In this document: one piece after another, positions 1 to 40,512 of the stretch
Numbering within the stretch: position 1 is the first letter of the stretch
How the letters are laid out: every line of letters begins with the position of its first letter
From: Sphingobium arseniciresistens
Lineage (GTDB): Bacteria > Pseudomonadota > Alphaproteobacteria > Sphingomonadales > Sphingomonadaceae
Direction: 5' to 3'
Length of the DNA: 40,512 nt
NCBI GenBank assembly: GCA_029167225.1
Contig: JARFNK010000036.1
Coordinates: 1-40,512 of the forward strand
Notes under the pieces: generated by a model
What the model was told of the DNA's origin: nothing
The model's database searches: none
What the model saw: the letters and a program-made list of their open reading frames with translations, nothing else
Translations under genes and position numbers: made by a program

Positions 1-2
1 AT

Positions 3-119
3 GCCGAGCAGGTCGCCAAGATCCGCCGCATCCTCGAGGAACTCAGCCTCGATATCGCCACCCCCGCCGAGGCCCGCACCATGCTCCAGACCAAAGGCGG
101 CGACAATGTCGCCTTCTGA
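3..119 (+). CDS. C-terminal end of a beta-keto acid cleavage enzyme (BKACE/DUF849), partial
   Basis: The window opens inside a reading frame that ends with TGA at 117-119. The 38 visible residues include AEQVAKIRRILEEL, IATPAEARTML and a closing KGGDNVAF. This resembles the C-terminal helix and tail of the BKACE family (3-keto-5-aminohexanoate cleavage enzyme type, DUF849), Zn-dependent enzymes that split beta-keto acids with acetyl-CoA. Only the tail is visible, so the active site cannot be checked and the substrate is unknown. The stretch from 120 to 292 holds no gene that can be supported. Confidence 0.55.
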   Translation, partial: AEQVAKIRRILEELSLDIATPAEARTMLQTKGGDNVAF

Positions 120-292
120 CCAACTCGTCCATCTCGAACACGAGAACGGCATCGTTCTGCCTCTTTCCCGCTAGGCCACTAATCGCAGCCGAGAATGTCT
201 GAGTGGGCACGGCCACATTAGGAAGATATTCGAAGGACGACGACTCCGTTTTTCCACACGTCATGGCAACATGAAGCTTTCAGGATATCTGC

Positions 293-1330
293 ATGTCCAC
301 GCCTGCCACCCCTCGGAACCTTCCCGGTAGAAACCGCCGCGTGATCCTGTCCAGTCGTCCCGTCGGCATCCCGCAAGCCAGTCATTTCACGTTTGACGAA
401 GCGTCACTGGAGTCGCTGGCCGAAGGCCAGTTTCGCGTGCGCAATATCTATCTTTCGGTCGATCCGGCGCAGCGAGGGTGGACAAACGAGGGAAGCAATT
501 ATTCGCAGCCGGTCCCTGTCGGCGACGTAATGCGCGCACTCGCTGTAGGCGTGATCGTCGAAAGCCGTCATGCGGAATTCCCGGAGGGCCTGCATCTCTA
601 TGGCTGGTTCGGCTGGCAGGATTATGCGGTCGTCGGGCCTCAAGCGGTGGTGACGCGAATCGACGTGATCCAGGCTCCCCTCTCTGCCTATGCCGGAGTT
701 CTCGGTATCAATGGACTGACTGCCTATCTCGGCCTCTTCAAGCTCGGTCGTCCGAAGGCAGGGGACACCATATTGGTCACGACTGCCGCGGGCGCGGTGG
801 GCAGCCTTGTCGGCCAGCTGGCGCAGGCCAGGGCATTCCATGTCATTGGCCTTGCCGGTGACGACGCCAAGTTCGCGCGTTGCACGTCCCGGTTCGGCTA
901 TGCAGCGGCCGCCAACTACAAGTCGGCCGATGCAGCATCATTGCTCGATCGGCTTGTTCCCGATGGAATTGACGTCTTTTTCGACAATACCGGGGGCGAC
1001 CTTCTCGATCAGGCGCTCCGAAGGATGAAGACGGGCGGTCGTATCGTACAATGCGGGACGGCCGCAGTATCTCAATGGTCCCCTACCCCCACCGGCTTAC
1101 GTGCAGAACGGGAAATACTGACGCGTCGCCTAATCTGGTCGGGCTTGCTGGTCTTCGACCATAGCGAGGATTTTCCCGGGGCTCTTGCCGATCTCACTGG
1201 CCGGATCCGATCTGGAATGTTGCACTACGAGGAAGACATTGTGACCGGCCTTCTCCACGCCCCAGGGGCGATCGCTCGCCTCTATGATGGACGGAACAAC
1301 GGAAAATCGCTGATCTATCTAGGCGAATAG
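293..1330 (+). CDS. NADP-dependent MDR oxidoreductase (CurA/YncB-like)
   Basis: A 345-residue zinc-free medium-chain dehydrogenase/reductase. The N-terminus has the family block SVDPAQRGW near residues 54-62, followed by a GroES-like fold. A Rossmann domain follows, with the nucleotide loop TAAGAVGSLVGQLA near residues 163-176. This subfamily (CurA, leukotriene B4 12-hydroxydehydrogenase, prostaglandin reductase) reduces the C=C bond of alpha,beta-unsaturated ketones with NADPH in the cytosol. Length and domain order are normal for the family. The gene stands alone, convergent with fabI and 122 bp from its stop codon. The physiological substrate cannot be read from the sequence. Confidence 0.85.
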   Translation: MSTPATPRNLPGRNRRVILSSRPVGIPQASHFTFDEASLESLAEGQFRVRNIYLSVDPAQRGWTNEGSNYSQPVPVGDVMRALAVGVIVESRHAEFPEGLHLYGWFGWQDYAVVGPQAVVTRIDVIQAPLSAYAGVLGINGLTAYLGLFKLGRPKAGDTILVTTAAGAVGSLVGQLAQARAFHVIGLAGDDAKFARCTSRFGYAAAANYKSADAASLLDRLVPDGIDVFFDNTGGDLLDQALRRMKTGGRIVQCGTAAVSQWSPTPTGLRAEREILTRRLIWSGLLVFDHSEDFPGALADLTGRIRSGMLHYEEDIVTGLLHAPGAIARLYDGRNNGKSLIYLGE

Positions 1331-1452
1331 GGCGCAAGACACAGGATGAGCGCCCTCCAAGCCAGGCAGCCGGCGGGGCACAACCGACGACGATGGGACA
1401 ATCTGGTAGATATTCTGAACTCAACGCAGATCGTTACCGGCTGGCAGAGCAC

Positions 1453-2262
1453 TTAGGCTGATGCGTTCGTAAAATTGGGAGCATCTTCGGCTCTCATGCC
1501 GATGATGTTGTAGCCTGCGTCGACATGGTGGATTTCCCCCGTCACCGCACTTGCCAGATCGGAAAGCAGGTAGAGTGCAGCTCCTCCCACATCCTCCACC
1601 GTGACGTTGCGGCGAAGAGGCGAATTATGTTCATTCCATTTCAGGATATAGCGAAAATCACCGATCCCGCTGGAAGCCAATGTCTTGATTGGCCCTGCTG
1701 AAATGGCGTTGACTCGAATATCCTGCGGACCGAAATCAGATGCGAGATACTTGACACTGGTTTCCAAAGCAGCCTTAGCCACACCCATCACATTGTAGTT
1801 AGGAAGAACTTTTTCGGCTCCATAATAGCTCAACGTCAGGATCGAACCCCCATCTTTCATGAGCAGAGACGCTCGCTTGGCGATGGCTACAAGACTATAT
1901 ACCGATATGTTCATAGTACGAACGAAATTTTCCAGACTTGTATCGGCATATTTTCCACGCAGTTCATTCTTGTCCGAGAAACCGATAGCATGGACAACGA
2001 AATCCAATGTATCCCAGTGTTGTTGGATTTGGGCAAAGAGAGCATCAAGGTCAGCCATGTCGGCGACATCGCACTCGACCAGGAAATCTGAGTCCAATTG
2101 TCCAGCCAACGGACGCACCCGCCGTTCCTGAGCCGGCCCGTGATATGAAAATGCCAGTTCGGCGCCCTGTTGATACAGGGCTTTCGAGATACCCCAGGCA
2201 AGTGACTTGTCATTGGCCAAGCCCATGATCAGGCCTCGCTTGCCCGTCATCAGATTCGTCAT
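1453..2262 (-). CDS. fabI: Enoyl-[acyl-carrier-protein] reductase FabI (extra or island copy)
   Basis: A 269-residue SDR-fold enoyl-ACP reductase, which performs the last reduction of each fatty-acid elongation cycle with NADH. The sequence shows the FabI-type cofactor loop GLANDKSLAWGI, the block VHAIGFSDKNELRG, the catalytic Tyr-x6-Lys in NYNVMGVAK, and the AGPIKTLAS substrate-loop region. The start is ATG 2262, with an AGGA element about 9 nt upstream. It lies 26 bp behind the TetR gene on the same strand, so the two are probably co-transcribed, and an RND pump diverges from them. Base composition looks more AT-rich than its neighbours. A regulator-linked FabI beside an efflux pump suggests a biocide-tolerant copy (triclosan class) rather than the housekeeping gene; that is inference. 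Confidence 0.9.
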   Translation of the reverse strand: MTNLMTGKRGLIMGLANDKSLAWGISKALYQQGAELAFSYHGPAQERRVRPLAGQLDSDFLVECDVADMADLDALFAQIQQHWDTLDFVVHAIGFSDKNELRGKYADTSLENFVRTMNISVYSLVAIAKRASLLMKDGGSILTLSYYGAEKVLPNYNVMGVAKAALETSVKYLASDFGPQDIRVNAISAGPIKTLASSGIGDFRYILKWNEHNSPLRRNVTVEDVGGAALYLLSDLASAVTGEIHHVDAGYNIIGMRAEDAPNFTNASA

Positions 2263-2288
2263 GCACCATGTCCTAGACTATTTATTTT

Positions 2289-2894
2289 TTAGAGCAGGAT
2301 TGCTCGCATAAGATATTGGAATGCAATCTTGAGGCGCTCGACATCCTGGGACGTCAATCCGCTCATCGTGCGCATCATGAGGCCGTGAAGGAGGAGCAGC
2401 GCCATTTCCACCCTCTCCTCGACCACATCCTGCGTTTTCGCTGATAGAAGAGGGACCATCAGGTCCCTCAGGCTGTCGCGAAACTTGCGGTCGTTCTCGG
2501 TCACGATTGCCTGAACGGCCTCGCTGCGCGCGGCCTCGGCCAAAACTTCCATTGCGAAGCCGGCATGACTTCGATCGATCAGCGCATCGAATTCCGCGAG
2601 GCTCGCTGCGATCATAGCCTCACCGTCGGCCCTCTGATTGGGCGGAAGGACGGGCGCGTGGCTCAGAAACTCGTCCAGGTTGCGTTCGCAAAGCGCAACG
2701 ATGATCTCCTCCTTGCTCTCGAAATAACGATAGAGGTGGCCAACACTCATGCCGGCCTCGGCCGCGATGCGATTGACGCTCGCGGCATGAAATCCCTCTC
2801 GCAGAAAACAGGCGCGCGCAGCGTCCAGCACCTGATCGCGGCGCATTTCGGCGCGCTGCTGCTGCCTGGCGATAGCATCCGGGGTCTTAACCAT
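2289..2894 (-). CDS. TetR/AcrR-family repressor, probably of the divergent RND pump and fabI
   Basis: A TetR regulator of about 201 residues. The N-terminal helix-turn-helix covers roughly residues 15-60 (QVLDAARACFLREGF, SVNRIAAEAGMSVGHLYRYFESKEEI), and a variable all-helical ligand-binding domain follows. ATG 2894 is preferred; an in-frame TTG at 2909 would add five residues but has its Shine-Dalgarno too close. It faces the RND adaptor gene across about 100 bp and sits upstream of fabI on the same strand. That is the usual layout for a local repressor of an efflux operon that also controls its own transcript. The ligand cannot be told from the sequence. Confidence 0.85.
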   Translation of the reverse strand: MVKTPDAIARQQQRAEMRRDQVLDAARACFLREGFHAASVNRIAAEAGMSVGHLYRYFESKEEIIVALCERNLDEFLSHAPVLPPNQRADGEAMIAASLAEFDALIDRSHAGFAMEVLAEAARSEAVQAIVTENDRKFRDSLRDLMVPLLSAKTQDVVEERVEMALLLLHGLMMRTMSGLTSQDVERLKIAFQYLMRAILL

Positions 2895-2958
2895 CGTGAT
2901 TTTTCTCAAACCTCATTCTTGACGAATCACGCCTAGCAGATTAGCGGCACAAAAATAA

Positions 2959-2976
2959 AGAGTGAACGATTGCTCT
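2959..2976. promoter_or_regulatory. Imperfect dyad in the TetR-RND divergent promoter
   Basis: The 100-bp gap between the divergent TetR and RND adaptor genes contains AGAGTGAACGATTGCTCT. Its outer arms AGAG and CTCT are perfectly inverted and two further internal pairs match. The local sequence is AT-rich (aaaaataaag just before). A TetR operator is expected here, but the symmetry is only moderate. Confidence 0.3.
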
Positions 2977-2996
2977 CATTTTCTAAGGGTTGGCCG

Positions 2997-4142
2997 ATGA
3001 AACGATCCCCAATGCGGCGCTCCGCGCTCGCACTTGCCCTGGTTTTGGGCACCGCGGCTTGCAATCATGGCGGTAGCCAACCCACACCGGGTCCGGCGGA
3101 AGTCGGGATTGTCACGGTCGAATCCGCACCGGCAACGCTGGTGACCGAGCTTGCCGGACGCACGAGTCCCTCGCTGATCTCCGAGGTCCGCCCGCAAATC
3201 AGCGGCATCGTTCTGCGCAGGCTGTTCGAGGAAGGCGCCTATGTTTCCAAGGGGCAGCTCCTCTACCAGATCAACCCGGCTCCCTATCAGGCGGCCTTCG
3301 ACAAGGCGCGGGCCTCGCTCGCCCGCGCGGAGGCAACCCTGGTTTCAGTGAACAGCCGCGCGTCCCGGACGAAGGATCTGGTGGGGATTGATGCGGTGAG
3401 CCGCCAGGACGCGGATGATGCAGCCTCGGCGCGGGGTCAGGCAGTCGCCGACGTCGAATCCGCGAGGGCTGCAGTCCGCTCGGCCAAGATCGATCTTGAA
3501 TTCACTCGCATCACCGCTCCGATCAGCGGCCGCATCGGCCGCTCGCTCATTACCGCTGGCGCGTTGGTCACAACAGGACAGGCTGCTCCACTTGCAACGA
3601 TCCAGACCCTGGACCCGATCTTCGTGGACGTGCCGCAGTCGAGCGCGGAGTTGCTGCGCCTGAAGAATGCCTTTGCCAAGGGCGAAGCACGCAATGCCGA
3701 GGCGCCGGTGAGCCTCACCCTGCCGGATGGAAGCCCTTATCCGATCAAGGGTTCCTTGCGGTTCAGCGAGGTGTCGGTCGATCCCAGCTCAGGCGCCGTC
3801 ATTCTGCGCGCGGTCTTCCCCAACCCCACGGGAACGCTTCTGCCCGGCATGTATGTCAAGGCCAAGCTGGTCGATGGCGTTGAGGATCACGCGATCCTGG
3901 TTCCGCAGCAAGGCGTTACGCGCGATGAGCGCGGCCGCGCCACCGCGCTGGTGGTCGGCAAAGGCGACAAGGTCGAACAGCGCCATATCGAGACGGTGCG
4001 CGCCGTGGGCGACCGCTGGTTGATTGCCAGCGGGTTGCAGCCCGGCGACCGATTGATCGTCGACGGCGTTCAGCGCGCGACACCCGGCGCGACGGTAAAA
4101 CCGGTTCGGGCGTCCCTTTCCAAAACCGCATCGGCACGGTGA
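2997..4142 (+). CDS. RND efflux periplasmic adaptor (membrane fusion protein) lipoprotein
   Basis: About 381 residues from ATG 2997, preceded by a TAAGGG element; an upstream in-frame TTG at 2970 is less likely. The N-terminus is a lipoprotein signal ending in the lipobox LGTAAC, so the protein should be anchored in the inner membrane facing the periplasm. It shows the HlyD/AcrA order: a lipoyl half-motif ([23 protein letters not shown]), an alpha-hairpin coiled coil, the second lipoyl half ([18 protein letters not shown]), then beta-barrel and membrane-proximal domains. It bridges the RND pump to the outer-membrane channel. The pump gene follows after 4 bp, so it is the first gene of a three-gene operon. 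Confidence 0.92.
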
Positions 4143-4146
4143 TCCC

Positions 4147-7100
4147 ATGGCTCGCTTTTTCATAGATCGACCGGTTTTCGCCTGGGTCATCGCCATCGTC
4201 ATCATGCTGGTGGGCGGCCTTTCCATCACTCGCCTGCCCATCTCGCAATTCCCCCCGATCGCACCGCCTGCGATCCAGATCAACGCCACCTATCCTGGCG
4301 CTTCAGCTGAGACGCTCGAAAACACCGTCACGCAGGTGATCGAGCAGCAGATGAAGGGCATCGACAATCTGCGTTATATGTCGTCGACGAGCGAATCCGC
4401 CGGCACAGTAACGATTACCCTCACCTTCGAGCAGGGTACCGATCCCGACATCGCCCAGGTGCAGGTACAGAACAAGCTTCAGCTCGCAACGCCGCTGCTG
4501 CCACAGGAAGTGCAGCAGCAGGGTATGCGCGTTACCAAGTCCACCATCAACTTCCTTGCCGTGCTCGCAGTCTATTCGGAGGACGGGAAATATGACAGCG
4601 GCGACCTTGGCGACATCATATCCTCCCGGCTTCAGGATCCGCTGAGCCGCGTCACGGGCGTTGGCGATACGATCGTGCTGGGCGCGCAATATGCGATGCG
4701 CATCTGGATCGATCCCTACAAGCTTCAGACCTTCGGACTTACCCCTGCCGATGTGAAGGCGGCGATCCGTGCTCAAAACGCGCAGGTCTCAGCCGGTCAG
4801 GTTGGCGCGCGACCCTCGGGACCCGAACAGCAGCTCAATGCCACTGTCAACGCCCAGTCCCGCCTGCGCACGCCTGAGCAGTTCAGGCAGATATTGCTGC
4901 GCACCAATACCGACGGGTCGACGGTCAGGATTGCTGATGTCGCGCGTGTCGAGATCGGTAGCGAGAGCTATGAGGTCGACGCCAAATATAATGGCCACCC
5001 TGCCGCAGGCTTTGCGATCCGTCTGGCATCCGGCGCCAACGCCCTTGACACGATCAACGCGCTCAAAGCGCGGGTCGATGAGCTGTCGAGCACTTTTCCG
5101 CCCGGCGTGAAGGTTGCTTTCGCCTACGACTCCACACCTTTCGTGCGGGTCTCGATCCATCACGTCGTGCAAACGCTGTTCGAGGCGGTGGTTCTCGTCT
5201 TCCTCGTGATGCTGCTGTTCCTGCAGAACTTCCGGGCAACGCTCATTCCGACCATTGCGGTCCCCGTGGTCCTGCTAGGCACATTCGGCGTGCTCGCGGC
5301 CATGGGATACTCGATCAACACGCTCACGCTTTTCGGCATGGTGCTGGCCATAGGTCTGCTCGTCGACGACGCGATCGTCGTCGTGGAGAATGTCGAACGC
5401 ATCATGGCGGAAGAGGGCCTCCCGCCGCTTGAGGCGACGCGCAAATCGATGGAAGAAATCTCCGGCGCGCTCATCGGCATCGGCCTTGTGCTTTCGGCGG
5501 TGTTCATTCCGATGGCCTTCTTCGGTGGGTCGACCGGTATCATCTTCCGCCAGTTTTCCGTCACCATCGTGTCCGCTATGGCGCTCTCGGTGCTCGTGGC
5601 GCTGGTCCTGACGCCCGCGCTCTGCTCGACCATCCTCAAGCCCATCCCAAAGGGTTCGCACGGCAAAACCACGGGCTTCTTCGGCTGGTTTAACCGCACC
5701 TTCGATCGCGGCGCGGCACGCTATGAGAATGGCGTTTCGCGGGCGATCCGATCCCCCAAGCGCTCTCTCTTGCTATATGGCCTCATCATCATCGGCCTGA
5801 CCGCACTGTTCGCTCGCCTGCCCACTGGCTTCCTGCCGGATGAGGACCAGGGCACCGTGATGGCGCTGGTCCAGTTGCCCGCCGGAGCCAGCGTCTCGAG
5901 GACCATCCAGGTCAACGAGAAGATCGCAGACTTCCTCCAGAAGAACGAACGGCACAACGTGGCTTCGGTCTTCACCGTCAACGGCTTCAGCCTGGCGGGA
6001 CGCGGCCAGAACATCGGCATGGCCTTCGTAGGCATGACACCCTGGGACGAGCGCGCGGGCAAGGAAAATTCGGCTTCGGCAGTCGCCGGGCGCCTCAACG
6101 CCGCGATCGCTAAGGAGCGCGATGCGACGGTCTTCGCCTTCATTCCGCCGGCTATCATCGAACTCGGTAATGCGACCGGTTTCGACTTCGAGCTTCAGGA
6201 TCGTAACGGCCTTGGCCACAAGGCGTTGCTCGATGCCAGGAACCAGCTTCTGGGCATGGCTGCGAAGAATCCCGACCTGATCGCCGTGCGTCCCAACGGC
6301 CAGGAGGACGCGCCTCAGTTGCAGATTGACGTCGATCAGGCAGCGGCGGGCGCGCACGGCCTTTCCCAGGCCGATGTGAACGACGCCATCTCGACAGCCT
6401 GGGGTGGCGCCTATGTGAACGACTTCATCGATCGCGGCCGCGTCAAGAAGGTCTATGTCCAGGCTGACGAACCTTTCCGCAAGGCGCCGGACGATCTCGA
6501 TCGCTGGAACGTCCGGGGCATCTCCGGTGAGATGACGCCGCTTTCGACGATCGCGTCCACCCATTGGATGTACGGCTCGTCTCGTCTCGAGCGCTATAAT
6601 GGCCTTCCTGCCTTCGAAATCCTGGGCGAGCCCGCGCCGGGCAAGAGTTCCGGCACGGCCATGAAGGCGATGGAGGAAATGGCCGCCAAGCTGCCGGCTG
6701 GCGTCGGGTTCGAATGGACCGGTCTATCCTATGAGGAACGGCTTGCAGGAAACCAGGCAATGGCCGTGTATGCGCTGTCGCTGCTCATGGTCTTCCTCTG
6801 CCTGGCGGCACTTTATGAAAGCTGGTCCGTGCCTTTCGCGGTGATGACGGCCGCGCCGCTCGGCGTCTTCGGCGCAGTTCTTTCCGCGACCCTCGGCGGC
6901 CTCAACAATGACGTCTATTTCCAGGTGGCACTCCTCACGACCGTTGGTGTTTCAGCCAAGAACGCGATCCTGATCGTGGAATTTGCCGAAGCCGAACGAC
7001 GGAATGGCTCAACGGCGATCGAAGCAGCGCTTTATGCTGCCCGGCTCCGATTGCGGCCAATCCTCATGACGTCCTTCGCCTTTATTGGCGGCATCATCCC

Positions 7101-7296
7101 TCTCGCCCTTTCAAAAGGGGCGGGCGCGGGCGGCCAGAATGCGATCGGCATCGTGGTAGCAGGCGGCATGGCGGCCGCCACCGTCCTCGCCATCATGTTC
7201 GTGCCGCTGTTCTTCGTCCTCGTCAGCCGGATCACTCGGGGCAAGGACAAGCCGAATGATGCCCCGCAAACCGCTCTGCCGGAGCCGGCGGAATGA
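4147..7296 (+). CDS. RND multidrug efflux transporter, HAE1 family (AcrB/MexB/TtgB-like)
   Basis: A 1049-residue inner-membrane proton/drug antiporter, full length for the HAE1 family. The start [17 protein letters not shown] is the classical first transmembrane helix. Two large periplasmic loops and twelve membrane segments follow. Proton-relay residues are intact: the paired Asp in [14 protein letters not shown] (TM4), the Lys in [13 protein letters not shown] (TM10), and the Arg/Thr of [11 protein letters not shown] (TM11). The HAE1 hallmark GFLPDEDQG is present near residues 560-568. It exports hydrophobic compounds through the adaptor and channel encoded on either side. Its stop overlaps the channel start by 4 bp (ATGA), implying translational coupling. 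Substrates are not determinable; the fabI and TetR context points to biocides or solvents. Confidence 0.95.
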
Positions 7297-8717
7297 ACAG
7301 GAACATCTCCATGCGCTGCTCTTTGGCGGTTCTCGCAACCGCAATTCTCCTTGGCGGATGCAGTTTTGCGCCGGAATATAGACGTCCGTCGCTGCCTGTA
7401 CCTGCCAGCCTGCCGGCCGACGCGCACCCTCCCCAACTCGGCGACGATAACAAAACGCCCCTCGCCGAGGTCGGCTGGCAGGCATTTTTTACCGATCAGC
7501 GTCTGCGCGGTGCGATCGACCTGGCCCTACGGAACAATCGCGATCTGAGGGTCGCGGTCGCCAATGTCGCGGCGGCGAGGGCCTCGTATCGCGTCCAGCG
7601 ATCGGACTTGCTTCCCACCGTCTCCGCCGACGGGAGCGGCGCGATGCAGCGTGTAACGCGCGACCAGGCAGCGCTCTACGGGGGCGACAGGACGCCGGAA
7701 TCTTGGTCAGCCAGCATCGGCGCTTCTTGGGAAATCGACCTTTTCGGGCGCATTCGCAACCTGTCGAAGGCCGCGCTCGAACAATATTTCTCGACCGATG
7801 AAGCGCGCAAGGCGGCGCAGATTGCACTTGTGGGAGAAGTCGCCAATGCTTGGCTAACACTGGGTGCGGACACCGAGCGGCTCGATGTCGCATCGCAAAG
7901 CCGCGATGCATTCGAACGCACACTTGGTCTCACTCGCGCACGGCATGAGCGTGGCTATGCCTCGGCTCTCGACGTGCGGCAGGCGCAGACCAGTTTCGAA
8001 CAGGCGCGCAGCACGGTTGCCCAGCTAAGGACCGCAGTCGCCCAGGATCGCAATGCGCTCGCTCTTTTGATGGGCATATCACCCGACGACGGCATGCTGC
8101 CTATCCGGCTGGGAGAAGCTTCCTACACGATTGACCAATTGCCCCCGAACCTGAGTTCGGAGGTCTTGGTCGGTCGTCCCGACGTACTCGCCGCCGAGCA
8201 CCAGTTGATCGCCGCCAATGCCAACATCGGCGCAGCGCGAGCGGCTTTCTTCCCCCGCATTTCGTTGACCGGAGCTGTGGGAACCATGGCTCCCGGCCTG
8301 TCGCATCTGTTCGAGTCCGGCTCGGACACGTGGAATTTCAGCCCCGCGGCAACTCTGCCCATCTTCAACTATGGCAGGAACAGCGCCAATCTCGCGGCGA
8401 CGAAGGCACAGCGGGATGCGGCGGTCGCGAGCTACGAGAAAGCTGTCCAGTCGGCTTTTCGGGAAGCGGCGGACGCCCTCGCCCGGCGGTCGACGATCGC
8501 GGAGCAACTCGACGCCCAGCAATCGCTGGAGCGGGCGAGCGCCGAGAGCTACCAACTGGCCGAGGCGCGCTATCGCAGGGGATTGGATCCGTTCCTTTCG
8601 ACCCTCGATGCCCAGCGAGCGCTTCTGGCCGCTCAACAGAGCTTGATCGACGCAAGGTTGGCAAAGCAATCTAACCTCGTCGATCTTTACAGGGTTTTTG
8701 GCGGTGGCTTGCGCTGA
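7293..8717 (+). CDS. OprM/TolC-like outer-membrane efflux lipoprotein (NodT family)
   Basis: 474 residues. The signal ends in the lipobox LLGGC, followed by SFAPEYRRP, the typical N-terminus of OprM/NodT channels. Two outer-membrane-efflux repeats form the tunnel, each with long helices; motifs include [20 protein letters not shown] and [18 protein letters not shown]. It completes the tripartite pump by spanning the outer membrane and periplasm. Translation starts inside the RND stop codon. The reading frame is intact and normal in length. About 70 bp separate it from the next gene on the same strand, with no clear terminator seen. Confidence 0.93.
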
Positions 8718-8789
8718 TCTGCGCTCCACCTGCCGCGCGAGCTCTCCCGGCCGTACGGACGAAGGCAACCCCATAGCGGGTGCGAGACC

Positions 8790-9476
8790 GTGAATTATCG
8801 GCGCATATCCACGGGGAGGAAACCGCCAGATGAGGCTGTCGCCCGCAGAATGCGGCCCGGTACCGTGCTCAAGCGGCAACGGATGTTGGACGGCGCCGCC
8901 GCCTGCTTTTTCAGGCAGGGTTATGACGGGACGAGCATCACCGACATTATCGAGCAAACAGGCGGCTCGCGAGGGACGATCTACAGTTTGTTCGGCAGCA
9001 AGCGAGGGCTGTTTGAAGCGCTGATCCAGGATCGTCTCGAGCGCATTCGGCCGACCTCGCCCCTTGCAGGGAAGCGGCTCCATCTCGCTGCGACTCTGGT
9101 AGACATCGCCGATCAGCTTTTAGGGTTCGTCACCGCCAAAGAATGGCTCGACCTGGTGCAACTCGTGCTGCCCCAGGTGCCGCGAGAGTCTGATCTCGGC
9201 GTGTTTATCTATGATGCGGGAATCGCGCCCATTGAAGCCGAGTTGCATGCATATTTCACCGACTGGAGATGGATAGCGGACAGCCAGAGCGCCCGACCTG
9301 AGGATTTATACGCAGCATTTTCCGGACTGGTGGTTGCCGATCTTCCGTTACGCCTTCTCGCGGGCGTCGCGGCCCCTCCGAGTGGTGGTGCGCGCCGCCA
9401 ACATCTTGAGCGGGCTGTTTCATCCTTCTTGTTGATCGCCGGTCCGCTCGCTTCTGCGGGAGTTGCGGGAACATGA
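8790..9476 (+). CDS. TetR/AcrR-family transcriptional regulator
   Basis: Up to 228 residues from GTG 8790; ATG 8850 is an in-frame alternative and the true start is uncertain. The helix-turn-helix is clear (RMLDGAAACFFRQGY, SITDIIEQTGGSRGTIYSLFGSKRGL), followed by an AefR-like C-terminal domain. It follows the RND operon on the same strand and overlaps the next small gene by 4 bp (ATGA). It could therefore act on the pump, on the downstream stress genes, or on both. No ligand can be deduced. Confidence 0.82.
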   Translation: MNYRRISTGRKPPDEAVARRMRPGTVLKRQRMLDGAAACFFRQGYDGTSITDIIEQTGGSRGTIYSLFGSKRGLFEALIQDRLERIRPTSPLAGKRLHLAATLVDIADQLLGFVTAKEWLDLVQLVLPQVPRESDLGVFIYDAGIAPIEAELHAYFTDWRWIADSQSARPEDLYAAFSGLVVADLPLRLLAGVAAPPSGGARRQHLERAVSSFLLIAGPLASAGVAGT

Positions 9477-9892
9477 TGCATCTTCCGCCTCTCACGCGCA
9501 TCCAGAAAAGCGCTTTGCTCATCGGTATAGCCGATGCGCGAAACCGTCGTCGCGTCGCCAGACCTCCAGATGGCAGGCGAATGTCTTTCATCCTGTCAGT
9601 CTTCGGGGTCGAGCGAGTCACGACGTTGGCCAATCCGCAACTCGAAGCTTTGCGCGCTTTCGCGATGTGGCAGTTCGCACCCGGCGGTGACGTGACCGGA
9701 TTCGAAGAGATTGATCCGCCTTTGCTCGAGGCAGCGAGGCGATATCTGCGTCGCGCCAACTCAAACGTCTTTGACGGTGTCCGACGCTTCGCCTCCTTCG
9801 AAGGCATCGATAACGGCAATATTTTGAGCCGCGACCGCGCCACGACGTTACCCGACAACCACCACTCCAGAAAGAATCCCGATGACACCTAA
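9473..9892 (+). CDS. Hypothetical protein, coupled to TetR and universal stress protein
   Basis: 139 residues that I do not recognise. It is supported as a real gene by position: its ATG overlaps the TetR stop (ATGA), and its own stop lies about 11 bp inside the next gene. The middle (roughly residues 35-95) has ordinary protein composition, with segments such as FGVERVTTLANPQLEALRAF. The ends are basic and look disordered. No signal peptide, membrane segment or known motif is visible. It may be a small cytosolic partner of the stress operon; no function is claimed. Confidence 0.55.
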   Translation: MMHLPPLTRIQKSALLIGIADARNRRRVARPPDGRRMSFILSVFGVERVTTLANPQLEALRAFAMWQFAPGGDVTGFEEIDPPLLEAARRYLRRANSNVFDGVRRFASFEGIDNGNILSRDRATTLPDNHHSRKNPDDT

Positions 9893-10718
9893 GGATATCA
9901 TTGTCTTCCTGGAAGATACGCCTCATTGGAACACTCGTTTATCATATGCCGGAAAACTGGCACATAGATGGCGGGCACATCTGACATGCGTCTTCGTCGT
10001 CGATGGTCTCGAGCTACATCTCCATTCGGACTATGCGATTGGCGACGGCATTACGGAGATGCTTAAGACATTCGGTGACAGCATGCGTACGGCAGAAGCC
10101 GAAATGCGGGCAGCCTTCGACAAGATCATCTGCGACTTAAATCTCCAGGGCACATGGCGGCGCTTCAACCACGAACGTGATCAAAGGCTGATGTTGTACG
10201 CCCGTTACGCGGGCCTTGCGATTATCGGCGGGGGAGCACGGCCGAACAAAGCACAAACGAGGCTCGGCCTATCTGGCGAGTTGATTTTTGCGTCGGGACG
10301 ACCTGTCCTCCTTTTACCGGAGAATTGGCCGGTCAGCCGTATGCCGAACAGCATTGTCATTGCCTGGAATGGCAGTGCCGAAGCCGCTCGGGCGGTTGCG
10401 AACGCGATGCCGTTCCTCTTCGAGGCAGCGCGGATCGATGTCGTCGTCGTACAGCAAATAGGCGCTCACAAAATCGTGGATTTCGATCCCGGCAGCGAGT
10501 TGAAGGCGCACCTCGCCCGAAGTGGCCTCAACGCCGAGTTGCACCTGCTCGAGGGTCGTGAAACGGGAAAGCTCATTCTTGATTTCGCGACAAGCAACAG
10601 CGCTGATTTGCTCGTCATGGGCGCTTACGGAAGATCCAAGTTGAGCGAGAGCGTTTTAGGAGGAACAACTCGGCATTTGCTGAGAAACTCGGCGATTCCA
10701 ATCATCCTATCGCTCTAA
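9882..10718 (+). CDS. Universal stress protein with two tandem UspA domains
   Basis: 278 residues, the usual size for a tandem-domain UspA protein. The first domain (about 1-140) is degenerate. The second (about 148-278) ends with the ATP-binding pattern G-x2-G-x9-G-T in GAYGRSKLSESVLGGTT. Such proteins are cytosolic and bind ATP or act as stress sensors or chaperones, often under respiratory or stationary-phase control. The start overlaps the preceding unknown gene. An HdeD-like membrane protein and a type II NADH dehydrogenase follow, consistent with a respiratory-stress set. Confidence 0.85.
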   Translation: MTPKDIIVFLEDTPHWNTRLSYAGKLAHRWRAHLTCVFVVDGLELHLHSDYAIGDGITEMLKTFGDSMRTAEAEMRAAFDKIICDLNLQGTWRRFNHERDQRLMLYARYAGLAIIGGGARPNKAQTRLGLSGELIFASGRPVLLLPENWPVSRMPNSIVIAWNGSAEAARAVANAMPFLFEAARIDVVVVQQIGAHKIVDFDPGSELKAHLARSGLNAELHLLEGRETGKLILDFATSNSADLLVMGAYGRSKLSESVLGGTTRHLLRNSAIPIILSL

Positions 10719-10766
10719 GCTGTCTTAAAAATCGGCTCCAGCACTCTCGGCAACCCGGGCGATTGG

Positions 10767-11318
10767 ATGACCAAAAAGCGGATCAACCATGTGACCAGAC
10801 ACCTCTTACGCAGCGAGCAGGCCTGGATGCTCGCCTACGGCATTGCCGTCGCAATACTTGGCATGCTTGGTCTTCTGCATCCATTTCTTTTCGGACTGTC
10901 CGCCGGCACAGCACTTGGTTTCGGGCTTTTGGGCTATGGCGTTCTCATGGTCGTCGCCGGGCTTTCCAGACGCCGCAAGGATCGCTCGGAGGCGCTTTTT
11001 GGCGCTCTCACCCTGATCGGGGGCGGCATAGTCCTCTTTCACCCGCTCGCCGGCGGCCTGTCACTCGTTTGGTTGAGCAGTGCGTGGCTTCTCGTTGGAG
11101 CGCGCTTTACCTTTTCCGCGTCCCTACGAAAAAGGGAAGACCGGCCCTGGCTTATCTGCTTGAGTATCGTCAACGTAGTACTTGGGCTGTCTTTGCTTTT
11201 TGTGCATCCGATCGTCGCCATCACCTATGTTGGCATCGCCATCGGCCTGAGTCTTCTGGTACGCAGCCTTTTCCTGATCTGGCTGGCTCTTCGGCTGCGG
11301 CAGCGCCGCTATTTCTGA
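10767..11318 (+). CDS. HdeD-like (DUF308) integral membrane protein
   Basis: 183 residues with about six hydrophobic helices in three pairs, as in the HdeD/DUF308 family linked to acid and stress resistance. Hydrophobic stretches such as AYGIAVAILGMLGLLHPFLF and LTLIGGGIVLFHPLAGG carry the helix-HP-helix pattern of that family. A short basic N-terminus precedes TM1 and a basic tail (RLRQRRYF) ends it. It starts about 48 bp after the universal stress gene. The molecular role of the family is not established. Confidence 0.75.
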   Translation: MTKKRINHVTRHLLRSEQAWMLAYGIAVAILGMLGLLHPFLFGLSAGTALGFGLLGYGVLMVVAGLSRRRKDRSEALFGALTLIGGGIVLFHPLAGGLSLVWLSSAWLLVGARFTFSASLRKREDRPWLICLSIVNVVLGLSLLFVHPIVAITYVGIAIGLSLLVRSLFLIWLALRLRQRRYF

Positions 11319-11378
11319 ATGGCGACCATGTGGTCAGACGAAGTCGTAACAAGTGAAAATTTCCAAGAATGGATAGAC

Positions 11379-12668
11379 ATGACTGAAAAGCACAAGATCG
11401 TGGTCGTCGGTGGAGGTGTCGCGGGCCTCGATCTTGCCAGCCATGTTTCAGGCAAGCCTGCACGCAAGCTGGGCTGGGATGTTCGACTTGTCGATCGCGA
11501 ACTGGCTCATGTCTGGAAACCCATGCTCCACACCATTGCCGCTGGAACGGCGGATACCGGCGCCCATCAAACCGCCTATCTCTCGCAAGCGCGCCGCAGG
11601 GGCTTCTCATTCGAGCTTGGCGAGGTCGTTGCCGTCGATCGCGAGCGGTCCCTCATTCGGATCGGTCCGGTCATGGCGACCGGTGAAGAGGTGCTGCCCG
11701 CCCGCTCCCTTCAATATGATACGCTGGTCCTCGCAGCCGGAAGCCGTGCCAATGATTTCGGAACGCCCGGTGTCGCGGAGCATTGCATGACCATCGACAG
11801 TCGGCGAGAGGCGCTCGCATTCAACGACAGGCTGCGGATAGCGTTGATACGGTCCGTCGCCAGCCAGCGGCCCCTATCGGTCGCGGTGGTCGGAGCAGGT
11901 GCGACGGGCGTCGAACTTGTCGCGGAGCTTATTCGGTTGGCCGATGTGCTGGAGTTGCATGGGGCTCTGGGCTTACGGGGCAATCTCTCGATAACGCTCA
12001 TAGAGTCACAGGATCGCATCCTGGGACCCTTCCCTCCTAAGGTTGCACAGGCAGCTCTTGAAGTGCTGGAGCGCCTGGGAATTACCGTTCTGATGTCAGC
12101 GCGCGTGCAATCAGCCGACGACACGGGGTTTGCCCTAGCAGACGGCAGAAGGGTCGATGCAGATCTGAAGCTATGGGCAGCCGGCGTCCGCGCACCGGCA
12201 TTTATTGCAGATATAGAAGGGCTTCAACATAGCCGGTTGGGACAAGTGATCGTCGACAGAACCCTCATGGCCGTGGGCGACCCCAAAATTCTCGCCCTGG
12301 GGGATTGTGCAAGCGTCCAGACTTCCGAAGGCGAAGCTCCTTTACCAACGACAGCACAGGCAGCGTATCAGCAATGCATGTATCTTTGCCGGCATCTGCC
12401 CGCGATCGTGCAAGGCCTCCGTGTTCCCGATTTCCGTTACCACGATTTCGGCTCGCTGGTCTCCCTCGGTGGTTATGACGCCTATGGGACACTCGCCCGC
12501 TTTGGTCTGTTTGAAGGCGGCTTTCTGCGTGGTCGGGTCGCGCAACTCGGGCATTCTCTCCTCTACCGGCGACATCAGACGCGTCTATATGGTCCTTTGC
12601 GAGGCAGCCTCTTATGGCTCGTCGACATTTTGGACTCTCATGTTCGCTCCCCGGGAAGGTTCTCCTGA
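11379..12668 (+). CDS. ndh: Type II NADH:quinone oxidoreductase (NDH-2), FAD-dependent
   Basis: About 429 residues from ATG 11379 (MTEKHKIVVVGGG). An alternative ATG at 11319 directly abuts the HdeD stop and would add 20 residues. The FAD-binding fingerprint is VVVGGGVAGLDLA, the NADH-binding fingerprint VAVVGAGATGVELVAEL, and the second FAD contact is LALGDCA. The quinone-site motif TAQAAYQQ is also present. The enzyme transfers electrons from NADH to quinone without proton pumping and binds the membrane through its amphipathic C-terminal region. It probably belongs to the stress operon that precedes it. It converges with the pyruvate carboxylase remnant. Confidence 0.87.
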   Translation: MTEKHKIVVVGGGVAGLDLASHVSGKPARKLGWDVRLVDRELAHVWKPMLHTIAAGTADTGAHQTAYLSQARRRGFSFELGEVVAVDRERSLIRIGPVMATGEEVLPARSLQYDTLVLAAGSRANDFGTPGVAEHCMTIDSRREALAFNDRLRIALIRSVASQRPLSVAVVGAGATGVELVAELIRLADVLELHGALGLRGNLSITLIESQDRILGPFPPKVAQAALEVLERLGITVLMSARVQSADDTGFALADGRRVDADLKLWAAGVRAPAFIADIEGLQHSRLGQVIVDRTLMAVGDPKILALGDCASVQTSEGEAPLPTTAQAAYQQCMYLCRHLPAIVQGLRVPDFRYHDFGSLVSLGGYDAYGTLARFGLFEGGFLRGRVAQLGHSLLYRRHQTRLYGPLRGSLLWLVDILDSHVRSPGRFS

Positions 12669-12734
12669 CCCTGCCGAAAGCGTTCCTCTTGCCCGATGGC
12701 GGCCGGGCGACGATCGGAGTCCGCCAAGCCAAGC

Positions 12735-13288
12735 TCAATCGAGGACAACGAGCAGTTTCTTGGCGTCGATTGGCTGTCCAGTCTTCGCGGCAATTTCCGA
12801 AATCGTCGCTTCCTTCGGCACCGAGATCGCGGTCTCAATCTTCATGGCTTCAAGCGTGATCAGAAGATCGCCCGCCTTTACCGCCTGGCCTTGCGCAATT
12901 GCTACCATAGCGACCACGCCCGGCATGGGTGCAGCAGCGATGTGGTTTTCATTCGATGCATCAGCCATGCCCCGCGCCGCCTTGCCCGCATTGGCCTTTC
13001 GATCGGCGACGGTGATGATACGGGGTTGCCCATTCAGTTCGAAAAACACGCGAACCGAGCCATCCTCTTCGGTTCTGCCGATCGCGGTCAACGTGATCAC
13101 CGAAGTCTTGCCCCGTTCGATCTCGACGTTGATCTCCTGCCCTGGCTCCATGCCATAGAAATAGACCCGCGTCGGCAGAGCTGCGACGGGGCCATAGCGC
13201 CGCTTGGCCTCCGCGAAGGCCGTGAATACCTTGGGATACATGAGGTAGCTTGCGAACTCGGTTTCGGCACGGGCACCAGCAGTTTCAT
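12735..13288 (-). pseudogene. Pyruvate carboxylase C-terminal remnant (biotin carrier end)
   Basis: The translation from about 13275 down to 12735 matches only the last 170 or so residues of pyruvate carboxylase: SYLMYPKVF, RVYFYGMEPGQEI, VRVFFELNGQPR, APMPGVV and the biotinyl-lysine motif EAMKIETA. The full enzyme is about 1150 residues, so the biotin carboxylase and carboxyltransferase domains are missing. The frame is closed upstream by a TGA near 13328, next to the thiolase. At 13288 a second frame begins ATG AAA CTG CTG GTG CCC (MKLLVPV) after an AAGGA element, resembling an etfB start. This suggests a deletion junction between etfB and pyruvate carboxylase. The fragment could still make a free biotin carrier if ATG 13241 is used. 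Confidence 0.6.
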
Positions 13289-13360
13289 CGGTATCGTCCT
13301 TACGATTATTTGAGGAAAAGCATTCTCACGCCGCCTGCTCCGCGTGGCCAGGACGGCAGA

Positions 13361-14542
13361 TCAGACCCGCTCCCAGATCGCGGCGATGCCCTGCCCTCCG
13401 CCAATGCACATTGTCGCCAGTCCATACCGGCCGCCGGTGCGATGCAGTTCATAGACGAGCTTGGTGGTGATGATCGCGCCGGTGGCGCCGATCGGATGCC
13501 CAAGCGAAATGCCGCTCCCGTTGGGATTGACCTTCTGCGGGTCGAAGCCAAGCTCCCGCGCCACGGCGCAGGCCTGCGCGGCAAAGGCCTCGTTCGCTTC
13601 GATGACGTCGAGATCCTCGACCTTGAGACCAGCCCGCGCGAGCGCGTTGCGCGTCGCCGGTACGGGACCGATCCCCATATAGGCGGGATCAACACCGGCA
13701 TGGCCATAGGCAACCAGCCGAGCGAGCGGCTTGAGCCCGTGGCGGTCTACGGCCCCGGCGCTCGCCAGCACCACCGCCGCCGCGCCATCGTTGATGCCCG
13801 ACGCATTGCCGGCCGTGACCGTGCCGTTCTCCTTCTGGAACACGGGTTTGAGCTTCCCGAAATCCTCGGCGGCCGCATCCAGGCGGACGAACTCGTCGAC
13901 ATCGAACGTCTTCACCTGGCCGCGTGCCTTGATCTCGACCGGCACGATCTGGTCACGAAAATAGCCGGACGCGATGGCGTGCGCGGCGCGTTTCTGGCTT
14001 TCGAAGGCAAGCGCGTCCTGCTCGTCGCGGGAGATGCCGAAGCGGGACGCGACGTTCTCCGCGGTCACGCCCATATGATAAGCGTGGAATGGATCAGACA
14101 GCGCGCCGATCAGCCCGTCGAGCATGGCGGTGTCGCCCATCTTCTGGCCCCAGCGGGCCGCGGGCGCGAAATAGGGCGCGCGGCTCATGATCTCCGCCCC
14201 GCCGCCGATGCCGATGTCATGGTCGCCGAGCAGGATGGACTGCGCGGCCGAGATGATGGCCTGAAGCCCCGATCCGCAGAGCCTGTTCACGGTGAGTGCG
14301 GGAGCCTCATGCGGAATGCCCGCGCCGACGGCCGCGATACGCGACACGTAGGCGTCGCGCGGTTCTGTCGGGACGACACTCCCGAACACCACATTCTGCA
14401 CCAAGTCGGGGCCGATACCGGCGCGCTCGATCGCTGCCCGGGCGACATGCCCGCCAAGCTCGCCTGGCCTCTGGTCCTTGAGTGACCCGCCGAAGCTGCC
14501 GATCCCGGTGCGCGCTGCTGAGACAAGATAAACGTCAGCCAT
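13361..14542 (-). CDS. Acetyl-CoA C-acyltransferase (thiolase)
   Basis: 393 residues from ATG 14542, which has CAGGAG six nt upstream; the frame stays open to 14560. Thiolase residues are all present: nucleophilic Cys89 in NRLCGSGLQ, the His of GHPIGATGA near residue 349, the acid/base Cys in CIGGGQG near residue 379, and the NEAFAAQ block. It either cleaves 3-ketoacyl-CoA to acetyl-CoA and a shorter acyl-CoA or condenses two acetyl-CoA in reverse. It follows the acyl-CoA dehydrogenase and a fadB remnant on the same strand, in a beta-oxidation operon that has lost parts. Confidence 0.92.
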   Translation of the reverse strand: MADVYLVSAARTGIGSFGGSLKDQRPGELGGHVARAAIERAGIGPDLVQNVVFGSVVPTEPRDAYVSRIAAVGAGIPHEAPALTVNRLCGSGLQAIISAAQSILLGDHDIGIGGGAEIMSRAPYFAPAARWGQKMGDTAMLDGLIGALSDPFHAYHMGVTAENVASRFGISRDEQDALAFESQKRAAHAIASGYFRDQIVPVEIKARGQVKTFDVDEFVRLDAAAEDFGKLKPVFQKENGTVTAGNASGINDGAAAVVLASAGAVDRHGLKPLARLVAYGHAGVDPAYMGIGPVPATRNALARAGLKVEDLDVIEANEAFAAQACAVARELGFDPQKVNPNGSGISLGHPIGATGAIITTKLVYELHRTGGRYGLATMCIGGGQGIAAIWERV

Positions 14543-14593
14543 TCCAAACTCCTGCTCCACTGCCCCGGACGCAGATGCGTCCTGGCATCGTCG

Positions 14594-14782
14594 TCATCCG
14601 TTGAGGTCTTCGAACCGGGCATTGCGCGCGGCGAGGTCCACCAAAAGCGCGGCCAGCGCCCAAGCCCAGCCGTTGCGGCCCTCGGCATAGGTGCGAAGCG
14701 TGTTCAGAGCGGCAGGCAAGCCCATCAGGTCGGCCTGGAACATCGGACCGCCCCGCTCGCGAGGAAACGGGGCCGAACTTTT
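14594..14782 (-). pseudogene. FadB-type 3-hydroxyacyl-CoA dehydrogenase, C-terminal remnant
   Basis: One minus-strand frame ending at 14594 reads RGGPMFQADLMGLPAAL, then TLRTYAEGR and LLVDLAARNARFEDLNG. This is the typical C-terminal tail of multifunctional 3-hydroxyacyl-CoA dehydrogenase/enoyl-CoA hydratase (RGGPMF, then a closing helix). Only about 60 residues remain of more than 650. It sits directly between the acyl-CoA dehydrogenase stop and the thiolase start, exactly where a full fadB would be expected in the operon, so an internal deletion is likely. It is not expected to be functional. Confidence 0.6.
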
Positions 14783-14813
14783 CCTCAGCGACTGCCACCG
14801 GATATCCTCTGCG

Positions 14814-16565
14814 CTAGAATTGATCGACCGGAAGCGACACGACCGATGCCGAGCCGTCGGCCACCGCCCGCGCGAGCGCATGGGCCTGGTTGAGCACGCG
14901 TTGGGCGAAGAAACGGGCGGTATGGATCTTCGCCTCGTGTCGGGCGGCATCGCCGCGCGCCGCCGCGGCTGCCATCCGCGCCCACATCCAGCCCAGCGCC
15001 ACGAGCGCGAACAGGCGCAGATAGTCCACCGCGACGGCGCCCGCCGTGTCCGGGTCCGCACCTTGCAGGCTGGCCGTAGCCTCCCTCAGAAGCGTCAACG
15101 CCTCCAGGCCTCGCCGGGCCACGAGGTCGATCTCCGGCACGGTTGCGGCATCGGTGAGATCGGCTTCTATCCGATCGAAGAAGCTGTTCGCGACGGCGCC
15201 ACTCGCCAGTCCGATCTTGCGGCCGACCAGATCCATAGCCTGGATGCCGTTGGTGCCCTCGTAGATCTGGGCGATCCGGGCATCGCGGACATATTGCTCC
15301 ATGCCCCATTCGCGAATGTAGCCATGTCCCCCGAACACCTGCTGGGCATGAACCGCGCTCTCGAAGCCGAAATCGGTGAAGGCCGCTTTGATGACCGGCG
15401 TGAGCAGTGCCACCAGGCCGTCGCTGCGCTCCCGTTCGAGCGGATCGGGATGCGAATGCGCCCGGTCGAGTTGCAGCGCCGTCCATCCTGCGAGCGCACG
15501 TCCGGCTTCGACGAAGGCACGGATCGTCAGCAGGGTGCGGCGGATGTCGGCATGGCCGATGATCGGAACGGGCCCCGGATTTCCGTCGGCTCCGCGCCCC
15601 TGCAGCCGGTCGCGGGCATAGGCAACCGCCTGCTGATAGGCGGCGCTCGCGATGCCAAGCCCCTGAATGCCAACCATCAGCCGTTCGGCATTCATCATGG
15701 TGAACATCGCGGCGAGGCCACGATGGGGCTCGCCCACCAACCATCCCACAGCGCCGTCATAGTTCATGACGCAGGTGGGCTGGGCATGGATGCCCATCTT
15801 CTCTTCGAGCGCGCCGACCGACATCGCGTTGCGGACGGTGAAGCCGCCGTCCGCGCCGGGAATGAATTTGGGGACAAGGAAAAGGCTGATCCCCTTCACC
15901 CCCGGAGGCGCATCGGGAAGGCGCGCCAGCACGAGATGGACGATGTTACCGCCAAAATCATGGTCGCCGGACGAAATGAAGATCTTGGTGCCCGAGATGG
16001 CGTAGCTGCCATCGGCATTGGGCGTGGCCTTGGACTTGAGCTGCGCGAGATCGCTGCCCGCGTTGCTTTCGGTCAGCGCCATCGCGCCGGTCCATTTGCC
16101 GCTGACGAGCCGCGGCAGATAGATTTCCTTGAGAGCATCGCTGGCATGCGCGGCAATCGCTTCAGCCGCACCCCGCGTCAGCCCGGCGAAGAGACCGAAA
16201 GACAGGTTCGCCGACGCCATCATCTCGTCGAGCCAAAGCTGCAGGATGAAGGGGAGCCCCTGCCCCCCATTGGCGGGATCGCCCGACAGAGATGCCCATC
16301 CGCCATCAATGAAGGCACGCCACGCATCCGGGAATCCGGCTGGCGTGCTGACCTCGCCACCCGCGAGGTGGCAACCATGCTCATCGCCGCTTCGGTTCAA
16401 CGGATGGAGGCGGTCGGCGCACAGGCGCCCGGCCTCCTCCAGGATCGCGACGGCCGTGTCCGCGTCGACCTCGCCTCCGTCTGCCTCGGCCATCGCCGCG
16501 TCGAAGCCGAGCACCTCGGTCAGGAGAAAGCGATAGTCGTCGATGGGGGCACAGTAATCCTGCAT
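14814..16565 (-). CDS. Acyl-CoA dehydrogenase (DmdC/FadE-like, long form)
   Basis: 583 residues, typical of the long acyl-CoA dehydrogenases with an additional C-terminal helical domain (DmdC/FadE5 group). FAD/substrate motifs are clear: MALTESNAGSDLA, ISGTKIFISSGDHD, and the catalytic-Glu region AQIYEGTNGIQAMDLVGRK. It oxidises an acyl-CoA to 2-enoyl-CoA in the cytosol, passing electrons to ETF. A TetR gene lies 111 bp upstream on the same strand, and the fadB remnant and thiolase follow. The chain length of the substrate is unknown. With fadB broken, the operon cannot complete a beta-oxidation turn without help from genes elsewhere. Confidence 0.92.
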   Translation of the reverse strand: MQDYCAPIDDYRFLLTEVLGFDAAMAEADGGEVDADTAVAILEEAGRLCADRLHPLNRSGDEHGCHLAGGEVSTPAGFPDAWRAFIDGGWASLSGDPANGGQGLPFILQLWLDEMMASANLSFGLFAGLTRGAAEAIAAHASDALKEIYLPRLVSGKWTGAMALTESNAGSDLAQLKSKATPNADGSYAISGTKIFISSGDHDFGGNIVHLVLARLPDAPPGVKGISLFLVPKFIPGADGGFTVRNAMSVGALEEKMGIHAQPTCVMNYDGAVGWLVGEPHRGLAAMFTMMNAERLMVGIQGLGIASAAYQQAVAYARDRLQGRGADGNPGPVPIIGHADIRRTLLTIRAFVEAGRALAGWTALQLDRAHSHPDPLERERSDGLVALLTPVIKAAFTDFGFESAVHAQQVFGGHGYIREWGMEQYVRDARIAQIYEGTNGIQAMDLVGRKIGLASGAVANSFFDRIEADLTDAATVPEIDLVARRGLEALTLLREATASLQGADPDTAGAVAVDYLRLFALVALGWMWARMAAAAARGDAARHEAKIHTARFFAQRVLNQAHALARAVADGSASVVSLPVDQF

Positions 16566-16582
16566 GCAATCCTCTTTCGATC

Positions 16583-16613
16583 GTTACATGGAGAGTTACC
16601 AAACACTTGTTAC
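16583..16613. promoter_or_regulatory. Candidate TetR operator upstream of acyl-CoA dehydrogenase
   Basis: In the 111-bp gap between TetR and the acyl-CoA dehydrogenase, GTTAC occurs three times (16583, 16595, 16609). The last copy overlaps the inverted repeat AACA-CT-TGTT (16602-16611). The spacing and position suit a repressor site for the fatty-acid-type TetR encoded just upstream. No footprint or family consensus is claimed. Confidence 0.3.
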
Positions 16614-16676
16614 ACTCACAAGCGGATTGCTCTCCACGCCCGATTCAAAACTGATTGGAACGACCGGACGTAGACG

Positions 16677-17288
16677 TCAGGCTTTTGCGGCCGCCGCCTC
16701 ATGCCGGAAGATCCGGGTGATCTGCCTGCCGATCTCCGCTGGCGACAAGCGGCCGGGCCGATACCAATCGGCGGCCTTGTTGAGCTGCGACAGCAGGAGA
16801 TTACGGTAGATGGAGCGGTCGATATCGCCCGGAAGCGGCAGCGCATCCACCAGCCCCCTGAACTGATCTTCGAATTCGTCGCGCCGACGAACGAGTTGCA
16901 GCCTCACAGCGTCCGGGACTTCGCGGAAGTCGTTCATCATCGGCAGCGTCGCCGAGTTGGGGTCGAGCTGGATTTCCATGAGCGCGACGCATGCGGCCTC
17001 GAGCCTCGACCAAGGATCAGCTTGAGCCTGAACCGCTCCGGCAAGTCTCTCGGCCGCAGCATCCAGCGCCGCATGGTGCAGTTCGACAAACAGCGAGTCC
17101 TTGGATTTGATGTGGTGATAGAGGGAGCCGCCGAGCACGCCGGCCTGCTCGCCGATGTCGCGGATGGACGTGCCTCTGTAGCCCTTGCGCGCGAAAAGCT
17201 GTGCAGCGATTTCCAGTATTTCCTGGCGGCGCACACGGGCGCCGTCCTCTAAGCTCGCTTTAGTCGAAGATCGGTCGTTTGCAGCCAT
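16677..17288 (-). CDS. TetR-family regulator of the acyl-CoA operon
   Basis: 203 residues. The N-terminal helix-turn-helix (residues about 20-68) includes EILEIAAQLFARKGY and SIRDIGEQAGVLGGSLYHHI, followed by KSKDSLFVEL, the style of FadR/KstR-type TetR proteins that sense acyl-CoA. The C-terminal domain is helical and contains a Trp-Tyr segment (ADWYRPGRLSPAEI). It is the promoter-proximal gene of the acyl-CoA set and likely represses it until an acyl-CoA ligand appears. Regulation is inferred from position. Confidence 0.85.
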   Translation of the reverse strand: MAANDRSSTKASLEDGARVRRQEILEIAAQLFARKGYRGTSIRDIGEQAGVLGGSLYHHIKSKDSLFVELHHAALDAAAERLAGAVQAQADPWSRLEAACVALMEIQLDPNSATLPMMNDFREVPDAVRLQLVRRRDEFEDQFRGLVDALPLPGDIDRSIYRNLLLSQLNKAADWYRPGRLSPAEIGRQITRIFRHEAAAAKA

Positions 17289-17839
17289 CGGCTAGACACC
17301 TGCCGATATTTTGTGTTGGTAGCCATCCCAAATTTCCACTTCTCGTTGGTCGTCACGATCCTCGTGGCACGAGACTCAGGTCATCGGGGCGGCATGCCAG
17401 CCTGGTTCCTGATCGGTGCGGCAAGTGCGTCACACTTTCTGTCCTCCTGTGCGCTGCCCATATAGATACTGGCCTTTGGTGCGCTGGGCCTCACGCACCT
17501 GGTGAAATCAGCGTGGAATGATGGAGTCGGGGCATGCAGCAAAACTCAAATACGCGCTGAACGCCTCAAATTTGCTCCTTTGCGCCGATTTTCGCCGAAA
17601 CGGCACTTCAATGCCCTTCCTCTTGCGAGCCGAATCGCGATGAGGCATCCAGGTGTCAGATCAATTAGCGGCTGGATGCCCCACATGCTCTCCATGGTTG
17701 TAAACTGCCGTACCTCGCGCGTTTGTCAGGCCATCAGGTGGAATCGACCGGCTCAGCAAAGTTTCAGGCCGCGACAATGATGCTGATTGGCTGGCCACGT
17801 TCCCCTTCGGTTCTCGAACCCCGCCCAATGAGCAGGCCA
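17289..17839. other. 551-bp intergenic region without a recognisable gene
   Basis: Several short frames exist on both strands (for example 17502-17780 plus and 17661-17843 minus), but none has a recognisable motif or a convincing ribosome-binding site. Composition varies along the stretch. It separates the acyl-CoA operon from the recombination scar and may hold the TetR promoter near 17290-17400. Confidence 0.4.
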
Positions 17840-18571
17840 TCACCCAGACGATGCGGCACGATATCGCCCGAAGCCAACCTTCACCAGCAGCCCCTCATCA
17901 CACATGCGAGACAGATAGCACCGGTGAACGCCGATATCGGTGAGGTCCTTGGTACGAACTTCTCCTCGTTCCTGAGCCAAGGCTACAGCCCGCTGCCTCA
18001 AGGAAGGCTTGGGACCACCGGCGAGTCTAATGCGCTCCGCGCGGTCGCGCTCTCGCTTTCGTATTCCGTGCGTAGGTTCCCGGATAGATGCCAGTGGCGC
18101 ATCGGAAACAAACGTAACAGCCTCATCTTTGCACTTGAACAGCGATGATCGTCCAACAGCCCTGAACCGCGATATTGTTTTTCGAGCTTCATCGGTTAAG
18201 AATAGCAAAATTGTTTTAGACGTATCCTGAAAAGGGAGCCAACTTGAAACGCCCGAGCCACCCGACCCAGTCGGGGGTTCGGCGGGCGGATTTCCGGATC
18301 CAATTTCCTCAAGCATATCAAACGGTTCGCGGAAGGTGACGTGCAGTTGGCCGTTCGCCCACGTACTGTTCAAAACCAACAGATTTAAAGCCGAGTTTTT
18401 GCTGCTTGGAGACTGTAAGCTGAAGGTTGTGTGAGCCTTCCGACCGAGATTGAGCAACGCGATCCCGTCTTCGACATATGCATCTTCGGCATTATGCAGC
18501 ACGTCGATCCGGCGCTGACATCCTGCCCGTTCCTCGCGCCACGTTGCAGACATTGAACTCGCCGAGTTCAT
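17840..18571 (-). pseudogene. Chimeric remnant: serine recombinase C-terminus plus AbiEi-like winged helix
   Basis: A single open frame joins two unrelated pieces. The first (about 18547-18300) reads like the C-terminal coiled coil and tail of a large serine recombinase: NAEDAYVEDGIALLNLGRKA, LNLLVLNSTWANGQLHVTF and REPFDMLEE. The catalytic resolvase domain and zinc ribbon are missing. The last 58 residues (about 18016-17843) look like the N-terminal winged helix of a type IV AbiEi-type antitoxin: RQRAVALAQERGEVRTKDL, YLSRMCDEGLLVKVGFGRY. That piece then stops abruptly. The middle (residues about 170-240) is unassigned. The 5' end abuts the divergent alkB gene. Neither part should work as a full protein; a regulatory role of the winged helix cannot be excluded. 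Confidence 0.6.
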
Positions 18572-18586
18572 CAGGGAGATGCCCTT

Positions 18587-19168
18587 CTGACCCTCGACCT
18601 GTTCGATACCCCGGTCATCCCCGGCCTGAGGGCATCGGCCGACATCGTCTCGCCGGACGAGGAGCGCGGACTCATCGCGGCCATCGACTGCCAGCCGCTC
18701 TCGCCTTTTCGCTTCCAGGGCTGGGAAGGCAAGCGCCTCACCCACAGCTTCGGCTGGAACTACGACTTCGATACCGGCGAGGTTGCTCGGGCGGCACCGA
18801 TGCCCGACTGGCTGGTCGATGTACGGAGCAGGGTCGCCGCCTTCGCCGATCTCGACCCGGACACGCTCGTCCAGGCGCTACTTATACGATACGATGTGGG
18901 CGCCGGGATCGACTGGCACCGGGACCGGCCGATCTACGAGCACATCGTAGGACTGTCGCTGGGCGTTCCCGCAACGATGCGCTTCCGCCGGAAGCACGGA
19001 GACCGATGGCTCCGGGCAAGCCTCCCGCTCGAACCGCGCGGTGCCTACCACCTAGCGGGCGAGGCCCGGCATGACTGGGAGCACAGCATCGCCGAGATGG
19101 AACGGACGCGACATTCGATCACGTTCCGGTCGCCCTCGACGCGCGGACGATCGATCCTCACAACTTGA
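18587..19168 (+). CDS. alkB: AlkB-like 2-oxoglutarate/Fe(II)-dependent dioxygenase
   Basis: About 193 residues of the AlkB fold used for oxidative demethylation of nucleic acids. The iron ligands are visible: H and D in DWHRDRP and the distal H in WEHSI. They are followed by the 2-oxoglutarate Arg pattern HSITFRS. The nucleotide-recognition lid KRLTHSFGWNYDF is also present. Homology begins with TLDLFDTPVIPG, and the codon before it is CTG at 18587, with AGGGAG about 8 nt upstream. No ATG, GTG or TTG lies between it and the in-frame stop at 18554. The native ATG appears lost, leaving CTG initiation, an internal ATG at 18800 that would remove the lid, or no product. Confidence 0.72.
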   Translation: MTLDLFDTPVIPGLRASADIVSPDEERGLIAAIDCQPLSPFRFQGWEGKRLTHSFGWNYDFDTGEVARAAPMPDWLVDVRSRVAAFADLDPDTLVQALLIRYDVGAGIDWHRDRPIYEHIVGLSLGVPATMRFRRKHGDRWLRASLPLEPRGAYHLAGEARHDWEHSIAEMERTRHSITFRSPSTRGRSILTT

Positions 19169-19177
19169 GGCCACCAG

Positions 19178-19813
19178 TCACTCTTGGTCTGCAATCCATT
19201 TATCCAAGGCTGCGGAATGTTTCTTACGCTCGTTTTTGACCTTCCTCTCCGCCTCATCCCGTTCGCGGCCGTGCGATCGATCGAGGTCACGCCTCTCCCT
19301 CTCTATCTCACGCCGCAGTCGCTCGAGATCCTGCTCTCGCCGCCTGAGATCCGCCTCCCCGTTCCGTTGGCGATGCGAAAGCTCCTTAAGCGCAGCCTCC
19401 GCAGCCTCGAGAGCATCACGGGACGGACGCGGTTGCGGTGGCCGACTGAGCTTCGACTTGGCCATTCCGCCCGAAGCGGCAGAGTCCTTATCCTTCGCCC
19501 CGTTCGATCCAGCCGTTTGCCCCGACTTCCTGTCGGACCGCTTGGACGCTCCCGCGGACGCCCCATGCTTCGGGCCTGCAGCAGCAAGATGCTCCGCCTC
19601 GCTTCCACGCGCGATCCTGATCACGGCACCGGGCCGCTCCAGAGGCGCCTGCATCAACGCCTCGTCGATCACCTCTTCGGCGATCCCCCGCGCGAACAGA
19701 TCAGCATCGCTCCCCCACGCTTCTAGGGCGGCCTTCCGGCTCGGCGCGGCGACATAGGCGTCGTGAAAGCCGATCGGGGTCCTGAACACCTTGAGTTTCT
19801 GCTTCCGCGCCAT
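19178..19813 (-). CDS. Hypothetical coiled-coil protein
   Basis: 211 residues, not recognised as a named family. The first 75 residues look globular (KVFRTPIGFHDAYVAAPSRK, ALEAWGSDADLFARG). A low-complexity Ala/Ser/Lys linker follows (about 75-125). Then comes a strongly charged Glu/Arg coiled coil (DALEAAEAALKELSHR, DLERLRREIERERRDLDR) to the end. The short N-terminal block recalls small sphingomonad proteins often annotated as cell-envelope biogenesis proteins, which is not evidence of function. It converges with alkB, with stop codons 10 bp apart. Confidence 0.6.
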   Translation of the reverse strand: MARKQKLKVFRTPIGFHDAYVAAPSRKAALEAWGSDADLFARGIAEEVIDEALMQAPLERPGAVIRIARGSEAEHLAAAGPKHGASAGASKRSDRKSGQTAGSNGAKDKDSAASGGMAKSKLSRPPQPRPSRDALEAAEAALKELSHRQRNGEADLRRREQDLERLRREIERERRDLDRSHGRERDEAERKVKNERKKHSAALDKWIADQE

Positions 19814-19919
19814 TCCGATGAAACGCGCTCAGGCGTCGATGTCTCCCGGCGCCATCACGAGAGGGCCGTCGGCATGGATGGCCCGCGTGTTCGAGACTGC
19901 TATCGACGGACGCACCAGA

Positions 19920-20090
19920 TCAGGACTGCGCGATGACGAGCGCCCGCGCGAGGTCACGAACGTGGACCCACTTCGCCTTATCGATCGGATTGAAGTCGGG
20001 GGCGGGAGGAAACGCAAAGTCGCGCCTGCCGCTTCGATCCGTTCGCGCACGGATACGCGGTTGTTGCTGGATAGGTTGTCCCCGCGGCCC
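19920..20090 (-). pseudogene. IS630-family transposase C-terminal remnant
   Basis: On the minus strand one frame reads DNLSSNNRVSVRERIEAAGA and TLRFLPP. After a frame change it continues PDFNPIDKAKWVHVRDLARAL to a TGA at 19920. This is the last part of the DDE catalytic region of IS630-type transposases (consensus DNLSSH...FLPPYSPDFNPIE). It is frameshifted, and the N-terminal two thirds are absent. It ends against the SnoaL-like gene. No inverted repeats or target duplication could be assigned. It marks the left border of the nicotinate island. Confidence 0.6.
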
Positions 20091-20504
20091 TCACCGGATC
20101 AGGGACGCTACACGCGTAACCACGCCAGCGATTTCGCCCAATGCCAGAGTGTCCATCATCTCTGAGATGGCGGCGATCCGGCCCTGCGCATGACGCACGA
20201 AAATGGCGTTATCGCAGGCGACAGCGATCCCATTGGCGCGAAAGCGCACATGAAGGCGAAAACGCGCCGCGCTACAGGTTGCGTCGGCAACCGTGTCGAG
20301 AATTTCCACACGCACGCCAGGGTGATAGCGCTGTTCGAGCGAGATCCGGTTGAACTCGCGCACCGCCGCGCGGCCCCGGTGCGGGCCCGCCAGCTTGCCC
20401 GTTGACAGCGGCAAGCTCAGCGACACGTCATCGCACATCAGCGCATCCATCGCATCGAGATCGCCCCAGTTGCGCAGCCAAGCCTCCGCCAGGTTGATCA
20501 CCAT
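20091..20504 (-). CDS. SnoaL/NTF2-like protein
   Basis: 137 residues with the alpha+beta cone pattern of the SnoaL-like/NTF2 superfamily: WLRNWGDLDAMDALMCDDV, then GPHRGRAAVREFNRIS and a late segment IAAISEMMDTLAL. Members may be small-molecule isomerases, hydratases or plain binding proteins, so the chemistry cannot be assigned. The start at 20504 has AAGGGG about 8 nt upstream. It is divergent from the IclR gene at 20863, and the shared gap carries the island's repeated dyad. Co-regulation with the pyridine genes is therefore likely, and a role on a ring-opened intermediate is possible but unproven. Confidence 0.65.
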   Translation of the reverse strand: MVINLAEAWLRNWGDLDAMDALMCDDVSLSLPLSTGKLAGPHRGRAAVREFNRISLEQRYHPGVRVEILDTVADATCSAARFRLHVRFRANGIAVACDNAIFVRHAQGRIAAISEMMDTLALGEIAGVVTRVASLIR

Positions 20505-20594
20505 ATTCTATACCCCTTGCCAATATCCGTCCGAAGCTTCGGTAAAGACATGCTCGATCTGCGGCGGAGCGATGTAAATCCCAGTACCAGCATT

Positions 20595-20608
20595 ATCATA
20601 TGCCTGAT
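20595..20608. promoter_or_regulatory. ATCA-N6-TGAT dyad, copy 1 (SnoaL/IclR divergent promoter)
   Basis: The sequence is TTATCA-TATGCC-TGATCC with perfectly inverted ATCA/TGAT arms 6 nt apart. It lies in the roughly 360-bp gap between the SnoaL-like gene and IclR-1. It matches in arms and spacing the dyads near 28247, 34733 and 35565. Probable operator for one of the two IclR regulators (inference). Confidence 0.5.
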
Positions 20609-20862
20609 CCAGATGATCATTTTCGCGCTTTTCGGCACCTGCCGGTGCCCCGACGGCGCGGGCAGAGCCGTTACGGGCATCAACCGGCTGATATTTGCTT
20701 CCTGGGCTTGTCACCCCCCACGGGCAGACCGCATGCTTTGGCGCAAAGCAACTTCCTGCCCGCTACAGACCGCCTTCCGGAGCGGTAAGGGCGGCGGGGC
20801 CACGCGGAGAGGGGACTGGACGGCGCGTTTACGCGCAGCACAGGAATCGAAGGAGTCGCGCC

Positions 20863-21654
20863 ATGCTGGCTATGGAAAGCAACTACTCGGTCGTTGTCCC
20901 CTCAGCGGAATCGTCTGACGGCGCGATCATCAAGTCCGCCCATCGGGTCCTGCAGGTCTTCGAATATTTCGCGCACGTGCGACGACCCAGCAATGCTACC
21001 GAAATCGCCAATGCGCTATGCTTCCCCCAGTCGAGCACGTCTATGCTGCTGCGCAGCATGGTCAGCCTGGGATATCTTGCCTATCAGGCGGACTGCCGGA
21101 CGTTCGAGCCCACCATCCGCCTGTCTTTGTTGGGCGGCTGGGACCCGCGACGGATCGATGTGGCGGGCGACATCATCGTGCGGCTCGGCCGCCTGCATGC
21201 CGAGACTGGCGAGACGGTGCTCCTCGCGCATATTGACCGCAATCTGGTTCGATATATCTATGTGCTGCAGAAACCGGCCAGTTCGGTTCCCTATTATTTC
21301 AAGCTTGGTACTGCGCGCCCGGCGTGCATGACCGCCGCGGGCCGCATGCTGATGACGCTCTATTCAGAGCGCGAGGTGATGGCCACGATCCACCGTGCCA
21401 ATGCCGAAGAGCCCGATCCGGCGGAATGGATCAACCGCAAGCAGTTCCTTGTCGAACTCGCCACGTGCCGCCGCGACCGGACCTGTGTCACGCGACGCGC
21501 CTTCGACGACCGGATCGGGGTCCAGATGGCGGCGCTGTTGCCCGCCGAAGGCGGCGTGCCAAAATTCGCCGTCGCACTGGTTTCCGAAGAACCGCGATTC
21601 ACTGCCAACGAGGCGTTCCTGCGCGAAAGGCTGGCGCACGCCGTCGCGGCCTGA
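20863..21654 (+). CDS. IclR-family transcriptional regulator 1
   Basis: 263 residues from ATG 20863, with AGGAG 7 nt upstream; the frame is open further upstream without need. The N-terminal winged helix (about 20-80) contains HRVLQVFEYFAH, PSNATEIANALCFPQSSTS and LRSMVSLGYLAY. The C-terminal effector domain contains YFKLGTARPACMTAAGRML. It is a clear paralogue of IclR-2 at 33876, sharing FPQSSTS/LPQSSTS and the LSLLG-W block. IclR proteins often control aromatic catabolism as activators or repressors. It is convergent with nicB (15 bp between stops) and probably controls the nicotinate genes; the effector is unknown. Confidence 0.88.
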   Translation: MLAMESNYSVVVPSAESSDGAIIKSAHRVLQVFEYFAHVRRPSNATEIANALCFPQSSTSMLLRSMVSLGYLAYQADCRTFEPTIRLSLLGGWDPRRIDVAGDIIVRLGRLHAETGETVLLAHIDRNLVRYIYVLQKPASSVPYYFKLGTARPACMTAAGRMLMTLYSEREVMATIHRANAEEPDPAEWINRKQFLVELATCRRDRTCVTRRAFDDRIGVQMAALLPAEGGVPKFAVALVSEEPRFTANEAFLRERLAHAVAA

Positions 21655-21669
21655 CCGCACTCCGCGAGG

Positions 21670-24600
21670 TCAGCGTGGCGTGCGCGGAGCCACTTCGGAC
21701 CGGATTCGCCGCACGCTCGCCGCCACATCCTGCCATTCGGGTCTGGCCGTGGCCTGCGTGCGCCGGATGAACCGCACGAGATCAGTCAGTTGGGCGTCGT
21801 TGAACTGATCGGCAAACGCGGGCATCGCGCCGCGCACGCCCTTGGCCGGATCGTTGACCCCCGAAAGGATCGTGCGGATCAGATTGTCGGGACGATCGGC
21901 ATGGACCGTCGTGCTGAGCGCAAGCGAGACTTTGCCTCCATACATATCGGGATTGTCGTTGGCGTGGCAAACCGCGCAGGCTCCATCGAAGGCGCGCGCG
22001 CCGACACTGTCGAGCGGGGCCAAGGATGCGCGGCCTAATTGGGTCAGCGCCTGCGCGCGCGCGCGCGCCGATGCATCGCTGACCACGTGACCGCTGCGCG
22101 AGGCCAAATAATGGGCCATCGCGCGGATATCACTGTCGGGCAAGGCAGCCATTTCGGCCACTACCGCGAGCATCGGCCCAACCGTGCCACCGTGCTGTTC
22201 CGACGCGCCGGTGCGCAAATATTGGTAGAGCGCCTCTTCGGTCCATGGCACCGGCGACCGCGACTGCGCACCGAGCGCCGGGGCATCCCAGCCGTCGACC
22301 ATGCCGCCGGCCAGATGGCGGCTGGTGATTTCCGCTCCCAGCGCATTGCGCGGGCTGTGGCAGGCCGAACAGTGCCCCACTCCTTCAACCAGATAGGCCC
22401 CCCGGTTCCACAGCGCCGACCGCGCCGGGTCGGGCGTGAATGGCTCTGCATTGTGGTACAGCGCGTTCCACCCGGCAACCAGCGGGCGCAGGTTCATCGG
22501 AAAGGCCAGCCGGGTGGCCTTTGGCGCCGCCACCACTGGCGGCTGCGCCATGAGCCAAGCATAAAGCGCCTGCATGTCGGGCTCGCTCAGCCGGGCGAAC
22601 GCAGTATAGGGAAATGCCGGATAGAGATGCCGGCCATCGCGCGAGATGCCCTGCCGCATCGCGCGATCAAACGCAGGATAACTCCACCCGCCGATACCGG
22701 TCGCAACGTCGGGGGTGATGTTGGTGGAATGCACCACCCCGAAGGGCGTTTCGATCGCAAGCCCGCCGGCGTTGACCGCGCCCCCGGCCTGCGTGTGGCA
22801 TACCGCGCAATCGCCGGCCGCCGCGACCTGCCGGCCGCGCGCGATCGTTTCTGCCGAATATGTGCCGGGGCTTACCGGCGGGACCGGGGCGATCGTCGGC
22901 GTTAAGGTCGCCATCGCTACAGCGCCTGCCGCGGCGCAGGCCGATAAGACTCCCGCGAACCACGACGACCGGGGTCGTGCCGGACGATTACCGCCGCCGC
23001 CCTGCGCCTGCAGCCCGGCGCGCACCCGTTCCGGCGTTAACGGAAATTCTCGAAAGCGTACGCCGGTCGCGTCGAACACCGCGTTGGCGATCGCAGCCGC
23101 GCTCGGCACCGAGGCGGATTCACCCACGCCCAACGGCGGGTCAAGCGGACGCGGCATCATCACCACGTCGATCACCGGTGCCTCGGTGAACTTGAGGATC
23201 GGATAAGTGCCCCAGTTCCGATTGGTTACTGCGGTTTCGTCGAACGTCACCCGCTCCATCAGCGAGCGACTGGTCGATTGCAGCACATTACCCTCGATCT
23301 GGTGGCGGACCCCTTCGGGATTGATCATCATTCCCGAATCCTGGCCCACCGTGACTTTGGTGACCGCCACCTCGCCTGTTGCCGTATTGACCTCGACATC
23401 GGCGACCCAAGCGGAGGCGGCAGCCGCCACGCCCGGAAAATGGCCATGGACGTATACCGCATAGGCGAAGCCCCGGCCACGAACGACATCGGGGGCCACC
23501 TGCTCCATCCGTGGCCCGGCATGCGGCGTCCATCCCGCGCGATCGGCCACCGCGCGTACCAGCTCAATGGCGCGCGCATCGTCGATGTGCCGCAGGCGGA
23601 ATTCGACCGGATCGCTGTTAGCCGCAAGCGCCAGTTCGTCAATGAAGGATTCGTGGGCAAAACAATTGGGCAGGGCCGAAACCCCGCGTAGAAAGGCGGA
23701 TCGGATGATCGTCCCCTGATCGTAATTGACCACGCGCATGCTGGGATAGCGATATGGCGGAATGGCGCTGCGATCCCCGCCGGTGGTCTGCACCGTGACC
23801 GGCTCGACCTTGCGGGTCAGCAGCAGCGCCAGCGTGGGCGCCATCCCGCAGGGATAGCGCGTGTGAAAATCGTAGGCCGCCAACGCGCCCGAATCATCCA
23901 GCCCGCCCTCCACCCTCATCAGCTGAGCGCCGCCCTTGGGCTCCCACCCATGCTCCTGCTCCCGGCTGAGTTGAACCCGCACCGGCGCGCCCACCGCTCG
24001 CGCCAGCAGCGCGGCATCTGCCCCCACATCGTCCATACCGCTGCGACCATACGAGCCTGAAGTCTCCAGCCGCACGATTTCCACATCGCCGACCGGAATG
24101 CCCAGCAACAGCGCCAGGTCGTCCTGCAGCATGCGCACGGTCTGCGTGCCGGACCACACCGTCAGCCGCCCGGCGTCATCGAACGCGGCCACCGAACAGC
24201 ACGGGCCGATCGATGCATGCATCTGAAACGGCCACACATATGTGCCTGACACCCGCGTGGCCGACGCGGCCAGCGCCGCATCGACATCGCCAGTATCGCG
24301 CAAAGTGCGCGGTGGCCCGGGATTTTCGAGAATCGCCTGTGTCGGCGGATCGAGATCGGGCAGTGGATCGGGCATCGCCCATTGCACGCGCAAGGCGCGC
24401 GCCGCATCCTCGGCCTGGTCTTCGCGTTCGGCAACCACGCCGACGAAGTCGTGCAGCACCACGACCTTCACCACGCCCGGAATGTGCGCGATCGAACCTT
24501 CGTCCACCGCGATCAGGCTGCGGCCCACGAAGGCGCCCTGGTCGCGCCCCGCATAGGGCGGCCGCACCACACGGCCGTGCAACATCCCGGGCATGCGCAC

Positions 24601-25194
24601 GTCGTGTACATAAGTCATCGTCCCGGTAGCCTTGCCCGGCAGGTCCACCCGCTGCGACGACTGGCCGACGATCGTGTAGCGTGCAGGATCCTTGACCGGC
24701 GTAGCAAGGTCGAGCGTCAGCGTCATCGCGGCGTCCGCCACCAGTTCACCATAGCCGATCGTTCGGTTGTCGCCACCGCGCGCGCCGACCCGGCCGTTGG
24801 CCGTGATCAGCATGTCCTCGCTCAGCCCCAGCCGCTCTGCTGCGCGCGCGACCAGCCAGCGCCGCGCCTGTGCAGCAGCGCAGCGCAGCGGCACGGCAGC
24901 GACCTGTATCGTCTCGCTCGCCGCGGTGGGCCCCTGGTCCGGCGTCCACACAGTATCACCCAGCACCATCGACACGCGATCGAGCGGCAGATCTAGCTCT
25001 TCGGCGATGATCTGCGCCAGCGACGTGCGAATGCCCGTGCCGAGATCGACATGACCGTTGAAGCCCGTGACGGTCCCGTCATCATGCACAGTCAGATAGA
25101 GATCGATCCGCCCTCCCGCCTGTTCGGCCACCCCCAGCACGCCCGGCCCGCGCAGCAGTTCTTCCGGCCCGGCGGCGGCAAAGTTCCGATTCAC
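21670..25194 (-). CDS. nicB: Nicotinate dehydrogenase subunit B (molybdopterin + tri-heme cytochrome c)
   Basis: About 1174 residues from GTG 25194, which overlaps the nicA stop as GTGA and has AACGAGGA upstream; the frame extends to 25233. Residues up to about 730 form the two xanthine-oxidase-type molybdopterin domains, ending with the active-site Glu motif LGVGESASVPSAAAIANA. A hydrophobic segment (about 740-760) then leads into a cytochrome region with three CxxCH heme sites, at Cys796, Cys942 and Cys1073. This Mo-domain plus three-heme fusion is the signature of NicB, which hydroxylates nicotinate at C6 with water and sends electrons to the respiratory chain through the hemes. It partners with the 2Fe-2S subunit encoded just upstream. 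Confidence 0.93.
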   Translation of the reverse strand: MNRNFAAAGPEELLRGPGVLGVAEQAGGRIDLYLTVHDDGTVTGFNGHVDLGTGIRTSLAQIIAEELDLPLDRVSMVLGDTVWTPDQGPTAASETIQVAAVPLRCAAAQARRWLVARAAERLGLSEDMLITANGRVGARGGDNRTIGYGELVADAAMTLTLDLATPVKDPARYTIVGQSSQRVDLPGKATGTMTYVHDVRMPGMLHGRVVRPPYAGRDQGAFVGRSLIAVDEGSIAHIPGVVKVVVLHDFVGVVAEREDQAEDAARALRVQWAMPDPLPDLDPPTQAILENPGPPRTLRDTGDVDAALAASATRVSGTYVWPFQMHASIGPCCSVAAFDDAGRLTVWSGTQTVRMLQDDLALLLGIPVGDVEIVRLETSGSYGRSGMDDVGADAALLARAVGAPVRVQLSREQEHGWEPKGGAQLMRVEGGLDDSGALAAYDFHTRYPCGMAPTLALLLTRKVEPVTVQTTGGDRSAIPPYRYPSMRVVNYDQGTIIRSAFLRGVSALPNCFAHESFIDELALAANSDPVEFRLRHIDDARAIELVRAVADRAGWTPHAGPRMEQVAPDVVRGRGFAYAVYVHGHFPGVAAAASAWVADVEVNTATGEVAVTKVTVGQDSGMMINPEGVRHQIEGNVLQSTSRSLMERVTFDETAVTNRNWGTYPILKFTEAPVIDVVMMPRPLDPPLGVGESASVPSAAAIANAVFDATGVRFREFPLTPERVRAGLQAQGGGGNRPARPRSSWFAGVLSACAAAGAVAMATLTPTIAPVPPVSPGTYSAETIARGRQVAAAGDCAVCHTQAGGAVNAGGLAIETPFGVVHSTNITPDVATGIGGWSYPAFDRAMRQGISRDGRHLYPAFPYTAFARLSEPDMQALYAWLMAQPPVVAAPKATRLAFPMNLRPLVAGWNALYHNAEPFTPDPARSALWNRGAYLVEGVGHCSACHSPRNALGAEITSRHLAGGMVDGWDAPALGAQSRSPVPWTEEALYQYLRTGASEQHGGTVGPMLAVVAEMAALPDSDIRAMAHYLASRSGHVVSDASARARAQALTQLGRASLAPLDSVGARAFDGACAVCHANDNPDMYGGKVSLALSTTVHADRPDNLIRTILSGVNDPAKGVRGAMPAFADQFNDAQLTDLVRFIRRTQATARPEWQDVAASVRRIRSEVAPRTPR

Positions 25195-25733
25195 GATGGT
25201 TCCTCGTTGGCTGGGGCGGGGCGAGGCCCGCAATGCTTGTCACCCGCGCCGGCGGCCATAGCGCGCGCCGCCGTCTTGACCGCCTGCAGCACTTCCACGT
25301 GCGATCCGCAGCGGCATAAATTGAAGCGCAGCGCCGTGCGGATGGTGGCGTCATCGGGATCGGGCACGCGGCGCAGCAGGGCATGTGCGGTCATGATCAT
25401 GCCATTCAGGCAATATCCGCATTGCGTGGCGTTTTCGGCAATGAACGCCGCCTGCACCGGATGCGGTGCCTCCGGCGTGCCCAGCCCTTCCAAAGTAACG
25501 ATCCGCGCGCCCTCCACCAGCCCGCCAACCGGCAACACGCAGGCCCGGGCCAGCTTGTTATCGATCAGCACGGTGCAGGCCCCGCACTGCGCCAGCCCGC
25601 AGCCGTATTTGGGCCCGTTGAGCCGCACGTCGTTGCGCAGCACATGCAACAGCAGCGTCTGGGCAGGCGCGGTAATCGCGTGCGGGGTGCCATTCACTGT
25701 TATATACACCGGCTTGTCCTGAGCTGTCTTCAT
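25191..25733 (-). CDS. nicA: Nicotinate dehydrogenase subunit A (2Fe-2S)
   Basis: 180 residues of the small iron-sulfur subunit of molybdenum hydroxylases. The plant-type 2Fe-2S cluster is bound by Cys45, Cys50, Cys53 and Cys65 (GCGLAQCGACTV...RAC). The second cluster is bound by Cys105, Cys108, Cys140 and Cys142 (QCGYCLNGM...CRCG). It relays electrons from the Mo centre of NicB to the cytochrome part. It carries an extra tail of about 25 residues (ending PAPANEEPS) compared with the usual 155 or so. The start overlaps the upstream hydrolase stop as ATGA, and its stop overlaps the nicB GTG, so translation is coupled at both ends. Confidence 0.93.
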   Translation of the reverse strand: MKTAQDKPVYITVNGTPHAITAPAQTLLLHVLRNDVRLNGPKYGCGLAQCGACTVLIDNKLARACVLPVGGLVEGARIVTLEGLGTPEAPHPVQAAFIAENATQCGYCLNGMIMTAHALLRRVPDPDDATIRTALRFNLCRCGSHVEVLQAVKTAARAMAAGAGDKHCGPRPAPANEEPS

Positions 25734-26737
25734 CGCGCCAGCAAGTCCCGTATCGCGCCATCGACCATGGCAATGTCGACAGGATCACTGCCAGGCGAAC
25801 CGGCCCGGTGCCCCCAGTCTGACTGGATCACCCGAAGCTGCGCATCACGCATCATCGCGACCTCGATGGCGCTGTCCTCTGGCGGAAAATAGAGATCGGT
25901 GGCGCAGGGCATGACGATCGTACGTGCGGTGATGGCACCCAGCGCGGCACTAAGGTCCCCGCCGAATTTCGGATTTGCCGAGGCATCGGCAGTCTGCCAA
26001 GTGCCGATCTGGGCCAAGATATCATTGGCATCGACACGCATTTCACCCATCGACCGCGTGGCGAACGCCTGCGCCGAGGCGTAGCCCTGCGCCTTATACA
26101 GCCCCCGCCGGAAATAGCCCTGCCCCACGCCCCACCCATCGAACAGCATGCGCATCCGCTGTAACCCGAGCGTCAGCGGCTGGGCATACTCACCGCTCAG
26201 CCATTCGGGATCGGACGTCAGCGCATTGCGCACCTGTTCCAAGAACAGCCAATTGTGATCAGATGTTCTAGCCGATCCCGCCAGCGCCAGCAGCCGTTCG
26301 ACAGCGGCGGGATAATGGCAGGCCCACTGGTAGGCGATCTGCGCACCCATCGAACGGCCCACCACCAGGCGCAACCGATCGATCCCGAATACCGCGCGCA
26401 GCATGTGGCGCTGCAGCCGCACGTTGTCGAGCACGGACACCGCAGGGAAGCGAGGCCCATCGTGCGGAGCAGGCGAATTACTAGGCGATGATGAATGCCC
26501 ATTGCCCAGGATGTTGACCACTATGATGAAATGCCTGTGCGGATCGAGCCCCCATTTCGGGCCGATTATCCACTCGTTGAAGTCATGGTTGCAGCCAAAC
26601 CAAGTGGGGAAAAGGACGGCGTTGTCGCGCGCCAGGCTCAGCGTACCATGCGTTGTATATACGAGCCGGGCGGCAGGCAGGGTAACCCCGCATTCGAGAC
26701 GAAAAGCGCCCAGTTCGTGACATTGGACCTGGGCCAT
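25730..26737 (-). CDS. MetX-like alpha/beta hydrolase, candidate N-formylmaleamate deformylase
   Basis: 335 residues from ATG 26737, which overlaps the amidase stop as TGATG; the open frame extending to 27145 is not coding. The fold is that of the homoserine O-acetyltransferase group. The nucleophile is Ser129 in VVGRSMGAQIAYQWA, with Asp281 in PCATDLYFPPED and His310 in SDWGHRAGSPG; the oxyanion region is FPTWFGCNHDFNEW. Many MetX-like proteins are simple hydrolases. Its position between the amidase and nicA in a nicotinate operon lacking canonical nicD makes N-formylmaleamate deformylation the best guess. A metabolic methionine role is unlikely here. The assignment to the pathway is inference; the family and triad are read from the sequence. 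Confidence 0.8.
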   Translation of the reverse strand: MAQVQCHELGAFRLECGVTLPAARLVYTTHGTLSLARDNAVLFPTWFGCNHDFNEWIIGPKWGLDPHRHFIIVVNILGNGHSSSPSNSPAPHDGPRFPAVSVLDNVRLQRHMLRAVFGIDRLRLVVGRSMGAQIAYQWACHYPAAVERLLALAGSARTSDHNWLFLEQVRNALTSDPEWLSGEYAQPLTLGLQRMRMLFDGWGVGQGYFRRGLYKAQGYASAQAFATRSMGEMRVDANDILAQIGTWQTADASANPKFGGDLSAALGAITARTIVMPCATDLYFPPEDSAIEVAMMRDAQLRVIQSDWGHRAGSPGSDPVDIAMVDGAIRDLLAR

Positions 26738-28020
26738 CACGCCGCCAGCGCCGCTTCCAGAAACGCTGCCGCGCGCAACAGGCACGCATCGTCGCCGGGC
26801 CTTCCGACCAGCTGGACCCCCACCGGCAAGCCTTGCGATCCAAAGCCCGCCGGGATCGTAATGCACGGGGCACCCAATACCATCCAACCGCGGCAAAAGC
26901 TGGGATCGCCCGTGCGTTCGAGCCCCACGGGGGCTTCGCCCGGGGCTGCCGGAGTCAGCAGCACGTCTGCATCTCCGAACAGCGCATCCACATTGGCACG
27001 TGCCACCCGCGCATCGCGCTGCGCCGCATCGTGGCGCGCGGCCGATGCGCCCTCGGTGCCCTGCGCATACATCGCGCGGGTGACCGGGTGCAGCAGATCG
27101 GCCAGAAAATGCTGCTCGAAAAACAGCACCCGGCGCACTTCCCATGCGGCGATGTCGGCATGGATGCGCAGCAGATCGTCATAGCCGGCCAGCAACGGAC
27201 GTTCCGGCACCTTGACCCCGCGCGCGGCTAGTGCGGCCACAGCGCGCTGCAGCGCCTGTTCGGTGGCGGGTTCGATCAGCTCCGCGGCCTCGCTGCGATA
27301 GAGCGCCACGCGGGGGGCCGCTGGCGTATCGGGCACGGCCAGCCCAGGCCTGTCGCTGACCACCCCGGTGAAGAATGCCACGTCGCGCACGGCCCGCGCC
27401 AAGACACCGATCGTATCGAAGCTGCCGGCTAGGGTCTTTGCCCCGCTGCGGTCGATCAGCTCATGGCTCGGCTTGTAGCCTACCACCCCGCAGAACGCGG
27501 CGGGCCGGATCACTGACCCCGCGGTCTGGGTACCCAGCGCCACATGCACCATGCCGGTGGCCACCGCCGCCGCGGACCCGCTGGATGATCCACCCGGCGT
27601 GTGTGCTGGGTTATAAGGATTGCGGGTCTGTCCCGCGCCCCCCGCCGCGAATTCGGTGGTCACTGTCTTTCCCATGACGAGCGCGCCCGCTGCGCGCAGC
27701 CGCGCCACCACCGCCGCATCGCAGGCCGGACGGAAGCCGGCATAGGCGCGCGAACCATAGGAGGTCGGCATCTGCACGGTATCGATGACATCCTTGACCC
27801 CGACCAGCATCCCGCGCAGCGGTCCAGCAGCGGCGTTCCGATCAAGCATCCCCGCCGCATCGCGCGCCTGCGCTGCATCGAGATGCTGCCATGCGCCGAC
27901 GCGCGGCTCGATCTCGGCAATCCGCGCCAGCGCGTGGTCGACCAGCGCTGCAACGGTCAATTCGGCTTGGGCGACTGCGGTGATCGCCTCCAGCGCCGAC
28001 AGGGTACACGGGTCCGACAA
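26737..28020 (-). CDS. Amidase signature family enzyme, candidate maleamate amidohydrolase
   Basis: 427 residues with the complete Ser-cisSer-Lys triad of the amidase signature family: Lys76 in VGVKDVIDT, Ser145 in TPGGSSSGSAAAVA and Ser169 in GTQTAGSVIRPAAFCG. Length and motif spacing match malonamidase/GatA-like single-domain amidases. It is the first gene of the minus-strand operon and overlaps the hydrolase by one base. In Pseudomonas putida, maleamate is deamidated by NicF, an isochorismatase-fold enzyme. No typical nicF adjoins this operon, so this amidase may do that step. Amide hydrolysis of a pyridine carboxamide is the main alternative. Confidence 0.82.
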   Translation of the reverse strand: MSDPCTLSALEAITAVAQAELTVAALVDHALARIAEIEPRVGAWQHLDAAQARDAAGMLDRNAAAGPLRGMLVGVKDVIDTVQMPTSYGSRAYAGFRPACDAAVVARLRAAGALVMGKTVTTEFAAGGAGQTRNPYNPAHTPGGSSSGSAAAVATGMVHVALGTQTAGSVIRPAAFCGVVGYKPSHELIDRSGAKTLAGSFDTIGVLARAVRDVAFFTGVVSDRPGLAVPDTPAAPRVALYRSEAAELIEPATEQALQRAVAALAARGVKVPERPLLAGYDDLLRIHADIAAWEVRRVLFFEQHFLADLLHPVTRAMYAQGTEGASAARHDAAQRDARVARANVDALFGDADVLLTPAAPGEAPVGLERTGDPSFCRGWMVLGAPCITIPAGFGSQGLPVGVQLVGRPGDDACLLRAAAFLEAALAA

Positions 28021-28169
28021 GAAAATCCCCTTGAAGATAGGGTTTGCGAGGTCATTGCGTAGAGCCGCCCGCCCTTCGGTGGTTCCTGCCGGCGCTCCGC
28101 AATGCCCGCGAAGTCATGACATCGGCGGCCTCCGGGTCAAACCCAAACCGAACGGTGCACGCGCGAAAT

Positions 28170-28209
28170 CATGAATATGAAATCTGACGCATGAATATGA
28201 AATCTGACG
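28170..28209. repeat. 20-bp perfect tandem repeat upstream of nicX
   Basis: CATGAATATGAAATCTGACG occurs twice head to tail (28170-28189 and 28190-28209) with no mismatch. It lies 170-210 bp upstream of the nicX start. A one-turn-plus spacing of 20 bp would put both copies on nearly the same face of the helix, as expected for cooperative regulator binding. The copies could also be a replication slippage product. Confidence 0.75.
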
Positions 28210-28246
28210 GTAGCGGTGCAGCCCAGCTACGCGCTAGGCCGACGTG

Positions 28247-28264
28247 AAATCATATCCTTGATTG
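28247..28264. promoter_or_regulatory. AAATCA-N6-TGATT dyad, copy 2 (nicX/amidase promoter)
   Basis: AAATCA-TATCCT-TGATTG has five of six arm positions inverted with a 6-nt spacer. It shares arms and spacing with the perfect AAATCA-TGTTCC-TGATTT dyad upstream of the TonB receptor. It lies about 120 bp upstream of nicX. Confidence 0.55.
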
Positions 28265-28380
28265 GGCATTGCACGCGCCGACCATATGCTTCGTCCATGC
28301 CGCATCCATTGCGGCGAGCCCGACGAACATGCGCCGGGCTCGCCCGAACCTTGTTGCGGCCGTTCCGGGGAAACGTGACG

Positions 28381-29421
28381 ATGGTAGATTCCGAATTGGT
28401 GGCGACGTTCCAGGATGAGCTGCGGCTGTGCGGTGTGGGACCTGGCTGCGTCGTGGCGGCGTTGTCGGAAGGGCAGGATCGGCAGGACTATGCGCAGGCG
28501 ACCATGATCGCCGCCGGCGCGCTGGGCGCACAGGCGTTTCACGTCAACCTGCCGCGCCGCACCGGCCCCGACAGCCCCGTTGCGGGGAACCGGCCAGTGA
28601 TCGAGATGCTCAAGCGCGCGGATCTCGTACTCGATTTTCTGGGCTTGTTGTTTTCGCACGAACAGAACGAGATCCTGGCTTCGGGCACGCGCATGCTGAT
28701 GGTGCTTGAACCATTGCATGTCCTGCGCCAGCTGGCCCCCGATGCGGACTTGCGCCGGCGGGTAGAACTGGCCGGAACCATGCTGACGCGCGCAAGCGAA
28801 CTCCGCTTCACTTCGCCCCACGGCACCGACATCCTCTATCGGCTGACGCAATATCCGGTGCTGACCGAATATGGCTTTACCGACACCCCCGGCCGCTGGG
28901 ACCACTGGCCGTCCGGCTTTTTGCTGACCAATGGGGACGATGGCGGGGTCGATGGCACGGTGGTACTGGCTCCCGGTGACATCTCGATGATATTCCAGCA
29001 GTATTTTACCTCGTTTGTGACCCTGACGGTCGAACGCGGCTATGTCACGAAGATCGCGGGCGACGGGCTCGATGCGATCCTGCTGCGCGAATACATGGCC
29101 AGCTTCAACGACCACCGGGCCTATGCCGTGTCGCACATCGGCTGGGGAATGAACGAGAAGGCGCGCTGGCACACCATGGCCACCAACCGGCTGGCGATGT
29201 CTCCGGCGATGCAGGGCAGCCCGGAACTGGGCGTCCATGCGCTGTCATTCCAGGGCAATGTGCTGTTTTCGCTCGGCCCCAATTCGGAAGTCGGCGGCAC
29301 CAATGACACCGCCTGCCACATCGACATGCCGATGCGCGGGTGCAGCCTGTGGCTCGACGACCAGCTGATCGTCGAACACGGCCGCATTGTCGACGATGCG
29401 CTGCGCGCACCGGGTACCTGA
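28381..29421 (+). CDS. nicX: 2,5-dihydroxypyridine 5,6-dioxygenase
   Basis: 346 residues from ATG 28381 with GGGGAAA upstream; the frame is open to 28216 but that part looks non-coding. It matches NicX, the non-heme Fe(II) extradiol enzyme that opens 2,5-dihydroxypyridine to N-formylmaleamate. Candidate metal ligands in the family pattern are His252 (AVSHIGWGMNEKA) and His313 and Asp315 (NDTACHIDMPM). NicX belongs to the leucyl-aminopeptidase-like M29 fold rather than to classical extradiol dioxygenases. It is the first gene of the plus-strand operon, followed 39 bp later by nicC. Intact and of normal length (about 350). Confidence 0.9.
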   Translation: MVDSELVATFQDELRLCGVGPGCVVAALSEGQDRQDYAQATMIAAGALGAQAFHVNLPRRTGPDSPVAGNRPVIEMLKRADLVLDFLGLLFSHEQNEILASGTRMLMVLEPLHVLRQLAPDADLRRRVELAGTMLTRASELRFTSPHGTDILYRLTQYPVLTEYGFTDTPGRWDHWPSGFLLTNGDDGGVDGTVVLAPGDISMIFQQYFTSFVTLTVERGYVTKIAGDGLDAILLREYMASFNDHRAYAVSHIGWGMNEKARWHTMATNRLAMSPAMQGSPELGVHALSFQGNVLFSLGPNSEVGGTNDTACHIDMPMRGCSLWLDDQLIVEHGRIVDDALRAPGT

Positions 29422-29460
29422 TCGCCGGCGTCCCCACCCCTTTGCAATTTTCAGGAGATT

Positions 29461-30636
29461 ATGATGCAGACAAGGCAAAGAATCGCCATCGTCGGCGCCG
29501 GATTGGGCGGCGTAACCGCGGCGATCCTGCTCCAGCAGGCCGGACACGACGTTACCGTCTATGAACAGGCCCCCGCGCTGGCGCGGATCGGCGCGGGCAT
29601 CGGCCTCGGCCCCAATATCCTGCGCGTGATCGCAAGGATTGGTGCCTATGATGAATTGCGCTCGATCGGCATCGTGCAGAAGAACACGCTCAGCAGGGTG
29701 TGGGATACCGGAGAGATCCTGTGGGATCGCGGCGGAGACATGGCTGAGGCGACATTCGGCTTTCCCGAGCTGACCATTCACCGAGGTGACCTGTTGACCG
29801 TGCTGACCCGCCATCTCAGGCCCGGCACGATCCAGCTGAAGAAGGAACTTCTCGATATCGGCCACCGGCTGGGCGGAACGCAGCTGCTGTTCACCGATCA
29901 GACCGAATACGATGCCGACATCGTGATCGGCGCGGACGGCGTCAATTCCCGGGTGCGCGAGATTCTGCTGGGCTATCAGGAGCCTACATATACCGGCTTC
30001 GTGGCGTTCCGCTCTGTGTATCCCAGCGCGCTGCTGGGCGAATGGCGTCCGCCTTGCGACGGAGCCAAATGGTGGTCCGACGCGCGCCACCCGGCAGGAG
30101 AGGATCGCCATTTCATCCATTACTACCTCAGCGAAAAGCGCGATGAGATGTATTTCGTCACTGGTTCTCCCTATCCCGACTGGCCGGGCGGCGTATCGTC
30201 GGTGCCCGCCACCAAGGCCGAAATCAAGCAGTGCTACGAAGGTTTTCACGATGACGTGCAGCGGCTGATCGACGCCGCGCCGGCAGCCTCCAAATGGCCG
30301 CTGCTCGAACGCAACCCGCTGCCGTTGTGGAGCAATGGCAATGTCGTGATGCTGGGCGATGCCTGCCACCCGATGAAGCCACACATGGGCCAGGGCGCAG
30401 GGATGGCGTTCGAGGATGCGGCCGTGCTGGCCCGCGCGATCGACGGGGCCGACGGCAATTTCGTCGACGCCTTCGAAACCTATCGCGCCACGCGCATCCA
30501 GCGGACCAGCGAGATACAGCGGCAGTCGCGGGTCAACGTCTGGATGAAGACCGCGACCGATCCGGGCTGGGTCTACAATTATGACGCGCTGACCGTGCCG
30601 CTGGTACGCGGCACCGTCGAGAACGCCCAGTCGTGA
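29461..30636 (+). CDS. nicC: 6-hydroxynicotinate 3-monooxygenase (FAD-dependent)
   Basis: 391 residues of the group A flavin monooxygenases. It has the FAD fingerprint IAIVGAGLGGVTAAIL, the DG motif IVIGADGVNSRVRE and the late FAD block VVMLGDACHPMKPHMGQGAG. The stretch RNPLPLWSNGNVVMLGDACH is nearly that of NicC, which converts 6-hydroxynicotinate to 2,5-dihydroxypyridine with NADH, O2 and loss of CO2. Position 48 (GAGIGLGPN) is Gly, where NicC of Pseudomonas, as I recall it, has the catalytic His47 in GAGIHIGPN. The gene starts with AGGAG just before the ATG pair and is coupled to the next gene (GTGA). Confidence 0.9.
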   Translation: MMQTRQRIAIVGAGLGGVTAAILLQQAGHDVTVYEQAPALARIGAGIGLGPNILRVIARIGAYDELRSIGIVQKNTLSRVWDTGEILWDRGGDMAEATFGFPELTIHRGDLLTVLTRHLRPGTIQLKKELLDIGHRLGGTQLLFTDQTEYDADIVIGADGVNSRVREILLGYQEPTYTGFVAFRSVYPSALLGEWRPPCDGAKWWSDARHPAGEDRHFIHYYLSEKRDEMYFVTGSPYPDWPGGVSSVPATKAEIKQCYEGFHDDVQRLIDAAPAASKWPLLERNPLPLWSNGNVVMLGDACHPMKPHMGQGAGMAFEDAAVLARAIDGADGNFVDAFETYRATRIQRTSEIQRQSRVNVWMKTATDPGWVYNYDALTVPLVRGTVENAQS

Positions 30637-31745
30637 CCGATCGCGCGGCTGCTGTCGCGGCCTCCCAGCATGGTGCCGGCCGGCTGGGGCCATGGCAATG
30701 GCCGGTCCTGATGGTGCTGTCGGCGATGCTGTTTGCGCTGTTTGCTGCGGTGCGGCTAACTTCGGCGGCGTTTCTCGGGCCAATGGTGGCGGGGCTGGCC
30801 ATGGCGCTCGCCGGATCAGACCTGAGGATCGCGCGTCAGGTGCCGATGGTGTGCCAGGCAGTGATCGGCTGCATGGTGGGGCTTGGGGTGAACTTTGGCA
30901 CGCTAAGCTTTGTTGGCGCGCATGGACCAGTGATCGCCGGTGTTATCGGTGCCACTGCGTTGGCCACGTGCGCGGTAGCGTGGTGCGTGGCGCGCGCCAG
31001 CACCCTCTCCGCGCAGACGGCCGCATGGGGGGCCATGCCGGGCGCGGCCAATATCATGGTGGCATTGGCGGCGGAGTCGGGCGGCGATGCGCGGCTGGTC
31101 GCCTTCATGCAATATATTCGCGTGATCGCGGTGCTGTCGACGGCCTCTGTCGTCGCTTCGATCATGGCCGGTCCGGGCCCTGCCACCTCCACCGTGGCGG
31201 TTGGCGGAGCAGCGGGGATGGATGTGCCGCTGAACGCCGGTGCGCTAGCAGCGAGTGCAGTCCTGATTATGGCCGGTCTGCTGATCGGCCGGGGCCTGCG
31301 CATTCCCGCAGGACCACTACTGGTCACCGCCATGCTGGCAAGCGGTGTGCATGGACTGCAGCTGTTTCCCATGCAGCTACCCGGCTGGGCGCTGTCGCTG
31401 GCGTTCAGCGCGGTCGGCTGGTTCGTCGGGTTGCAGTTCGACCGGGCCGCGCTGGGCATGGCGGTGCGCAACCTGCCCGCCATGATCTGCGGCACGCTGG
31501 CGCTGATTGTGTTGTGCGCCGGGATCGGCATGGTCCTGTCGCTGCGGCTGGGGCTCGATCCGGTCACTGGCTATTTGGCCACCAGTCCCGGTGCGATCGA
31601 TACCGTAGCGATCCTCGCATCGGGAGGAAAGGCCGACATGGCGGTGGTCATGGCAATCCAAACGCTGCGGTTCTTCGCGGTGATCATGCTCGCGCCGTGG
31701 CTCGCGGCTTTCATCGCGCGGATCGTGCCTGCGCGTCGGCCATGA
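30633..31745 (+). CDS. AbrB-type (PF05145) integral membrane protein, putative transporter
   Basis: 370 residues from GTG 30633, overlapping the nicC stop as GTGA. About ten hydrophobic helices form two repeats. The family hallmark of AbrB-type membrane proteins is seen in WGAMPGAANIMVALAAE, followed by LVAFMQYIRVIAVL. A second copy of the motif appears as ATSPGAIDTVAILA. This family is often misnamed ammonia monooxygenase or AbrB regulator; it is a membrane protein with unproven transport roles. Strict coupling to nicC suggests export or import of a pathway compound, for instance a pyridine acid or maleate. That role is inferred. Confidence 0.75.
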   Translation: MTDRAAAVAASQHGAGRLGPWQWPVLMVLSAMLFALFAAVRLTSAAFLGPMVAGLAMALAGSDLRIARQVPMVCQAVIGCMVGLGVNFGTLSFVGAHGPVIAGVIGATALATCAVAWCVARASTLSAQTAAWGAMPGAANIMVALAAESGGDARLVAFMQYIRVIAVLSTASVVASIMAGPGPATSTVAVGGAAGMDVPLNAGALAASAVLIMAGLLIGRGLRIPAGPLLVTAMLASGVHGLQLFPMQLPGWALSLAFSAVGWFVGLQFDRAALGMAVRNLPAMICGTLALIVLCAGIGMVLSLRLGLDPVTGYLATSPGAIDTVAILASGGKADMAVVMAIQTLRFFAVIMLAPWLAAFIARIVPARRP

Positions 31746-31824
31746 CGCGATAGGGTGCAGCCCAACACCTGCCCGGTCGCAGCCTGTCCCGTACCATTTA
31801 TGCAATCCATCAACGGGGACCATT

Positions 31825-32305
31825 ATGACCAGACAGACCGGACGTGCGCGCATATCGGCTACGCTGGACGCCGCGCTACCCTACATTGCCCGCGAGTTCA
31901 ATTTTCGGTGGGATCCGGAAGCTGCGCATATCGTGACGCGCGCCGTGGCACCACCTGGTCTGTTAGCCCCTCGACGTGTCGGTCAAGACCGACATGCGCC
32001 GCGCAATGTCGCGGCTGGACAAAGCCCGTTCGCCCGCGGCGAGCTATGTTCTGCGCCACGCGGAAGGCAGCCCGATGTGGGACCAGCTGTCTTTTGCTAC
32101 CTGGATCGACCCAGCGATCGTCACCCGCGCCTCGTCCTATGGAATTGATGTCAATATCGATCATGGCGCGGGCTATTGCGATACCCTAGTCGACTATCGC
32201 AACCACCCCGACCGGTCGAACAGCCTCGATATCGAAGCCGACCGGTTCTACGCGCTGTTCGCGCGTTTGATGGCACGGCCTAGCGGTAACTGGCACATCA
32301 GGTAG
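31825..32305 (+). pseudogene. Inosine-uridine-type nucleoside hydrolase, truncated and frameshifted
   Basis: Two adjacent frames together read like the C-terminal half of an IUNH nucleoside hydrolase. The first has REFNFRWDPEAAHIVTRA (the family EFN...DPEAA block). The second has PLDVSVKTDMR, then GSPMWDQLSFATWIDPAIV. The break lies at about 31940, where a CGCGCGCC run seems shortened by two bases. In the corrected frame RAPWHHLVC is followed by a TAG at about 31957. The N-terminal half with the DTDxxxDD metal site is absent. A nucleoside hydrolase beside nicotinamidase would fit use of nicotinamide riboside; this copy cannot be functional. Confidence 0.65.
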
Positions 32306-33527
32306 CCGTGATCGCCGGACTTTTGCTCCAGTGGCCCGAAACTATCAGCGTGATGGCGATCGCGAAGAAGCCGATCTGGCCCAAGATCGCCGCCGAATAG
32401 CTGCCGGTATGCGTATAGACGAGCGCCACCGCCGGCACGCACACCACCGAAAACGGCAGGTTGACCAGATTGAACAGGCCATAGGCTTGACTGAAGTTTT
32501 CTGCCCCGAATGCGCGTGACAGCACGAGCCCCAGCACTGGGAGCACGCCATAGCCGTGCAATCCGATCAATGCGACCAGCACCACCAGCAGGGGATAGGG
32601 CGGATGCGCCAAAAACAGCGTCCACAGGGCAGCCTCGTTGAACAACAGCACCGCAAAAGTGCGCACCGCCCCGATCCGGTCCGCCACCCAGCCGAACAGT
32701 ATAGTGCCAGCGATCCCCGCCATCGCTTGGGTCGAGATAAGAAACGCGGCCATCGTGGTCGAAAATCCCCAGCTCGACGCCATGGGCACCATATGCGCCG
32801 ACAGTGTGATTGAGCTGGCGGTCGAACACGCCGCCGGGATCGCCAGACACCAGAATCGCCCAGACCGCAATAGGTCGGAAACCGCCAGCGTTCCATGATG
32901 GACCGAGCTCTCATCGGTCCCCATCGCCCGCTCGGGCGGCCGATCGATAATGAACAGCCCCGCGATCACCGTCACGCCGGCCAGCATGGCAAGGATCAGG
33001 TAGGCAGCGCTCAGCCCGAGATGGAGCAGGACCCACGATAAACCCACAGGAATCAGCGTGATCACGATCGGCGCGCCGATAAAGCCCAGTGCACGGCCAC
33101 GACCCTGGCGGAACCAACGCGTGACCAGCGTCGATGGGAGGATTACCCCGATTGCCATCCCGGGCCCGAGCATCAGCCCATAGGCCACAAGGTACAGCAC
33201 ATAGCTGTGCGACAGTGCCAGGCACAGATAGCCTCCGGTACTTAGCGCCCCGCCGCACAGAACCACCAACCGCAGCGACGATCGCGCTGCCAGAACCCCC
33301 ACGAAAGGCGCGCTGATCGCCAGCACCAGATTGACTAGCGGAATACCCAGCGTGCTCAGTTCGCGCCCCACGCCCAGCCGCATCTCGACCGCAGCGAGCA
33401 ACACGCTGAACGATCCCCATAGCGCGCCCACCGTGATGTTGTTAGTCAAGAACGCGATTGCTGCCATTCTGATGGCAAGCGGGTGATTGCGGTCAGCCGC
33501 GTACCCCGCGATCGAACCTGTGAGCAT
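32298..33527 (-). CDS. MFS transporter (monocarboxylate/OFA-like)
   Basis: 409 residues from ATG 33527, with AGGAGA 8 nt upstream; the longer open frame to 33677 is not needed. About twelve membrane helices are visible. The first half has LGIPLVNLVLAISAPFVGVL and a cytosolic loop VTRWFRQGRGRALG, typical of the MFS loop between TM4 and TM5 in the oxalate/monocarboxylate group. The second half has the loop GWVADRIGAVRTF. It is a good candidate for uptake of nicotinate or nicotinamide through the inner membrane, in the role NicT plays in Pseudomonas. It is convergent with the nucleoside hydrolase remnant and divergent from IclR-2. Confidence 0.85.
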   Translation of the reverse strand: MLTGSIAGYAADRNHPLAIRMAAIAFLTNNITVGALWGSFSVLLAAVEMRLGVGRELSTLGIPLVNLVLAISAPFVGVLAARSSLRLVVLCGGALSTGGYLCLALSHSYVLYLVAYGLMLGPGMAIGVILPSTLVTRWFRQGRGRALGFIGAPIVITLIPVGLSWVLLHLGLSAAYLILAMLAGVTVIAGLFIIDRPPERAMGTDESSVHHGTLAVSDLLRSGRFWCLAIPAACSTASSITLSAHMVPMASSWGFSTTMAAFLISTQAMAGIAGTILFGWVADRIGAVRTFAVLLFNEAALWTLFLAHPPYPLLVVLVALIGLHGYGVLPVLGLVLSRAFGAENFSQAYGLFNLVNLPFSVVCVPAVALVYTHTGSYSAAILGQIGFFAIAITLIVSGHWSKSPAITAT

Positions 33528-33875
33528 GGGCGAGTCTCCTGGCGACGTGGCGACAGCGGGTGCGGCCCACCGGTCGCTGGTGATGGGGATGACGGCACGG
33601 GAGGACCCGGCACCGCATGGCGCCGCCATGTGCAGTGCAGCATGGGGACCTGACCATGGAACCCGTCCGCGCGGCAAGGCAAGATCGTGCTGTGCCCGGC
33701 GATATCACATTTGTGAAATAGCCGCCCATTCGACACGGAATTGCGGATTGACCCAAACGTACAGATGCAGCACTGTGCAGGTGGTCGCCATGCGGCCGGA
33801 CGGGCCGGTATCACGCGACGAGAGCTGTTCCATGATCCCTGACCCCCGCGCGGTCGATCAAGACAATGCCGACTG
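33528..33875. promoter_or_regulatory. MFS/IclR-2 divergent intergenic region with a TCACA-TT-TGTGA dyad
   Basis: This 348-bp gap holds no credible gene. At 33705-33716 TCACATTTGTGA forms a perfect dyad around TT. The wider sequence TATCA-CATTTG-TGAAA (33703-33718) has the same TCA-N6-TGA spacing as the other island sites. It is about 180 bp upstream of the MFS start and 160 bp upstream of IclR-2, so it could serve both promoters. Confidence 0.45.
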
Positions 33876-34721
33876 ATGACGCGGGGTTCGCCCCCTGCCC
33901 CGCCTGCCGGGCGGCGTAGCTCGGCCGGGCGGGGCACATCGCAGGGCGACTACAAGCTAGTAGCTGAATCCGACACCGAATATGACAAGGGCCAAGTCAA
34001 ATCGGCGCAGCGCGCACTGCAGGTGTTCGAATATTTCACGGATCGCGGAGCGGCCGCAAGCGCTTCGGAAATCACCGGGGGCCTCGCCCTGCCGCAATCG
34101 AGCACCTCGCTATTGCTGCGCACGCTGGTCAACCTCGGGTATCTCGACTTCGATCCGGCCAGCCGCCTCTATCGCCCTTCGCTGCATCTGTCGCTGCTGG
34201 GCGCGTGGAAGCAGGACCAGTCGGCGCGTGCGGCGCGGATCGTGCACGCAATGGAACAGCTTGGCGCGATTACCGGCGAATGCGTCATGCTGGCCGAACG
34301 TTATCGCCACTTCATCCGCTATATCTATGTTGTGCAGCGCCGCGATCCTGAACGATCGCTCTATTTGCCGGTCGGCACGATGCGCCCGATCTGCGGCACC
34401 GCTGCGGGGCGCATCCTGCTGGCCCGGTTGCCGATGACGGAGACGCGCAGCCTGATCCACGCCGCGCGCAACGATCCCGAAAGCGATGATTTCGGGATCC
34501 TGCCCGAACCGGTGCTGACGGCTGTCGGCCAGGCAGTTGCCGATGGCTATGCGCAGACCAGCCGCCCCGCGCTTGACCAGGAATCGTTTCAGCTGGCCGT
34601 GCCAGTGATCACGCCGGACCAACCGCCGCTAGCGCTGGGGCTGCTGTGCTTGGGCGAGCGTTTCGTGCATCATCGCCGAGAATGGCTTGCCGCGTTGGTC
34701 GATCAGGCAGAGCGAATCTGA
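33876..34721 (+). CDS. IclR-family transcriptional regulator 2
   Basis: Up to 281 residues; the first 40 (Gly/Pro/Ser rich) look unstructured, and the true start is uncertain because the ribosome-binding site at 33876 is weak. The winged helix has QRALQVFEYFTD, SASEITGGLALPQSSTS and LRTLVNLGYLDF. The effector domain has YLPVGTMRPICGTAAGRILL. It is a paralogue of IclR-1, conserved in the recognition helix (PQSSTS-LLR), so the two may bind similar sites. It is flanked by the MFS gene and the nicotinamidase, and likely controls one or both. Confidence 0.87.
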   Translation: MTRGSPPAPPAGRRSSAGRGTSQGDYKLVAESDTEYDKGQVKSAQRALQVFEYFTDRGAAASASEITGGLALPQSSTSLLLRTLVNLGYLDFDPASRLYRPSLHLSLLGAWKQDQSARAARIVHAMEQLGAITGECVMLAERYRHFIRYIYVVQRRDPERSLYLPVGTMRPICGTAAGRILLARLPMTETRSLIHAARNDPESDDFGILPEPVLTAVGQAVADGYAQTSRPALDQESFQLAVPVITPDQPPLALGLLCLGERFVHHRREWLAALVDQAERI

Positions 34722-34732
34722 CTGCGTAGCGG

Positions 34733-34746
34733 ATCAACCCGATGAT
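34733..34746. promoter_or_regulatory. ATCA-N6-TGAT dyad, copy 4 (upstream of nicotinamidase)
   Basis: GGATCA-ACCCGA-TGATAT has perfect ATCA/TGAT arms with a 6-nt spacer. It lies in the 130-bp gap between IclR-2 and the nicotinamidase, about 105 bp before the ATG. Arms and spacing match the other island copies. Confidence 0.45.
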
Positions 34747-34851
34747 ATTTGCGGGATGGACTTGCTTCAAGACGTCGGCACATGACACATCCGCTGCATC
34801 GCAACACAGATTTACCCTGGGGCAGACACCGAGCCCCATAGCGGAGGTTAC

Positions 34852-35478
34852 ATGAACACGGTTTCCGAAGACGCGTTGGTCGTGATCGACATGCAGAACG
34901 ATTTCGTCACCGGAGCAATGTCGTGCCCCGGCACCGAAGATATCATCGACCCGATCAACCGGCTTGCCAGTGCCTTCGACCATGTGCTGGTGGTGATGGA
35001 CTGGCATCCGGCCGACCACATCTCGCTTGCTCGCAATCACGAAGGTCGCTCACATTGGGACGAGATCGACGTACCCTATGGCAAGCAACTGGTGTTTCAC
35101 GACCACTGCATCCAGGGAACGCGCGGTGCTCAGCTCGATGAACGGCTCGAACTGACCAAAGCCGAAATCATCTTTCGCAAGGGGCATCGCAAGACGACCG
35201 ATTCCTTCGGCGCGTTCTACGAAAATGATGGAGTGCCGACCGGGTTCGGTGCCTATTGCAAGGCGCGCGGCTTTCGCCGTCTCTACATGACCGGGCTCGG
35301 CCGCTATGGTTGCGTGCTTGAATCCGCACTGGGGGCCGCGAAAGACGGGTTTGAGGTCTACATGGTCTACGATGCTACGGCGGGCGATTACAACGTCGAG
35401 GAAAACAACCGAATTCTCGAACAGGCGGGGGTGAAGTGGATCACGTCCGAAGCCGTCTTCGGGCAAATCGCCGTCTGA
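34852..35478 (+). CDS. pncA: Nicotinamidase (isochorismatase-like cysteine hydrolase)
   Basis: 208 residues of the PncA type. The catalytic triad is Asp13 (VIDMQNDF), Lys110 (FRKGHRK) and Cys154 (LGRYGCVLESAL). The metal site is Asp50, His52, His56 (DWHPADHIS) and His85 (HDHCIQGT). These are nicotinamidase features rather than those of NicF-type maleamate hydrolases. It should release ammonia from nicotinamide to give nicotinate, feeding nicAB. The usual TDYC/TDHC around the nucleophile is RYGC here, so the substrate might be a modified nicotinamide. GGAGG lies 4 nt before the ATG. It is transcribed in the same direction as the TonB receptor, with a 231-bp gap between them. Confidence 0.85.
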   Translation: MNTVSEDALVVIDMQNDFVTGAMSCPGTEDIIDPINRLASAFDHVLVVMDWHPADHISLARNHEGRSHWDEIDVPYGKQLVFHDHCIQGTRGAQLDERLELTKAEIIFRKGHRKTTDSFGAFYENDGVPTGFGAYCKARGFRRLYMTGLGRYGCVLESALGAAKDGFEVYMVYDATAGDYNVEENNRILEQAGVKWITSEAVFGQIAV

Positions 35479-35709
35479 ATCACTCGATCCGCGCGCCCGT
35501 GCCGGCAGTCCCGCCGAGGCGCGCAGCCGTGCTGAGCGCATGTGGCGCCACAGCCCGATACGACAAATCATGTTCCTGATTTCTTGGTGCGCCAGCTTGT
35601 CTTCGCGGTGCATTTACGGTGAACTGTCGCTCAAGCACCAAATCATGACTTAATAAAAATTAATATATCAGAACAATCTGAAATTATTGATGGGAGGGAC
35701 CAAAGTTAA
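35479..35709. promoter_or_regulatory. AT-rich promoter region of the TonB receptor
   Basis: The 3' part (35640-35700) is strikingly AT-rich for this window and is a likely promoter. It contains TCAGA-ACAA-TCTGA (35668-35681), a perfect 5-bp dyad. Upstream is the AAATCA-N6-TGATTT dyad (35565-35582), and AAATCATGA (35639-35647) repeats its left arm. A GGGAGG element follows. Confidence 0.5.
35565..35582. promoter_or_regulatory. AAATCA-N6-TGATTT dyad, copy 5 (TonB receptor promoter)
   Basis: AAATCA-TGTTCC-TGATTT is a perfect 6-bp inverted repeat with a 6-nt spacer, the best copy of the element. It is about 145-160 bp upstream of the receptor start. The same arms and spacing occur before nicX. 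Confidence 0.55.
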
Positions 35710-35724
35710 ATGGGGAGCAATTTA

Positions 35725-37902
35725 ATGACAAAATTATATAATAATGCCGAATTTTCTTACACATCACTCCGATATGGCTCGGCAATCTCCGCCTTTATCT
35801 TTGCCATGGTTATGGCATCACCCGTTGCCGCCGCGCAAGATGCCCAGGACAGTGCTTCAATCGAGGCGGCGCCGGACGAAATCACCGTGACCGCGCAAAA
35901 GCGCACGGAAGTCACCGAGAACGTGCCGATCAGCATTTCGACCATCGGGTCGGATCACATCGGCGTAGCAGGAGTGAGCAACCTGCAGGAATTACCGCAG
36001 ATGGTCCCGGGCATCCGCGTCGACCAGCTGGGTTCGAACACCCAGCCCACGATCCGCGGCATCAGCAGCAATGTTGGCGGGCCCGGCACCAGCGCTAACG
36101 TAGCTCTGTACGTGGATGGTTTCTATCAGCCGAGCCAGCTTGGCGACGCGCTCGATTTCAACAACATCGCCAATATCCAGGTCGTCAAAGGCCCCCAAGG
36201 CACCTTGTTCGGCCGCAATGCCACCGGCGGCGCGATCATGATCAACACGCTGGACCCGGCGTTCAAGACAGCGGTCAGGATCGACGCCAGCTATGCCTCG
36301 TTCGCCGATGCGCGAGCCAGCATTTATGCCACGACCGGCCTGACCGACACGCTTGCCGTCGATCTGGCAGCCTATTTCCGAGATGCCGACGGCTTTGTCA
36401 CCAATGTCTACAACGGGCGACACGATGCCTATGCCAAACATCGCAGCATTCGCGGTAAACTGTTGTTCGAGCCGACCTCGAACCTAAAATTTCTGCTCAC
36501 GGTATCCCATTCCGACGTCAAAGAGCCTGGCCCGCAGGTCTACAGCCTGCTGCCCGACCTCGCCGGCACGGCGCAGGCACCGGTGATTGCTCCCGGATCA
36601 GTGACCACTTCCGCCCGCAAGCAGGACGCGCAGAATACCGAGGCGATCGCCCACACGAAGACGACCAGTGTTTATCTGAAGTCGACACTCGATGTCGGCG
36701 GTGTCAGCCTGACTTCGTACACCGGATATCGCGACGAGAATTCCCGCCAACAGTCGGACCTCGACGGATCGTCGGCCACTCTGTTCGTGTCGGACTGGAC
36801 GCAATATGACCGCACATTTACCCAGGAATTCAACCTGGCCTCGGCAGGCAACGGTGCGCTCCAATGGTCGGCGGGCACGTTCTACCTGCACAGCAATGCC
36901 GGCATTCCGCAATTCGACCTGCATTTCTGCGACGACTGCACGCTCGTGCTGATCAGCTCGCGCATCAAGACCGAGGCGGTGGCAGGGTTTGGCGATGCTA
37001 CATATCATCTTGGCGGCGGGCTCTATGCCACTGGCGGCCTGCGCTACAGCTGGGAAAAACAGACATACGACTATGCCCAGTTCGGCGCGACCGGCGGCGG
37101 CAGCCAAGCGTGGCACGGATTTTCGCCGCGCGCCGCGCTACGCTATGAATTTTCGCCACGCACGAATGTCTATGCGAGCTTCAACAAGGGCTTCAAGGCG
37201 GGCGTCTTTTCGACCGTGAGCGCAAGCCTCAATGCGGTCGAGCCCGAGCAGGTCAAGGCCTATGAGGTGGGCTTCAAGTCAGCGGTTGGCTCGTGGCATT
37301 TTGCTACTTCGGCCTATTACTATGACTATACCAACCTGCAGGTCTCCAGCTATGACCTGACCACCGGTGCACAACTGTTGCAAAACGCCGGATCGGCGCG
37401 GATCAAGGGGCTGGAGGCAGAAGTGTCGGGCCGGCTGATGCCCGGCCTGTCGGTGCGCGCCAACGCGGCCTATACGCACGGCCGCTATCGCACGTTCGAG
37501 GGTGCGGTGGATACCGTGCTGCTGCCTGGCGGCATCGGCTATGAGAGCGTGCCCGCCTCGGCATCGGGCAAGACCATGCTGCGCGCTCCCGCCTTTACCG
37601 CCAACCTCGGCGCGGACTATGTGATGCCGATCAACTTCGGTTCACTGAAGTTCTCAGGCAACCTCTATATGACCAGCAAGATCTATTATGACGCACTCAA
37701 TCGCTATTCGCAGAAGGCCTACCAAGTGCTCAACCTGTCGGCGGAGTGGAACGCACCCGACAACAGCTTTGGCGTTGGCGTGTTCGGCAAGAACGTGACT
37801 GACACCCATTACGTCAACTATGTCGACCCCCTATCCTACGGCATCCTGGCCAATTGGGGCACGCCGGCCAGCTATGGCGTGCGCCTGCGCATGGCGTTTT
37901 AG
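35725..37902 (+). CDS. TonB-dependent outer-membrane receptor
   Basis: 725 residues from ATG 35725, favoured by GGGGAG 7 nt upstream; ATG 35710 is the longer option. A signal peptide covers about residues 1-36 (AFIFAMVMASPVAAAQ). The TonB-box-like ITVTAQKR follows, then the plug domain (GVSNLQELPQMVPGIRV, VVKGPQGTLFGRNATGGAI). A 22-strand-type barrel ends in a terminal Phe (YGVRLRMAF). Such receptors import substrates across the outer membrane using TonB energy. It is the last gene of the island and shares the island dyad in its promoter, so it may take up nicotinate, nicotinamide or an NAD-derived compound. No siderophore genes are nearby. Confidence 0.92.
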   Translation: MTKLYNNAEFSYTSLRYGSAISAFIFAMVMASPVAAAQDAQDSASIEAAPDEITVTAQKRTEVTENVPISISTIGSDHIGVAGVSNLQELPQMVPGIRVDQLGSNTQPTIRGISSNVGGPGTSANVALYVDGFYQPSQLGDALDFNNIANIQVVKGPQGTLFGRNATGGAIMINTLDPAFKTAVRIDASYASFADARASIYATTGLTDTLAVDLAAYFRDADGFVTNVYNGRHDAYAKHRSIRGKLLFEPTSNLKFLLTVSHSDVKEPGPQVYSLLPDLAGTAQAPVIAPGSVTTSARKQDAQNTEAIAHTKTTSVYLKSTLDVGGVSLTSYTGYRDENSRQQSDLDGSSATLFVSDWTQYDRTFTQEFNLASAGNGALQWSAGTFYLHSNAGIPQFDLHFCDDCTLVLISSRIKTEAVAGFGDATYHLGGGLYATGGLRYSWEKQTYDYAQFGATGGGSQAWHGFSPRAALRYEFSPRTNVYASFNKGFKAGVFSTVSASLNAVEPEQVKAYEVGFKSAVGSWHFATSAYYYDYTNLQVSSYDLTTGAQLLQNAGSARIKGLEAEVSGRLMPGLSVRANAAYTHGRYRTFEGAVDTVLLPGGIGYESVPASASGKTMLRAPAFTANLGADYVMPINFGSLKFSGNLYMTSKIYYDALNRYSQKAYQVLNLSAEWNAPDNSFGVGVFGKNVTDTHYVNYVDPLSYGILANWGTPASYGVRLRMAF

Positions 37903-38416
37903 CCTGCACACGCTTTGAAGTGCCGGGGCCTGCATTCCGCGCATCTTACCCTTGCGTTCGCGAAAATATGCGCGACCGGTGGGGTTGACCCGATGCGGCG
38001 GCGAGCCAGCCCCGATCACAATGCGTGCCACGCGTCGGGCCTGCCGGTCGATCCGGCCCGGCGCGTGGGTACAGGCTGTGCCAGGAAAATCCCGCAACCA
38101 CCATCTTGCCTTTCAGATATCGCGGCAGAGCGCGGCCATTCGTCAGGCGCCATACGCCTAGGTTTACACCCGCCTTAAATCTGAGCCTCCAAGCGCTGAA
38201 AACACGCCATAAATCCGGCGCCAAAGGCTAAGTCTCAGAACCACTGCTATAATGGAAGAATGGTGCCCACAGCGGACAAATGTGCGCACTCAAATTATTG
38301 GAGAATTTCCACTACGCGTGGCTGAAATCGACCAAAACCACGACGACGGCCGATGGTGAGCGAACGTCAGGATTTGACCGGAGCCGCTGTCAGAGCGTCA
38401 TGAAGCTGCTCGCCTG
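37903..38416. other. 514-bp region without a recognisable gene, 3' flank of the group II intron
   Basis: Short frames on both strands carry no recognisable motif. On the minus strand, fragments such as RALPRYLKGKMVVAGFSWHS look protein-like but are not assignable. The stretch from about 38240 to 38416 is the 3' exon side of the intron. No clear terminator for the TonB receptor was found. Confidence 0.4.
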
Positions 38417-38501
38417 CTCGGGTAGAGTCAGGAAGTGGCGCGGTGTCGTGCGGCGCGCCTGTGGGGCTTGCCAGACGGCCCGTTTCCACTCCCTGCTCAT
38501 C

Positions 38502-38534
38502 GAACCGGACGTGCAGATCTCCCGCATCCGGCTC
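38502..38534 (-). ncRNA. Group II intron domain V
   Basis: On the minus strand the 33-nt element opens GAGCCGGATGCGGG and closes GCACGTCCGGTTC. It folds as a hairpin with the AGC-like catalytic triad replaced by the common CCG variant region and a bulge, followed by the terminal loop AGATCT. This is the most conserved part of group II ribozymes and lies just after the maturase stop. Confidence 0.8.
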
Positions 38535-38554
38535 TCGGACAAGACATCACGCCT

Positions 38555-39895
38555 TCACCCACGGCGAGCCGCGGCCACGTTAGCCAGACGCACGAGGCCG
38601 AAGCGCTCGTATAGCTCGGGGTCGTGATAGGCTCCCTCTCGCCGTCGTCTGGTCTTGTATTTGGCGCGCAGCCACCGACGCAACCGCACCACTGCGTAGC
38701 TGTCGACGGCCCGATATGCTCTGCTCGTAGTGCCAACCGAGAAGTAGTTGGCCCATCCGCGCAGCACCCGGTTCATCTTGGCCACCAGATATGTGGTATC
38801 CTGCCATGTACGCGCTCGGTCCGTAAGCTCGTGGATCGTTGCGACCACGCGCTGGATGCTTTTCCTTGATGGCCGGTGGCCCATGTAGGCTTTGCCGGTT
38901 TTCGCTGAGTACATCCGACCGAACGTGTAGCCCAGAAAGTCGAACATCTCGTCCGGCACCTTGCAGATGCGTGTCTTTTCCTCATTCACCGTCAGCTTCA
39001 GCTTCTCCATGAGTTCGCGCATCTGGTCGAGTGCGGCTTCCGCGTTGCCTTTCTGGCACAGGATTACGAGGTCATCGGCATAGGTGATGAGCCGCGAGCC
39101 GAGGCGTTTCCCAAGGCCGAGCTTTCGCCATCCCAGCACAAACCGGCGCATATAGATATTCGCCAGCAGCGGTGAGATGGGTGATCCTTGCGGGATACCG
39201 CGCCGTTGATCGCGCGCCTGCGTCGTTCGCTTCTTCCGGCCTTTGTCGTCTGTTTCCTCGACAGCACATTCCAGCCAGGATTTGATCAGATGCAGCACAC
39301 GCGGATCAACGATCCGGCGCGACACCGATTTCATCAGCTCAAGGTGGGGGATGCTGCCAAAGTAGTCGGCAAGGTCGGCGTCTACGACATCCGATCGGCC
39401 ACGGAACAGCTGCTCCTCCACTTCAACCACGGCCTGCTGGGCGTTGCGCCCGGCTCGATAGGCATAGATCTCGGGTGGAAGGTCGGCTTCGAAGATCGGT
39501 TCGAGCACAAGCATCGCTGCTGTCATGCAGACCCGATCCCGCACGGTGGATATGCCCAGCGGCCTGAGTTTGCCGTTGGCTTTTGGTATGTAGACACGTC
39601 TGATCGGTTCCGGCCGGTACGTCTCCTTCCTGAGCGACAGCGCCAGTTCCGCCAGCCATCGTTCAACGCCATAGTCCTCGATGTCCGCAAAGTCCTGTCC
39701 ATCTACACCCGGCGCGCCCTTGTTGGAGCGGCACTGGGCATAGGCATGGGCCAGAATGTCATCGCGGCTGATCTTGTCGTATAGCGCGTAGAAACGATAA
39801 CCGACTTCTGCCTTCGCTTTCGCGTGCAACGCCTTCTGCAGCTTCTGGACGCTTATCGGAGTTGATAGGTTTCCCAATCTCCTGCCCCTCACCAC
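38555..39895 (-). CDS. ltrA: Group II intron reverse transcriptase/maturase
   Basis: 446 residues from GTG 39895; TTG 39877 (giving GNLSTPISVQKLQ) is a plausible alternative. RT blocks are in order: NKGAPGVDGQ, YIPKANGKLRPLGIST, DADLADYFGSIPH, RRGIPQGSPISPLLANIYM, the catalytic LITYADDLVILC, and LTVNEEKTRICKV. They are followed by the maturase (X) domain with LRGWANYFSVG. No HNH endonuclease domain is present. The enzyme assists intron splicing and copies the intron into new sites. The frame is uninterrupted. Confidence 0.93.
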   Translation of the reverse strand: MVRGRRLGNLSTPISVQKLQKALHAKAKAEVGYRFYALYDKISRDDILAHAYAQCRSNKGAPGVDGQDFADIEDYGVERWLAELALSLRKETYRPEPIRRVYIPKANGKLRPLGISTVRDRVCMTAAMLVLEPIFEADLPPEIYAYRAGRNAQQAVVEVEEQLFRGRSDVVDADLADYFGSIPHLELMKSVSRRIVDPRVLHLIKSWLECAVEETDDKGRKKRTTQARDQRRGIPQGSPISPLLANIYMRRFVLGWRKLGLGKRLGSRLITYADDLVILCQKGNAEAALDQMRELMEKLKLTVNEEKTRICKVPDEMFDFLGYTFGRMYSAKTGKAYMGHRPSRKSIQRVVATIHELTDRARTWQDTTYLVAKMNRVLRGWANYFSVGTTSRAYRAVDSYAVVRLRRWLRAKYKTRRRREGAYHDPELYERFGLVRLANVAAARRG

Positions 39896-40425
39896 TTGCT
39901 TGCGTTCGTCTTGAACTGAGGCTCCTTCCCTCCACCGGCATTACCCGGCTTCCTCGGACTACGGGCCTCTCCGCCACCCCACCGCGCCCTTCCCATCCCT
40001 CGCGGGCGTCCGGTTGCCGATCCCTCGGCACGCCATGGGGCTTCCCGTGTTGCGTGCACTTTCCTTGCGTACATGCTGTCGCCACTACCCCGGTGCAGCA
40101 GACGGGCTCCAACGTCGCTCAAACTTGCCCGTCCATATCAACCTTCCCCGTAAGGGTTAACGGGTCGGCCTGCACATCGTCCTTTTCGAGGATTGCTCAG
40201 CGTTCACTCACGTTACGGCCTGTACGCTCGCACGGTCACCTACGTGACCGTCATCCAGGGGCTTCAGACATTTCGTCACCTCCACGCCTGCCCCGGTTGC
40301 TTCCGGCTGGAGCATCGCCGGGTGGGCCTCTCACCCACTAGAAAGTGCCGCCTTTGCACGGCGCACACCCATTCCTGACGTTGAGCGCTACTCTGTCGAG
40401 CCCGAACTCGGGGGCGAACGAAGGA

Positions 40426-40512
40426 TTAGGTGTTCACCCCTTCGTGCGAACGCTCAATAGCGCGTTTGTAGGCGTCGCGGCCCATAGTGCGGTCGAGGTA
40501 GGCTTGTTCGGC
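40426..40512 (-). CDS. C-terminal end of an unrecognised protein, partial
   Basis: The minus strand from the window edge reads 28 residues (including AYLDRTMGRDAYKRAIER) and stops with TAA at 40426. The composition looks protein-like but no family is recognised. It ends 57 nt before the intron's 5' end. Downstream of it is a small CCCG/CGGG inverted repeat at 40401-40412 that may be part of a terminator. Confidence 0.35.
   Translation of the reverse strand, partial: AEQAYLDRTMGRDAYKRAIERSHEGVNT

Follow-up and report, generated by a model that had tools for sequence, protein, structure and literature searches.

A shared ATCA-N6-TGAT dyad in a sphingomonad nicotinate island as the candidate operator of an IclR-type regulon

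Among regulators of nicotinate breakdown, NicR of Pseudomonas putida and BpsR of Bordetella are MarR-type proteins and NicS of P. putida is TetR-type. Operators of the IclR family were surveyed by Suvorova and Gelfand (2021, PMC8222616), and the main text of that survey describes, within the group 1 operators, an even-length subgroup with the consensus NGTYCRAW4TYGRACN. It reports that Ser30 is strongly preferred in regulators with even-length operators, that Arg33 is strongly avoided and that Leu33 is weakly preferred among other residues, Met not being named. The same text gives -20 to -80 as the usual operator zone and 18-22 bp as the reported spacing of tandem sites. In Sphingobium, PheR is described as an IclR-family repressor of phenanthrene catabolism in the portion of PMC13273656 drawn on here. 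Below we describe a dyad that recurs in a gene island of Sphingobium arseniciresistens, within the whole 40,512-nucleotide stretch that was analysed (contig JARFNK010000036.1), which we refer to as the window.

Dyads in the gaps of a predicted nicotinate island

Genes were assigned from NCBIfam, Pfam and solved-structure matches, and together they make up what is, by homology, a nicotinamide/nicotinate catabolic island. The forward strand carries genes for IclR1 (20863..21654; recognition helix PQSSTSMLLRS), a NicX-like 2,5-dihydroxypyridine 5,6-dioxygenase (28381..29421; PDB 7CN3, 5e-73), a NicC-like 6-hydroxynicotinate 3-monooxygenase (29461..30636; PDB 5EOW, 2.2e-102), an AbrB-duplication membrane protein that is also found near nicC in the other two genomes discussed below (30633..31745), IclR2 (33876..34721; recognition helix PQSSTSLLLRT), an isochorismatase-fold hydrolase (34852..35478) and a TonB-dependent outer-membrane receptor, or TBDT (35710..37902). 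The reverse strand carries genes for a SnoaL-like protein that is a possible divergent target (20091..20504; Pfam PF12680), a NicB-like molybdopterin large subunit fused to cytochrome c (21670..25233), a NicA-like 2Fe-2S subunit (25191..25733), a MetX-like alpha/beta hydrolase that may have a NicD-like role (25730..26737), an amidase (26737..28020) and an MFS transporter (32298..33677). We call the hydrolase at 34852 nicotinamidase-like rather than NicF because its nearest solved relative is the nicotinamidase PDB 2WT9 (5e-40). Both IclR proteins match the Pfam families HTH_IclR and IclR_C above the Pfam cut-offs.

The exact dyad ATCA-N6-TGAT occurs five times in the window, each time in a gap preceding an island gene. 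The copies ATCATATGCCTGAT (20595..20608), in the gap between the SnoaL-like gene and iclR1, and ATCAACCGGCTGAT (20679..20692) are 84 bp apart; ATCATATCCTTGAT (28249..28262) is on the nicX side of the divergent amidase/nicX gap, ATCAACCCGATGAT (34733..34746) falls between the iclR2 stop and the nicotinamidase-like gene, and ATCATGTTCCTGAT (35567..35580) precedes the TBDT gene. Two near-dyads, like the others without strand assignment, complete the set: ATCATGAATATGAA, also given as ATCATGAATATGA, on the amidase side of the amidase/nicX gap (28168..28181), and ATCACATTTGTGAA, which lacks the final T, between the MFS gene and iclR2 (33704..33717). The site at 28249 is non-coding only if NicX begins at ATG 28381, the start that we adopt because homologues favour it, and not at the automatically called GTG 28216. 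From the centre of a site to the start codon downstream of it the distance is about 98 to 261 bp. The near-dyad at 28168 has a counterpart at the equivalent place in the S. formosensis island (18 of 21 bases), and a 20-bp direct repeat at 28170-28209 places a second half-site 20 bp from the first; strict helical phasing was not found among paired sites, which are spaced by 84, 81, 69, 47 and 23 bp. The looser form ATCA-N6-TGA marks 12 distinct places in the window, seven in the island and five outside it (707, 1494, 4328, 5788 and 10782).

Dinucleotide shuffling of the window predicts 0.62 exact sites against the five observed, a count that none of 100 shuffles reached. The whole genome (6.6 Mb) contains 186 exact sites, about 1.1 per 40.5 kb. 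Placement in gaps is a stronger signal than the window count: hand-chosen island gaps totalling 1,421 bp hold the five exact sites against 0.013 expected by shuffling. For the background, genes were crudely predicted across 400 kb of contig C1 in the same 6.6-Mb genome. The 60,982 bp predicted there to be non-coding contain no exact site and no WTCA-N6-TGAW; the 11 exact and 28 W-type sites of those 400 kb all fall inside predicted genes. The same prediction leaves four exact and six W-type non-coding sites in 2,806 bp at window positions 20001-38000, four rather than five exact sites because NicX is called from GTG 28216 and the site at 28249 is lost, and none in 2,922 bp at positions 1-20000.

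The initial annotation had listed five dyads, four exact and one without its last T, and all five sequences are present as it gave them; it overlooked the exact site at 20679 and the near-site at 28168. It was also right that each dyad stands in a gap before an island gene, at 28249 provided that NicX starts at ATG 28381. Its estimate that such a dyad should occur less than once in 40 kb agrees with the shuffled expectation (0.62) and not with the genome-wide rate (about one per 40.5 kb). It had named equal frequency in unrelated intergenic DNA as the result that would count against an operator, and the 400 kb of background showed no such equality.

Recurrence in related islands and beside related iclR genes

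A scan of genome contigs returned seven NicX relatives, the closest (74%) in Sphingomonas formosensis (G302:C38), and a second homologous island, with a NicX of 72%, in genome G311. No NicX match of at least 60% was found in plasmid records. The dyad recurs at equivalent promoters in both genomes. In S. formosensis the promoters of amidase/nicX, of the nicotinamidase-like gene and of the TBDT gene carry exact sites, and near-sites occur at amidase/nicX and nicC; in G311 sites are found at amidase/nicX and, ahead of an MFS gene, where iclR ends. Depending on the start chosen, these sites lie roughly 50 to 250 bp upstream of start codons. In blastn comparisons of homologous amidase/nicX gaps, the top match fell at a dyad in three of three pairings (E 0.002-0.03). 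Identity by descent across these whole gaps was considered and rejected, as only short stretches align, the best of them at dyads. The nicotinamidase-like and TBDT gaps gave no blastn alignment at dyads between genomes, so for these it is position alone that speaks.

To rank the dyad we enumerated 3,840 four-base-arm dyads in gaps that were hand-drawn after the sites had been seen. ATCA-N6-TGAT came first in the window island (5 in 1,421 bp), first in the S. formosensis island gaps (4 in 1,626 bp) and tied for first in the G311 gaps (2 in 529 bp), where one gap was begun at 6590 to take in the site at 6591 and G311 would otherwise count one exact site. The site at 6591 overlaps the last codons and the stop of iclR. 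Pooled over the three genomes, 11 sites were observed against 0.033 expected, and the best of the 3,840 dyads reached at most seven in 300 shuffled sets.

The extended consensus GAWATCA-N6-TGATWTC was built partly from the same sites, and its matches therefore gauge specificity and give no independent support. With at most one mismatch it occurs at four places in the S. formosensis genome, all four in the island; at five in the S. arseniciresistens genome, two in the island and three outside; and at one in G311, outside the island. The three outside matches in S. arseniciresistens were set aside as regulon members. One falls inside a 581-aa ORF on contig C39 and one inside a 712-aa ORF on C33 (DNA ligase by eye); the third, on C12, sits in an apparent gap about 250 bp upstream of a short-chain dehydrogenase-like gene for which we saw no link to the pathway.

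In G311 nicC (72%) lies about 175-177 kb from nicX, in an unlinked series comprising a TBDT gene, an aldo-keto reductase-like ORF, nicC and abrB. The 402-bp gap before this TBDT gene contains TTCA-CACATA-TGAT, 227 bp from the start codon, a motif that was found by deliberate search and differs by one base in one arm. A mechanical ORF of 151 aa on the opposite strand overlaps it. Another ten loci with a NicX gene, all negative for IclR relatives by tblastn, contain 22 copies of WTCA-N6-TGAW, 20 inside ORFs of at least 150 aa and two outside.

The dyad is also associated with iclR genes related to those of the island. We compared 48 related loci of Alphaproteobacteria, picked in two genome searches by similarity to the four island IclRs and not by their helices, with 28 canonical loci from among the strongest HTH_IclR matches. 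Of the 48 related loci, 16 had WTCA-N6-TGAW in the 400 bp upstream of the HTH match, and none of the 28 controls did (Fisher P 0.0003, relatedness ignored). The control 400 bp end a few codons deeper in the gene than those of the test set. Shuffled upstream regions gave means of 0.41 per 48 and 0.37 per 28, with at most three in 500 shuffles. Within 150 bp the count was 12 of 48, and after removal of close relatives 13 of 35 (400 bp). No dyad was found in the 400 bp upstream of the remaining 32 related loci, nor in those of five further related loci (0/5), which bring the total to 16 of 53. As for the composition of the sets, 28 of 30 controls were kept: L149 was removed because it duplicates L059, and L143, which has no site, was moved to the related set for its helix-like residues. 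L073, also without a site, was dropped for a stop codon in the stretch read, and three profile matches that came without loci stand outside the 48.

A PxSS helix is found in 42 of the 48 related loci, 14 of them with a site, and the narrower PxSSxS in 30, 11 with a site; the sites are not strictly helix-dependent, since two of the six relatives lacking PxSS carry one. In an unbiased ranking over the non-redundant set the signal was modest: the dyad scored 5 of 35, and in 3 of 200 shuffles the best dyad did as well. The same enumeration in the canonical controls placed TTCC-N7-GGAA first (5 of 28); this fits the published group 1 core, so the method recovers the known answer. Many sites of related iclR genes are 35-130 bp from the HTH match, that is, near the gene start, a placement that fits possible autoregulation. 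Two of the sites (L068 and L062) lie between a TonB-receptor match and iclR, with the two genes diverging in L068 and sharing a strand in L062.

Candidate regulators and competing explanations

We propose that WATCA-N6-TGATW serves as operator for a local nicotinamide/nicotinate-catabolism regulon and is bound by IclR1 or IclR2, a reading to which we assign a probability of about 80%. A homodimer of either protein, or a pair of dimers, would sit on the dyad, each recognition helix (PQSSTS-M/L-LLR) reading one TCA/TGA half-site; with 8 bp between the half-site C and G, the two helices would lie about one turn apart on the same face of the DNA. Binding would coordinate expression of the outer-membrane receptor, the nicotinamidase-like enzyme, the divergent amidase/nicX promoters, the transporter and the iclR genes, and a pathway compound such as nicotinate, 6-hydroxynicotinate or a later intermediate may change binding or activity. 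Activation and repression appear about equally likely, and we do not lean to activation, given that in the relatives some sites are close to start codons. When the surroundings of three sets of sites were scanned for sigma-70 promoters, 0, 1 and 0 matches were obtained, where shuffled sequence gave on average 0.3, 0.5 and 0.3, a result that favours neither sign of control. The initial annotation had proposed one regulon operator, probably bound by one or both IclR paralogues. Recurrence in two genomes and the association with related iclR genes support the first part, and single-paralogue islands that keep the dyad suggest that the second is best read as both.

The case for both paralogues comes from a comparison of island IclRs. 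In a tree of 38 proteins, IclR1 groups with an S. formosensis protein (100/98) and IclR2 with a G311 protein (100/99), and all four fall in one clade (100/100). A profile of the four proteins had a single match in S. formosensis (E up to 1e-28) and two in G311, one close and the other distant, among the 9 of 34 and 9 of 19 first-look candidates, respectively, that were scored. An IclR1 orthologue is thus the only one seen in S. formosensis, and an IclR2 orthologue the only one seen in G311. IclR1, IclR2 and both orthologues share helix residues P27, Q28, S29, S30, T31 and S32, and IclR2 has Leu at position 33 (numbering of Table 5 in PMC8222616), where the other three have Met. Each relative shows one IclR yet keeps the dyad, and for this reason both paralogues probably read it. 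That only one of them does so, the other having a different role or being in decay, seems to us unlikely. The single close IclR in each of the two relatives could be taken that way, as could the longer branch of IclR2 (0.89 vs 0.54), but the identity from P27 to S32 speaks against it, as does the retention of the same dyad in islands that have only one or only the other paralogue.

Less probable still is that the operator is real and is read by another regulator encoded elsewhere, of LysR, TetR, MarR or CRP/FNR type. We infer IclR binding, a four-letter arm could be read by a protein encoded outside the window, and the known nicotinate regulators NicR/BpsR and NicS are MarR- and TetR-type. LysR-type boxes have the form ATC-N9-GAT, which the ATC-N8-GAT of the dyad resembles, but in the island the spacing is 8 instead of 9. 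No LysR or MarR gene was recognised among the scanned window proteins, which represent part of the ORFs, and the three TetR genes found are all outside the island. The dyad, moreover, also precedes related iclR genes in 3.7-kb loci without a match to NicX, NicA, NicB or the amidase. Chance recurrence of a common eight-base dyad, which the 186 sites in 6.6 Mb and the perfect extended match inside the ORF on C39 might suggest, is extremely improbable and is rejected by shuffles, dyad enumeration and the non-coding background, given none in 61 kb of predicted non-coding DNA against four or five in 1.4-2.8 kb of island gaps and the position of the dyad at the top, alone or tied, of the 3,840 enumerated in each of three genomes.

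IclR control of the island through the dyad may be part of a wider pattern. An alphaproteobacterial IclR clade, most members having the PxSS helix, might have its own code, WTCA-N6-TGAW, distinct from the published consensus, and two anciently diverged members might share the island operators as a two-input switch or hetero-oligomer governing nicotinamide/nicotinate uptake and breakdown; we offer this tentatively, at somewhat less than even odds. What is proposed here is a testable vitamin B3 catabolism regulon in sphingomonads under IclR rather than MarR/TetR control, and it ties a specific IclR subgroup to a specific operator. If this is true, operators and targets become predictable for many uncharacterised alphaproteobacterial IclRs, some of them encoded beside TonB-dependent receptors, and an operator read by two paralogues would offer a clean example in which to study how duplicated regulators share sites or compete for them.

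Comparison with described nicotinate regulators and IclR operators

The predicted regulon shares with the NicR, NicS and BpsR systems the local control of a nicotinate pathway, but those regulators are MarR- or TetR-type and that of the island would be an IclR protein. No MarR or TetR regulator of the NicR/NicS kind was seen inside the cluster; IclR was the only regulator type recognised among the island proteins scanned. A literature search with the operator strings and IclR returned no paper, and we found none describing this operator in the literature consulted. Like the island, the presumed nicotinate cluster of Bacillus niacini contains an IclR gene, there alongside a TetR gene; in the part of that account drawn on here (PMC4256190) an operator is expected and none is described, and the likeness is one of description. 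PheR is likewise an IclR regulator from a sphingomonad that controls aromatic catabolism and affects TonB-dependent uptake, but its minimal element, GCAACG, and 44-bp footprint, as given in the section of PMC13273656 used here, differ from the island dyad.

Set beside the group 1 operators in the main text of PMC8222616, where the string "nicotin" does not occur, the dyad departs from the published pattern in its flanks and centre. The outer arms described there, GT...AC in subgroup iv or GTT, TGT and WTT, are not those of the island, which are WA/TW; at the two positions before TCA, A was counted in 27 of 32 half-sites and A or T in 27 of 32. For this reason we call the dyad a variant and not a member of subgroup iv. 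Nor is there an AT-rich W4 centre, the spacers of the nic islands including TATGCC, ACCGGC and ACCCGA. Three of the four island IclRs carry Met33, a residue that the survey does not name for even-length operators. The remaining features agree with that description (PMC8222616). The island IclRs have Ser30 and no Arg33, as preferred in the even-length class; the YCR...YGR core is matched, TCA/TGA being present in 16 of 16 aligned sites that were selected for those letters; CA-N6-TG gives the even-length spacing of 8 bp between the conserved C and G; and the repeat at 28170-28209, with half-sites 20 bp apart, falls within the tandem spacing of 18-22 bp. Judged from its sequence, the dyad fits the geometry of IclR operators, though not their published arms.

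A possible pathway entry and a candidate transporter

The isochorismatase-fold enzyme encoded at window 34852-35478 has nicotinamidases as its nearest relatives, and nicotinamide may therefore be the starting compound of the island pathway. The maleamate step may be carried out by the island's separate amidase. In all three of the genomes compared (the window's own, Sphingomonas formosensis and G311, the latter two carrying homologous islands), nicC is accompanied by a gene for an AbrB-duplication membrane protein (window 30633-31745; extracted loci L050 5131-6219 and L156 16718-17746), which may be a transporter of pyridine compounds.

Genomic surroundings

A gene for a group II intron reverse transcriptase/maturase (window 38555-39895, minus strand) adjoins the island. 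The assembly of the whole genome, G000, is larger (6.6 Mb) than the other congeneric genomes listed (2.4-6.2 Mb), has 6.02% contamination, and may partly be a mixture. It contains two additional clusters with NicX/NicC homologues, L046 (G000:C30:84000-103999; NicX homologue, 49%) and L047 (G000:C33:453000-472999; NicX homologue, 42%). A tblastn search of each 20-kb stretch found no IclR relative in either one. L046 carries one exact ATCA-N6-TGAT dyad, which lies within a long ORF, and L047 carries none.

Dyads beside receptor genes and a tandem repeat

In two other alphaproteobacterial families, the same dyad separates a related iclR gene from a match to a TonB-dependent receptor (L062, near 2251; L068, near 1422). 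At S. formosensis locus L049 (9430-9777), a pair of dyads 23 bp apart is found between a TonB-dependent receptor gene and a divergent ORF; judged by eye, this ORF looks like a membrane-anchored fusion protein, and it is perhaps a further target. In the window itself, the gap between the divergent amidase and nicX genes contains a direct repeat (28170-28209) with a 20-bp unit, CATGAATATGAAATCTGACG. Through this repeat a second half-site comes to lie 20 bp from the first, an arrangement like that of tandem IclR sites.
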